This document shows, piece after piece, positions 1 through 64,000 of a DNA stretch of 64,000 bases. A program made the position numbers and the translations under genes. The notes below the pieces were generated by a model. The model did not search any database. It saw only the letters and a list, made by a program, of their open reading frames with translations, and was not told the DNA's origin. Within the stretch, counting starts at the first letter, position 1, and each line of letters opens with the position of its first letter. Origin of the DNA: Gracilaria domingensis (lineage: Eukaryota; Rhodophyta; Florideophyceae; Gracilariales; Gracilariaceae); the NCBI GenBank assembly GCA_022539475.1, contig VCMS01000018.1:248001-312000 (forward strand), read 5' to 3'.

Positions 1-565
1 ATGAGCCATTGAAAAGAACGTCTTGTTCGTTTCAGGCAGCCATGCAACGTCTGGGTGGGAGAGTGTTGAGTATTCAAGATGTCGGAGGCTCGTCTGTTGC
101 GAAAGTTGAAAGCCTGAGGGATACCATGAGAATTTTATTTCGTTACTATGACATCATTGTGTTGAGACATCCTGCCGTTGGGGCGACACAGCAAGCAGCA
201 TATCATTCGAAGGAGCCTGCTGCAAATGCCAGTAATAGGATAGGAAAAAATCCTACTCACGCTTTGTTGGACATTTTCACGATACGCGAGGAGCTGGGAA
301 CTGTCAACAACGCTACTATAACGTTCGTGGGTCACCTCAGGAACGGAAGTACAGTACAATCTTTGGCTCGTGTTTTGGCATTGTACTCGGTACCGTTATG
401 TATATATCCCCGGAATTGCTGCGAATGCCTCATGATCTATTGGAAGACATGTCTGAGAGATATCTGATGGCGTTAAATATGAACTTATGAATTTTGGGCT
501 CACGCAAGAGATACTCATGTGTTATGCAAGAGTTCGGGGTTCATCTGCGGAAAAATGTGTGCCAT
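1..565 (+). pseudogene. pyrB: Aspartate carbamoyltransferase, decayed fragment
   Basis: The translated frame from about position 3 reads like the carbamoyl-phosphate domain and hinge of aspartate carbamoyltransferase, the pyrimidine-pathway enzyme joining carbamoyl phosphate to aspartate. Visible family blocks are RTSCSFQAAMQRLGG, SLRDTMRILFRYYDIIVLRHP and ALLDIFTIREELGTVN. Functional residues are altered: the phosphate-binding S-T-R-T-S reads L-K-R-T-S, the usual HPTQALLD reads NPTHALLD, and GDLxxGRTVHSL reads GHLRNGSTVQSL. Near 390 the homology moves to another frame (MYISPELLRMPHDLLEDMSE, from about 399), and it fades near 560. The 5' part lies outside the window. Family identity is strong. 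The substituted active-site residues and the frameshift say it is dead. Confidence 0.85.
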
Positions 566-1925
566 TTTCCTTCACGTTTCTCTCCCTCGTCCGCGCCGCT
601 TCAATAGATACCTCAGTCGCATTGATTCTGTTTCAAAATGCTACTGTAGCGTGTGTACATCCAGCAAAGCATTGCTTTCGTATTCGTTTTACAGTGATGA
701 TGTCAATGTTGTGGTGGATTCTATACCCAGTATGTGCATCTTAGTCGTGCCGCTTTTTGTTTGCCCGGATATGCAGTTGCTTTCTGAGTAAAGTAAAGCC
801 CTGCTACGCATCGTCAGGCCTGATAATGATTGCGTTCGAAGCATTCAACGATTAAGAGCATACCGAAGTGATATGAAATGCGGGGACGGTTCTTTCGGAT
901 CTGAGTTTGGCTTGTCTAACATGATGCGTTGACGTTTCATGCGCTTCTTTGGAGCTGTGATCTAAGAGAAGACGAATAATTTCTATTCCTTTCTCGAGGA
1001 GTTCATGTGGCAGGCATACTATTTCGATACATGTTATATTGTCAAAGAAGACTCCCAGGCCCGTCATTTCCTCAAAGTCGCGCAAAATCGAAGATTACAC
1101 CGGCATCGATTACCGGTCTAAAGACGCAAAGATCATCGAATGCATGTTCGTTACCGCTTTCAACGTAAGTACTGTTCTTGAAAACGAACCTAGATTTTCA
1201 TTCTCCTTAGGATTGGATGTTTAGCTTCAAATTACTGCATTGGGATGCTTTAATGGGTGTCGAGATTGGAGCCGAAGACGAAGGCAGTGCCTCTAATCTA
1301 ATTGAAGTCTCGTTGGGACGTTTTCGACGCGCTCAATGGCGGCAGTGATCACGCGCTCGCAGAGCATGTGGCATGCACCTGAACGACGTGAACAAAGCGA
1401 CACGACCGGAAGAACGATAACTTGGAGGCCATCGCCAGTCACGAGGGTAAGAAAGCCATAAAACGATGCGCTTCTGTGCCGTGCAACAGCCCTTTCTGGT
1501 GAAGAGTGGTCGGTCGATCACGACGGCGACTTCTGAAACGGAGCTTGCCAAGCTTTAGAGCATCATCAGGATCGACGAATCATCTCTATGCTAATTCTTG
1601 AGACTCTGTGTTGCAAGCTTCCAGGACGATGCTGAGGCGATGGTATGGCTCGCAACGGAAGGTTGGCAAAGATGCGCGCTACGTGAAGTCAATGAGCGTC
1701 AAAACCAGAGAGCAATGTGCTGAAGAAGTGATGTACCGCGGCTTTGGATATGGCTTCAGGTCACGCGCTCATTAGGGTGGCGTGTAGGGGCCGCGGCGCA
1801 CGCTGAGACACGAACACGCGCTGCGGTGCTCATCTACCTTCGATATGCTAGAACCTGTCAGTTGACCATTTTCATGAGCACGGAAGCATTGTAATTGTTT
1901 CATTTTCGCTGCGCCCACTCTATGG
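566..1925. other. No recognisable gene
   Basis: Only short, low-support open frames occur here, for example minus 852-1085 and minus 1333-1551. None shows a family motif. A stretch near 1440-1730 reads partly coding-like in plus frames, including an ASFQDDAEAMVWLATEGW-like run, but it is interrupted by stops and I do not recognise it. Confidence 0.5.
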
Positions 1926-1929
1926 CATG

Positions 1930-2660
1930 AATATTGTTGAAGTGCTCAAATGGCGACCAGAAGTACTGCAGACCAGTTTAGCCACAAATGGCACACTATT
2001 GGTTTTGGTACGCCATTGGTAAAGTTCATCAACACTGTCCTCCTAGTCGTTGTAGCCCATTAGAACGGCATTCGTTACCTTTCGTCTCTATTGTACAACA
2101 ATAGTACGCCAGTGGTATCATTAAAGTTCTTCTAGGGTGTGTCGCGTAACAAATGTTTGCTAAATGGAGCTAAAGCTGATTCTTGTACTCCATTGAGCCC
2201 CAATTTGTATTCTAATTCTACGCTTTTCTTTACTTTTAGCAGAAGGAAACGCACCATTTATGATACAAAAGTTGCTAGCCCTGGGATAAAAATTTCATTA
2301 CTACTAGCGTACTATCAATTTTAATTTGTAACAAGTGGCACTCTAATCGCGTTCAATTCTTTCGACAACTGGCCTACAATTTCGGGCCACTACGCCATTT
2401 GATCGCCATTTGTACCAAGGAGTACGCCATTGGTAGCATTTTGCCCGAAATTAACAAAACTGGCGCACTTCTATAGTTCAGAGTTTCTACGCCATTTGTG
2501 GTAAATACAACGAATGAAATACTTTGGGCTACAAGTAGCGGACAATTGGCGTAAAAGCCTGGAACTGTACGCCGCTCATCAGTAGAACTGCACGCCATAT
2601 GAATGCCATTGGTCAAAAATTCAAAGGTTGTAGTCCTTCAGATCCCTGTGAACAGTAGTT
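1930..2660. repeat. Dispersed repeat related to the 37.8 kb foldback arms
   Basis: The stretch is dense in the words TACGCCATTTGT, TACGCCATTGGTA and GCGGACAATTGGCG, like the foldback element at 37832-38716. The segment from about 2276 (AGCCCTGGGATAAAAATTTC, then TCAATTTTAATTTGTAACAA) follows the left arm of that element in the same order. It runs through GCGGACAATTGGCG and the CTCATCAGTAGAACTG word. A second arm-like stretch ends at 2127-2137 with TTCTTCTAGGG, the arm-end motif at 38210-38218. Non-coding. Confidence 0.65.
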
Positions 2661-3018
2661 CTGAGCAATTTAGGTGCCTCAGATGGCCAATATGTTTTCT
2701 AATGTTGACTACAGGTGCCAAAAAATGTCCGAGAAATGGCCTTGTGGCCAGACTTAATTTTTTGTTCTTCTTTAATTGGGACAGAATATGACCGCTCCGA
2801 GGTATACTGATTTTGAGTGGCCGGTATATAGCCAGAAGGGCAGCCGGTTCTGTGCGATTATTCTCGACTGACATGTTGATGTGTGTATTCTGCGCGAACA
2901 AATATTTGTGCATCCCGAAAAGGGTCCTGCGGCGCATTCGCCGTGACCCTGGGGGCCACCTGCCGCTAACAAGACCATCATCTCTGGAATTGGCTCCCTT
3001 GTACATGCCACTAAGCAC

Positions 3019-6000
3019 GTGGAGGATGAAGAGGTGCGTCACCATGGCATATGCCTTAATTCTGCTCAAACCCGCTCCCTTGATGCGTCTGATAAGGTGA
3101 AACTCCCGAAGACAACCGGAGTTTTGTCGAGCGCTAGTGGTGTCATTAATCCTAGTGAGATGTGTCTAGTGCTGGATCCGTCTGGATCTGGCAGCAGCTT
3201 GTTTTTATCTCCTGTTTCCGGTCGTCCCCTTGGTTCTAGTGTCAAATTGGGCGGCTATGTACATTATAACGGCCAAGATAAGCTTGGTGGTGTTGTCAAC
3301 CCTACGCATTACATTCACCTCGTCGGTCAACGCGATGCTCATATCGCACAGCTTACCGTTCGTCACACGCTGGAGTTTGCCGTCGCTTGCAAGTGGCCGG
3401 TATGGATGCCTCATGTTGAAGCTTTACGCAGGAATGATGTATTGCTTACTGCACGTATGTTGCGCATTAAACGTGTCTTGGATACAGTTGTTGGCAATTA
3501 TATTCTTCGTGGGATCAGTGGTGGTGAGAGAAAGCGTACTACCATTGCTGAGATGCCTATCGGGATGAATGCTGGCGTAGTTGTCAGGGATAATTGGTCA
3601 AACGGACTTGACAGTTCTACCACGTTTAGTATCACGAAATCTATGCGTGAGTTCACTGACACTTCTGGAAGCTCCGTGATTACATCTATACAAGCCCCCG
3701 GAACAGACATTTACAATGTCTTCGACACCGTATGCGTCCTCGACCAGGGTCACGTAATCTACTTTGGACCTCGATCCGAAGCGGAGAACTATTTTAAGAG
3801 CCTTGGCTTCTACTGTCCACCGCAGCGCTCTGTCCGGGATTTTGTAGCAACCGTGTCAACCGCTGAAATGCGCGTTGAGTACCTCAAGTCATCAGTCGAC
3901 TTTTCATCGTTGGAGCGGTCACCTCCACTTACGTCTGAGGAGTATGCTGACCGCTTTGCACAAAGTCAGTTTGCCTTTTAGCTCTGCGAAAAAGTAGATG
4001 ATGCCGAAGCATTTGCGCCTGAAGTTGAGCATGATCTTCCTGAATTGTTGCTCGCTCTTGCTGGCAAGAACAGTGCGCAAAAGCCACGACACCATATCAA
4101 AGCAATTTGGAAGCAACAAGTACGATACTTTGGAGCCACGGGAAGGGAGTTTGCTGCAGAATTCATGCAAAACCTTATCTTTGGGTCTATTCTTGGGTCT
4201 ATATTCTGGCAGCTTCCTGACAATGCGGGCGGGGCTGGAAGCAGAGGAGGCATAGTCTTCTTGAAGGTCTTGTTCATAGGTCCGGGAGCACTGGCAAAGA
4301 TTGACGATCGACGCACCAGAAAACGGTGAAGCAAAGGACTTCTCTTTCTTCTTCTCTTGGCCTTTCATACTCACCATGCCTTTCTTCAATATTCTCATCG
4401 AAGCTGTTCGTTCAGCATTCTTCAATGTTCCGCTCTACTTTATGGCTGGTCTAATCATAGGTAGCAGTGGTCGGCGGCTGCTATATGCAATCCTTATAGT
4501 CACTTTACTCTCACCCATCATGATTTCAGTCACCAGGTTTCTAGCAGCGGCTTTCGAAGATCCGGACGATCCGGACGCCGCGCATGGGGCTGGCGGGATC
4601 CTTACGATATTACTCGTTTTGCTTGCTGGCTTTATTAAGCCCCCGAGTAGGATCCAAGACTGGCTGATATGGATATACTGGATGGACCCTATTCACTATG
4701 TGTATGAAGCCATGTTCTTGAATGAATCTTAAAGACTTCAAGTTTCGTGTGACCCGGAGGAGCTTATTCCTCCTAACCCGAACATTCCACTTGAATTCCG
4801 TGTTTGCCCCGTGACGAATGGCAAAGACTACCTGTAAAAAAACTCGGGCGTCACTATCGACAACATTTTTCGTCTGTATTACTTTCTAGTGCTAATTGGG
4901 TTCTTTGCACTCTTCTTTTCTGTGAGCGCTGTGGCGACGGCTCTAGCCCAGCTATCGGGCCATGCATTTAAGTTGCGTTCGCAGCGTCCCAAAGATGAAT
5001 CATTAGAGAGCACAATCATCAACTCCACAGTCGTCGATTTGCGCGAAGAACCCAATGGCATCAACCGCTTCACGTTTTCTGCAGTGAAGTATACAGTGAA
5101 AGACCGAAGGAAGGAGCTTTTAGCAGGTATCAATGGCCACTCGTTGAGTGGAAAGGTGGTACTGCTCATGGGAGAAAGCAGGGCGGGGTGATCGGCCTTG
5201 TTGCACGTCTGTACAGTGAAAGAGACTGTGAAAAGCGGAACGGAGATGGAAGAAAAGGTTCGTTTGAACGGAGAACCCGCTTCAAAGGAATTGATTTCAC
5301 ACTATACTGCATACGGCGAACGGAATAATATTCATATGAAAGAAACGACCGTGCCTGAGGCAATGATATTCAGCGCAAGGTTACGGCTTCCGTCTTCTAT
5401 ATCAGATAAAGAGAAGTGCATTCGCGCAATGCAGACTATTGAGTTACTGGGACTTTCGTCGTACTCTGATATTCTAGTGAAGGCCCTTGGAAGTGCGGAG
5501 TCATAGCTGTTGACAATGGCTCTGGAAGCCGTTGCCGATCCACTAGTACTTTTTCTGGATGAACCCACTAGTGGCATATAATCGTACAGCGCTTAAGGTG
5601 TGGCAAATGCGCTTTGCGAAATAGCGGAAACTGGGACTTTCGAGGTGTGCACCGTACATCAACCGAGCAGAGAGGTGTTCAATATGTTTGACCAGCTTTT
5701 GCTTCTGAAGCGGGGCGGAAAGCAGGTCTATTTTGGAGACATCGGTGAGAATGCTGCCATCTTGACTACGTAATTCGAGTCCAACGGGGCAAACAAACAG
5801 GTAGGTGACAAAATTCCCGCCGACTGCATGCTGGATGTCATCGCAGACGAGAGTCAGGACTGGGCCTATATGTGGGAGGCTAGCAAGGAGAAAGCAGATC
5901 TCGACTCAGAACTGCAGAGGTTCGAAGAATCTGATTCCGACGGTGGGAAGCATGAACAACTTCAAAGAGTTGACTTCGTCGTACAGTTAAGGGCGGTAAT

Positions 6001-6850
6001 CAGCAGACTCTTCTGGAGGTATTGGCGTCTTCCGGAGTACAGTTTCACAAGGGTTGTTCTCATGTTTATGATCGCTTTGATCTTCAGCATCTTGTTTGTC
6101 CGCGAGATTGAAAACACCCAGCTTGGAGCGACACTAGCGTTATCAGCGTTGTTTTTGACGGTGATACCTAGTAATCTGAACTCACAGCATGTGATTCCGC
6201 CGACGGTTGCTGGGCGTTTGGCGTTCTACAGAGAGACTGCAGCAGGGACTTACTCACCACTAGCGTTTCATATTGCCCTGGGAATTGTTGACCTTCCTTT
6301 CACAGCCTTTGGAACAACTGTTTTCACCTCAGTATTCTATTTTCTTGTGGGTCTCGACTCCTCACGGTTTCGTTACTTCTCTCTGGCCGCGAAACTCATA
6401 TACTATTTCTCTGTCATGTTTGGCGCGATGCTTGCCAGAATCGTTCCAGACCAAGCGCTGGAAGCGACTATTGCCAACTCTGTCATGTTTACCTGGATCA
6501 ATTCGTTGTACTACTACCTGGGGCGACTTGTTCAGAATCAGATGAACGATCAGCCTTTCACATGCGAAGCGTCAGAGCTTGTTCGTTTTCCGTTCCTCAC
6601 CACAACATCCTTCGTAGACTGCGGAGACATACCTCTACCAGTTCCAGGTGAACCGTACGGGAGCGTAGTCGTCAGCAATGAACTGTTCTGCACGTTTCGT
6701 CCAGTTCCTCATGGGGAGGTTTTAATCCAATCACTCGGGGCAGATGAAGTGAACAAATGGGTCAGCTTGGTTGCCATCGTCATTGCCATACTAATATGTC
6801 GTATTGTAGCAGGTATTGGTTTTTTGAAGCTGCGCTTTCTGTCTCGATAG
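3019..6850 (+). pseudogene. Full-size PDR-type (ABCG) ABC transporter, decayed
   Basis: Pleiotropic-drug-resistance type ABC transporters have the order NBD-TMD-NBD-TMD and export lipophilic compounds through the plasma membrane. NBD1 (3090-3870) keeps the signature GISGGERKRTTIAEM and a Walker-B-like DNWSNGLDSSTT, but its Walker A has lost the lysine (PSGSGSS). TMD1 covers 4090-4720 and ends in IYWMDPIHYVYEA. The linker has the PDR word RVCPVTNGKDYL. NBD2 (5050-5800) keeps LVLFLDEPTSG and TVHQPSREVF. TMD2 runs to LKLRFLSR at 6850. One frameshift lies near 4270-4330. Otherwise frame is kept, with eight in-frame stops: TAG 3979, TAA 4730, TAA 4835, TGA 5189 (inside the second Walker A), TAG 5504, TAA 5579, TAA 5594 and TAA 5771. 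The true start is not identified; 3019 is a GTG, and the recognisable NBD begins near 3090. Confidence 0.93.
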
Positions 6851-7389
6851 GCTTGGTTTGAGTGAAGTGCGACCGTGAGGGGAAGGCAGAGAATCACAAG
6901 TTTGATTCTCAGTTGCGTTTGCTGCAGATAGCGCCGTGGTGGAGACAGATTCACCTTTGCAAGAATATGCATGAATACGGTTGAGATAAGTAGCATTTTC
7001 GTTGACATTGTTTAATGTGCTCGTCATTTATATTCTGCAGTTATCTCGGGTAAAGCAATGTTTTAAGTTTCTTCTCGAGCAATGGGTTCCCAATATTCTC
7101 TTGAGTGATATCTGTCTGTATGTGGTCAATAAGAAGCTCGTTGAAGAAGGCATCTCCAGCGAGAACGTTTCCACTACCACTGGAAAGCACGTGGCAAGTC
7201 GATTTGTCTATCAAAGCTACTCGAGATGCTTTGACAAACTGATGCCATAGATTCTATGCAAAACGCCTTCTATGCCATAGAATGCGTTTCGCTGACCCCA
7301 GCCGCAGAGATGGTTCCGTTAATTCTCAGGCTACCATTTCTGAATCTTTCCATAATTTTCCTAGCAGCGATTGCTTCGGGGCTGTAACT
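6851..7389. other. No recognisable gene
   Basis: This is the 3' flank of the ABC transporter pseudogene. The only sizeable frame (plus 7002-7250, 82 codons) has no motif I recognise. Nothing else is seen. Confidence 0.4.
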
Positions 7390-7902
7390 TTAGTTGGTGT
7401 CGCGTGATACAGGCTTCTCAATGGGCGATTGTGAGAAAGGTTGATCGAGATTCATTCCCAACTCGTTCAAGAATGGAATCTTCAAGTCTCCTCTATAGAG
7501 GTGTCTGCTCCTTCCGTAAAGAATTTTCTCACTTTCATTCAAGGCAGATATGAAAACTCTGTCGCTGTCGGCAAGGTATCTTGATCTTGAGGTCACTGCA
7601 TTTATTCTGTAGTCGACACGAAACGATGTTCTAAGACCTGAATGCAAGTTTATCGACCCTTGTCCTATGATGCCAAAGACGGGACTGTGGTCACTCAACA
7701 CGAACTTGTCATCTTCCTCCAGAAACATGTTTTTCGTTGTCAGTTGGTGGTTTATGGTTTCCACTTTCTTCACGATGGTCAAATGCTCAAGATTGACATT
7801 GTTGATTGACGCGGCCGTGGCATATCTAAAAGATAGCAGGCATCCTAAAAGCGTACTGAGAAAGATTGTACGCGTGCTAAACCCGTTTTCTGCTTTCACC
7901 AT
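7390..7902 (-). CDS. Hypothetical secreted or membrane-anchored protein
   Basis: A 170-codon open frame starts at the ATG at 7902. I chose it over longer upstream extension because the extension begins with TTG and has no signal. Residues about 12-31 form a hydrophobic run (IFLSTLLGCLLSFRYATAA) after a short basic start, as in a signal peptide with cleavage after ATAA, or a signal anchor. The rest is soluble-looking with no cysteine pattern or family motif I recognise. It is uninterrupted in a neighbourhood where most genes are broken, so it may be real, but chance cannot be excluded at this length. Confidence 0.4.
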   Translation of the reverse strand: MVKAENGFSTRTIFLSTLLGCLLSFRYATAASINNVNLEHLTIVKKVETINHQLTTKNMFLEEDDKFVLSDHSPVFGIIGQGSINLHSGLRTSFRVDYRINAVTSRSRYLADSDRVFISALNESEKILYGRSRHLYRGDLKIPFLNELGMNLDQPFSQSPIEKPVSRDTN

Positions 7903-8422
7903 CCTTTGGTCAAAAGAATGAGAAAGTTGATATCTGAGCGTATCAAACAACAAGCTTCGGCGGTCCAAGCGTGAGATATCACTCCGTCAAGACTAATGAA
8001 CAAAGAAAGTCTGCGCACGTTTCTGAAATCTGTGATGGCTTCGTGTAGCGTTTCCAGCTCAACTCTGCCACGCTGATACCCCCGTACCGTGTGGATCCAC
8101 AAAGATAATCATGATACAATGAGTTGTATCTGGAGACGCTTTTGAGATTATGCACGCTTCACGATACGCAAATCAGCAAGGTTAAGAGCGATAAAACACA
8201 CCTGTTCACTAGCATTTTTATACGCTCTTTCTCGTAGAGTATACGAGACCACTACGTGCACAAGGATACCGACGGCACCTGTGTGGATATTTTGTGTGTG
8301 ATCAATTCCTTAGCGCGAACAACAATACTTGTTACCTCGGGCAGCAATTTTGTTCAAAGTGGCAAGTATCTCGGCGTGCTTCTTTAACCTCGCCGCCTTA
8401 CTCAACCGCGCAGCACTAGGGC
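7903..8422. other. No recognisable gene
   Basis: This separates the small secreted-looking ORF from the 3' end of the M20 peptidase pseudogene. The minus frame 7896-8102 overlaps the ORF start and shows no family motif. Confidence 0.4.
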
Positions 8423-10030
8423 TTAGCACTTCGTTTCGAACAGGTTGTAGATGATCTGTGTGCTCGTCTGTATATCAATCATTGGAGCTCCCTCCGATAT
8501 ACCGTGATAGTTAATCGGATTGCCCATATTTGTACCGAACAGAGGGCACATCGCTAGCAACGAAAGATTTCCCTTCGCGTCCGTACCCCCTCCAATAGCC
8601 AAGCGAGGGGCATTCGTCTTCATTACTTTACGAAACGCTTCCTCGGCCGTGAGGTAGTTCTCGTTTGTTTCGGGTACTCGGATGTCGGGTCTAAAAACCG
8701 TCTTTTGGGTAAATGAAACATCCCCAAGTTGTGTGTGAGACTGGTTAAACTGCTCCAACAGACGCGCGAAGGTTCCACTGAAAACGCTTTTACCGTCTAA
8801 CGCGCCTTCGGTAACTCCTTCCCATGCTATACTATGATGATCAAAGGCGTACCTGATGTCAGTTTCTAGCTTGAGAGATCCATCTTCCTCCATTGTGCTC
8901 TTAGTCACGCCATATGTTGTACCATTGTTCTCTTGGAAGATTTCATCGTACTTGTTTAGCGACTCCTGTTTATATCCAAATACGTACGTTCCCCACGTCC
9001 ATTTGATGAATTTTGCGACCGAACTTACTGCATTCGCTCCCAAAGTGCGGTCATCATATAAACCGGCGACAAAGTTCGCGAGCGACACGAATGGATTCAC
9101 GCCGTAAAGGCGGTTTTGATCAGGGACAGATCCATGTTGAGCGCTTTCTACATTGATAATCAAAATAGCTTTCGAGAGCACTTCACTTGAGTCAGTTTCA
9201 GAGTCCACAAATAAAACACCTCTGCCATACTGCGGATCATCGAAAGTAAAGTTCTTGAATGTGTGAGGTACAGTTCTCTCGATCTCAGTAAGCGCTTCCA
9301 GAGTACCGATCACCTCAACGTTAGCCCAGTCCGGAATTATATTGCAGGAGTTGTTCGAGGATGTGTACATTGCTGAAGCGTACAAGGGTACATCAGGAGG
9401 TTTTTATATCTGATCTAAAATGAAAACAGGTCGTTCACACCACTTCTCGGCTCCAGCATTCCAGATGGCATCATAAACAACACCAAGTCCAGTCGCTTCG
9501 TATTAGAATCCTTCATAAACACAGGAGTAGACATATCCCACTCCTTTGAAGTATCAAAAATGATCTCCACCTGTGTTGTTTGAAAAGGATCGGGGTTCGC
9601 ATTGCCGTAGTTCTCTGCGAGGGCACGGAACATGATGAAAGCTGATACGCCGGTTCTTTATCATCAACACAGCCTCTGCCCACCAAAAACGCTTGAGCAG
9701 AAACAGTTCCGCCGTCATAATCTCGTTCCTCTACTTTCGACGAGAACAAAATCCAACCATTTCCATCAGATGCTGGAACCATATCAAGATGGCAGATGAT
9801 ACTGACTTTGTGTTCAGCAGAGTCTGGACCGACACGATACCCAAACACCCAATACATGCTTTCGGCGATCTGTTCTTCAGGTGGACTATGTGTACCATTT
9901 GTGCCGTCGCCGCACTACTGAAAAAGGATCAGCTGGTGTTTCTTCACCACGGTTTGATTGAAGTTGTCGGCAATAGAAACAATTTGTTCTCGACATTGCT
10001 TCAGTCCGGCGTGCAACTCTCCAAGTGAAA
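8423..10030 (-). pseudogene. M20-family dipeptidase (PepV-like), decayed
   Basis: M20 metallopeptidases of the PepV type are two-zinc dipeptidases. The minus frames show, in order, an N-terminal helix region (from about 10030), the first metal site CHLDMVP, the second site GRGCVDDKEP, a middle domain containing the lid-domain-like SAQHGSVPDQN, and the C-terminal block AIGGGTDAKG...INYHGISEGAPMIDI with its histidine (8440-8600). Breaks: a frameshift after VDDKEP near 9655, where FRALAENYGN resumes in another frame, a second near 9400, and a TAG near 9920. The catalytic Glu pair expected in the G-T-D-E-E-S block reads DTSKEW, so a metal ligand and the general base are gone. Family call is confident, exact specificity is not. 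Confidence 0.75.
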
Positions 10031-11109
10031 GATCCGCACATCGATTATGTTAAAGCGCTACATGGATATAAGGCCGAACATAGCCCTTCAAGCGCGCCAC
10101 CGATGCCACGCGTGCACAGAATGACAGTCAGCCCTGCGGCGACGCATGATCATTAAAGATAGCTGGTTTTCACACCGCGCAAGCGGACTGGTAGTCGGAG
10201 ACTCGATCGTGGTGCGCGCTGTTCTGCACGATCGCAGCTGCTTCCCTGCTGCTATCCACAGCTGGCGCACGCAATACGTTGAACAATGTGCTGGAATGTT
10301 GTGGAAAATGGCGAAGGCGGCCTATCGCTGCGAGCACTTGCATTGTGCAGTTTTCACCATTCATGGATCCCAGCGCTGATGAGATATCTGCACGCTCTCG
10401 CTTCTGTTCAGTGTACAGGCGTCTCTTGAACATGGGAATGATGCCGCCAATATTGTCCGATAGCCAAAACATTGACGTCCATCGTGTGGAGTCTAAAAAA
10501 ACAAAATACAGGGTTCCATGGTCGCCGTGCTCCTATGACTGCTGCTGCTCACGTGCGTAGATGTATCTCTCTCAGCTTTGCGTGCGAGAATGCTTTACCC
10601 TCGAACACCTCCGAGTCATTTTAGCAAGCATATCTCCCCTCGCTGCGGCGTAAAGCAGCTGCTCTTATATTATGAGCCCAGCGCATAAATGTTGCGCTGT
10701 TTACGATCCGTGCAAAGCTTGTGGTTTGCAAATTAAAGGCGGGACGGCCTAACAAACATTAGGTAAATGCCGCAGAACAATCGTTGATCACAGATTCGCG
10801 CTTCTGCTCTTCGTTTTGTACCCAGGAAGCACAAGTGTCGATACGGAGGCTATCTAGCATTTTGTGCAGCAACAGTACATTACGTTTACTCAAAGCTCAT
10901 CAACATTGCGTTCTGTGCTATTCGCGTCTTCTGTGTCGCACGCCTCGACATTGAACACGTTGCAAGTGGCGATCTTTCGCTCACCTTCGTTCATGGGTCC
11001 CTAAAGCATTCTAAGGCTGTTAATATCAGAAAACGAAAGCAAAGGATCGTTGCTGATAAGCAGAACTTCAATCTGGAGCTGAGCGGTTGTAATGCCCAGC
11101 TATAATGGG
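10031..11109. other. No recognisable gene
   Basis: Open frames at 10146-10560 on both strands are shadows of each other and match no family I know. The stretch ends at the copy-B transposon. I saw no clear terminal inverted repeat of that transposon near 11.0 kb. Confidence 0.4.
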
Positions 11110-12106
11110 TTACGCTTTTGTGGGATCACTTTCATCATCTGAATAATCAGTTCCAAAGACTTCAAGCATGATTTGCTTCGCATTGTGTAATCCAATTTCT
11201 TCACTGCCATTTTCTTCTTCTTCTTCAATGATCGAGTGCATTGCTGTCGGTTCTATGAGCTTGTGAGAAACACTTTGTTCAACATCTACGGTTATATCTT
11301 GATCAACAATAGAATCTGTGTGCAATAACGACATTTCATTGTTTTCGACACTGCTCCCTGACTCCGATGCATCGACAGCCAAACCCTGACAGTCTGCGCT
11401 CATTTTGTTCACCGTAGATTCATTCTGCCCACTGACAGGTAATAAGCTGCACCCTTCTCGTGGTCCATTGCGACTTGGAACTAGAAGATGATGAAAAACC
11501 TGAAGAGTCTGCGTTTCAGATATTACTTCATAGAGATATTACTTCATAAAGATATTCCTTGCGACTACTCCATTCAGTCTCGGGATGCGTGGAACTACCT
11601 GATGAGCTGTCAATTCCACAGTTGGAATCATTTGTGATTGACTCAGAAATACGGGTACTGTGGGTTGAAGGATGCGGGGCATACGTACAGTCATCGGGAT
11701 CCGACGTGCAATCCACAGATCGTTCTGTAGAGCTTTCATCACTCTCAAGAGGCCTTTCATCGCTGCTATGCCCAGTGTGAGTGTGTGATTTGCTCTGCTT
11801 TGATGCGTTCTTTCTCCCTGAATACCATGTACGACGGTTCTGTAATCTCAACGCTTTCTCCTCTCCGGATTCCATCGCCCTTTGCTTCTTTTGCCGCTGC
11901 CGCTGCCGCTGCTTTTCGTTTTCCTTCATCCTGTTTTGTGCTTTTGCACGTTATCGCCGTTTCCGAGTGGCTTCAGAGTTCGGTAATTTGGATTTAGTTC
12001 CGGACCCGATAGTAAGACTATGCACCATTTTTGTGGACTTATTTCTGGCTCGTATGTTGCGGAACACAATGCGTTCTGCATCTCGAGGAACGAGTACTTT
12101 CGCCAT
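11110..12106 (-). pseudogene. Third ORF of CACTA-like copy B (acidic, Ser/Glu/Arg-rich)
   Basis: Read from the ATG at 12106 the frame gives AKVLVPRDAERIVF, a first stop (TGA after RKRR), then a Glu/Arg/Gln run (KENEKQRQRQRQKKQ), a Ser/Asp/Thr-rich stretch and, after further breaks near 11520, an acidic tail ending DYSDDESDPTKA. It lies downstream of the transposase on the same strand. The ORF at 21633-22622 has the same position relative to copy 1, with a similar order: a hydrophobic N-terminal segment, a basic NRERENQLSRKRY run and a Ser-rich tail. No known domain is seen. It could be a DNA-binding or regulatory protein of the transposon, but that is guesswork. Confidence 0.5.
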
Positions 12107-12244
12107 TGGAAAGTTCGCTTCTACTGGGATTTTCCACTCTTTGTACGTTTCTTAATCGCTTGTTTGAAACGTCATTTGGCCGCAGAACTGGTCAACTTGG
12201 ATGGCGTTTGTGCTGCAAAGATGAACGTGCCTGCTTGCCTGAAA

Positions 12245-12282
12245 ATTTGTAACATGTCCCACTGATGGGACATGTTACAAAT
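12245..12282. repeat. Perfect 17-bp hairpin with 4-nt loop
   Basis: ATTTGTAACATGTCCCA (12245-12261) and its exact reverse complement (12266-12282) are separated by CTGA. It lies between the transposase 3' end and the start of the third ORF of copy B. It could be a transcription-end or processing structure, or a relic of abutting inverted termini. No function is shown by sequence alone. Confidence 0.85.
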
Positions 12283-13159
12283 CGTACTCGTACTCTCATC
12301 GTGTCACGCTGTGGCCGCTCTACCGGAACACGTTGTTCAACAGGTGGGCACTTCGCGCTGTATATATTTCTCCCTACCCTTGTGACTCTGTTCCATCGTA
12401 CTTGACCACGATCATTGGTACCCTCGGTACTATCTTCACATGTGGTCGATGACTAGCCAACATCATCCATCCATCATCTCTTGGGCGCGCCGACGTGCTC
12501 CGTACTTTGGAACTGTACATCATCTTGATCCCATGTATAACTATATTCCTGGCAGACGGTGCGCATAACGTCTTCGAGATCTAAGCTGATTATCGTCAAC
12601 TTGCCGCCGTATCCGATGTTGGCCTTCACATACGCGCATCTACTTTCCTCTGCTCCTCTGCTGCACGTTGTTTTTGGTGATTGTGGGCGGCTCGTCCACG
12701 TATCAGGTCTGATGTAGAGAACCGTTTTTGCTTTCTATATCTGTGGGATTCACGCGTTGGCTCAATGAAAAGCGTTACAATCTCAGGGGAATGATTCGTA
12801 AGGAAGTGCTTCTGGATTTCATGAAGCGGTGTATCTACATCTGTTCGTTCCTACATATGAGAAGCAAGCTATCAAAATGAACGGTTTGGCTACCTATGCT
12901 GGAACTCGCAGACGGCATGTTTTAACACTGTATGCAGATGAAACGGGAAGATCGGAGCACGTGGACGGAGCTTGCTCGATTAAACCTGATTGCTGCACAG
13001 ATCCGGCAGGTCCTACGTATACGTTCGGGAGGCCATCAAAAGGTTCCCGAATAACGTCCTACTGGTGCGGGTCTCAAGGTACTTCTTCAGAAGTGGTGGG
13101 AAATTGCAACAGTGACCCAAATGTTCAATAACGATCATACTACTAATACGAAGTCGAGG
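12283..13159. other. Non-coding spacer in copy B
   Basis: This is spacer between the transposase C-terminus and the third ORF. Plus ORF 12829-13131 shows no motif and probably arises by chance. Confidence 0.4.
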
Positions 13160-14328
13160 CTAACTTCTTATCACGCCTTGCAGAAGAACATCTGCATAGT
13201 TATCGTCTTGGTACCGAAACGGGTCAAGGTAGTACCTTCTAACATCCAGATCCAGAAAGCCGACTACTCTTTGAATGCAATTGACGTATTCTGTGGTGAT
13301 GTTTCCGCGACCTCTCTTCTCGAAGTAGAGCACATCAAACCCATGCTCCTCCACCATGTTCAGATCCCACTTCACATCCACAAAGACTGCGTTGACTTTC
13401 ATTCCTTCGACGTCAAGTACAACCTCTGTAATATCATTGACAATACCGTAGTACAAATGCCAATTATAAACCCGCCCCTCGCAATCTCCCGAAAAAGTGA
13501 GACATATGGATGTCTAGGGAATGAAGTGTGCGGCAACGCAATACTTCTGTCGGGCCTTGTAGGATGATCGTTTTGATCGCAGACTATGCGATTTGAGGCT
13601 TTCGATTTTGAAGTACCCTGATTCTCTGCTTATGGTTGCCGTTCTGAACTCTTTCATGGAAACGACGTCTGCTTTGTTCATCTGCGTCGGAAAATTATCT
13701 GAGAGAAACTGCCGCAGAGCCCGCTTACGCTCGTTGTTCAGATCTTGCAACGGCGTGCCAGCTCCGTAGCAATTGGCACCGGTGTACAGTGGCACGCTTC
13801 TCACGGTGAAGCTCCCATGAGTTTGACCTGAGAACGTCACAATATTTGAAAAAGACTCCTATACGACGTCAAAAAACGTCTTTACATCATTTGCCAACTT
13901 GAGAGTGAGCAATTTAAAATTCTTATGGAACAAATGGGACGAAATGTTGGATGTCTGCTGTACCCATTTTCCAATCTCTCCCAAAAGTCTTTCCACAAGG
14001 AACTGTGAGGTGACCCGGAGAGGACCACATTGCTTTAGAAGCCCCGGAAGGTGCAGTATGGTATGCGTGGTAGGTGTCAAGCAATATAGCGAGGATCGGT
14101 CTGGACAGAACAAACGAATGAACACTGTGTAACATTCTTCGACTACTCTTGTCAGAACCTTATGGCTGGCAGCGTCGCAGTTATAACTGAAGCACAAGCT
14201 CACCAGCTGACGAGTCTGGTTCCATAGGTGCATAATTTGCCCATTTACATTGAAGCGATGGAAAACGGGGAGAAGGTACAACTCGGCGTGGCGCTTCAAG
14301 TCTTCGGCTTTAAAACGGGAAAGATTCT
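13160..14328 (-). pseudogene. Tnp2/CACTA-like transposase, C-terminal half (copy B)
   Basis: This continues the gene whose N-terminal half is at 33172-34999. From 14328 it reads FKAEDLKRHAELYLLP, then a CACTA-type C-terminal region with LTPTTHTILHLPGLLKQCG, the FLVERLLGEIGKWVQ helix and HLFHKNFKLLTLKL. The end reads YYGIVNDITEVVL...RRYYLDPFRY, as in the terminal domain of copy 1 (YYGSVRKIF...RRYYVDKPQY). Two TAG codons interrupt it (13859-13861 and 13514-13516), and the frame is unchanged from 14328 to the stop at 13160. The first 4 bases (14325-14328, TTCT on plus) are the target duplication shared with the other half. Confidence 0.85.
14325..14328 (+). repeat. Left target-site duplication TTCT
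   Basis: TTCT directly precedes the left inverted terminus CCCTATAA (14329-14336). The second copy is at 33168-33171, immediately after TTATAGGG (33160-33167). Confidence 0.75.
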
Positions 14329-14551
14329 CCCTATAAGCAAATTGAAGGTACAAAAATGGTACCATATATGGCCAAGAAAATGGCCATTTTATTCTGCAAA
14401 TTAGAGTCCAGATTGAGTACGTCGAATGGCCGAAATTGTGCCTCCAATATGTGAACATGAAAAGGCCGCATAGATGATGCCAATAACAGTACCAGATATG
14501 TCCAAAACAGACACCGTAAGATTCTCCCTCTTTTTCCCGAAATATGTTCAA

Positions 14552-15257
14552 AACTCTATCTAATTATTACCGAGAAAGAGACAGAGATAGGGAACTGAAA
14601 TGGAACAAGAAATGGCCAAAATATAGACCAAAAAAAGGTACGGAATGAGATCAGGAGAAGTTCGAATTGGGGAGACTTTGGTAGGACATAAATTTATCCA
14701 AGTAAGTCCGAATGAAGAACGATTGAGTGGTAGAGAAGTGTGTCGATATATAGGCCGAGTAGCAGGCCAATCTATGTCCAGAAATGGAACGATGGAAGTC
14801 TGTTCTATATTGCCCTAAAGCGTACCAAGGGGAGATATTAATAGTTCCAAAACGTACCGTATCTAGTAAAGCACGGGCCACTATGGCGGCAATAAAGGAT
14901 CAGAACTTTAGCCTACTACAGCCCTTTAATGGTTCTAGAAAGTACCTAGATAACGCTCATTTTGTTCTACGTTTCCGTCGAAATAGGAATAGGTACAATA
15001 CAAATACGGAAACATTCCATGACTAGTTCCATGTAGGCCAATCAAATGTGACAGCAATCATAGCAAACAACAAAAGAGAGGATATGGGGGGGCAAAGGTG
15101 AGCGTTGCATTGACACTTTGGAAAGCTTTGCCCGAGAACACCGTTGAAAATTCAAGGAAGAATACGCCTAACCACTCTCCTACGCCCATGTGCACAACGC
15201 CTATGAAGTCGTAGCACTCATTGGCAGGTACCAGAATCCAAGATTCACTTCATGAAT
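14552..15257. other. Left edge of the 18.8 kb insertion, non-coding
   Basis: The sequence from 14340 to about 15060 is rich in GGCCA and TGGCC words (ATATATGGCCA, AAATGGCCATTTT) and holds no gene. Similar GGCC-studded sequence occurs at 32930-33130, 37560-37750, 41700-41820 and 58300-58500, so it is probably a dispersed repeat. Confidence 0.45.
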
Positions 15258-16722
15258 TCAATCTTGCACAGCCGGTTTAGTATCGTTCTTCGTGGGAGCA
15301 CCAGAACGCTTCGCCTTCCGAATTCTTCCTGCTCGCAGTTTCTTCAAAGGGCGAGCTACCTCATTTCGCGCTTTCGGACGGGAAGCCCCATTACCACCAT
15401 TGGCTCCCTGGCTGCACGTGGACGCTTCATTGGGACAACCTTCTGCGGCGTCGTCACCGAATCGCTTGGCCTACTGCCATTCATCTGCTCACGCCTACAA
15501 GCATCTCTGGGTTGCTTCTTCGCTAACGGCTTCTTCTTCTCTGCAGGGGCAACTGCCACCTTTTCCTGCATGACACTATGCCCATGGCCACTACGGTCTG
15601 AACCAAATCCACCATTGTTCTCACACTCTGAAGGTTGTTGTTGCACAGAACCTTCCCCGCCAGAGCCTCCATCGTAGTTGATGAAAGAGTTCAAAAACTC
15701 TTTGCTCAAACCACTGGGTACGTTATGTTTATTGTACTCATCATCGTCAACCACGTCGATGTCACCGAAACGTCCTTGATCTTCGTCGCCACTGAAGGAA
15801 TGGGACCCGCCCTTACGAAAGTCTGGTGAGGCACAAACTCATGTGAAGCAAACTGATCCGGAGTTGGAATTGTTTGAAATAATTCTTCCTCATTCTGCTG
15901 ATTCGGTGCACCGCGAGAGACATGATGACCGCCAGTTTGCTGCACGGAGTTGTTCGGCAAATCATCGCTTGAATCATGTTCATTTGTTACATACATCTCA
16001 TGTTCCGCTGTACGTGGGTGCTCCCTGGTCGCCCTCGAGTGGTTTTGTGCAGAACCTTCCTTCTGTGCGGCAGTTTTCTTCATGGTTTGCTTTGCTTCCT
16101 TAGCTTTAGCTGCCTCCGCTACAGCCTTCTTGTCTCGCTGAACGGCCTCTTTCACGAACTCTACCAGAATCCAATTGTTTTGCGCAGCACCCAGAATCGG
16201 AAAAGCTTCTAATAGCTTCTTCTGCAACTGAGAGAGCTGCGACGAAAACTGGGAACGTATGGAACAAAATGTGAGCTTACCCCTCGGCAGCTCAAGCTTG
16301 TAGTATAAGAACCTACAAGATTCGTTCTTGATAGAGTTGGAAAGAGCTGGATATATCGGATACTCATCATCGTACGGTTCACTTCTTCCTTGCTGTTGTT
16401 GATACAAGCGGTTGAAAACTACTCGCACAGAAAGAAGAGTGCCAGTTAGAAAGCCTGGACGATCAGTAGATTTCATTCTTTGCTTGCAAGATGCGGTGGG
16501 GATTCGGACTGAGTTCCGTGGCAAAAGATCACTCGACAGTCCCTTGTTGTTAGAACATGATGCAAAACGGTCAGATCCTTGGACTTCACGTGAGTTGTTG
16601 GGCATCGAGATGAGACGATGAGAGCCAATCTGGGAGAAGCTCTTGTGGGAACCAGATGGGGGATGGAATGCACTATCGGCAGTCACACGAGGCATATTAT
16701 TCTGCGTCAGTCGAGAACCCAT
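15258..16722 (-). pseudogene. Transposon accessory protein (copy 1)
   Basis: The ATG at 16722 opens a frame with the family start (PRVTADSAF). It is followed by a conserved core: DRPGFLTGTLLSVRVVFNRL, YPIYPALSNSIKNES, LPRGKLTF, LEAFPILGAAQNNW and FVKEAVQRDKKAVAEAAKAK. The same core is in copy B (DRPGVSTGTTISARALFNRR, YPIYTTMANAIKDD, DTYPVLSAAQGGW, FLKEVFQRDRKAAAEARK) and, decayed, in copy 3. A Lys/Ala-rich coiled-coil-like stretch and a disordered Ser/Lys-rich tail follow. The frame changes near 15770 and again near 15400, and the tail ends in KKLRAGRIRKAKRS...AVQD at 15258. By position it corresponds to the second (TnpA-type) protein of plant CACTA elements, but I see no sequence similarity to that family. 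Confidence 0.7.
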
Positions 16723-17318
16723 CTCTGAAAATAAGTTAGTGTCTCATGGTGGCTTCAGCGGATGGTATGAGGAACAACTTACATGTCAACCATATGATTA
16801 GGAGGCCGTCAGACGGTGGGTTCAGTAGGATAGGAGCCCGATACGTCGCGCCAACTCAACCAAGCTGGGAGACATCGATGTGGTTCTGTCCCGGTGAGAC
16901 GTTTGATTCTTGACGGAGGAGGGGGAGAAGCTGCCATTAAGAGGTAGCGTTGGGAACATTTTCCTTAAATCTGTCTCATGCTGTGCGGAAGTTGTCCGAA
17001 GCGAAAGGCCCCCCCGAACGAAGAAGGATTCCGCGACGGTTCAAGTCTTGAACCGTTGCAAAAATATGGCGATGAGCGTGAGACCTGTTCACAGATTACT
17101 TCACAATAAATCGAAATGTTTTCAGAACGAAGTTTCTACTTTCTGGACGTCGGTGGCCTTTGTAGGCCTGCTTTTGGATAAAATGAGATCAGAAAGGATC
17201 ATTCCCGTATTACGTTCCATGCATAGGAGTTCACATGAGCCACAACCCGATATCGTTGCGTACATTGCTATATCACTGAAATAGAGTAGAATCGTTTTTG
17301 TGATTGTCGTAGAGCAGA
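16723..17318. promoter_or_regulatory. Divergent intergenic region of copy 1
   Basis: This is the 596-bp spacer between the accessory gene (minus) and transposase (plus) start codons. Copy B has 604 bp in the same place (35000-35603). It must hold both promoters. I see no clear TATA box that I would mark. Confidence 0.5.
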
Positions 17319-20300
17319 ATGGAAGACCACAATAGACGAAAGCGGTACCGTTGGGAAACTGCTCCAGAACCATTAGGAGGAGAGAATGAGATTTCCGAAT
17401 CCTTCAAACCCGGAAATGAACAAGGGGCTGAAAATATATTTCCATCCACACAGCAGTACAAGAGAAGATTCCGTTGGCAAAAGTCTTGCAATGATTCTTC
17501 ACCGGAATTACGGGAAACTGAGGTTGGTGTTTCTTGTTCTCAGTATCCAATTGAGAACGAAGGCAACACTTCAGTGTCCGAGCCATCCCAGCGTTCTGAG
17601 GATGTAATTGAAATGCCTCAAGGTTCCATTGGTAATGGGTCTGATTCCAGCTCAAGTTCAGCCGCATGTGATCAAAAGGAGGGGACGGGTGGCAATAAAA
17701 ATGACAAAGATTCATTCAATGACATCCCTAGAGAGTTTGATATAAGACTTTCCTCACAGTCACTTTCAATTCTCAATTCAATGCGTCTGCGTTCACAGTA
17801 CGCTTCACCTGAACAATCGTTTGATTTCGAGAAGAGCAATATTCAGTCCGAGTTTGAGCGCCACATTGAATTCATATTCAGTGCTGAAAGGTCGAACATC
17901 TCGCAAAGGGCAACGCAACGTTTGCTGCAGGCAAGACCAATATCATCATCTTTCTCGTACAGATCCTTAATTTCGCACTCAATTAAGTGCTCTCTGTTGG
18001 AGAAGTCAAACGTTGCAATGTGTCCAAATGGGCATTTTGCAAAAGCTGGATTCCTCCGGAATGTTGATATATGCCCAACTTGCAGCCTCTCCGTAGAGAA
18101 AAAAGGGAAGAAGTTCTGGTACCTGAAAACATCTTCTGCGCTCAGAGGGCTCTGCAATTCTAGTATATCCTTCACGCACATAATGGATGGATGCCAAAAA
18201 GCGAAACAGTATCTGCTGAACGAGAGCGATGAGCTACCACCACATGACTACTACCATGGGGAGCTGTTCTTCCGACAACATGCGGATAAGTTGTTGAGTT
18301 GGAACGAACCAGAAGAGGTTCTGGTCTTTCTGTCGTTTTCGACTGACGGTTTTGATTGCGGACGAGATCGGGTTGGGAACGCAGTATCCACATGGCCGGT
18401 CGTCTCATTAGTGCTGAACTTCTCATTGTCGGTCCGAAGCAAGGCCTCAAACATGATCGTTCACGCTATCATTCCAGGTACGCACACCTCGAATCATTTC
18501 GAAACTTTCTTAGACCCACTGTTGAAAGACCTGAGAAATTTAGAGAAGGGAATTCAGTTGTCTTGCAGTGATGGGAAGGTAAGAACTTTGAGAGCGTTCA
18601 TAATGTTCTTCACAGCCGACTGGCCAGCCGCATCCAAGGTTTTGGGGTTCGCCGGGCACAATGCGGGGCGATTTTGTCGTTATTGTTGCAAGGAGAAGAC
18701 GTACTTCAAAAGTCTAAAAGCCTTTTATGCCATACCTGAATTGGCGGTCAAACGGTTCAGAGATGTCCTGCGAGAAAACGAGAAGAGCAAAATTCAAGCC
18801 GTGGTAGAATTTGAGTGTCCAAATAAGAGAACCCATCAAATGGTTCAAGCAGTATGGCAAAAGCTCAGTCAGAAGCGTTTGACACAGAATTCTAGAAAGC
18901 AGATCGTGAAGGAAACTGGAATCAAAAAGAAGCCGATTTTGGCCCAGTTAGACCTGGAATATGTATCTTCCTTTCCGTACGACGTTATTCATTTGATACT
19001 TCTGGGCTGGATTAAGCTGACTCTCAGGTTGATAATTGGATCGCATGCGAGACTCGAGAACGGAAGAAGACCTCTACCTCGTTTTTGCATACCATCTGAT
19101 ACAATGTCCAAGATTAATCGGGCTATGAACGACTCATTCAAAGGAATACCCAGTTGCTGGGGGCGACCACCGCTCTCGTTGGTCAATCTAGGGACATACA
19201 AAGCAGAGGATTTCAAACGGCATGCAGAAGTGTATCTTACTCCTTTTTTCCACTATTAAAAGGTGGATAAAAGGATCATGTGTGTCTGGATACTCCCTTC
19301 TCGACTCGTGACCCAGAGCTTCGGATACGATTGTTCACAAGAGTGAGCGTCATCGTTGCGTTCGCTAGTTTATGAGTTGTACGCAAGGTTTGTTGAACTG
19401 GTATACGACTCCGAATCGAAAGTCTTTTGTTTCACCCCGAGTACTCATGCTATTCTCCATATTCCGGAAATGCTACAGGAATGCGGGCCACTGCCATCAT
19501 GTTCACAATTCATAGTAGAACGATTGCTAGGCGAGATCGGAAACCGTGTCCAGAATAGTCTACATCTTTCCGCCCATATCTTCCATAAGAACTTCCGACT
19601 CTTTTCACTGCGTCTCTCCAACAAAGGCCGTATTCCTACAACTGTTTCCTCATATTTAAGTGCTCCAACGTCTACTTCCAGTACAAAAGCGCGACAAAGT
19701 GCACTCTCCGAAGTTGGAATTAATGTGTATTGCAATGGGCTAGGTTGCGATCCACATTCAAGCTGGCTTTCCCCTGGACGCGAAAGATGCATAGGGAAAT
19801 TTCTTAGATCGAATTTTCCGTTGCAAACAAGTTTCCATATAGAGCGTGCAAGGGAGTATGACAGAGCTATAGTCATAAACCAGAACGGAGCTGTTTCAAT
19901 CGAGACTTTTGAAGGGTATCGAAAGCGAGCTGCAAAGCAGAGAAACTGTCGTCAGAAACACTTCATTGCAGCCACTTTTGTCCGGGAAGACATTTCCATT
20001 GGTTCCATTTCTTCCGAGCTTGAGACAGTGAATAGCAAAGATCGTAGAAAACAAAGGGACTTGTACTATGGAAGCGTGAGGAAGATTTTCCAATTGGAAA
20101 TTATTGCCATAACAAATGGAGAAAGGATAAAGATAACCATCGTTATCGCGTATTTTTTTTGGCAGTATGACATAATTGAACATAGACAGTATGCTCTTCG
20201 TTACAATGAAGGCAGACAGGTCACCATCACAACCACAGAGATTGCCCAAGTTATTGACCGAAGTGTTGGGATTATTGGAATAGGTGGTCGTCGGTACTAT

Positions 20301-20384
20301 GTTGATAAACCACAGTATCCCCACTCGGAAAGATTCGATGCGTTTGTAGAAAATCTGAAAGAGCTAAGGAGCCGCCGAGAGTAG
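17319..20384 (+). pseudogene. Tnp2/CACTA-like transposase (copy 1), two stops
   Basis: The ATG at 17319 opens 1,022 codons in one frame. The start RRKRYRWE is shared with copy B (GRKRYRWE). A Ser-rich acidic region follows, then a putative zinc-binding segment CPNGHF...CPTCSL, then the Tnp2-like core: STDGFDCGRDRVG, STWPVVSLVLNFSL, MFFTADWPAASKVLGF, and a CRYCC zinc knuckle. The SFPYDVIHLILLGWIK helix is next. The C-terminal part carries FTPSTHAILHIPEMLQECG, FIVERLLGEIGNRVQ and the final YYGSVRKIF...RRYYVDKP domain. Tnp2 transposases cut and paste DNA through acidic residues; the acidic residues within STDGFD and FTADWP fit that family but are not proven catalytic. Two in-frame stops, TAA 19257 and TGA 19344, break it. 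No frameshift was found. Confidence 0.88.
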
Positions 20385-21632
20385 AATCTCATGGCAAATA
20401 CGGTCAGATGATGTTGTCGAATTTCAATTTCCAGATCACATACGAAACGATGATGGAAGAATGGAGAAAACCCGTTTGCTTGAATGTTAGAAAGTTAACG
20501 CCATAAATCGGTACTACGTTTGCCCTAAAGAACTGTATTGCAGCCGAAAGAGATCACGCATCAAGTTGCGTAGTAGAAGGATGCGATAACTTCATAGTAC
20601 GTCTTACAAACTCGAGGTCCAAGCAGAGCCATCTTTGCAACAATTACGTTGCACCATAAAAATCTCACTTTGATATGATACTACTGTGTTGAGAGGTTCC
20701 GCACTAGTTGGAAAGGAGCATCACATTCAAAGACGCAATCAGATACCGCTCCTTTCATTGTGTGTTGTACGCAGAGAAACTAGTTCAAACACCGTTGCGC
20801 CAAATGAGAGAAGAAAAAGGGCTTTGGATCTTAAGCTCGAAGCCTAGTTTCACAAAAAGTTCCCTGCGAGCAACAAACGTTCGCAGCCATCATGCCAAGA
20901 GCGGGACATTCTTGACACAGATGTGTTGCGAACATGAAAAGCGGGCGTGAACTTGTTCTTCTAATAACAAATGGTGAAATCACCTCAACGGTGCCCATGT
21001 GCGTCGCAACAGCTTAGCGGTGATGTTGAATGGTAGCGAATTAGATATGCAAAAGGCACTCGAATGCCCGACAAGCACGCGCAGATCGCCCTTTCAACAG
21101 GCGCTAGCGCCACATAGCTTCTTCTTGGGTCGCAAGCACAACGATATCACGTACTCCAAAGCGGGGTGCGTCGGGCGGCACCCTTGAGGAGCGTGCATGG
21201 CGCGTTGATGGAATCGCGCAGGTGCGCAAGGCGAAAAGCGTGAAGAAGCGAGGACGGCAGCGGCCGGCCAAACACTCGAACAAGGATAGCGGCTGGTGCT
21301 CAGACGTTGGCGAGGACAAGGCGGTGTAGCGCGAGAATCCTTAGGCTATAAGTACAGGGGCCACCGGCCATGGAAGGATCTGCCTCCCACGCATTGCCCT
21401 TCCGATTATTCTTCTTCGTACTTCGAAACTCCAGCGCTGTTCTCTTCCAAGACATATGAATGGCTATCAAGTCGGCTGGCACCGTTACGACGAAAAACGT
21501 GTACCTGAAAGTTACATGTTTGGGTCCCGTCACAAAGTTTGGGACGGGACCGAAGCCTGAATTATCCCATCCAACCTCGTTCTTCAATAGTGCGAATCTC
21601 GGGAAGTAGGCAAGCTTGTCTTCGTGTTTGAA
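20385..21632. other. Spacer between transposase and third ORF, copy 1
   Basis: No gene is recognised. A short minus-strand segment around 21470-21570 resembles one at 25370-25500 (see findings), including a GGTCCCGTC/GACGGGACC inverted repeat and a shared CGACGAAAAA word. Confidence 0.4.
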
Positions 21633-22622
21633 ATGGAGCTACCAACAGCACGTACCAACAACTACACGTCTGTGGATTTAGAAGGAGTATCTTTTCCGGT
21701 AAACTCCGTTCTGCTCCCACAATCGGCCGCAATGCTGGTACTTGAGCACACTGTATGCGAGGAAAGCAATGGGAATTGTGAAGAGGTTCATATCCTGTCT
21801 GACAGGCCTGGAAACATTTCCAAGATAAAGAATAAGACTTTGAGTGACGGGCTTTGAAAAGCTCTGTGGAGAAGTAATACAAACAACAGAGAAAGAGAAA
21901 ACCAATTGAGCCGTAAAAGGTATAAACTTTCAAGGCAGAGTGAGTGTTCTGATGACCGTAACAAACGATTGGCCAGACTTCGTGCACCTTGCGCTCGAGA
22001 AAGGGCCCTTACGAGCTTTGAAAGTGACCTTATAGAGAGCTCTAGTAGTGATTTCACCGATAGTACTTGATCTCGTGGAAAATGCAGTGATGGGACATCG
22101 TCTAGAACCCAGAGTGGTGCTGGAGTCTCAAATGTCCAACAAATTGCAGAACGTTCTGTTTCGAATTCTTCGGAACCAAACGTATTGGCGGCGTCATGTT
22201 CCCAAAGTTGCGAATCTGACTTATTCAGTGGACAGAAAAACTCACGTCTGGGTGAAAGTGACTCTAAATCTACGCAGTATCTTTATCGCATTGAGGTCGA
22301 GACGAAAGTCTTGAAAACCTGTACTCATCATATGAAGCCGATAGAGCGCGTCCCACCTGATGCTGTGGTACTGGAGATTACCCAAGAGCCGAAGACGCAA
22401 GCAAATCTAACGAAGAGGACAGCAATACGAATGGGTCCTAACCATTATGCTCATATTTCTTTGTGCAAGAGTACTCCAGTCCCGAGCTTTTGTTTTCCCA
22501 TCCTTATGAGCGCAGTTTCCAACTCATATTTGGGGTCTTTTATGTCATTTCTCAGCCCGGCGTGGGAGTTCCCGCCCTCTCTGGCTCTTGGGATATCTCT
22601 TGAAGTTGAGAATTGTTCATGA
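21633..22622 (+). pseudogene. Third ORF of CACTA-like copy 1
   Basis: Fragments in changing frames read MLVLEHTVCEES, HILSDRPGNISKIKNKT, then, after frame changes near 21855, NRERENQLSRKRYKLSRQ with a long Ser-rich tail (SDLIESSSSDFTDST, then a TGA, then more Ser/Glu). The position and composition match the ORF at 11110-12106. There is no known domain and several stops. The exact end is uncertain. Confidence 0.4.
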
Positions 22623-23139
22623 GGAGATGTCGGGATAAAAGATGGCCGTCAACAGTGATGGTCGTTATGTCATGCACATCCTCCTTCTCAATAGAACCAG
22701 GATCGACATTCACTATTTTCGAGGGTTCTTGGGATGGGCCATGGCTTTGAATTTGTTTCCGCTCATATTCAGAAAGTAAATGCCTTGCGTAAAAAAGTGC
22801 TTGCTAAGGGTTCACAACGAGTTCTGGGCAAGAAGCCCTAACCGTTGACTCTAATTGAGCTGAGCAGCCGTGTACTCGAGCGCCGAGGCCTTCCTTGCAT
22901 CCCATCTTCTTCATTACCTTCATTGCATATGGTTCCGGAGGTTGAGATCTGGTCGGGGTTTGAGTCTTGATGCGTTTACGATTGCTTTGGAGAGTACTAG
23001 CATCAAAACGTCGTGAATCTGCGGTCGTTTATTGATGGCCTGACAAAATTTCATTGCCATCTCCCTCTCTTTTTGAAAAAGACGAGATGCCTTCTCAGAT
23101 TTGGGCGCAACTTGAACGGCCTGGGTGCGATCTTCACCA
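22623..23139. other. No recognisable gene
   Basis: This lies between the third ORF of copy 1 and the SAC pseudogene. Minus frame 22920-23240 is Lys/Arg-rich and overlaps the broken C-terminal side of the SAC fragment, but it does not match the SAC catalytic region. Confidence 0.4.
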
Positions 23140-23730
23140 TCTTTTCGAATTCTCTCGTTTTGAAAGGTTACTGACGCCGTTTTCTTGTCGCCAGAACACC
23201 GGCACGCTGCCATGAATGAGAGAAAACGACGTGTATACATGACTGGTTTCTTTAGCCCAAACAGGCTGCTCTGTCTCTAGAAAGTTCGCAACGTTGCCCA
23301 AATCATCGGCACCTCCGGTAATATACCTCGTGCCCGCTCTGTGTCGTGAACGTCTCGAAATCAAAGTGGTTGTGAATTCCGCGCTGGCAGTGGCAAGAGC
23401 AGTATTGTGGAATCTCATCACACTCGTACCGACAAACCCATATATAGTGCGCACAGCCCATGACATGCAAGCATGTGGTAGTCGATCAACCATGGGAAAG
23501 TTCCACCAGAAAGTTTGTTTGCTGTGATGACGTCCGTTTCGCTGAGACCTCAGGGTAAGATTCATAGAGATCGAGTAGTACACAGAACCGCCTTCGAGGA
23601 TCTTCGTGACGGCAGACGCAACTTCTTTGTCATATTTTGGAAGGTAGTGCTTCTCCCAGTCGCATAATGGTACCGGAAGGATGGGCGGCAGCACGACGAG
23701 CCTGTATAGCAAGCACGACAAGCAATACAG
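23140..23730 (-). pseudogene. SAC-domain phosphoinositide phosphatase, fragment
   Basis: SAC-family proteins (Sac1, Fig4, synaptojanin) remove phosphates from phosphoinositides on membranes. The minus frame carries successive SAC blocks: VYYSISMNLTLRSQRN, FWWNFPMVDRL, LISRRSRHRAGTRYITGG, ADDLGNVANFLETEQ and SLIHGSVPVFWRQEN. These are the N-terminal half of the SAC domain. The C-x5-R catalytic loop expected some 150 residues further on is not present, and the frame closes near 23134. It is therefore a gene fragment inside the 18.8-kb insertion. Subfamily cannot be assigned. Confidence 0.85.
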
Positions 23731-24534
23731 AATGAAACGGAAGAATACCCAAAAACGCTGTTGCTGCATCGGCGGGCAGAGCTGAATACGTGGCGGAAGA
23801 TAGAATGCCAGCATGTTACGGAGACGCAGCCTCAAAAGGAGGTTCGGAATTTAAGGGATCTATATCAGGTACGAAGGGGAAAACAAGATAACGATGCGAA
23901 TCTTTACGGAGGTCGTTCTTCACGGCAGACATTACTGGAGGCGGAATGGAGCACGCGCAGTCCGCGCGGAGGCAGTGCTGATGACATTGCGCGGAAAGGG
24001 GGCGAAGGAAAGGAGAGTGGTGCTAAAGATACGGCCAGCGCCGACGAGGGCGCTTGCTCGCTGGTGGGGTGAGTTAGATGCGTCGCGGGCGACCAAAGTG
24101 CTCAGAAAGCCATGCTGAGCCTCACTGCTTGGGTGGAGGACTTAAGCAACAGGCATAGCGTTTTGCAAGGACGGCGTGGGTGGGGGGCAGCTGGAGGGAG
24201 AGGTACGAAAGCCGCCGCGCGCGCGTGAAGTTGACACTGCGAAGCCAACTGCCTACGCACCGCTGGCATGCGGATCGCGTCTGTCAGGCACCTGTCTGGA
24301 GCACCGCTGCACACGTCACGAGTGGGCACAAGGCGCGCGCAGGCGCGTCGACGAGCTGCACTCGGCTGCCAGGTGGTGCGCCTGCCCTCGTTGCAGCGCG
24401 TTGATTGGCCGCATCCAAACGGCGGGAGTTCTTCCATTTTGCGCCATGGTGGCGACGGTGGGTGGAAGCATTCCGTCGGCTCCACCTTTCCCTTCGAGGA
24501 TCCGTCGCCGTCGGGATTCCCTCTCTCCGCAGCG
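23731..24534. other. GC-rich stretch upstream of the HAD gene
   Basis: The stretch 24170-24530 is markedly GC-rich with many CG steps and is open on both strands, which produces long chance frames. It could be the old promoter and 5' region of the HAD gene. No gene is assigned. Confidence 0.4.
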
Positions 24535-25189
24535 ATGATAACGCCCTCGCTCACGCTTGAGCACGTCAAGCACCGCATAGACGGCGCTTCCGCGGTCATA
24601 TTCGACAACGATGGCACACTGGTCGATTCCATGCCTGTTCAAATGATTGCCTGGCAAAAGGCCCTGGCTCATCATAGGCTGTTATTCCCCGAGCACAAGT
24701 TCTACGCCATGGCAGGTATGCCTGCGTCGGGAATCATTCCGCCCCTGGCGGAGGAGCAAAATGTACCTCATGTAAGCACTGAAAGCGTTCTCAAAGGGCG
24801 CATGCAGACATTGCCATACTCTTGCAGGCAGTCAAGCCAGTTTCGATTGTGGTGGAATTACTGCATTACGCCAGACAAAAGTGTTTGCCGATTGCCGTCG
24901 CTAGCGGTGGCGAGAGGGAAGATGTTCTGACATCTTTGCGGTACTCTGATATTAATGTATCACATTTTGGTGCCGTTGTGACGGCTGAGGACGTGAGTCG
25001 AGGCAAACCACACGCAGAAACCTTTCTTACTCTGCAAAGCGGGTCAGAGTAAATCCTTCTGATTGTATTGGCTTTGAAGATGCTGATAAAGGTATGCAGG
25101 CATTGCACAATGCAGGCATGGAAGCTGTTGACGTAAGGACCATTCATGGATATCCATTACCTCAATGTCTTCGAGCCCCAGGCGAATAA
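24535..25189 (+). pseudogene. HAD-superfamily phosphatase (beta-PGM-like), two frameshifts
   Basis: Haloacid-dehalogenase hydrolases use an Asp nucleophile in DxDGT. From the ATG at 24535 the frame has motif I as FDNDGTLVDS, then the cap domain with MPVQMIAWQKAL. Motif II is IAVASGG, the motif III region is VVTAEDVSRGKPHAETF, and motif IV is CIGFEDADKGMQA. This order fits the beta-phosphoglucomutase/sugar-phosphatase branch. The first frameshift is at about 24795 in CTCAAAGGG, where loss of one A would explain it (homology resumes as RAHADIAILLQAVKPV). The second is near 25040. All catalytic motifs survive, so inactivation looks recent. A 56-bp GT-AG alternative (24773-24828) would delete homologous sequence, so I prefer the frameshift. 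Confidence 0.85.
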
Positions 25190-28000
25190 TGCCGGACTTG
25201 TTTTCTGTGTGTAACTTGATGCTTTTGCGTAATTGTGGCTCCCTCGTCTCATAAGTACAAGTACGAGTACGAGTACGATTAGAATATTAAAACTGTTTTT
25301 CGCTTTAGGGAGCACGGTCTTCGAATTTGAGCCATGAGCAACGTCGTACCATGTTGCAGTGCAGAATGAGGCCGATGGTCAGCAATACGTAGTGTCCAGG
25401 AATGACGACGAAAAATGTACATGCTCGTTTCCTCTTCGCATGCGTCACGCTGCGAATGTACAACGGGCCCAGGCCCGAAGCCTGGGCCCCATTGTAAGTT
25501 ACAGTGTACGCTTCGTACCAAGATAGATGCGGTTGCAGGTCTGCGTGGAAATTTCCGCCCAGAATCCTACTGGAATGCATCTGTGAGCTGTGTCACTAGC
25601 AACTCTGCAGAGAAATCTGTAGCCCCATAAGCAGACTCTTTTTTCTCGTACTCGAGCACCAATCAATCACCTACCTCCGTCCCCACATCCTCCAAGGCTC
25701 TTGTGATTAGTCCTGAACCCAATGGGTTGGTCTCTGAAACAGACAAGTCGCAAGATATCAACCCAAGCCTCTGCTTGTCCCCCGGCTCTCATCTCAGCTC
25801 ATTTTCTTTCTGTGGTATCAAATCACTTGACAGCGGACTCTATTTGGCTCCTGACCGCGGATCATTTTGAACGTTTGCCCATGCCAAAAGACTCCACCAC
25901 TAACAGATCCGTCAGAGTGCTAGAGAGGGATTTGCCGAATTCTGATCTCTTTGGCGGTTCGGACCTCCAGCGGATGCTCAAAGAGCAAGCCATACCAAGG
26001 GACTTTCAGCCCCGCGATCACGGAAAATAAGGCTCAACTCATTTGAGATGAAGATAGTTTGTTTTTTGTACCTACGAACCATGAGCGTGGCTTGCAGAGT
26101 GGCAAAGACCTGAAACATGAGTGAACCCATTACTACTGCGTGATACTATCGATAAAACTAGACATCGGGGGCGGATTCGAACCGGAATTAGTGTAGGTAC
26201 ATATGTGAACATGAGAGCGAAAAGAGTCAGACCCACCTCTTGTTCTGCTCGTGTAAACTTGTATTAATTCGTGACAACCTGACATGCGAAACAATGTCCA
26301 AGGGGATCTATTTGACTGCAGTCCTTGTAGGATTGCACAACAAACATGTCTCAGTTTTCTCGATACATGGTGTATAATTCCAATGCACGGGGGCATGCTC
26401 ATGATCATGAAGTGCAGTAGACACGCCCTCGCAGGATTTTTCTAGCACTAATTGACATGGCAAGTCTGCTACATGTACCATCGTTATTAGATTCTGGTAG
26501 CACCTTTCGCAGGTTGAGCGGAGTAGTTGCGCACAAGCGACAGGCAGAGCGACGTTTGTCTCTCAATTCTGAGCTGAATTACATTCCAGAATACGTACAG
26601 AGTAAGCTTCGACTATTTCAAAGAGGAAGTTATGGAATATTCATCTCTCTGATCACAACGGTATCCAATGGACCTTTGCCATCTTATCTTTAGATATGCT
26701 CGTGGGTAGCCTTTATACATACTCGAAGAAAACATTAGGGTTTGAAACGTTTCAACATGACGGCGATGTGATTTACATCAGTCGATGATAACATCATGGT
26801 AGTATGAGAACATCATGATGATGGGCCTCGTGAGGAAGAGGCGAAGCGCAGGTCTACGGAAATGTCAGTATACGTGTACCGTCGTACTTGCAGCGATTCG
26901 CCAGTGAACGTGCGGTGATCAGTAAACGGGGTGCAGGGCTGAACACCAATCAGACTGGATGCGCTGTCAAGAACTGTTTGCATATGTGGGATGGTTGTTG
27001 ACGAGATTTTAAAGCAGTTGTGGGATCAACACTGTGCAGCGTATTGAGTTACAGGAAAAAGAACAGGGAAGCTGCAATGTGATTAACATTGCTTTTATAG
27101 ATTTGACAAGGCAACTGAATACATGTTCCTTCTCACAACGCGTCCCCGCAAACTTTTTGACCATGTCTGTCCCGCATTTTCGCGCTTCAATAGAAGATTT
27201 CGCCGTTCGCCAGCGCTTAGAAGCTTCTTAGCTATGCCGACATGATGCTCATACGGAAAGGAGCAAAAGAAGTTGTATCCCTGAAGGGAAAGTCTTGGTT
27301 CGCAAAACGTCCTTTGAAATTGTGCACTGAACATGAACTTTGTGTATCTGGTATTTAAGATAACCTTAAAATCAACACCATCGGTTGCGTCGACGTTGGT
27401 GTTGGTGTTGCCCGGCCGGCATATCTGATCATACGACGTACCTGTTTTATCTTGTATCAAAATGACATACAACATCAACGTAGGGCGTCACGCAGTGTCA
27501 ATCATCTCCGATGGCACCTCAGTGCCACTCGATATCACAGCCGTGGCGGTGCATGGCACACTCTCCATCCCCATCCTTGATCCGCCGCCATGCCCCATCT
27601 TGATCACCTGTCGATCACAATGTGATAATCACCGTCCGTGCGCCGCTCTGGAATTGCGCTCATCTCACCCGCCTCTCTTCCCAACGCGCCTTTCGCGTCC
27701 GGCGTCGCGAATATCACGCGCCTCGCCGTCAAGCGTCAGTAAGCTGCAAACACATGTCACCCCCCACCACGCGCCAACTAGGCATTGCACGACAATCAAC
27801 TCCGACTTTCCCAAGGCAACATGGCTGCGGTCTGCGTGTTCGAGCGCGCGTTTGAACGCCCCACAAAACGCGCCAGTGACGACACGCGGCCTGATCGACC
27901 ATTGTCTTGCTCCATCTCGCTCGACTTTATTTCTGCCAATCAATCTCTGTCAAAATGCCGACCAGGGGAAAGAGCTCCAAACTTTTAGCGCTAGGCATCA
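25190..28000. other. Long stretch with no clear gene
   Basis: Candidate frames at plus 25722-26030 (Ser-rich) and plus 26457-26693 have no recognisable motif. The stretch includes a strong hairpin at 25465-25489, a short GTACGA microsatellite near 25258-25280, and a segment similar to 21.5 kb. Confidence 0.4.
25465..25489. repeat. 10-bp GC hairpin, 5-nt loop
   Basis: GGGCCCAGGC and its reverse complement GCCTGGGCCC flank CCGAA. Outer bases TACAA (25459-25463) and TTGTA (25492-25496) can extend the stem past a small mismatch. It lies inside the segment that resembles 21.5 kb, where a weaker GGTCCCGTC inverted repeat occupies the matching position. Confidence 0.7.
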
Positions 28001-30260
28001 ATGTCGCACAGCAAGCCGTTCACAAAACGGGCCAACTTGCTAGACAAGCTCAACATTGATCCCTAGGCCTCGTCGAGTGCGCCTCCGAATCACTCCTGCC
28101 CAGGTCATCCTGCGCCGTTTTCCTACCCGCAGGGTGCGCCGCCGCCTCCGCCTTTCTATCCGTCTCACGCAGCTCCTCCTTCCCCTCCCCCGCCTCCATA
28201 CCCGTCTGGTGCTCCACCTCCCCCGCCTCCTCCTCCGCCGGAACATCAGTTCACTCCTCAACTAAACTACTCATACTCTACCCCTCGCCCTTCAAATGCG
28301 CTACATTTGTCTGACCAAACCCCGCTCCCAACTCCCCCGAGGCCACCTTCCATTCCACCTACCGCCACATCAGCTCACTATGAGCCCCATCCTCACTATA
28401 CTTCGCCGGCGTCAGATTTTTTGTCTTCCCCAAACCCGCCACACTATCCGCTGCCAGTAGTTCCATATCCCTTGCCACCATACCCTGGTCAGGCACCCAA
28501 TTACACTCATGAGACGAGCCCTTAAGCAACATCTCCACATCCAATGGCAACCAATCCGCGTCCCACGTCGTCACACCCGTCTTCACACACTCACGGCGCC
28601 AAAAATTCAGCACCGAACTTGTACGAGCCTCCGACCACTCCTCCCTCTATGTCGAACACGAACCAAACCTTCGTTTTCGCCATCTGCGCCACCACAAACA
28701 CCTCCACCAGGCTATCCGGAAGTGCCTCAACCGTCGCATCAGCAGCCGCTCAATTATTACACCCAACCTGCTCACAATTCTTCGTCGGCCACCTGTTCAG
28801 AGCGACCAAACTATCCTCAGGCCGCATCATATACGCAACGTCCGTATGAGTCCGCCCCAGATTTGCCGTGTCCTGAGTATGATACATATCCACCCGCGAG
28901 TCACATTCCTCATTCTCAGAGTTCGCCAGCTGTATCTACTCACTATCGACCTCCTCCTCATCACGCTTTTTTCGGTCCTATGCCAGGGCATGATCCAGCG
29001 GAAGGCAGGCCAAACCACTCATCTTCCTCCTTTCAAGCTGCACATGATGGGTATCCCCATCCTCCCGTGGAAAGTGATATTGAATCATATCATATTGCAC
29101 CCGTATCGCCGCAAACTCCCTTTGTTCTACCATCTGCTATGGCATATACTCCAGACTGTTGATCTCTGCCTGGACCGTGTCCAGCGACAGCTTTTGCGTC
29201 AGAGGAAACTGCCTCACAGCCGTCTTCAATCGCTTCTACTCAAATGTCCTGTGCCGCCTTTAATATCGTTCCGGTGCGGATTGAACGCCCGTCTGAGACA
29301 TCTGAATTGATTATGGACTAATTGCTAGAAGAGGTTCACAAAAGTTAGGCAAAAGTTGCGAGTAGCCTAGGAAAGATTGTGCTTGATCAGGCTTGCAAAG
29401 GGCTTTCTCGCATTTTGCATCCGGCAGATGACACCGACATACAATTGTTTGGAATTCTATTACGACGCCCGGATTATGAAACATGGCAACAGGATTATCA
29501 TCGCTGTGGTCGGGACAACATTCCCATTTTTGCTATCTCGTACACTCATCGCAATCGAAGCGTTGGTAGCTATACGTTCTCCGATGATAGTTGGGATAGT
29601 TTTCAGGTAGCGATGCATATGGTCGTGAAGTCCAATGCACAGAAGGTTCGGGTATGGCTGGATCAATATCTTTGGCTGCGTGATACTAATTTGGGTTGTT
29701 GGGCACACACAGGTTTAGTACCTTACATTACCTGTCCCTTTTTTGGTCTTGGTGTGAACGCACCAGAAAGAGATAGGACTTTTGAGTCCCTTTATCGCGT
29801 CTGGCCATATCTGGACGAGATTGCTGGACTCTGGTCGATGGGAATGATAACCACCTGTGCGCTGCATCAGGGCGATGAACAAGATTATCCATCTACTGTA
29901 ACGCATGTTCGTTATAACCAGCGAGTTTGTCTTGAGCCCCAAGCAAGTCTCTACTTGCTGCTTCATGCTATCTGTGATGGAAAGATCACAGACCTTGATT
30001 GCGCATGTAACGACGATGTTCACGAGCTCATCGACATGGAGAAGTTTAACATGGGATATGAGTTAGACCGCGTAGTTGCTGGAAGCAACTGGAGAGCGCG
30101 TATTTCACCTGTGGAGAAACAGAACCGAGTTCAGCGGTTTTCAAATGTAAGATCTGCCAATGGGGAGTCTATCACAGCGTTTTCATCTGGGACAGTGTAC
30201 TTGGATGTATGTCGCCGCCAGAATATCATTCGAAATCGAGCTATGATTGTCTTACCCTGA
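28001..30260 (+). pseudogene. Pro/Tyr-rich protein with unidentified C-terminal domain, decayed
   Basis: The ATG at 28001 (MSHSKPFTKRANLLDKLNID) leads into a long low-complexity region rich in PPPPP, YPS and SHAAPP units (28090-29150). From about 29350 the same gene becomes globular: CKGLSRILHPADDTDIQLFG, IPIFAISYTHRNRSVGSYTF, KVRVWLDQYLWLRD and FESLYRVWPYLDEIAG. Stops at TAG 28064, TAA 28523, TGA 29160, TAA about 29318 and TAG about 29346, plus one frameshift near 28670, break it. The last 290 codons are open. I do not recognise the C-terminal domain. The XYPPX-like N-terminus suggests a disordered, possibly condensate-forming or surface-binding tail. Confidence 0.65.
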
Positions 30261-30785
30261 CGTGTTTCTCAGACAGACCGCAAAGCCTCGATCTTCTATG
30301 GATGTAAACTATTGGCAAACCTGATTAGTATCATGCTGGTGAACTGCAGATTCGATGTGTGCATCTTGATGCGATCTTTTCGCTGCACCGGCAAATGCGC
30401 CGAACGATCTGGGGCTTCCTTGTTCCAGGCCTTCTAAGCCTTCTAATCAATGTAGCTCACTATCTCGAGACTAGAGGGTTAGCCTTTCTTCAGAGAGAGG
30501 GCCATCCAGCGTCACACTTCTAACTCTTGGGCATCCCTTTCTGCTGAGTACTGTACTTCGCGAATTAGCGATATCCATGGCGAAGGATAATACTTTTCGT
30601 CCTCTTCTTTTGCGTCAAGTGTTCGCACTCTTTCCTCTGTGCAATGCACGTGTTTACGGGTGACGTTGCAGAGTTTTCGACAATTAACATCTTAGTGACT
30701 GCTGATTCATCATCAATGGCCATGACCTGTACGGCGCCTCTACGCATACGGGCAGTGGACAGGCTATGACAGTGATTTGTCGTCC
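30261..30785. other. No recognisable gene
   Basis: This is a convergent spacer between the Pro-rich pseudogene and the 3' end of the strictosidine-synthase-like pseudogene. Nothing else is seen. Confidence 0.4.
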
Positions 30786-31895
30786 CTACGCAGTGTCCGG
30801 TAGTCGAAAGCGATAAATTGTGCTCCCGTGAAGGATGCTTAACCATAGGTCGTCTACACATCGATGAGCTGCTGCAACCAATACATGAGTCGTAGATGGG
30901 TCACCATACTATACGCTCACTTTTCCCGTTTCTTCATCAATATCTGCCACCATGATGGCAGGCTTGATAGGAACCAGAGGCTTCGGAGGAAGATTTGCAG
31001 CAAATCGGCGGATGAAAGCCGGCATTCCCTGGAACAGTCGTAATGTGAACACTGCCGGGCCGTAGAGGGTAACCCAAAACTGCATTCCAACACAGTCATA
31101 TGAGATTCCATCAGAAAAACCCGGCAGTTCTACCAGCAATTGTCTCTCGCCACACTTGTCACCTCGAAGCCATTGCTTCTAAATTTTCAGAGTGGTGGTT
31201 TCTGCGAAGAGGGCGTAGTCGCCGCTAGGATGTAGCGCAATTCCGTTGGCAAAGGCTATACAGTCTGCAAGCTGTGTGGTTTCCATTGTTTCTGGATCAT
31301 ACATAGATAAGCGCCCAGATGGAGACCCGTACAAGACGTCTGTGACAAATGTTCTGAACGTATTAGAATGACGGCTATGCATGTCGCGTTGTAGGAACAG
31401 CTTGGTGGCAGATGTGAAGAACACTTTCCCATCAGAAGTTCCATGTACGTCATCGCAGTAGGTGATTTCATCTGATGGATCGGACGACAATGCAGGAGAA
31501 ACAATATCCGTATGAGTTTTGCTCGGATCGGGCGGCACCCAAAGAAGGCCGTGTGTAGAGTCGCATACATAGAGGGCCCCGGTTGAGGGATCAAAAGCAC
31601 CGCCTAGCAATGCACCCCCAGTAACTGCGTAAGTTTTATACGTTGACCTGTTTTGAGCTACGGTCCAGACGATGCCACGCGCGTCAGTAAGGAATATCTT
31701 GCAGTCAGATTGGCGAAAAAATGCAGTTTCTGGTGACACAAGCTTTGGGGTTTGTGGTAGCTTGATTGCAGATGCTAGTAGATTGTTCTGAGTCCAGATT
31801 TCTTTGTTGTATTCGACTTGAGGCAAGGAGGAAGGCTGTTCGCCGAAAAGATAGAGCGGATGCAGAGGCTTTCTATCAAGCCAAAGCGCAGTCAC
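30786..31895 (-). pseudogene. Strictosidine-synthase-like / APMAP beta-propeller, two TAG stops
   Basis: This six-bladed propeller family includes plant strictosidine synthase-like proteins and animal APMAP, membrane-anchored hydrolase-like proteins of the ER or surface. One frame of 370 codons shows GALLGGAFDPSTGALYVCD, ITYCDDVHGTSDGKVFF, GRLSMYDPETMETTQLAD, FANGIALHPSGDYALFAET and LVELPGFSDGI. Two in-frame TAGs (31179-31181 and 30909-30911) break it, and homology continues through both to the end at 30786. At the 5' side a TAG sits just above a GTG at 31895, where the hydrophobic anchor would lie, so the real start is lost. Confidence 0.87.
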
Positions 31896-33159
31896 CAGCA
31901 GCTAATGCGTGAAAACGAGGATCATCATGCTGGTAGAGGGCTCTTGTGGGCGAGGGAAGGTTAGCGCGAACAGACGAAATACTGCCAATATGGAATAAGA
32001 TGGGCCTGTGTCTGGGTCGCCGAAGGTGAACTAGCTTTCCCTCGTTATGAGCTCGTATACCCGTATCGGCTAGCCCCCGTAGCTGGTTAATCTGGTCAGT
32101 CTGGCCCGCGCAGAGCGCAAATTCGATGAATTACGTCATGTCCAGTTCACAATGTGAACGAATTGCCCTCGGAGAATCTCATCTAGGCATAGAACGAACA
32201 CTGTGAATCAAGCGTTGACACTTTGGTGCTAGATCTAGTGATCAGCTGGAACACTAGTCGCTTTGAGCTCGGTCCTCCCATCTCTTCACTTCACCTTCTC
32301 CAACGTGTGCTAGGTTTTGATCAAGAGACAACTCGCCAATCCTAACGAATTGAAGCTCAGATCCTTAAAAGATTCCTTCCGTCTCGGTACCATCATCATT
32401 CAGTGGTTTCTGCTGAGGAGAGTGCACGGAAAGGGTCGGCACTCTTGTGCTGAATTATTTTCTGCATGGTCAGAGAGAGCGTGCTTGGGCTGAGCGATCT
32501 GCGGTGCTTTCATATCAAGAAGATGTACATGTCGGGATGTGGTACCAGACGTGGCATGGCGATAGCCGCCCTCTTTCGCTGCTGACGCACTCTCCTCCAT
32601 TCTTGTTAACATGTGTGTGTAAGGACAGTGAGGGGACTGGTATGGCTTCACGCAAGGGATGTCCAACAACACAACCTTTTCAAACGGGTGTCTTCTGCCG
32701 AGAAAGGCATGAGGGGCGTTGGTACAAGCTGAAAATGCTTGTGTTGTTGTGATGCGTCTACAATAATGCCAGCCTTGTAGAGAGCTAAATCGTCGAGACA
32801 TGGCAGACTGCTCCACACACGGGAACCGTGCCGGCTCCCGGAGCCAGTCTATGGGCCTAACACTGACCATGCAAACACAGCATTACTGGCAGAGGTATTC
32901 ATATATCACCGCGGCTGTAGAGCGTCCGAATTGTGGGCCATTCTCAATGATGTCGAACATACCAAATATGGGCCAGAAACGGCTTCAGTAGTCGCCCTGC
33001 CGTTGCGGTGTAAATTCGACCATTAACCGTACCCTGAATTGTTTTTTCGAGAATTGGTTCGAGACATGAGACAACCTTGTGCCTACATCGTGGCCACATA
33101 TTTAAGTTTTTGAACATTTTTCGGACTTCACTCGCTGCAAAATGGGTCACAACCAAGGT
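31896..33159. other. Right part of the 18.8 kb insertion, no gene
   Basis: Frames at 32400-32870 (minus) and 32447-32752 (plus) overlap on opposite strands and match nothing I know. The last 230 bp share the GGCC-rich style of the left edge. Confidence 0.4.
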
Positions 33160-33167
33160 TTATAGGG

Positions 33168-33171
33168 TTCT
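33168..33171 (+). repeat. Right target-site duplication TTCT
   Basis: TTCT follows the terminus TTATAGGG. It duplicates 14325-14328. Confidence 0.75.
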
Positions 33172-34999
33172 GTAAGGATAGCGGAGATCTTCCCCATCAT
33201 CTCGGAATTCCATGCGTGGAGTTCTCTAAAGCTCTGTTGATCAGGTCGAGCTTGCGTGATGTCAAACAGTACCGAGGGATCTGCGCCAGCCGTTCATGTC
33301 TTGGGTGATTTGCTGCCAAAAGTCTCAGAACGTGCTTTGTCCATCCGAACAGTACCATATGCATCACGTCATATGGAAAAGAAAAAACAAAGTCCACCGA
33401 CAACTGGGACATACACGAACTTCTTTTGATGCCGAATTCCTTGATAATCTCGCCTTTTCTTTTCTCGTCAGTCTTGCTTGACCCCAGGGCCTTCCACGCT
33501 TGATCAATCTCAGAAATTTCTCGCTTGCCGATGCACTCCATTTTTATTACATCACCAATTCTGTATGGCGCTCGAGAACGATTTGATCTCATCAACAACG
33601 AACTGTTCTCTGGGATGGCGCACAAGCATTGGCACTCTTTGACTTTAACTCTTTGCTTCCTACAAAACCGGCAGAACACTTTGCCCGTGTGCCCAACATA
33701 ACCGAGGATCTTGGATGCAGCGGGCCAGTCTGCAGTGAAGAAAAGGACGAATACCTTCAGCCTTCTAATTTTTCCATCATAGCAAACTGCCGTTACTTCC
33801 TTTTCCAACTGCTTCAGATCCAAAACTATTTCACTTATGAAAGTGTCAAAGTACTCAGGATCATGGGAAGAAGGAACAATAGCATGTATGAGAGAATTAG
33901 AAGCCTGTCTTCTTTCTCTCGGGTTGTAGTTCAAAATAGTTGATACTATCGGCCATGTGGAAATTGGAGTACCCTTTCGGTTCTTCGTGCACTCAAATCC
34001 ATCTGAAGATAACGAGAGAAAGACGAAAAGCTCATTACTTTCTGCATTCCACTCCCCAAGGCGTTGGCCATGTTGTCGGAGGAACATTTCTCCGTGGTAA
34101 TATTCATGGTCTCGAACATCGAATGGATGGTGCGCTAAAGATTCCTTTGCTCTCAGACACCCATACATTGTTTCCTCAAATGAATGACGAGCGCGACAAA
34201 GTGCTTTCAATGCCGATGATGGTTTCAAAAACCAAAACTTATGTTTGCTCGCAGCGAGCGGACTCTTGCAGCTTGAACATTCTCGTGTAGATCGCAGTTT
34301 TCCGGCGTGAGCCACATGGCCTTGAGGGCACATTATGAGGTATGATTTCTAAATGTTTGCCTTCTGCACTGCGTACGAAATTAGGGCTCTATATGAAGTG
34401 TTGGACTGGATCGGGGGTATATTCAATAACCTCTGTATGCCATTCTGTGAGACATTGGAAACTTCTGCGTTCTACAAGAATGGAGCCAGTTGTTTGTACT
34501 CAACTTGTCGTTCTGAGCTTTCCTCTTGAAAAGTACTTGAAAAGTGGGAAAGAGGGCATTCGAGGCGATCGAACGATCGAATATTTGAAGCAAGGCTCCC
34601 ACGCACTTTTGAGATTTTCCCAATGCTTGACGAATCGTCCACAAAATTGTCTGGTTCGTTTTCACCATTATGTGAATGTACATCATTTTCATCGCGGATA
34701 CATGGACTTAGAGAACGCTCAAAGTGCTCATTGTGAACTTCTGCATGTAGCGAGATCTCCACATCACTCTCATACTGAACAGCTAGATCGCTGATCGGTA
34801 CCGAGTCCGCTGTTCTCCCAAAATCTGTACTTCTAGCTCTCTCATTGCTCCTGTTTGTAGGCAGATCAGAGTGAGCGTCTAGAGCTGAGTATCTCTCAAT
34901 GGCTGGTGTCTCTTCTTCCAGCACTTGTTCAGAGTCACTGCATGGGAGCTTCGCGCACATGGATATTTCCCATCGATACCTCTTCCTTCCTCTTCCCAT
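33172..34999 (-). pseudogene. Tnp2/CACTA-like transposase, N-terminal half (copy B)
   Basis: The ATG at 34999 starts MGRGRKRYRWE. An acidic Ser-rich region, then the putative zinc segment CPQGHV...CSSCKSP, and the Tnp2-like core follow: SSDGFECTKNRKG, STWPIVSTILNYN, LFFTADWPAASKILGY, CRFCRKQR, FSFPYDVMHMVLFGWTK. Three nonsense codons in one frame (TAG 34472, TAG 34349, TGA 33197) break it. Homology to copy 1 continues to PLSLQN and stops exactly at the insertion edge. With the C-terminal half at 13160-14328 it makes 2,997 bp, close to the 3,066 bp of copy 1. Confidence 0.88.
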
Positions 35000-35603
35000 C
35001 TTCGCTCCTCCGTTCAGTGCAAGAACTGAAAGGGAATCCGAGAACTATATCTTCAAGAGCGATACGTCAATGGATAATATGTGAGGTGCCACTGACTGGA
35101 GAGGCTTTATCTTCAATAACCAAGGCGCATAGCCTTTCTAAATTCTGAACACTTGAGTAGATGCATGCATATCATGTCAACAAGTTGTTCATTTTGTGAA
35201 TGTTGGGAGCAATTTCAAAGTCTGAGAATCTTTGTTGAAACTCGACAAATATTTTAACTTCAAGGGGGTGCTTTCGCTTCGGTTCTTCTCTTCCGCTCGC
35301 GTTCGTACTTGAGCTCTATCCTCCCGCTCATTCTCTCACCTTATGTACCCAACCCTTCTCTTACCACTCGGGTGCATCAGAATGGCTTTCCTCTCTGAGA
35401 AGTCCCAGCACCCCAGAACCCAGAGTTCTCATCTCTTACTGAATCTCTGCTCCGTTCTTGCCGTTAAGTTGCATTTCGAATTGCGTACGGATTACGTCTA
35501 CTACCCAAGTACGTACAGGACTATCGTACTGCCATCGAGAACCAATCACTGACGATCGAAATCTCCTCAATCTTGCAGCACGGCGGTGAGTGTTACTTCC
35601 CAC
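35000..35603. promoter_or_regulatory. Divergent intergenic region of copy B
   Basis: This is the 604-bp spacer between the transposase (minus) and accessory (plus) starts, equal in size and place to 16723-17318 of copy 1. No distinct promoter motif is marked. Confidence 0.45.
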
Positions 35604-36973
35604 ATGAGTACGCGTACTTTACCTCGGGTTACTGTTGATAGTGCCATGCATTCAGAACGTCGAGGTCTCCCTGCACAGTCGCTTCAGGCCTCGAACCAGT
35701 CGAGGGAAGGAGCTCATCCTCATTCTGGATTAGGTGCTTCAACTGGTGCTGATATCCTAGGCCAACGAGTGCTGCCAGCTAGCTCCGTCATGATTCCCAC
35801 AGATTCGATGAAAAGATGTTTGAGGGATTCCGACCGACCGGGGGTTTCGACAGGCACCACCATCTCAGCGAGGGCCCTCTTTAATCGCCGGTATCAGGAA
35901 AAAATGGGCCGTGATTTGGAAAGCATTGAAGATGGCTATCCGATATACACCACGATGGCCAATGCGATCAAGGATGACATGCGCTCATATATTTACGACC
36001 GCCTTGGGATTGAGCGTGGTACCCGAACGTACATCTCGGTTAAGAGAGACTTCCTTTCTCAGATCATGCACCTTAAGCGCAGGATCGTTGACACCTATCC
36101 AGTCTTGTCCGCCGCTCAGGGGGGATGGGTGTTGAATGAATTCTTGAAGGAAGTATTTCAACGGGATAGGAAGGCAGCGGCGGAGGCACGCAAGCGAGAG
36201 AATAAGAAGAAAACCGCGACTCCTGAGGAAGCACACCATGCATATTCTGCTGATCAGCAAGAGCAGATACATGCTTCAACTGGTGGTAACCATGCTATGT
36301 GCGGAGGACATGCAGAACCTAGACTGGCTACCAACGATGCAACAACCAGCAATGGTCACAATGTGATATACCATGAGCAAGGCGAAGCAGTTGGCAAAGG
36401 CGCGCTAGAAGGCACGGAGGAAAGCAGGGTGGTTGACAATGGTGAAGTGTGCGATTCCTAGAGTGACGAAGGCGCCCAAGATGGGTCTCAGAAAACGATA
36501 CTGACCAAGTCATGGAAGCAACTGATGAGGAATATGGATCGCCTTGCGACAGTGCGCAATGTGAAGATGTGAGGCGGAAAGCAGCTCCACCTCAACCTCA
36601 GAGTATCCGAAATCGAAAGAGCTCTCCGCAGCCTGCCTCAAACAACTTTAATCACAGAGGAGTGAGAGATAAAGCCCCTGCTTTGAAGCCACAGAGATCT
36701 GGAGAACAGGGCACGGAGACCGTTTCTGAGATTCAGCATCACGTACGTCCGATTGTGGGGAAGAAGAAGCCTAGGAAAGCGCCCAAGCGAGCACTTCCAC
36801 CTTCGACTGAGAGAAAGTTTGAAAACGGTACGTCAGGTAGCGCTGCTCAGAACCCAGGTAATGAAACGCTTTCAAGCCGCAGAGGAGTGAAACTCCTTCA
36901 CTCTCGTAAGCGTCAGCGAAAGAATCAAAAGAAGACAAGCGCTGCTGCTGGGAGTTCCCGGGAATGGGAATGA
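35604..36973 (+). pseudogene. Transposon accessory protein (copy B)
   Basis: The ATG at 35604 gives MSTRTLPRVTVDSAM and a 286-codon frame with the conserved core: DRPGVSTGTTISARALFNRR, EDGYPIYTTMANAIKDD, DTYPVLSAAQGGWVLNEFL, QRDRKAAAEARKRENKKK. TAG 36459 ends it. A Lys/Arg-rich tail continues in another frame at 36512-36973 (KKPRKAPKRALPP, LLHSRKRQRKNQKKT), so a frameshift near 36480-36510 broke the gene. The predicted basic tail suggests nucleic-acid contact. Function is unknown. The stretch 36974-37831 beyond it holds no gene, only GGCC-style repeat sequence. Confidence 0.7.
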
Positions 36974-37831
36974 TCGAGCACATGTTACGTTTTGCCGTAT
37001 TGGCCGGACCACGTAGAATGGAACTTATCGGCTCTGCACTCTGGCTATACGAGAAACAATAGTCATCTCATAATCACGTGCACAGCTTTCAGAAATTGAG
37101 CCACTTAAATATCTATGCCATTGTTATTGTTTTCAGTAAATGACCATGTTAAAGTCTACCAGCGTACACTCATAGTATGCTGCGTGGTAATTATAAGACA
37201 TTCAATCGTTCTGCATTAGATCTTCATAGGCGTGCGACATGATCTTATGTAGATGTGCAGGTACGCGTACGTTCCATTCAAGGTCGCTCGAAGCCCATTA
37301 AATAGAGCCTTCTGAGGACCCTGTATTGTCCTCATATACTTGATACTATAGGCCTATGGTTCGTACGAAAAGCGGTCACATACGCAGTACATTTATCGTA
37401 CTTGCATTGTCCACTTCTTGTCGTTAGGTGAGCACGAGTCATGGTGTACTTGCGACACAGTATGTATCATAGTTTGACACGATTGTGACCATGGCTCCGG
37501 TCACATATGGGTCTTCTCTTGTTATATATTGGATCACAATATTCTTATTGTTCCTTCTCCTTCGGACCTTTTAATAGGACACAATTGGCCTTCTTCTGGG
37601 TCAGATTGGGGGATTCTGAATGAGGCCTCCTTTCGCCCACGCTTTTTGGCATTAATTAGGCCCTATTTTGGGCTTATATCGCCCATCTCTCGTCCACATG
37701 TAGAAGGGTCATTTTGGACACATGTTGGCCATACATTGGCCATGTAAATTGTTCACAGGGGTTGCATCATATATTTTTGTCCCAGGGTAGATGTTTCTAT
37801 GTGTTAGAAGTGGCGTACGTCTTACAAGGAT

Positions 37832-38716
37832 GCCTAGGAGAAAAACGATATTACTGCTGGGGTACAATCAGTTTTAATTTGGAACAAGAAGCGATCTAAT
37901 GGAGTATAATTCTCCCAACAACTGGCGCAAAATTTCCAGCTTGTTCTCCATTTGTTTGCCATTTGTAGCCAGAAGTTCGCCAAGGGTAGCATTCTGCACG
38001 AAATCTACACTAGTGGCGTGCTCCTGTAGTTCAGCTTTTGTACGCCATTTGTAGTAAACACAACAAATGACGCACTTATGGCTACAAATGGCGGACAATT
38101 GGCGGACAAGGCGAATTTTCTACCCCACTCATCAGAAGAACTGTACACCGTGAGAACGCCATTCGTCAAAAATTCAAATGTGGTAGTACGCCAGTTGCAT
38201 CATAATTTTCTTCTAGGGAATGAGTTGAACGCCAGTAGTTTACTCATTGTGCCTAAATCTTGTACTCGCGTCAAAGTGGAGAGAAGTCCAAATTGTAGGC
38301 GAATAATTCGAGCTAACGTAGGCCCACCCTAGGAGAAAAAGTATGATGCAACTGGCGTTCTACTTCGTTTGAGTTTCTGAAGAATGGCGTTCTCAGAGTG
38401 TACAGTTCTTCTGATGAGTGTCGTGCAATTTTACGCTTGTCCACCAGTTGTCTGCCATTTGTACCCAGAAGTACGCCATTTGTTGTATTTACCACAAATG
38501 GCGTACAAACTCTGAATTACAGCAGTACGCCAGATGTGTAGCTTTCGTGAAAAATGCTAGCAATGGCGTACTCCTGGCTACAATTAACGAACAAATGGCG
38601 CACAGGCTCAAAACTGTACGCCACCCCAGTCGTCTAGAAAATTGTACGCCATCACAGGGCCTTTTGTTACAAACTAAAATTAAGAGTACGCCAGTAGCAA
38701 TGATTTTTGCTCCTAG
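37832..38716. repeat. Large foldback (inverted-repeat) element
   Basis: The left arm (about 37832-38218) and right arm (about 38328-38716) are imperfect reverse complements around a spacer of about 110 bp. Inner ends: CCAGTTGCATCATAATTTTC ... TTCTAGGG on the left against CCCTAGGAGAAAAAGTATGATGCAACTGG-type sequence (38328-38356) on the right. Outer ends: GCCTAGGAGAAAAACGATAT against the inverse of ATGATTTTTGCTCCTAGCG. Both arms carry TACGCCATTTGT words. CTAGG sits at all four arm ends. Non-coding. Related copies are near 2 kb and at 38.7-39.4 kb. Confidence 0.75.
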
Positions 38717-39684
38717 CGCTACAGAACGCCAATGAGCCAGAATCCCAGGGTAAAATTACGCCACTCATGGTGTTCCAGTTCTCCTGGGGTACTTCATACG
38801 TCCCTAGGGGAAAAGGAAATAAAAATGGCGAATTTGGTCACGCAAAATGTAGAAAATGCCTGACACTTGCGATATGGGTATATAGTATATGGCGCAAAAA
38901 CTAAATAATAACCACTATTTATGCGCCATTTGAAATTCCATGTAGCTCAACTTCTACGCCACTTTTATCACTTTTTAAAATGGTGTATAAGGAATACATA
39001 ACTTTTGAAGGTGTCAAAACAAAATCAATATACTTATATGGCACACCTAGTAGAATCATTTTAGCGCGGGGTGAATATGGGGTGTGAACGGGTTTATTGA
39101 GAAAAATAAGTGTTCAAAACGGGATGTCTAGGGGTAGTGCACGCCGTAGACTGTCATTTTGAACACTCAAGTTTCTAAATTAACCCGTAAATACCCCATG
39201 CAAACCCCGAGTCTTTCTTCCAGGGCATTTCTACACAATCTGTTAATACAGCTAAAATTGACGTACAAAATGTCCTACATTATGATGCAAATGGCGCACA
39301 AATGGAGGTTTCTACGGACTTTATTCGCTATTTGTGAAAAAACTGTTTCGCAATAATCATCAGCAATTTTAATGCTTCTTGCATTATGAAGTGCGCCATT
39401 TATAAATTAATTCTTTGCTAGGTTATTCTTTTGTTCTTCATAAAATCGTTGGTTTAGTTTCAACTGGTTCGTGGCACAACTCTATTTCCCGAAAAGAGTT
39501 CCTAGTTGAGAGCAAAAGCCTGTCATACTAACTTAAACTGGTGCCCCACGAAGTTTTTGAGTATTTATCAGCACTTCCATGTGGTATAATTTCTTCGGTT
39601 GTTGTTTCATAGTCTGAAAAAGCTCATATGTCACGTCTTTCAAATTCTTCTACGTGCATGATATCGTCAAAGAATAAATGCATT
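38717..39684. other. More foldback-related repeat, no gene
   Basis: CCTAGGGGAAAAGG near 38803 and GGCGCACAAATGG-type words up to 39310 show degenerate arm relatives. From about 39360 the sequence turns AT-rich toward the methyltransferase-like gene. Confidence 0.5.
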
Positions 39685-40638
39685 CTACAAAAACATTTTT
39701 TTGGATTCCGCGATTGTGTCAGTGTTTCTCATGCAACCTCCCTCGAGACGGAAAAACAATGTAGGATTCCAACCTCCAATGTCGGCAAATTCTGAAATCT
39801 TGTGCTTTGATCTGATAGATTTAATTTTTAAAACAAGACTCAAATTTCGCGCCGAAGAAACTGTGAAGCTCCCGGATACGCATTTGGGAGTGAAAACCAT
39901 CCAGTCTAGTACAATCTGTCCCTCTTCGTTTGCAAGCCAATTTGGAAGATTTCCTCTCTCTCTGAAGTCGGTTGGAGCCTTATCCGACCAGAACCCAGGA
40001 TTATACACATCGTGTAAGGATGCCAGTGTGGTTCTTGAGTGTTGCAAAACAGTAGGAAACAATCTGTTGGTATAAAAACGAGCAAAGTCTTCAGTATGCA
40101 AACAATCAAGAAACAAATAATCAGGAAGCGGATACTGCTTCGAATATTGATCAAAACTCTGCTTAAAATCTCCCAAAATAAAGTGCCATCCATTCTTTTG
40201 CAGCTTGATTTTATCTAATCCCTCAATAATGTTTTGAACATCGAAGCTGTAAACTTGGCCCTTGTTGTTATTTCTCATGACAGCTTCCGTTATCCAAAGT
40301 GTAGAATATCCATGTGAAGGTGAAACTTCCCATACAATGCGTGGCCTACTCTCTCTGATTCTCATGTATGTGATTTCCATTTCCAAATTCGAAGAAAGGC
40401 AATGACGCCTGGGTGCAGAGCAGTATTCTTGGCTAAGTTTATGAATATTTCGAAGCTCTCCTGCATACCTTTTGTATGCATTATCCAAATCGGAGAGGAC
40501 AGTATGCTGGCTTCTTACTAGATCCTTTTTGATCGTTTGCAAGAAATTAATTGTGAAGTAGAAAAGAGCAATCAAAGAGGCGAAAAAGCTAAGAAAAATT
40601 ATTCGATATCTTCTTGACCAAGAATTGGATACCTTCAT
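39685..40638 (-). CDS. Membrane-anchored class I methyltransferase-like protein, intact
   Basis: The ATG at 40638 opens 317 uninterrupted codons. Residues 13-33 are a single hydrophobic helix after a basic start, so a type II membrane protein is likely. The soluble part resembles the Methyltransferase_24 fold: a motif-I-like EVSPSHGYST (104-113), an acidic residue ending the next strand in SFDV (Asp133), PDYLFLDCLH (172-181) and SLHD (207-210), the usual core order E/D...G-ST...D...FxD..H...HD. The substrate is unknown; small molecules, sugars or lipids are all possible. It sits in an AT-rich stretch between repeats and lacks the stops that riddle its neighbours, which suggests recent arrival or selection. 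Confidence 0.65.
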   Translation of the reverse strand: MKVSNSWSRRYRIIFLSFFASLIALFYFTINFLQTIKKDLVRSQHTVLSDLDNAYKRYAGELRNIHKLSQEYCSAPRRHCLSSNLEMEITYMRIRESRPRIVWEVSPSHGYSTLWITEAVMRNNNKGQVYSFDVQNIIEGLDKIKLQKNGWHFILGDFKQSFDQYSKQYPLPDYLFLDCLHTEDFARFYTNRLFPTVLQHSRTTLASLHDVYNPGFWSDKAPTDFRERGNLPNWLANEEGQIVLDWMVFTPKCVSGSFTVSSARNLSLVLKIKSIRSKHKISEFADIGGWNPTLFFRLEGGCMRNTDTIAESKKMFL

Positions 40639-42099
40639 AGTGATTTAAACATAGTTGAACACTATTCTTGATATGTTTCGATGACATATCACTACGTTAA
40701 TACAAAACTGTAGGGGCATGAAGTAGACATAAGATTCTTTGTAAAAGGAGCCCCTTCAATTCATATTTAGGGATAATCTAGTGCACAGCAGTTCTTAAAA
40801 AATTAACGTCGGTTAGGTTCCTTATCAATTTTTATTGTTTAGCTCTCAAATGGACGAATTAATCCCTGGTTTTTAAATAAATTTTTAAAGCGCTCAGTTG
40901 TCTCTTTTGAAACTCTGTACTTTTCATTGAGATGTTCTGATAAGTATGTAACAACTATGAGTATAATTTCAATGCCATTCTACCCTGACGTTCTGAGCAC
41001 ACATGCAGGTCCATTATACCTACTGCTTTCTCTCTCTTCCGACCATGCTACTGCATTTCCTTCCGCCTTCTTTGTTAGACCTATAAGGTTCCATTAACTG
41101 TCTTTGACGTATGATATAGATCGTAGTTTGTTCACAGAAACATTTAAAATGAGCCATTAAATTTTTCTCTCGGGAAACGTTTGTCTCAATACAGCATTTT
41201 TTGCGTTGAAGGGATCGTTTCTGGTTGGGGTATATTCAAGCATAAGAAGGTCTTCTTTAGCGCTCTCAAACGAGCCTGTCTCCATGGAGAACGCGACGAA
41301 AGTGTGATCATAAGTTCTGTAAAGAGTTCATAACGACTCAAATATCGCCTTGGTTCTCTCACGAAGAAGAAATTTCTCATCCATTTCCGTGCCGAGATGG
41401 ATAGAATCCATGACACTTGTCTACATTGCAAATTGGATTCCTACATCAAGAACTCCCATGACGCCAGCTGTCACGTTACAAATAATCGCAATAGTTCAAT
41501 CAAATCGCACGAAACTATAATATAAATTATTCTGGCTGCCATACATGAATTTGCACATATGCAAGCAAAACGTTCCCTAGTAGAAATCTGAGACAAAACA
41601 TTGATATATGTATATGTATGTGATATCTCTGTAGGAAAGAGCTCCAATATGAACCGAAATAAAAGGTAAGTAGTAGATCCCGCTGTGGTTCTACAGACTG
41701 GACCAAATAAGGTCCAAATACTACCGTAACTACGGCGTAATTGCCCGTGTTTGCTTGTATCGAAACGTGGCCCATTTGTGCCCATATATGGCCACAATAA
41801 TGGCATTTAGATTGGTACAAAGTGCGCCCCGCATGCCCTAGAAAAACCGTTTTTCATTGATTCATCATGCAGCGGTAAATGAAATTGATGCCTTTCAATA
41901 AAATGTAAGGGCACTTTCAAGAAATTTAAAATTTTCAAAGAATCACACTCATGGAAATGTCAGTGAACCAAAAACTTACTTATTGTTCTATGACGTTGGT
42001 CATATTAACTTACTAAATTAGTCATCTTGTCTGTAAGTCTACTAAAAACCCTTTTAGTTTTCCGTTAACGAGTTTTGCCTGGGATTTGCGTCCAATTTG
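40639..42099. other. AT-rich stretch, no recognised gene
   Basis: Minus frames 41186-41431 and 41471-41806 lack family motifs. GGCC-style repeat occurs at 41700-41820. A GAGTTTTGCCTGGG word at 42069-42082 matches the end of the 243-bp MITE and may be a relic copy. Confidence 0.4.
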
Positions 42100-42340
42100 G
42101 GGCCCGCGAAAATTCGTCCAATCAAATTTAATTCGAATCTCCAAGAATTTTCAATTCTTGTTCGGTCTATTTTCATTAAAACAAGTCTCGCGTCGTTTGG
42201 TTTTCATTGCATCGAAATCTAATGAATTTCTAATGATAGCTAGGTTTCCAAAAAAATTGTTCCATTGAAAATGCCTTGAGCATGCGAGGAAAAGTGCTTA
42301 GATACAGATAAGTCAATGAATATTGAAGGAAGGAAAATGG
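42100..42340 (+). repeat. MITE copy M1 (~240 bp)
   Basis: CGCGAAAATTC near 42104 opens the copy. The shared body has CAATCAAATTTAATTCGAAT and TCCATTGAAAATGCCTTGAG. The right end is worn and is followed by TGGTACC. It lies just 3' of the accessory gene of copy 3. Confidence 0.75.
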
Positions 42341-43274
42341 TACCTGGAGTTCGTCAGCCTCTGCTGCTACCTTTCTCGTGGATAGCGTCATCAACTGATA
42401 TCGCCATCATCCCGCAGAACTTTGCGATGAATCCCAGTTACTTTTATACACTCAACGTCATCATCATCCGCATTGAAGTACTGACGGTGCAGCTGCGATT
42501 CATCTTGTTCGAGCTCCGAATGGCGTTTGGTTGGAAGGAACTGCCCGAGGTTGGCACTTTATCTCCATCACAATATGAAAGATGCTCCATAGCATCTTCT
42601 GCTCCTTGCTGCAAATATTTTCGTTGGTCGTCATTGTTCGCATCTCCAAGAGCACATGCAGCAGACGGAGGCACACGATTGGACACAGGAACAGTGGATG
42701 GCTTCATATTTCGCTTCTTAACCTCTTTCGTAGCTCCCTTGTCACGTTTCATGGCTCCTTCAGGAATTGGTGACTCTCCAACTGTTCTGAGCAGCAGATA
42801 GAACAGGAAAGGTCTCAACCAGTCTTTGCGTCAGAAGCGACAGCTGAGAAACAGACGTTACAAAGTTTCAATAGAAGGTTAGCTCTCCCTGTTTCAAACC
42901 CAATCGCTGGTAAAGAACCTGTCGCAAAGCATCTTTCACTGCTCTACACATCTCCGGATATATCGGAAACTCGGCTTTGGCTGAAAGCAATGACCAACTT
43001 GGAACCTCTGGGCGGTTTTGTCCTTCATCTTACGCTTTGATTCAGCGCTGGTAATCAGGACAGAATATGGGAGAAGAATTAATGATCACTGCTCGGTATG
43101 CCTTGGGGAGGGCTATGACGAGCAAATCGGACGGATACTGCCACAGGAAACTTCCATATGCCCAACTATGTCTGCATCAGGTTTGTTTCTACTACTCATT
43201 TCTGCTGAGGTGCTTCTGTGACTCGATGGTGTAGTCTCCCTCATAATTGCGCCATCAGCAGTCATATTAGGCAT
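42320..43274 (-). pseudogene. Transposon accessory protein (copy 3), heavily decayed
   Basis: Starting at the ATG at 43274, MPNMTADGAIMRETTPSS matches the family start MPRVTADSAF. Later SKAEFPIYPEMCRAVKDALR followed by LYQRLGLKQGELTFY (42880-42990) matches the core YPIYPALSNSIKNES...LPRGKLTF. The C-terminal side (42444-42818) is Lys/Asp-rich. Many stops and frame changes lie between. It diverges from the transposase of copy 3, as in copies 1 and B. Confidence 0.7.
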
Positions 43275-43482
43275 AGTTCAGGACCCCATACTGGGCTACA
43301 GCCGTACGCGGCTCGCAAAGGGGAAAAAGGAAAGTTAGAATCTGGTATTAGTCTGACTTTGACTTGGACTGTGCGTGATAAGAGACGCGCTGCATTCTGA
43401 AACGAACCTGACGGGTATGAATTCTCACTGGCTCCGTAGTCCCTCGTATTCCTCTACTTACAGGAGGGAGAAGGTGGGTACC

Positions 43483-43726
43483 CAGCGAAAACTCCTGCCC
43501 TCAAGTTTAATTCGAATATCATACGATTTTCGATTCTTGCTCTTTCAATTTCCATTTGACCAAATCATGAGTCATTATATCTGTATCCCTTCGAAATCCA
43601 ACTAAATTCTGTCGAAAGCAATTTTTGTAAAAACTTTAATCCATTGAAAATGCCTTGGGCATCTAATAAAAAGTGCCTACGTACGGCGAAGTAAATGAAT
43701 ATTCAATGGCGGAGAGTTTTGCCTGG
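43483..43726 (+). repeat. MITE copy M2 (244 bp) with GGTACC flanks
   Basis: The ends are CAGCGAAAACTC and GAGTTTTGCCTG, an imperfect 12-bp terminal inverted repeat (10 of 12 match). GGTACC occurs directly on both sides (43477-43482 and 43727-43732), which fits a 6-bp target duplication. The copy lies in the divergent spacer of CACTA-like copy 3. Confidence 0.85.
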
Positions 43727-44681
43727 GGTACCTCGGTGTGACTCCAACCCACGGAGGGGAAAAGTTGGTATCAGCTAAAATATGCAACAGAACCCAGAAA
43801 TTGAAGCTGTTTTCTGTGAAGAGGTGAAAAAGAGGAACCATTGGGTTCCTTTCCTGAGCGGCACTTAAGTGGCGCCAGGAACTCAGGGCGAGACTGAAGA
43901 TAACCAAAATATGACTGATTTTCCAAAAGTTCCAAAACTTTCAATTTTGTGCAAAGCTTGTCAATGTCTGAACAACACCTGGGACTCTTCTCCGTCACTC
44001 CTGTTCTCTGCCAGTCTATTTTCAGTTCAACGCTTTGGCGGTAATGGTTGAAGAACTGATTGAAAAGATACGCCGAAAGATGTAACCATGGGAAACCTCC
44101 GAAAATACTCTAATACCCTTACTTCAGCCTCTCTGAGCCATCAGTTTCCCCAAATTCAGAAATTAATAGCGCTCCTCTTCGTGCAAGCGATGAAATGTAG
44201 CAGCTATAAAGACCCCTTAAACTGTGTTGGAGGTTGCAAAACGGAACATGCGAGCCCGGCGTCAGAGGTACTGAAGAAGAATTTGCAATTGTTGTTCTTG
44301 ATATGCGTAAAGCTCAACAGGAATCCAATTATGTTGACACTGATCTCCAAACTAATCTTCTTATGATGAAAATGAGGAGAATATATTGCCGTCACGGTCG
44401 CTAGATTCGGAGGAAGAAGTAGAAAAAGTTTAGAACCGCATTGATGAATCACACGAAGCACGTGAACGTGAATCATTATCAGATACACTGCGTTCTATTT
44501 CATCTTCTCTGTCTCGGTGGTTCGATCCTTCTGCCAATGATGTATTGCTGTATTCCTTTCCAGCAGAAGTGGAGGAAAATAATTTGGGCGTGGTATCCGT
44601 TGAGAGCGAGAAGAGTCATAAGCAAACAGAGTTCGAACGACTTGCTGCGTTTCTGTATGGTGTAGAAGTTTCCAACGTTCT

Positions 44682-44924
44682 CAGCTAAACATTTCCGTCA
44701 TTGATAATTCATTTACTTCGATGTATCCAAGCAAAGTTTTGTGGATGTTCGAGGCATTTTCAATGGATGGAAATTTTTACCAAAATTGCTTTCAGTAGAA
44801 TCTCAGTAGATCTCGATTCAATGAGTACATAATGATGCACGACTTGGCTTAACGAAAACTGACCCAACAAAAAATGAAAATGCTATGATATTCAAATTAG
44901 ATGTGAATACAGGAGTTTTCGATG
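44682..44924 (-). repeat. MITE copy M3 (243 bp, inverted)
   Basis: This is an inverted copy, CAGCTAAACATTTCCGTCATTG ... GGAGTTTTCGATG (outer ends). It interrupts the copy-3 transposase between GVEVSNVL and CQRAMQN; copy 1 reads AERSNISQRATQR across that point. Confidence 0.8.
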
Positions 44925-45753
44925 GGGTTTGTCAACGAGCCATGCAGAACGTTTTGTGTCTTGGACCGATAATATCGACATTTTCTCTCAAGATTTTGAA
45001 CACCTATGGTGTTGAACAGCCTTTTCTTGACAAGTCAAGGGTTGAAATGTGTCCAACTGGTCATGTCACGCTGTCTGGATGTCTAAAAAGAGTAGAAATT
45101 TGTTCAGTTTGCCATTTCCTCGGAAGAGAAGTTCAAAGGTTTTCCGGTTCTTGAAAATGTGATCAGACATGAGACGTATTTGTAACGCTCGAGAACCGTT
45201 TGCGGATCTTATGAATGGTTTCAGGCTTTGCCTGTAATAATTTTTTCAATGATAATGCCCCGGATGGGCAGCATGATTACTATCATGGGGCCATGTTCCA
45301 GAGATTACACGCTGAACAGACGAAGGACTGGAATGAAGGAAACGAAATCTTGGTTTTTCTCATCCTTTCCAGGAATGGGTTCGAGTGTTGGAAGAAATAG
45401 AAATGGGACTCCAGTTACGACATGGCCAGTTGAGTCCGCGATCTTAAATACAGTTGCAGAGCACAGGAGGAAATCCCCAAACGCTATCATACTTTCTGTA
45501 ATTCCTTGGCTCCACCACTCCAAGTGTTTTGATACCGTTCTGTACGACTTAGTCCCGTATTGGATGCTCCTCGAAAACGGAGTGCACATGGCATGTTTCG
45601 ATGGGAACGTTTGTGCGGTCAGGGCGTTTGTATTGTTCTTCAGGGCAGTCTGGCCAGCAGCCGCGAAAGTCGTCGTATAAATAAGTCATAATGAAGGGTT
45701 CTTCTGTCGGTTTTGCTTCAATTGAAAGCAAAACATGGAGGCATGCAAAATCT

Positions 45754-45996
45754 TAGCGAAAACTCGCGCAATCAAATTTAATTCAAATATCATAGGATTT
45801 TCATTTTTTGTTCTGTCCATTTTCATTCAGCCAAGTCGTGCGTCATTACGTCCTCATTGTATCAAAATCTACTGAGAATCTACTGAAAGCAGTTTTTCTA
45901 AAACGTTTTATGCATCGAAAATGCCTTGAACATCTACAAAACTTTGGTTACATAGAGAGAAGTAAATGAATCTTCAATGACGGAAAGTCTTACCTG
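45754..45996 (+). repeat. MITE copy M4 (243 bp)
   Basis: TAGCGAAAACTC ... GTCTTACCTG with the shared body. It is inserted in the part of the copy-3 transposase after the zinc-knuckle remnant FFCRFC. Confidence 0.8.
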
Positions 45997-46138
45997 AGAA
46001 CCCTTGGGCCGTACCAGAACTAGACAGCGATAATCTTGAGATATCATTGAGAAAAGAAGATTTGAAGATCCTAGTACTGTCATCAGCATGGAACGTCCTG
46101 CACTGCGAAAAGGCAATGGAGTGCTCAAGATATGTCCA

Positions 46139-46384
46139 CCTAAAACTGTCCATCATTGAATATTCATTTACTTTTCTACATTAAGGCAAAGGTTTGTAGA
46201 TGTTCAAGGCATTTTCAATGGATAGAATGTTTTAGAAAAATTGCTTTCAGTAAAATCTCATTAGATTTTGGTGCGATGAGGACATAACGACGCAGGACTT
46301 AGCTTAACTTAATGAAAATTGACCGAAAGAGAAATGAAAATCCTATGATATTCGTATTAAATTTAATTACACGAGTTTTCGCTG
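46139..46384 (-). repeat. MITE copy M5 (246 bp, inverted)
   Basis: CCTAAAACTGTCCATCATTG ... GAGTTTTCGCTG is inverted with respect to M4, about 140 bp away. M4 and M5 could therefore form a large hairpin. Confidence 0.8.
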
Positions 46385-46667
46385 GGATGGCGAAAAGTGT
46401 CAAGCAAACAAGTGGCTTCAGAAGGAAGAAAAAGCCTTGTGATCGTTTTTGGTATCGAAAGAAGATCTATCTGGTCCCGATTGACGCGGGATTATGTGCT
46501 CTCTTTTCATGTGATGCAAGTCATTTGATTCTGCTAGGTTGGATGAAGCATATACTTCGTCTTATTTTGGGATCGCTCCCTAGACACAGAATGATATCAC
46601 TAAAACCGAACTGTAATATTGCAGAAGAGGTCTTGGAAATGATTGACAGTTCAATAGCGAAAGTTCC

Positions 46668-46910
46668 CAGCGTAAACTCGTGCAATCAAATTTATTTCGA
46701 ATCTCATTGGAAGTTCATTTCTCGTTTGGTCAATTTTCAATCAGCCAAGCCCTGCCTCATTATTTCCTCATTGTATCAAAACCTACTGAGATTCTAATGA
46801 AAGCAATTTTTCCAAAACATTTGTCACAATGAAAACGCCTTGAGCATTTACAAAAAACTGCTTAGGTACAGGAAAACAAATGAATATTCAATGCCTGAAA
46901 GTTTTCAGTA
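46668..46910 (+). repeat. MITE copy M6 (243 bp)
   Basis: CAGCGTAAACTC ... GTTTTCAGTA. Flanks AGTTCC and GGGTCC resemble decayed GGTACC duplications. It interrupts the copy-3 transposase within the (K/G)-(V/I)-P-S motif. Confidence 0.8.
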
Positions 46911-47125
46911 GGGTCCTGGGGGAGTACCAAGCTCTTGAGGTTGCTCACCACTCTTATTAGAAACTCTGTGTGAGTATAAGGCCGAAGATTTCAAAAGACG
47001 TGCAGAATTGTAAATCGTTCCATTTCTACATCGATACAAGATGCCAAAGAAGATAATCATGTTTTGCTGCAAAACAATGGAACTTGTTTCAGTTTGCTTT
47101 TCGTACAATTATGTATCCGTCTTCT

Positions 47126-47760
47126 GATTTCTGCGAATGTGGGACCGCATTAAAAGAGTGCTTTGAATACAACAGATGGTTTCAAGAACCAAAATAAAGC
47201 ACTACCAGGTCCACGAAGTTGGCCCTCACAACTAGGGCAAGCTTTCTTTCCTTGTAGTGTTCCGGAACGTGCGGCATTCTCCTTTTCGCACATCGATATT
47301 AACCATTTTGTGCGCATAGTTTGTTTCATTGCAAAAGAAAGAATCGAAGGGTATGGGTAAGGCAAACATGATGGTCGCACGGCCAACAGAAGCTGTAAAA
47401 CATTCTGTGAAATACTGGAGAGCTCAGCTGTGTATAAGAACTCACTGATACGTTGAAATTCGCTCTTTCTGGGACCTTCTTTTCCATCTAACGCATCGGC
47501 TGTAGCCTAAGAGTTTCTCATCAAATCAATACATGACATATCTTCCTGTCCAGCGGATTAGCCTTCCTCAAATATCAGGCCATTCGACACATATAATCCA
47601 TCACCTTCATTCTGAGACTCGGAACTTGATCCACGAGGGCTTGGATTGTATTCTGCACTTCCGTCGTATGGCATGTGTGAGTCTTGTTTTCTTCTGGTCC
47701 GCTTCTTACATCAGAGAGGTTTGGCTCTTCCGCATGAGGTGGTGTAGTCAAACGAAGTCC
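47126..47760 (-). pseudogene. Tnp2/CACTA-like transposase fragment (copy 4)
   Basis: The minus frame reads KSEFQRISEFLYTAELSSIS, the counterpart of QSEFERHIEFIFSAERSNIS in copy 1. Then, after a frame change, come MCEKENAARSG and CPSCEGQL (worn zinc segment), FWFLKPSVVFKALF (copy B: FWFLKPSSALKALC) and NAVPHSQKSEDGYI. Stops TAA and TAG lie upstream. The fragment ends tail-to-tail against copy 3 near 47125. Confidence 0.75.
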
Positions 47761-48879
47761 AAGTGACGCATTATTTTCTACTGTACCGTTAGCATTATGG
47801 TCCTTTTGTCATTAACAATTCCTTTTGTGCAGAGGCTGGAGATCTCGCTAGGATCTGGTTGAAATTCTCCAGTCGAAATCTTCGTCTCTGGTTTTAATGA
47901 TGTTCTATAGTCTCATTGCTTGTCATTGCAGCATCTTCTAAACTTTCCATCTGTTCAAATTCATGCTGCTTCGTCATATTATATCTTCTGCTTCTTTTTC
48001 TTGGTGGAACATGATCTCCTTCTATCGAACAAACTTTTCATGCCATGTGCAAAGCGATTTTGTCCTCAGACTCCGATTTGAGCTCTGGATATGGTGTCAC
48101 CAACTACTTGTTTTCAAGACACGAGATCTCTGCTCTAAATATGTCCCCTGGGACCTTATGGTTATCTCCGCGCCTTAGTTCTGCACAAGCAGTCAACAAG
48201 GAAATGGATCTCGACTTATTGCAGAACATTGAAATAGGTTTTGAATTTCACCAGCTTTGAGAAAACGGTCACACTTTTCGCTTCATATGAAGAAGAATGA
48301 AGATCTCCGCGGAAGCGCTCGTTTCCCGCTCCCGCAAAGCGAGCGTGGATGGGAAAACCGATACCGAGCCAATACATAAGCGCTCTGTTACCCTTCAGAA
48401 TTTTCCAATCCCTTCGACTTTCCTTCCCACAGACTGCAGTCAGCTTCTCCAATACCCTTCTTGCACTCTGGAATTCCCTGTTCTTCTCATTCATTGGCCT
48501 TTCTACTGCTAAGTGCATCGTCGCTGGCTTCCGTGCTTGAAAAATCTGGCAGACCAAGAGACGAAAAGCAATATGCTGCGCGCTCCGCCCGACACACACG
48601 TCCTTGGTCGCCACTGACGCAGTGATGTAGCTGCCCCTCGGCGCTCGCACTTCAATCATATCTCCTGCACCCGTCCACGTGGTGTTTGCCGGCGAAAAGT
48701 GCTCTGCCAACCGTTTCAGATGCTCGTGCAGGCCCCTCAACCTTAGTCCCATACGCAGCGTCTTGGATTCCGTCCTACAGATCCTCAAGCGCGTCACTCT
48801 TGATGGTGGGGATCCCCCAGACGTGGATACCGCAACATCGCCATCTCGCTGTTCTGCGCGTCCCATGCTACTCCTTCTC
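47761..48879. other. Uncertain stretch before the THADA-like gene
   Basis: A long minus frame (48216-48866, 216 codons) runs over a GC-rich block and could be a hypothetical gene, but I recognise nothing in it. Plus frames here (48679-48885, LSPIRSVLDSVLQILKRVTL) look helical and could equally be the broken N-terminus of the THADA-like gene. Confidence 0.35.
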
Positions 48880-51800
48880 GTCTAAAACGGTCGTGTGCGG
48901 TGTCTCTTCTTTGTCCGAGATTAAAAAACGATGGAATGAAACATTTCCACGTACTACACTGGAGATAAAGGAGGCCATGAAGACCCTGATAGCTGTCGAT
49001 GGAAACGACGCGGAATTGAAGTCCTTTTGGGAAGATATGGCTTTCGCCCTTGCTAAGGGAAGCTGGTATCATCGAGGAATCTATGCCCCACTCAATATCT
49101 TAGTCGCTCTTGTTGGAGCCATACAACTTCTGCAATGTGAATCTAGATGCCAGGATAAAGATGTCGAAGCCGCATGTGTGGATTACCTCCTAACGAAGCC
49201 AGCAGCGGAGTAGTTAGGTGCCTTTTGGAATGATCTTCGCTCCGAATGTGAGGATTCCAGTAATACTTTCGCTGATCTAGCCTACTATTCACGTTCATTA
49301 TCTCGAACTGAAGCTTCTCGCAAATTTCGTCAAGAAGCTGTTGCGGAACATATTCTTCTTTTCTAATTTCAAAGACTGGACAAAGCACTCATTGAAGTTC
49401 ACGTGAAGTCATTGCTAGAACATCTAGAACGACTAAACGTTGATAGTTCCCGGCAAAGCAGTTCGGTTGTAACCATAATGTCTGAGGCCAGAAATAGCGA
49501 AGTGTTCGTTGGTTCCTTTGCCGAGCCAGGAACTTTGCGCTTGATAATAGATGCCTTAATGAGTGCTGATGATGAAATGAGGTCAACTACGTTTGAACTG
49601 GTCGTAACTTCTCGAACTCCTACAGAACCAATCAGACAGGAAGAGCTCGACTTGGTTCTGATGCATCTACCACTGGCTGTAACCTATAGCGCGTCGCTTT
49701 CCCATCGGTCTCGATTCTCACGTATCATTCGACGGTTTTTTGAGCGCTTCGCCGCATGTCAGTTTCAAGGCTGCTTCCGATGGTTTTGAGGGATGGTGGA
49801 CGCGTGAGCGAAAAGAAAAACATAACGGGGTTCGTACAGCGAGCTTCTAAAACATGCGCAAAATGCTGGTTGATCGACTGGTTCGATTTGAGACTGCATG
49901 CTTCAAGATTCTGTTGGCAAATGTTTATCCTTGCGCTTTTTTCGGAAGCAGGATAAGTGCGTTTGAGCTAATGATTCTTATGTCCGTAAATGTTAGACTC
50001 TGTGGTTTTCTTTCTTCGCCTCACTCATATGGTAGTGTACTGGCGGGTATGTCCGTTGGATTACTCAACGAATGGGAAAGAACCCGTCGTTCTGCAATGC
50101 GCGTATTACTATCCATTTGGGATATCCCTCCGAATTGGAGATCTCTTTCTGCATTTATTTGCATATACTAGACACTGGGGTGTTATTGACGGTGCAGCAA
50201 AAGGCTTTCAACTCCTTTGCGAATGGTTGCTGCTGACTTCTTGTTTCGCACTGCGCTCTATACTAAAAGTATGGTCTACGAAAATGATTCATAAAGCATG
50301 AGGAAGAAATATGTACGTTCTCCGACGTAGCGCTGGCGTGCCAGCCTTAGTTAACGCAGTCGTCAATTCTCAAGTCAATAGTGACAGTTGATCTTTACAC
50401 GCGCCATTGCTTGAAGGAATTGTGACATACTTGTTAGACATCTTGAACGAATTGCACAAGTTTGTTCCTTGACCCTGCTAAGGTAGCATCAAAACGTTCC
50501 AAAGAGGAAGAAGATGTTTCCCATGCGCTGAGTATGTTACGTTCCTTGTTTCTGAATACGAAGATCGCGAAACGTATCTTAAAGTACTTTGAGAAGACTG
50601 TCATACTTTGTGTGAAAGCATTTTGTTCCGCTTCATGGTTGATACGCAAATCAGCAATGATGCTTTTTCGGCATTGAAGAGACGTGGAAGTGGGGTTCGC
50701 ATCAAGAATGAAGCTATTTCTCCGTCGTCGCTCTCCTCGTGTTCCGCAAAGACAGGAACCTCGGCCACTCTTATTGGGCTTCGTCGGATACAGGGCGTCA
50801 ATCCTGTCCAGTTCTTTTCTACATATCTGAATCTGCACCCTTTTCTTCGCACTCAACTCCAACTATCTGTACAGCATGCAGAAAAAAGCCGGGAAAAAGA
50901 CTACCTCTCTCTTTCCCCAACGTTGGCTTTGTTGTCTTCTCTCATTCCAGGAGCCCCAGAAGACCCGGCAACAACAATATCCTTGAAACCATTTACAGAA
51001 GTTCTGAGAGAGTGCTCTCACTGGCACTCGGATTACATTCGTCGCGTAGGAGCTTCCGTATGTGTCCTTTTTGTTGAAGAACACTTCAGGACTGCTGAAT
51101 TCTTGAAGGATCTTACTTTTTCTGCCTACCGATAAATCCAGTTCTTGCTAAGAAAGACACTGAAGAATATCTGTATGACGTTGATAGAAGAGAGAGAAGG
51201 TCACGAGAACATGATGAATATGCACAAATTCTACGTGAAAATCATCTTCACGGTGATTTATTGATGCTCGAAGCGCGTTTGCAAGAGATTGGAAGCGGTC
51301 TAGACATTCAGTACATGAAAGACATATTTCAAATGTTTGCGCATTGTATCCCCAAGAAAGTATGAGTGGCTAGCGACAAAACCCATGCAGTTACACCCGT
51401 GCAGCAATGATCCGAGTTATTTCTATCATAAGTGGTATGGCTTGTACGCTTATAGAGGATCTGAAAGCTTCGCATGCTTTTCAGTTTTGTACGTTCTTCA
51501 TCAATCTCTGCTACAAGTTGGATGATAATTCCGGGGAAAGAACCTTCCACCAAACTCAAAGAGAGCTTGATTGGAACCGCTGCTTTAAGAAAAGCGTGTT
51601 CGCTTTGTCGAGGTTCAGGATCACTCGTTAAGCTCAAAAAACAAAACAGTACCCACATCTACCTAGCCTTCAGGTGGCGTTCTTCGACGTAGAAGCCAGT
51701 GATTTGACCGAGGATCCCGAACTAAAGATGATCGGCCTCGACAATTCTTTCTTTTTGTTTAAGATCTATATAGTTGATTCCAATTGAAGAGCGATAGTCA

Positions 51801-53060
51801 AGTCCCTGTCAAATGAAGTTACGGCATTGTTACTTAATATTGGACACGACGCAAAACACTGTTCCAAGACTGCGGAAGATGAAGAGCTTCTCATTTCTGC
51901 TTTGAAACTGCAAAGTACACTATTTGACCTTGCGCGACAGCATGGGAGTTCCAACATCTTAAGAAGACATTATTGGACAGAGAAAGAGCTAGAAAAAATT
52001 GATGCGCATAGCAGATATCAACCTTACATGGATGCAAGAGAAGCAGCTCTGATATTGCTTGGCTGGGCAGTGGGTGCCAACCCACGGTGGGTATGTTTGA
52101 GCTCTGCTTGGATGCAAGGGATCGAAATTGCCGTCAGTTCAAGCAGTTCTTCAAGCCACATAGCAGTTCGTACGAGCCCCGCAGCTAATAAGATGGAATT
52201 CTCTCAAACATGTGCAGAATTGTCCCAAACGTTTGGAGCAAGAGGCTGCCCTTTATGGACAAAGCGTCTGCAAGACGACAATGATGATGTAGTATCTCAT
52301 GCTCTAAAAACAGTGCAATCATATCTCTGGGAAATGTGACAAAACGTGTCTTGCCAACTCTGAGAGAAATCTGCATATGTTTGGCTGAGCAGCACAAGAC
52401 TTCACCCGCCCTCTTCCAATTTAATAACTTGTTACTTGCCGGGAATACAAAATCTGAGCAAGGAATCCGCAAGCTTTTTACGCTCCTTGGAATTCTAAGA
52501 GGTCAACAGACTGAACACGCGGAAGTCGAATCTCCCATGTAAAACATGCTTGATACTGAAACGTCCCAGAATCTGTGATTGTTTGAACTTAAGAAAATTC
52601 ATTTCGTGGGGTAAGAGTAATGTGTATGCAGTTTGTTGTTAGATGCTACAGCCATATTTTGTCTACTATGCCAACAAGCGATCGGTGTCTAGCGGAAGAT
52701 GCTCAAAATCTGATTGAAGACCTGTTTGGAGCGGTACCCATGGCTCTCGATTGCGCGACGCAGTCAATCATTGCAGGACTCTTTGGGTCGAAGTCATTTA
52801 ATAGTCCTGGTTTTGAAACTTGCTATGCGTCCATATTTCTTACCTTTCTCGTCGTGTGTTGCATGCAAATGGCTTCCAGAAACAACACTTCTATTGCGTT
52901 GAAGAAGATGTCAGGGGACCTCCGGGTTGAAATTCTTCGATGGAAGTCAACATTTCATCCTGTTTTGACAATGGCAATTAATGGCCTCTGTGCCTTGGTG
53001 GATGGCAATAGAGGACCGTGTGGAGCAGAGGCAATTAGCAAAATCCCGTTTTTGTTGTGA
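48880..53060 (+). pseudogene. THADA/TRM732-like HEAT-repeat protein (DUF2428), decayed
   Basis: TRM732/THADA proteins are large HEAT/ARM scaffolds; the yeast member partners Trm7 for tRNA 2'-O-methylation. Helical repeats run through many frames. The most diagnostic block is LRLIIDALMSADDEMRSTTF (49530-49590), followed by ELVVTSRTPTEPI. Also visible are LLANVYPCAFFGSRISAFEL, RRSAGVPALVNAVV (50320-50360), SLKPFTEVLRECSHWHSDYI followed by RRVGASVCVLFVEEH (50985-51080), and RLQDDNDDVVSHALKTVQSY (52265-52320). Stops include TAG 49211 and TAA 49364; frame changes lie near 49.8, 50.4 and 51.1 kb and later. Helical sequence to 53060 may belong to the same gene. The start is uncertain. Confidence 0.7.
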
Positions 53061-53125
53061 CACAAGTGGACCTACGTCTCTGGAAGTCGAGTACTTTGCC
53101 TTGACAAAGCATGCAGTCTCATACC

Positions 53126-53503
53126 TTACTTGCGAGATGCCCATTTAAGTGTATTCAATCCCGTCGGAACGAATATTATCCGCAAAGCGAGCGGTAGAGG
53201 GGCATTGAATGGAGCATCGAAGTACAAGGAACCCCATTTCACTAAAGCAGATCCTATGGCAGAGAGGACAAAGAGCTTGACTGTGCACAAGAAGATCCAA
53301 TCTGGTAAAATGGCGAGATCCTCAGACCCAAGAAGTGACGACTCCTTGATTTGATTCTTTTTACCTTCATTGCTAGTGCTGCAAGCCACGTTGCACGTCT
53401 TTGAAACGCGATACGTTGCCAACGCCATGGTGTCATTTCCAAGTACAGTACGACATGCCTGGAGAAGAAATAGTACGCTAAGAGATGGTGCGTTGTAAAA
53501 CAA
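53126..53503 (-). pseudogene. Small membrane protein, plastid-type (tentative)
   Basis: The frame opens with TTG at 53503, and the first internal ATG is at 53428. The C-terminal half (KLFVLSAIGSALVKWGSLYF, DAPFNAPLPLALRIIFVPTG, LNTLKW) has two hydrophobic segments. It recalls small membrane proteins of algal and plant plastids that share a KYGS...D.PF....A..L...P..LN..KW pattern. I cannot name the family. The N-terminal part could be a transit peptide or unrelated flank. There is no internal stop from 53428 down, so it may be intact. Confidence 0.4.
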
Positions 53504-53620
53504 GGGATAAGTACATGCACAAATATTGGTTAGTGTGTAATGGGAGCATTTCCCACGTGAGACTTTTCCATTTCTGATTCTTGGCTGATTCCGTACATTG
53601 CCAGACGAGGCTCATGGCAA

Positions 53621-54409
53621 TCAGCCATTCAATAAGACTGGATAATGAATAACCGAAGTCACGAATGACAGGGCGTTCTGCGGCTCTTGATGCAAAGGAG
53701 CGTATTTTGACGGAGGTAGATGAAGGAAAACTAAAAGGGTGGGCATTAGCTGAGCAGTCGGCTTTGCTGGTTGTTGGCTCTGTTTCAATTCGTTTTCCAG
53801 CTTTTTAGTTTGTTCCTGCATGAATACAAGCACAATAAGGAGATTAGATATTGCGAGGAGAGACGCAGCACCAGCATGCAGCCAGTTAACGTTTGCAAAA
53901 ACATAATGGTAATAGATCTTTTGCGTATATTCCTGCTGGAATCGTTGCAAATACAAAGTCTAAGAGAAAGCGAAAGTCAAGTTTACGAGAGATGGACATT
54001 CAACCTCCGAACTGTTTAGAACGTAGAGAAAAGTAAGATAAGGCGTCAATGACAACGCAGAAACTGACCACGGATCAACCAACAATTTAGTCACATTGGC
54101 ATGTAGCGAAGGCGAGATAGCGGGCATAGCTCTTATCGATGTACCCCTCAGAGGAGAACGACACCATTTGGTGGTCTGTCCCATTGACGAAAAGCTATAG
54201 ACCTGAGAACTAGACGTTACCGCTATTCGTTGCAATCCATATGCTGCTTTGTACGTAAAGTACCAAGACCCTGCGATTGATCCCGCGAAAGCGCAGTTCA
54301 TATCAAACTCGAGTACTTCCTTGTAACATGTACACCCTTTCGGTTTAGTTATGGTTGGCGTACTTTTTTTGGTCGCTCTTCGAAAGCCCAACCTGTATCG
54401 TACTGCCAC
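53621..54409 (-). pseudogene. Ycf49/DUF3593-like plastid membrane protein, one TAG
   Basis: One frame of 263 codons carries DPWSVSALSLTPYLTFLYVL, a Leu-rich segment, then ANVNWLHAGAASLLAISNLL and IVLVFM. This follows the DUF3593/Ycf49-like pattern (PYL.FLYFL ... LANVDWLHG.AE.LLTLTNLLIVLGF) of cyanobacteria and plastid-bearing eukaryotes. A TAG (53960-53962) sits between the two halves in frame. The frame opens with GTG at 54409, so the true start or transit peptide is not identified. Membrane segments are at about 54060-54010 and 53885-53825. The family match is from memory of the pattern, so moderate. Confidence 0.5.
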
Positions 54410-54955
54410 ACGGGGATGAGAAGATAGATGACAAGGTTCAAGCAGCTTACAAGGATAGCTGGGAGGATCGTCGAGAATATATTGTCAACAGTCGTCTGTG
54501 TTCTGCAAAGTGGAATATAGTATGTTCGCTTTGGAAGCTAAGCTAGTTTTTGGGCTATTAAGGGGGCGCGAGTGGGTGGCAGAGGCTGGCACTCAAAAAA
54601 TTAAGAAATTTTGGAATATTAAATTCCATCTCGCGCAGTTTAATTTCTTGGGTCTCCTAGTTCTTGTAGAGGTTCCAATTTGCGGTATCACCCCATCCAC
54701 TCTTTTCCGCGACCCTCTCTCAAATCTGCGATCGTGCTAGTTTGCGTTTCCATTTTCTCCCATGTTGCAATGCCAATCGCAACTCATCCCACTTCAATCA
54801 TCCCATCATTTCTTCCCAGTCCACACCACCCCCACTCTTTACCCATTTCTCGCCCATCACGCGTTCGCATCTTCCCTCTCCGCAAACGTCATTTTGTAGA
54901 AATCAGGTGTGCAACTCTCCCCATTCTCGTATACCCCCCTCGCCCCAAAACGGCT
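54410..54955. other. No recognisable gene
   Basis: Short plus frames without motifs. From 54.7 kb onward the plus strand shows long Pro/Ser/His frames that are shadows of the Glu/Lys/Arg-rich minus gene next to it. Confidence 0.4.
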
Positions 54956-55874
54956 TCACATCACTCCCATTCTTCTCTCCTCCTGTCGCCTCAGAATCCC
55001 CTTCTCCGTCCGCGCTGCCTCCCCCGCACTCCTAAACCCAGTCAACACCGGAACCCCGATTCCCTCCCGCGGCACCTCCTCCACCACCTTCTTCACCTCC
55101 TTACGAATCTTCTTCAGACGGCTCTTCCCATTCCCAACCCCACCACCCTTTGTCTTTGGTGTCAAAGAGGACCCCTTCTGTACCACCACCCTTCCCGCAC
55201 TTCCCTTCTCCGTCTTTCCCTCCACACTCCTTTCACTGTCTTCTATTCTACCAATGTTTGCCTCTTGCCCAGCTCTCTCACCTCCTTCTCTAGCACGTCC
55301 AACCTCTCGTTCAGAACCCTATTCTCCTCCCGCAACTCTCCAACCTCCCTTCCTGCTCACTCCACTATCCCATACACATGATTCCCCATCTCCACTCCTA
55401 TTACCGACAACGAATTCCGCAGGCTCGAAATCGCCTCAACCGAAACATCACTATCAGCACCACACCGCCCATTTTCGTTAAAATCTCCACAATGCCATCG
55501 TCCAGTCGCTCCTTCATCACCAACCCCAACATCCCCATCCTCGCCTTCATCTCCCTCACAAACCGCATCTCCCTGTCTCCCTCTCCACCGCCACTCTCCA
55601 TCTGGTCTCCAACTCCTAACTGACTCAAATGCACCGCACCCCTTCTCTCCATTGCGATCCCCTCCACCTCCAATTCTACCTCCTTCTCCACCTAATTACC
55701 ATCCCCTTTCCTCGCCTCACACTTCTTTCCTTCATCGACCACTTCCTTCTTCTGCGACATCCGACCAGTCGCCGTAATCACGTCCTCTTCCCGCCTTGGT
55801 GACGGCGTCAGCGCTACCTCTTTCCCCTCCAACAGCGCTAACAGCTCCTCATCCTTCACGTATCCGTTCGACAT
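54956..55874 (-). pseudogene. Hypothetical coiled-coil, Lys/Glu-rich protein, broken
   Basis: The ATG at 55874 gives MSNGYVKDEELLALLEGKEV and 60 codons to TAG 55692. The same frame continues with VEKEVELEVEGIAMERRGAV and on through FVREMKARMGMLGLVMKERL to 55401. A shifted frame then carries a heptad-like run (LREENRVLNERLDVLEKEVR, about 55340-55260). Lys-rich sequence (KSRLKKIRKEVKKVVEEV) follows at 55130-55070. I recognise no family. It could be a host protein or a gag-like or transposon accessory protein. Confidence 0.4.
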
Positions 55875-56119
55875 CTTCAGAAGAAGAAGTAGTAGATAGA
55901 TCGAAATTTTTTCGGCGATACAGTGCAATCGAGTTACGCTGAGCTGTCCACCCCCACTGTCCAACCGCACGGGCTATATCCAGCATCATGATTTTCCCTG
56001 TTTCTCTCATCCCATTTCCCGCCAAAACTTCTACTGTACACCTCCGCACCTTCCAATATTTAAGCGTCACCCCTTTGTCCCCTCTTTCGCGCTCACATAG
56101 TCCCCACCCACCTCGCCTT

Positions 56120-56490
56120 CACCGGGGATATTTTTCTCTTCCGCCATAACACCACTCGGTGGTTATGGCAAACCAGGAAGATGTCCGCAGTGGAGGGAAG
56201 CTGCGGAGTACTGATTGTACTTAGAGTAGTTCACGCTCCGTCTCGACTGGGGCCATCTTCTTCTTCTGTCACATCCTGTGTGGGTTGTGACAAAACAGGA
56301 ATATGCCACCACTCGACACCGGATGGGTAATAGTGATAGCACGTACAGTACGTCATTCTCCCTCTCAACATCCACTGGGGATATATTGATGTTCTCTCAT
56401 ATCCTTTCCCGGTTCTGACACAAGAGAAATACATCTTCAATGGAGACGGAGAATATAGTTGTGATAACACGTAAAGGTAACAATGTAATA
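56120..56490. repeat. Three-unit degenerate tandem repeat (~121-129 bp)
   Basis: Units begin near 56124 (CCGGGGATATTTTTC), 56247 (CTGGGGCCATCTTCTTC) and 56378 (CTGGGGATATATTGA). Each continues with a GGTT(A/G/C)TG(G/A)CA.AA..(A/G)GAA motif and a GG.GA.(G)G block. The array ends just 3' of the epimerase gene. Confidence 0.6.
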
Positions 56491-56514
56491 AGCAATAATT
56501 TTATGCTACTATCT

Positions 56515-57213
56515 CTAACCAACCTTTCGAAAACCAGCTATGACATGAGCTGGGTTACTCGAGCCAAAAATGGCAGATCCTGCAACTAAAATGTTTGCAC
56601 CGGCCTTCACTACTCCTTTCACAGTACTCAGTCCAATACCCCCATCCACCTGTATCCCTATTCTTGAGTACAACTCCATTGCATGTCGCACCTTATCAAG
56701 AACACCCTCCATAAACGCCTGTCCTCCAAACCCTGGCTCCACCGTCATCAACAATAACATATCTACAACTCCTTCCTTCATAAGTGCTTCTACGACCTTT
56801 ATAGACGTATTCGGGCGCAACGCAACTCCAACCTGCATTCCCATCCTTTTAATTCGGTTACATAATTCCTTCAACACCACGTTCTCCTCCTCAGTTGGTA
56901 CCTCGCACTTTTCTAGTCCCTTAGTCACACTGTCGATATGAAATGTGACTCCGTCTGCGCCTGCTTCTGCAAGGTCTTTTATCCAGCGCCCAGGATCTGA
57001 TACCATCAGATGACAGTCCAAAAACAATTTCGTATGCCTCCGCAACGCTTTCACAACAGGCGGTCCAACAGTAAGGTTCGCCACAAAATGACCATCCATT
57101 ACATCCATATGCAGCCGCTCCGCTCCAGCCTCTTCCATTGCACTCGCTTCATTTGAAAGGCGAGCAAAGTCTGAAGCCAAAATTGATGGCGCTATAATTA
57201 GACGAGAATCCAT
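56515..57213 (-). CDS. RPE: Ribulose-phosphate 3-epimerase, cytosolic type
   Basis: This enzyme interconverts ribulose 5-phosphate and xylulose 5-phosphate in the pentose phosphate pathway. From the ATG at 57213 the ORF is 232 codons, the usual cytosolic length. An upstream extension begins with TTG and has no transit-peptide character. The TIM-barrel motifs are all present: APSILASDFARL (first strand), LHMDVMDGHFVANLTVGPPV with its metal His and Asp, LDCHLMVSDP, LLLMTVEPGFGGQAFM, and the phosphate-binding DGGIGLSTVKGVVKAGANIL followed by VAGSAIF. There is no intron, stop or frameshift. It diverges from the ketopantoate-reductase-like pseudogene across 463 bp. It is the one clearly intact housekeeping gene here. 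Confidence 0.95.
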   Translation of the reverse strand: MDSRLIIAPSILASDFARLSNEASAMEEAGAERLHMDVMDGHFVANLTVGPPVVKALRRHTKLFLDCHLMVSDPGRWIKDLAEAGADGVTFHIDSVTKGLEKCEVPTEEENVVLKELCNRIKRMGMQVGVALRPNTSIKVVEALMKEGVVDMLLLMTVEPGFGGQAFMEGVLDKVRHAMELYSRIGIQVDGGIGLSTVKGVVKAGANILVAGSAIFGSSNPAHVIAGFRKVG

Positions 57214-57676
57214 ACTGAACACCGAGAAGTTCAGTAACGCCAAACCCGTCCCTCCCAGACATACTCTCCTTTTATACCTCAATAAAAAAGAAGATTATGG
57301 CAATCCGAGTGAAGCTATAGAACCCGTTCACATCATTTATGAAGCCAAAGTGGCTCCTTTCATCATGTATTCAAGCTCCCCGTAACTTGTACTTTACAAC
57401 TCGGGTTGGAATTCTGTTTCATTAATTGTACACTTTCTACTCTTCCACCTCCTTTTCATAAAACATCACCACAATTTGCGGCTTGTCGTCTCATACAAGC
57501 TCTATCATTCATTCAGTACAATCACATATCATACATTTCGCTCACTTTCACAACGTGAACCATGTTCGCGTTTTGCGCTTACCAAACCTTTGTACTTAAG
57601 TATCACTCTTTGCCCCAGCAGTTCTCCGCCCCATCTTCCATTTTTATCGTCACACAAAAACAACCGAACACTTGCA
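57214..57676. promoter_or_regulatory. Divergent intergenic region, epimerase / KPR-like
   Basis: This is a 463-bp spacer between two divergent start codons and must include the epimerase promoter. No clear motif is marked. Confidence 0.4.
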
Positions 57677-58294
57677 ATGAACTCCCAGTCCGACATGCCT
57701 CCGACTCCGCCTCCGAGTCCCAGATACTCTGACGTCCCTCAGGCCTCATCTCCCACCCGAAGGACTCGGGCCGTTATTATTGGAAGGGGGCGCATAGGTA
57801 CCATGCTGGCGAACGAAGAAGATATGGTCATTTCCGCACAAGAATTCTGCAGCAGGGCTGCTACCTCTCATCTTTCTGATGTACCGATACTAGTTTGTGG
57901 AAGAAAGAACTCCCTGGAGACCGTAATTCAGGCTTGCCCTTATTCGCTCAGAGAGAATCTCGTTTTCTTCCAAAATGGAGACATCATACCATTGCTTTCG
58001 AAGCTCGGTGTGGACAAATGTTCAAAAGTTGTCCTATAAGTTGGTGTCCCCTCAAGAAACGCAGCTCCGCAGGATGGTGTCACTTCTCAAAGTCTGGATG
58101 GTCTCACTGTCGCAAGAGGAAAATGGGCCTCCAACGTTGCAGACAGGTTTAGATCTATGGGTCTCACTTGCGGGGTTGTCGACGAAGACGCATATCTCGT
58201 AATCTATTATGAGAAGCTCGTGTGGCTGTCAGCGTTCAACATCGTCGGGGCCTCAAGAGGTTTCATTCCTATGGACGTAGTCGCTACCCTATGA
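57677..58294 (+). pseudogene. Ketopantoate-reductase-like NAD(P)-binding protein, broken
   Basis: After a Pro/Ser-rich start from the ATG at 57677, a Rossmann motif RAVIIGRGRIGTMLA appears. Then follow VPILVCGRKNSLETVI, ENLVFFQNGDIIPLLSKLGV, GLTVARGKWASNVADRF and YYEKLVWLSAFNIVGASRG. This is the order of ketopantoate-reductase-like oxidoreductases of algae and plants, which need not make pantoate. A TAA (58037-58039) replaces an expected aromatic residue in KVVL-stop-VGVPSRN, and homology continues in frame past it. The gene ends abruptly near 58294, where GGCC-style repeat sequence begins, so its C-terminal domain has been removed. Confidence 0.75.
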
Positions 58295-58560
58295 ACAGTG
58301 ATTTTGGAGAGTTTCGGCCCGAAATTGTGCCCTAATTTATTCGAAAAAATTAATAGGCGTACAATATATGTCCCTTGGATGGGCACGTGGCTACCGCCAA
58401 GATCGCCATTAGAATTAATGCAGGCCAATGGTAGCCCTGATAATTTCCTTATGTTCTGTCACGTCCCATTTGTTACAAAAGTTGTCCGTTAATTATTTGC
58501 CTGGCCGAAAGCGGTATGGGTATGGGGTACTGCGATTATCGTTTATTTGCTTGCTACAGT
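58295..58560. repeat. Dispersed GGCC-style non-coding repeat
   Basis: CGGCCCGAAATTGTGCCC, GGCGTACAATATATGTCCC and CAGGCCAATGG words recall the sequence at 14.4 kb and 37.6 kb. It truncates the KPR-like gene. Confidence 0.4.
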
Positions 58561-58749
58561 GACACCAAGGTTATGCCTGCCTTCCCTTGGAACGTCAGCA
58601 CCACGTTGTCGAGCAGCGTGCCGAGATCACGGCCTCCTCCTTCGTGTCGGAACCGCCGCATTCCGTCCCACGGTCATTCACAGCGTGTACGCGCCCGCCT
58701 CCAGTGAGAGCACGTCTGTGCTCGGCTTGAAACGAGCGCGCACGCCCTC

Positions 58750-60300
58750 TCAGAATACGATGAGCGCCACCGACAGCCCCAGCCCCACCCCGGTGGTCGA
58801 CAAGCGCTTTCCATTAAACAGCCGTAGCCCACGCCCGTACGCCTTGCACACTGCCACGAACTGCGCCATGCCCTTCACCACCAGCTCCAGGTTGGCCGTG
58901 CTCAGCGCGGCGCACAGCTGTACCGACACCACGCGCTTGCCCACAGACCGACTCACACGATTCGCAGCGCGCGCGCTCTTGCGAGTGAACGCCGCATCTA
59001 GCTTGAAGCTGTTGCTCCCGATCACGTCCTTGTGCCACCCGAGGTCCAGCGCGATTGGCCAGCTGCCCAGGCGGCACAGCTCCTCCTTCAGGCGCTTGCT
59101 TTTTCAACTCTACCATTACCACCGAGTTCGTCGTCCACAGCGCCACCATGCTGTTGGCCACGAATCACACCAGCTGCAGCAGCGTGCGCGTGTCGCGCGT
59201 GAGCATCGGTTTGGCGTCAATGCACTGCTGGCATACATGGTGTTCTGACCGCGTTGTTGAAGTCAATGGCGTGTTCCAACGCTGCTATACGCGCAGTTTC
59301 AACGAAAATGTGCGACGCGACGCAAAGAAAATCGCGCTCGTCAACTGGTCTTCAAGCTGATCTCGTTTTCGAATGGCGACGGCACAGTAGTACAGATCAT
59401 ATTCACAGCCCCCACCGGCGCTGGACTCGAGGTCGAAAATCTTGCACGGCAGCGCTTCGTGGCAGTTAATGGGCAGCATAGGCGAACGTGCCTTTCTCTT
59501 TCTGGTGGAAGCAAAGAACATCTGGTTTCTGAACAAGGCAGAAACCGTTGCCTCCGCATGCCTATCGTTTGGATCACAGCGGCGTCGACTATGCAACCGG
59601 CTTTACTTGCAACACCGATATCAGCGCCTTGGTCAATGCGTACGAGGCAGTGGCAGCCGCCGTATACCTTGACTCTGTGTTGCCCGCCGCCCATTTGTTC
59701 GTGCATAATTCCCTGTTCGAGCATGTAGAGATGGTGCAGCGCGCCAATTTGGAGGTCCGCCAATTCCAAAGAAGGCTTGCGAGACACTTTTCTGCGAGCC
59801 AGCCATGGCGCGCACCCACGCAGACGGCGTGGCATCGCGCACGAAGCGCGCAAACTCGAACTGGTGGTCGGCGGCATGCCACCTGAGCAGCTGCAAGGCG
59901 ACGCTAGTGCCTACAACGCGCTCACCCAAAATCTCCAAGGTGCTGGGCGCAAGCGAGCGCTTGGGAAGATTCAGGGTGCGCTCGGCCCAGTGAGAAATGA
60001 TGAAATGGGTGAGGGCGTGCAATAGCAGCGGGAAACTGCGAATGTTGGGCACGTTCCAGGCGTTGCGAACGGAGCAGAGGTGAAGAATGTCCTCGTCCGT
60101 GCCCTGCACGACCTGACTGACGTCGGAGTCGGCTATGCGAAGAATGCCGAGCGCGGAGCTCATGGCGGCAACGTGAAGACTGCGGGTGGGGCGGTGGGCA
60201 CCGCGCAGCCAGGGCGGTTGGCGCGCCCTTTCTCCCTCGTCTTCATGACGTTGCGCATTCCAACGCGCCCCTTCTGTACTGCTATATCCAGTACATAGAC
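58750..60300 (-). pseudogene. GC-rich decayed gene, possible RNase III-like domain
   Basis: A minus frame near 60130-59950 contains FPLLLHALTHFIISHWAER and STLEILGERVVGTSVALQLL, resembling the ALTH...NERLEFLGDAVL signature of RNase III-type domains. Further down, minus frames carry FDLESSAGGGCEYDLYYCAV (about 59430-59370) and QLCAALSTANLELVVKGMAQ (about 58920-58860). No frame is continuous over the whole stretch. A plus-strand piece at 59620-59740 also resembles an RNase III helix (see findings), so the locus may be rearranged. Low confidence. Confidence 0.3.
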
Positions 60301-60481
60301 ATCGCCGTCCATGCCTGCCCGTTCTTGCGGCGCCGCAGCAGCCTCTCGTGACCAACTTCTATCGGCGTCTTCCTCCTCCGACCGTACGTTCGGGGAGACC
60401 TTCTTCTGGCTTCCGTTTCGCAATTGAAGTTCGGACATGATATTCTCCGACTGCGAGAAGATACCTGTATAACACCTACCC

Positions 60482-61130
60482 ATGTCGTCAGCTCCTGGTT
60501 CCCGTCTCTTCGAGGACCCCAAGAAAACGCTTTGTCTGCGATTTGGCCCGCTCCCCTAGACCTCCTTGCGCCGCATGTCTCGCAATTGAGTTGACCTGAT
60601 TCTGCAGAACGCGTGCTGCACCGTGCTGTCTGTCTGCCGCAACGCCCATTTTGAGGCCTACATGTTCTTCGAGTCTTCCCGGTTTGTCTCCGACCACCTG
60701 TTTTTCATGAAAACCTGTGGAACCACTAGTTTTCTCAACGCGTTTTCGCACATCTTGGATGCCGCTTCGGCCCTGCATCTGATCGCCGAGTCGTTGTCAC
60801 TTTCGCGCGTGCGCTACAAGTTTCCGAAGGCGCAGATGTTTCCGCACGACGGCTTTGAGAACCAAGTGGTGTTTATCAAGAACACGCTGGAAGTGAGCGA
60901 AATGAGCTTTGAAACGTTTGTGCAAACTAAAAGCAACTGGTGTCTCTATCATGCCCGATTTGCGCGCGCCAAGTGCGATCAACAGCGTCAGCATCGCACC
61001 ACGTTGGACATTTACATGCTCGACTTGGACGAACACAGGATTTCCAACTGTCGCTACCACCATCCTAAGCAGCTCTTCGGCACTGACAACATTGTGGCCG
61101 TACCCAAGCATCCTCATTCCCGAGTAAAGT
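60482..61130 (+). pseudogene. S-adenosylmethionine decarboxylase, truncated with two stops
   Basis: AdoMet decarboxylase supplies aminopropyl groups for polyamines and self-cleaves to make a pyruvoyl cofactor. From the ATG at 60482 one frame shows FEDPKKTLCLRF (family F.GPEK.L), then TAG 60557 and TGA 60587. Next come VDLILQNACCTVLS and FEAYMFFESSRF, whose ESS is the cleavage site, and FMKTCGTTSFLNA with the conserved catalytic Cys. RVRYKFPKAQMFPHDGFENQ and RTTLDIYMLDLDEHR follow. The C-terminal third of the usual ~350 residues is missing. Instead the frame runs without a stop into the flavohemoglobin at 61154. Confidence 0.88.
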
Positions 61131-61153
61131 TTCCACGCTTTCGTTGTATAGTC

Positions 61154-61990
61154 ATGGCTATTTCAGAAGAAAGTACCGGGTTTCTCAGAGAACCATTACC
61201 GCTCTTGAGACAGCAGGGCACAAAAGTGGTCGAAACGTTTTACAATACTCTGTTTGAGCGATATCCGCAGGTTCGACAACAGTTCAACACGTACGTTCTG
61301 TTCATTTCTCAGTTCAACGTTGAAAAAAGTATAGGCAGGAGCTCTAATTCTAACTGACATGAAAGTTTCCATGCCACTAACCACAGCGATCGCCAGAGAG
61401 GAGGTAAAACAAAAGAAAAGGGTTTACCAGCACAGATTTCAAGATTGGCCAATGCCATCCTTGCCTATGCAAAGAACATCAGTAATGTCGAAGCGCTCCT
61501 ACCGGCAGTACGACGCATAGCCTAACGTCACATATGTAGGGATGCCCGTGCTGAACAGTACTCTGCTGTAGATGAATGTCTCCTCATCGCTATGCAGTTG
61601 GAACTGGGGGACTTGGCCTCACAACAGTTTCTCGATGCGTGGATGGAGGCGATACTGAACCGTGCCAGTGTGTTTATCGACGTCGAGAATAAGCTCCGCT
61701 AGGAACTAGAGGCAAAGGCGGTATATAGTGGTCTGGCCGAAATGGCTGTGCAAGGACTAGAACAGCATGATGACAGAACTGTTCTAAGCCTCGCTCTAAA
61801 ACAACACGATGTTCCGCAGCACGGGGAGGGGCAGGTTGTGATCATCTGCGTTGAATACGCAAACGGTGAACATGGTATGTGCACCATGAATGTGTGAAAG
61901 AGTCACCACGATTGCCTCAAGATACAGGTGGCGGATAATGGGGAGCGAGCGACCATGGATTTGAAAGCATGCACGGAAGGGAGTAGGATA
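61154..61990 (+). pseudogene. Flavohemoglobin, decayed, with one intron
   Basis: Flavohemoglobins detoxify nitric oxide with a globin domain joined to an FAD/NAD reductase. The ATG at 61154 gives FLREPLPLLRQQGTKVVETF, then YNTLFERYPQVRQQFN. After the intron (61291-61386) come DRQRGG, SRLANAILAYAKNISNVEAL, LPAVRRIA, stop (TAA), RHI and AEQYSAVDECLLIAMQLELG, then QQFLDAWMEAI. The FAD domain start is worn: a TAG in KLR-stop-ELEAKA, then TVLSLALKQHDVPQHGEGQV followed by VIICVEYANG and a third stop (TGA, about 61897). Homology is lost before the NAD-binding part. It shares a frame with the decarboxylase upstream. Confidence 0.85.
61291..61386 (+). other. Spliceosomal intron in the flavohemoglobin gene (96 bp)
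   Basis: The 5' site is GTACGT, a branch-like CACTAAC lies 9 nt before the end, and the 3' site is CACAG. Splicing joins QFN(T) to (T)DRQRGG in frame, as the family alignment requires. It is the clearest intron in the window. Confidence 0.75.
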
Positions 61991-63180
61991 TGGGTTTCCG
62001 TCTCCAGCGGATCACGCACAAAGTATGCTCCCTACATCATTTAAACATCATCGCAAGAATTCCAGACAAACGCCCGTTGGTCGCAGCTGCGCACTTTCGC
62101 GAACGCGAACGTCCGCGAACGCGAACATCCGTGGACGTGCCCCCAAACTGCTCACGCCATTTGATCGAGCTCAGCCAGAGACAAAGACTGGACGTGCTTC
62201 GAAACATGCTCCTTAACCATCTTCACCATCTGCTCTCCCTTCTACGCGCCAACCACGCTCTCGATGAGGTCCCAAGCACTGCTGTCCCCGGGCGAGGGTT
62301 CCTTTTACCGAGGGTTCGGCACCTTGCGGGCGCACCGTACCGTTTGTCGCCCTCATTGGCACATCACGTGCGTCGCCGTCCGGAGCAGTCTGTAGGCTCG
62401 GTCCAGCGCGCGCTTCCGGGCTCTGCTACTCGTGCGATCTGAGGATGGCCAAGGCGCACGTCTGGCGGTAGAAAGCGATCGAGGTGTTGTCAATCTCTCG
62501 AGCCGCCCGAGTCGAGCGCAGTGCTTCGGTACTAGCGCACCGGAGTGAGGCGGCCAAGAGCCGAACGCCGTGTCAATCGCTGCGGCAGGTCATCTGTCAT
62601 GTCGCATGCGCTCGCAAGCCGAGCCACTTTGCCGCGGTTGTCCCAAAAATATTTGCCCAAATTCAAACACACGTAGCCTTTGTGAGGCTGCTGCGCCACT
62701 CGCACAAGAAAACATCTTCTGCACAAGCATGATCTCGAGACGAACGCCGCCACAGCCGCCATCTCCATCTATCTGCCCTTTGCCACGCATCCCTCCACTG
62801 CCCCTCCCGCTGGCCTCCCACCCGCCAGAGCCTGCTCTTTACTCCGCCATGGACGACCACATACAGCCCTGGGTCACAGAGGTTGCTCCCGGAATACACG
62901 CTGACGTCCATCCTGTCGAACAAACCCACAACTCGGATAACCCTCACTTCCAGTATCCAGCAGCGCTTCGTCTAGATCGTGCTGCCGTTATCTAAAGACC
63001 CCCATCACTTTCATCGTCACCACCTCAACAGCTAACTCTTGCTCTTACAACAGCCGATCTAACAGAACTTAAACGGCCTTAATGCTCTCCGTCACGCGCG
63101 TCCCACCAAGCTGCAGCACGTCGAAAGCCCAACACCCCTAGATCATCCACATCACGCGCAAGCGCTCGAGCGCTCCCACT
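61991..63180. other. No recognisable gene
   Basis: Overlapping frames on both strands (plus 61990-62442, plus 62570-62995, minus 62663-62947) lack motifs. A short GCGAACGC(GA)ACGTCC tandem repeat lies near 62097-62130. Confidence 0.4.
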
Positions 63181-63860
63181 TCAGAAGCATCCGCTGTCTC
63201 AGAACCTGCTTGATGATTGGTTCAATCGACTTTCGAAAGGATCTCATAACCATTCGTCAGATTTATCCCATTCGGTACCCTCAGGGCCTGCCATCGTGCG
63301 TGCGGCAGGAAAGGTCATCGAAATGATGTTCACTCGGTGCATTCTTACTCAGCCAGCAGCCTGGTACATCCTCATCGCAATGTTAAACGAATGCGTCCAA
63401 CGAATTCGCCCAGATTGGCCTCCGCCAAGCCCCAAGCTTTTTTTGGACCAAGCAGCTGTGCGGTCTTCTCAAAAGCGAGATTGAAGCCATTCGCGCGCGT
63501 AAGACTCCTGTGTTGGGCACTATACCGCGAGTTGCATTCTGGAATTATGTGCTGGACTTGGCGAGATGGTAGGCCGACGAAGAGCTTCTTGATGTCTCAA
63601 AATGGATTACCGCCATTGCACAACCGCTGCGAGTAGAGTTTATGTCTTCGCCATCCTTCAGCACCCCTGGGACGAAGAATACCATTATGGTCGCTCGGTG
63701 CTTCTTACCAGAGTTTGTATCGTATCCGGAAGGCGCTAGGATTCTGCTCGAGGCGCTTTTGCGATGATCGGGACTCACCATAAGCCCGCCTCGCACATCT
63801 TCTGCCGTTGCTCGCGAAGCGCCAAGGGAAAGAACCCGCAACGAAAAGTAACCAAACGAG
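63181..63860 (+). pseudogene. Unidentified decayed coding region
   Basis: The plus frames read VIEMMFTRCILTQPAAWYIL followed by IAMLNECVQRIRPDWPPP, then in a shifted frame FFWTKQLCGLLKSEIEAIRA, IPRVAFWNYVLDLARW, a TAG, and DEELLDVSKWITAIAQPLRV. The helical, Leu/Trp-rich pattern suggests an alpha-solenoid or large regulatory protein, but I do not recognise a family. TAG (about 63570) and TGA (63764) stops are present. It may continue beyond the window. Confidence 0.35.
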
Positions 63861-64000
63861 GTTCCAACGCTACCTCTTCGCTTAACACTGCTACTGCGCC
63901 GGCCAAATTTACACCCAATGTATGCCACCTCGAAGTCATTTATCTGCTTCAAGCCAGTTTGAATGCATTGCAAGTACGCGTCCAACTCAAGAGCCGGGAG

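What the first reader, a model, noticed from the sequence alone, without database searches (positions are those of the whole stretch)
14325..33171. 18.8-kb insertion that splits a transposase seamlessly
The copy-B transposase halves end at 33172 and resume at 14328, 18.8 kb apart. The intervening block starts CCCTATAA and ends TTATAGGG, and TTCT lies on both sides. Keeping one TTCT gives 1,828 + 1,169 = 2,997 bp, exactly 999 codons, and the joint reads PLSLQN-LSRFKAED where intact copy 1 reads PLSLVNLGTYKAED. Frame, terminal repeat and target duplication all agree. The block carries a whole CACTA-like element plus four decayed host-type genes, so it is either a giant cargo-bearing transposon with no obvious transposase of its own or a nest of later insertions in a smaller one.
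Basis: seen in the sequence. Interest (0 to 1): 0.85.

Follow-up and report, generated by a model that had tools for sequence, protein, structure and literature searches.

The report
Gene-hauling giant transposon in red alga
A red seaweed's 18.8-kb jumping gene, which carries a gene for its own jumping enzyme, has picked up a 10-kb stretch of ordinary chromosome with four genes, carried it around the genome as decaying copies, and landed cleanly inside another jumping gene.

Summary
The 18,839-bp block (14329-33167) is one DNA transposon. The uninterrupted target lies on the same contig, joined exactly at one TTCT. Two further family members have other 4-bp duplications (GAAT, GTAA); a third, C75, has none. 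The termini alone would prove nothing: such pairs arise about 120 times per 64 kb by chance.

The "whole CACTA-like element" inside is no second element. It is the block's own tnp2-type (Transposase_21) gene. Relatives with 46-53% identical transposases have matching right ends downstream on the same strand.

The "four decayed host genes" are one contiguous segment (23177-32817) captured from an intact host locus (C95:115920-126138). Four more elements carry parts of it, and three of these also carry sequence matching other loci.

Cargo and backbone have different histories (private changes, p = 3e-14), which suggests that cargo was later overwritten by host or other-element sequence. The host is taken to be Gracilaria domingensis. 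Enlarged En/Spm elements are reported from a red alga, so this is a new variant of a known kind.

The parts
14325..14328 (.). left target-site duplication TTCT
   Evidence: single TTCT at the empty site on C18
14329..14336 (+). left terminus CCCTATAA
   Evidence: homology of copies C75 and C342 starts exactly here
14329..23176 (+). element's own left backbone, about 8.85 kb
   Evidence: colinear in C75 (93.1%) and C63 (92.6%), divergent in C342; 22483-22666 is absent from C75 and C63
15709..16743 (-). second element gene, 345-codon frame, no Pfam family
   Evidence: 51% aa identity to C342 over codons 2-242; about 42% over up to codons 74-204 in ten further loci L005-L014; Pfam none
17313..20381 (+). 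element's own tnp2-type transposase, 1,023 codons including in-frame stops at 19257 and 19344
   Evidence: Pfam PF02992 E=7.7e-15; eight relatives have open frames of 1022-1032 codons without stops
21459..22517 (+). further patches conserved with C342 (69-71% DNA), possibly a third element gene
   Evidence: no Pfam family for the two frames tried
23177..32817 (+). captured host segment, colinear with C95:115920-126138 (about 90%)
23177..23944 (-). cargo: SAC1-like phosphoinositide phosphatase piece (about codons 67-335 of 1406), broken
   Evidence: Pfam Syja_N 5.3e-39
24535..25186 (+). cargo: HAD hydrolase, in three frame pieces; a public gene model of Gracilaria domingensis (272 aa) maps onto it
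27955..30209 (+). cargo: proline-rich protein, several stops
30789..31928 (-). cargo: strictosidine-synthase-like / SGL protein, full length with 3 stops
   Evidence: Pfam Str_synth 2.5e-12
32818..33167 (+). element's own right end, ending TTATAGGG
   Evidence: shared with C75, C63 and C359, parts of it with C342 and C407; not in host C95
33160..33167 (-). right terminus, inverse of CCCTATAA
33168..33171 (.). right target-site duplication TTCT
33172..34999 (-). target: 5' part of the split transposase gene of another tnp2-type element (3 in-frame stops)
13160..14328 (-). target: 3' part of the split transposase gene

Best explanation
The block is one large EnSpm/CACTA-like (tnp2) DNA transposon of a red-algal lineage with CCCTATAA termini and 4-bp target duplications. 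It carries its own transposase gene, now broken, a second conserved gene, and a captured 9.6-kb piece of host chromosome bearing four genes or gene parts. It jumped by cut-and-paste into the transposase gene of a related element. The cargo is passenger DNA and is decaying. Shown: boundaries, empty site, other copies, host source locus, decay. Inferred: that an enzyme of this transposase family moved it; that the capture arose by DNA repair at or near the host locus (4-base TCTT match at the left junction); and that cargo in C75, C63 and part of C407 was later overwritten by host-like sequence through gene conversion, re-copying, or exchange with other elements.
For: Exact empty site. Four members with both ends located (window, C63, C75, C342): 3 of 4 have a 4-bp duplication, TTCT, GAAT, GTAA. 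Transposase inside by Pfam. A right-end pattern (37 matches, 0 for the reversed control) finds ends 11.4-20.6 kb downstream of the start, and on the strand, of five further family transposases (C15, C85, C18:73623, C136, C137; 46-50% identity). Cargo is colinear with an intact host locus whose SAC1-like frame (1,452 codons) runs on past the captured edge; the HAD gene there is 75-78% identical to genes of Gracilariopsis chorda and Agarophyton chilense. In five cargo-bearing elements (window, C75, C63, C407, C342) the cargo has the same orientation and order, and window, C75 and C63 share the right junction. C342 also holds a Vma12-like frame whose only other match in the genome is on C98. Private changes window:C75:C63 are 278:190:247 in the backbone and 234:40:67 in the cargo (p = 3.4e-14 and 9.9e-13), while the last 283 compared cargo sites look like backbone (17:7:9) and hold 22 of the 30 changes shared by all three.
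Against: C75 has intact termini but flanks GAAG/AGGC, no 4-bp duplication. The left end of C407 was not found. The window's transposase is broken, so current mobility is not shown. The uneven divergence could in part be local rate differences, host constraint on coding sequence, or alignment error in the proline-rich part.
Confidence: 0.88

Rival explanations
1. A smaller CCCTATAA transposon into which a separate CACTA-like element and other pieces inserted later.
For: The backbone is 46% G+C and the cargo 50%, and the block holds a transposase plus host genes; the C63 copy really does carry later insertions.
Against: C75 and C63 share the left terminus and transposase region colinearly; C342 has the same layout with a 53% identical transposase and its own GTAA duplication; five further family transposases have a like right end downstream; no inner terminal pair among the 25 listed of 46.
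Confidence: 0.04
2. One capture, then only point decay: no overwriting of the cargo; the uneven divergence is rate variation.
For: Same order, orientation and right junction in window, C75 and C63; host coding sequence is expected to evolve slowly, and CpG sites change faster.
Against: Private changes in cargo versus backbone differ at p = 3.4e-14 and 9.9e-13; within one host gene C75 shows 44/485 then 31/1680 differences, although the alignment of that proline-rich part is less sure.
Confidence: 0.3
3. Several independent captures of the same locus by different elements.
For: Left limits differ (C95 115920, 121324, 123543, and inside SAC1 for C407); C152/C57 hold yet another SAC1 piece; divergence from the host differs between copies.
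Against: Window, C75 and C63 share the right junction to within 2 bases and 22 changes in the last 283 compared cargo sites; with C169 as outgroup 13 of the 22 are changes on the element side, 6 on the host side and 3 unresolved.
Confidence: 0.25
4. Segmental duplication or assembly artefact rather than transposition.
For: Draft assembly of 680 contigs; the right end of C63 recurs on C359 at 99.8% over 3.7 kb.
Against: Exact target duplication with an empty site, and termini shared by copies on several contigs in different flanks.
Confidence: 0.02

Closest known systems
Enlarged En/Spm (CACTA) elements of the red alga Chondrus crispus, 16-20 kb with 4-5 ORFs (Kojima et al. 2013, not seen; as cited in PMC6431247, passages read)
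   Same: Red alga, same transposase superfamily by name, same size class, more ORFs than usual
   Different: Their sequences and termini were not available here; host-derived multi-gene cargo is not mentioned in the passages read
Pack-CACTA / Pack-TYPE elements of plants (PMC8903248, PMC13317346; passages read)
   Same: CACTA-like element carrying copies of host genes between its termini
   Different: Those are described as non-autonomous; this one carries its own (broken) transposase gene and a 9.6-kb contiguous four-gene segment
Tgmt*, 20.5-kb CACTA transposon of soybean (PMC2613891, passages read)
   Same: Very large CACTA element inserted in a gene
   Different: CACTA termini with a 3-bp (ATA) duplication; my search terms 'captured' and 'host gene' do not occur in its text
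Animal CACTA relatives with a CCC core, e.g. the one read here as Tribolium's, CCCTAGTAGCACC (PMC1636069, passages read)
   Same: CCCTA-type terminus with a CACTA-superfamily transposase
   Different: 2-bp target duplication, animal hosts
Gene-carrying Helitrons (PMC6431247, passages read)
   Same: Carry several host gene fragments; in maize up to 39 kb with up to nine
   Different: Rolling-circle elements; here there are inverted termini, a target duplication and a tnp2 transposase

Membership tests
EnSpm/CACTA (tnp2) superfamily, broad sense | Transposase_21 (tnp2) transposase | tested here: met
   PF02992 55.1 bits, cut-off 28.6
EnSpm/CACTA (tnp2) superfamily, broad sense | 2-5 bp target duplication (CMCT clade, PMC12730594, passages read) with short inverted termini | tested here: met
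   8-bp CCCTATAA ends; TTCT, GAAT, GTAA in 3 of 4 members with both ends. That paper gives CA..TG termini 'in most cases'; here CC..GG
EnSpm/CACTA (tnp2) superfamily, broad sense | C(2)C and H(3-4)H motifs between second D and last E | tested here: inconclusive
   A CxxC follows the ADWPA motif in three of four proteins compared, the C342 one reading SRYC; the H pair and catalytic E could not be assigned; the structure model failed, mean pLDDT 34
plant-type CACTA, narrow sense | termini reading CACTA with a 3-bp duplication | tested here: not met
   CCCTATAA and 4 bp
Pack-CACTA / Pack-TYPE | captured coding DNA between the termini | tested here: met
Pack-CACTA / Pack-TYPE | non-autonomous, no transposase gene | tested here: not met
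   own transposase gene present, though interrupted
Starship (fungal giant transposons; features recalled) | tyrosine-recombinase captain gene (DUF3435) | tested here: not met
   Pfam on ten window frames, nine of them inside the block, found none
Helitron (features recalled) | no terminal inverted repeats, no target duplication | tested here: not met
   both present

The most novel reading that the evidence does not exclude
A transposon family that keeps an old piece of one host locus beside its right end as a homology anchor and repeatedly re-copies adjoining host genes into itself, so its cargo is renewed from the living genes rather than inherited only from element to element.
Probability: 0.35. 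Interest if true: 0.7.

Novelty: new variant of a known kind. Interest (0 to 1): 0.5.

Why it matters
It shows that a CACTA-like element with its own transposase gene, in a red alga, can carry a contiguous 9.6-kb, four-gene block of chromosome, well above the sizes that PMC6431247 (passages read) cites for rice Pack-MULEs (most 1-2 kb, none above 7 kb), though maize Helitrons reach larger totals. Public gene models of Gracilaria domingensis map onto at least two of the decaying cargo copies, so gene counts in such genomes may be inflated. Because source locus, several carriers and an empty site sit in one assembly, how cut-and-paste elements acquire and refresh host DNA becomes directly testable.

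Tried and rejected
Searched for an inner element with its own termini: 46 inverted pairs in 14329-23200, of which the 25 longest were listed; the longest is a 22-nt hairpin, none a convincing pair of ends. Looked for a functional role of the cargo: stops or frame breaks in the SAC1, HAD, proline-rich and SGL copies, and dN/dS against the host of 0.32-0.78 in 11 comparisons, fit decay on one side and constraint on the host side. One cargo frame is open: the Vma12-like frame in C342, 97% DNA but 94% protein identity to C98, which fits a recent copy without selection. Considered methylation- or RIP-like mutation as the cause of the faster cargo change: CpG sites do change more often in most comparisons, but only about half of the changes are transitions and T>C is common too. 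A first genome pattern that I made up found nothing. A structure model of the C18 relative was useless, mean pLDDT 34, so no fold search was made. No match to phage records. Paper searches on red-algal DNA transposons and gene capture (listings seen) showed no report of this; the library is open-access only.
Full report
What was checked. The window is C18:248001-312000 of a 77.9-Mb assembly of 680 contigs. Contig lengths of 540,755 (C18), 198,231 (C95) and 93,611 (C407) equal those of contigs behind Gracilaria domingensis protein records, so the host is taken to be that red alga (taxonomy). The best outside relative of the block's transposase is from Gracilariopsis chorda (34% identity over 72%; 2 hits in all); a search with the C18 relative also gave 2 hits.

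Boundaries. TTCT-CCCTATAA and TTATAGGG-TTCT stand at the stated places, each 8-mer once in the window. Such a pair is not rare: 148 in this window, mean 119.8 in 20 surrogates. The proof is the empty site: C18:16546-20712 carries the target gene uninterrupted, and the two window flanks meet there sharing only TTCT, at 92.3% and 95.8% identity. The target is itself a decayed tnp2-type transposase gene: 3 stops in the right half, 3 in the left half including the last codon.

Other copies. DNA searches with the two ends (14 and 13 matches) give C75:81886-98455 (16.6 kb) and C63:145439-191242 (45.8 kb, enlarged by later insertions). C342:9785-25211 (15.4 kb) is a more distant member. With the window that makes four with both ends seen; three have 4-bp duplications (TTCT, GAAT, GTAA), and C75 has none (GAAG/AGGC). 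The right terminus of C63 is altered (TTACAGCG). C359 repeats the right end of C63 (99.8% over 3.7 kb). C407 has a right end, cargo pieces and a transposase remnant, but its left end was not found.

The transposase belongs to the block. Frame 17313-19256 matches Transposase_21 (7.7e-15) and continues in the same frame at 19347-20381 after stops at 19257 and 19344. 68 family matches were scored in the genome out of 315 candidates; eight of them have open frames of 1022-1032 codons without stops. A right-end pattern with up to 3 mismatches gives 37 matches and none for the reversed control. Five of them lie 11.4-20.6 kb downstream of the start, and on the strand, of the transposases on C15, C85, C18:73623, C136 and C137 (46-50% identity); one on C139 may be a sixth. 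Most of the 68 have no such match. A left-end pattern finds the four known members plus one weak match on C3 with 3 mismatches. A second gene at 15709-16743 (minus) is kept in C342 and, in part, in ten further loci.

The cargo. Window 23177-32817 is colinear with C95:115920-126138 (about 90%, three pieces). C95 is an ordinary host locus: a 1,452-codon SAC1-like frame, a HAD hydrolase, a 787-codon proline-rich frame and a 391-codon SGL/strictosidine-synthase-like frame, with a rhomboid/UBA and a C2-domain gene on either side. The HAD gene is 75-78% identical in G. chorda and Agarophyton chilense. The captured segment cuts SAC1 in the middle. The left junction shares TCTT between element and host. 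The cargo copies of these four genes have stops or frame breaks. In one search two of 11 comparisons, window HAD and C342 proline-rich, count no stop, but the window HAD is split over three frames and the C342 piece shows one stop. Pieces of the same segment lie in C75, C63, C407 and C342. C75 holds 2.7 kb of other sequence that matches C347 (88%) and C127 (89%), parts of which are also in C63. C342 holds 4.8 kb matching C98 (92%) with a Vma12-like frame that has no third match. Whether C98, C347 and C127 are host loci was not read.

Two histories. Along the segment, divergence from C95 is patchy. Window: 5-10%, mostly 6-7%, from 115920 to 123530, then 10.2%, 8.7%, 14.4% and 17.1% at the right edge. 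C75: 9.1% in its first 485 sites, 1.7-1.9% over most of its part, then 4.7% and 13.1%. C63: 3.4% and 2.3%, then 6.9% and 13.0%. C407: 5-7% in the middle, 10-26% elsewhere. In the backbone, private changes of window, C75 and C63 are 278, 190 and 247. In the 2,585 cargo sites they share they are 234, 40 and 67 (Fisher p = 3.4e-14 and 9.9e-13). The last 283 compared sites behave like backbone (17, 7, 9) and hold 22 of the 30 changes shared by all three. With C169 as outgroup 13 of these 22 are on the element side, 6 on the host side, 3 unresolved. The simplest reading is one old capture, kept in the window copy, with the interior of C75, C63 and part of C407 overwritten later by host-like sequence. 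Exchange with unsampled elements would look the same, and rate variation is not fully excluded.

How it works, most likely. A tnp2 transposase binds the CCCTATAA ends, cuts the element out and inserts it with a 4-bp stagger (inferred from termini and duplications). Host DNA entered during repair at or near the C95 locus; plant work proposes tandem insertion followed by aberrant excision (PMC13317346, PMC8903248, passages read), while gap repair with template switching is my alternative. C95 shows no leftover element at 115920, where the SAC1 frame is intact.

Comparison with the known. PMC6431247 (passages read) cites 16-20 kb En/Spm families with 4-5 ORFs from the red alga Chondrus crispus, states that no Pack-MULE in the survey it cites exceeded 7 kb, and gives maize Helitrons of up to 39 kb with up to nine gene fragments. 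PMC1636069 (passages read) gives CCC-type termini with 2-bp duplications for animal CACTA relatives. PMC12730594 (passages read) gives 2-5 bp duplications for the wider clade. The element fits the broad superfamily, fails the narrow plant CACTA definition (termini, 3 bp) and fails the Pack-TYPE definition because it carries a transposase gene. Red-algal gene capture of this kind did not appear in the listings.

Limits. No movement was observed directly. The structure prediction failed.

Noticed in passing
C40:305886-306166, C42:3672-3952, C121:143455-143735, C155:13574-13854 and 29071-29351, C181:87732-88012, C247:39038-39318, C421:25969-26249: Eight 281-bp pairs of inverted ends of the type CCCTATAAACCCCGGTTATGGC, which look like miniature elements of the same terminus type; target duplications not read.
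   Followed up: partly
window 24268-25186; C407:55711-56187: Public Gracilaria domingensis gene models (P0006, 272 aa; P0034, 159 aa) map onto decayed transposon cargo, so annotation appears to count pseudogenes as HAD hydrolase genes.
   Followed up: yes
C342:22327-23040: An open Vma12-like frame (V-ATPase assembly factor) inside a transposon, 97% DNA and 94% protein identical to its only other match, on C98.
   Followed up: partly
C152:118523-120771 and C57:190439-192687: Two loci hold two SAC1 matches about 1 kb apart (together spanning C95 114008-116232, 84-87%), perhaps a further capture of the same gene or a paralogue.
   Followed up: no
window 37834-38716, half copies at 2280-2634: A roughly 900-bp imperfect palindrome, 74% self-complementary, with a half copy elsewhere in the window.
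   Followed up: no
window 42103-46905 and 44855-47470: Several repeats of about 240 bp in both orientations, mixed with decayed pieces of tnp2-type transposase.
   Followed up: no
window 54493-55892; C63:155065-156461; C407:45186-46601 and 65920-67305: A 1.4-kb repeat that forms the end of a later insertion interrupting the SGL cargo of the C63 copy.
   Followed up: no
C342:9785-25211: Chimera: its transposase region is only 67% identical in DNA to the window element, while its right end and cargo piece are 86-90% identical, suggesting exchange of halves between element lineages.
   Followed up: partly
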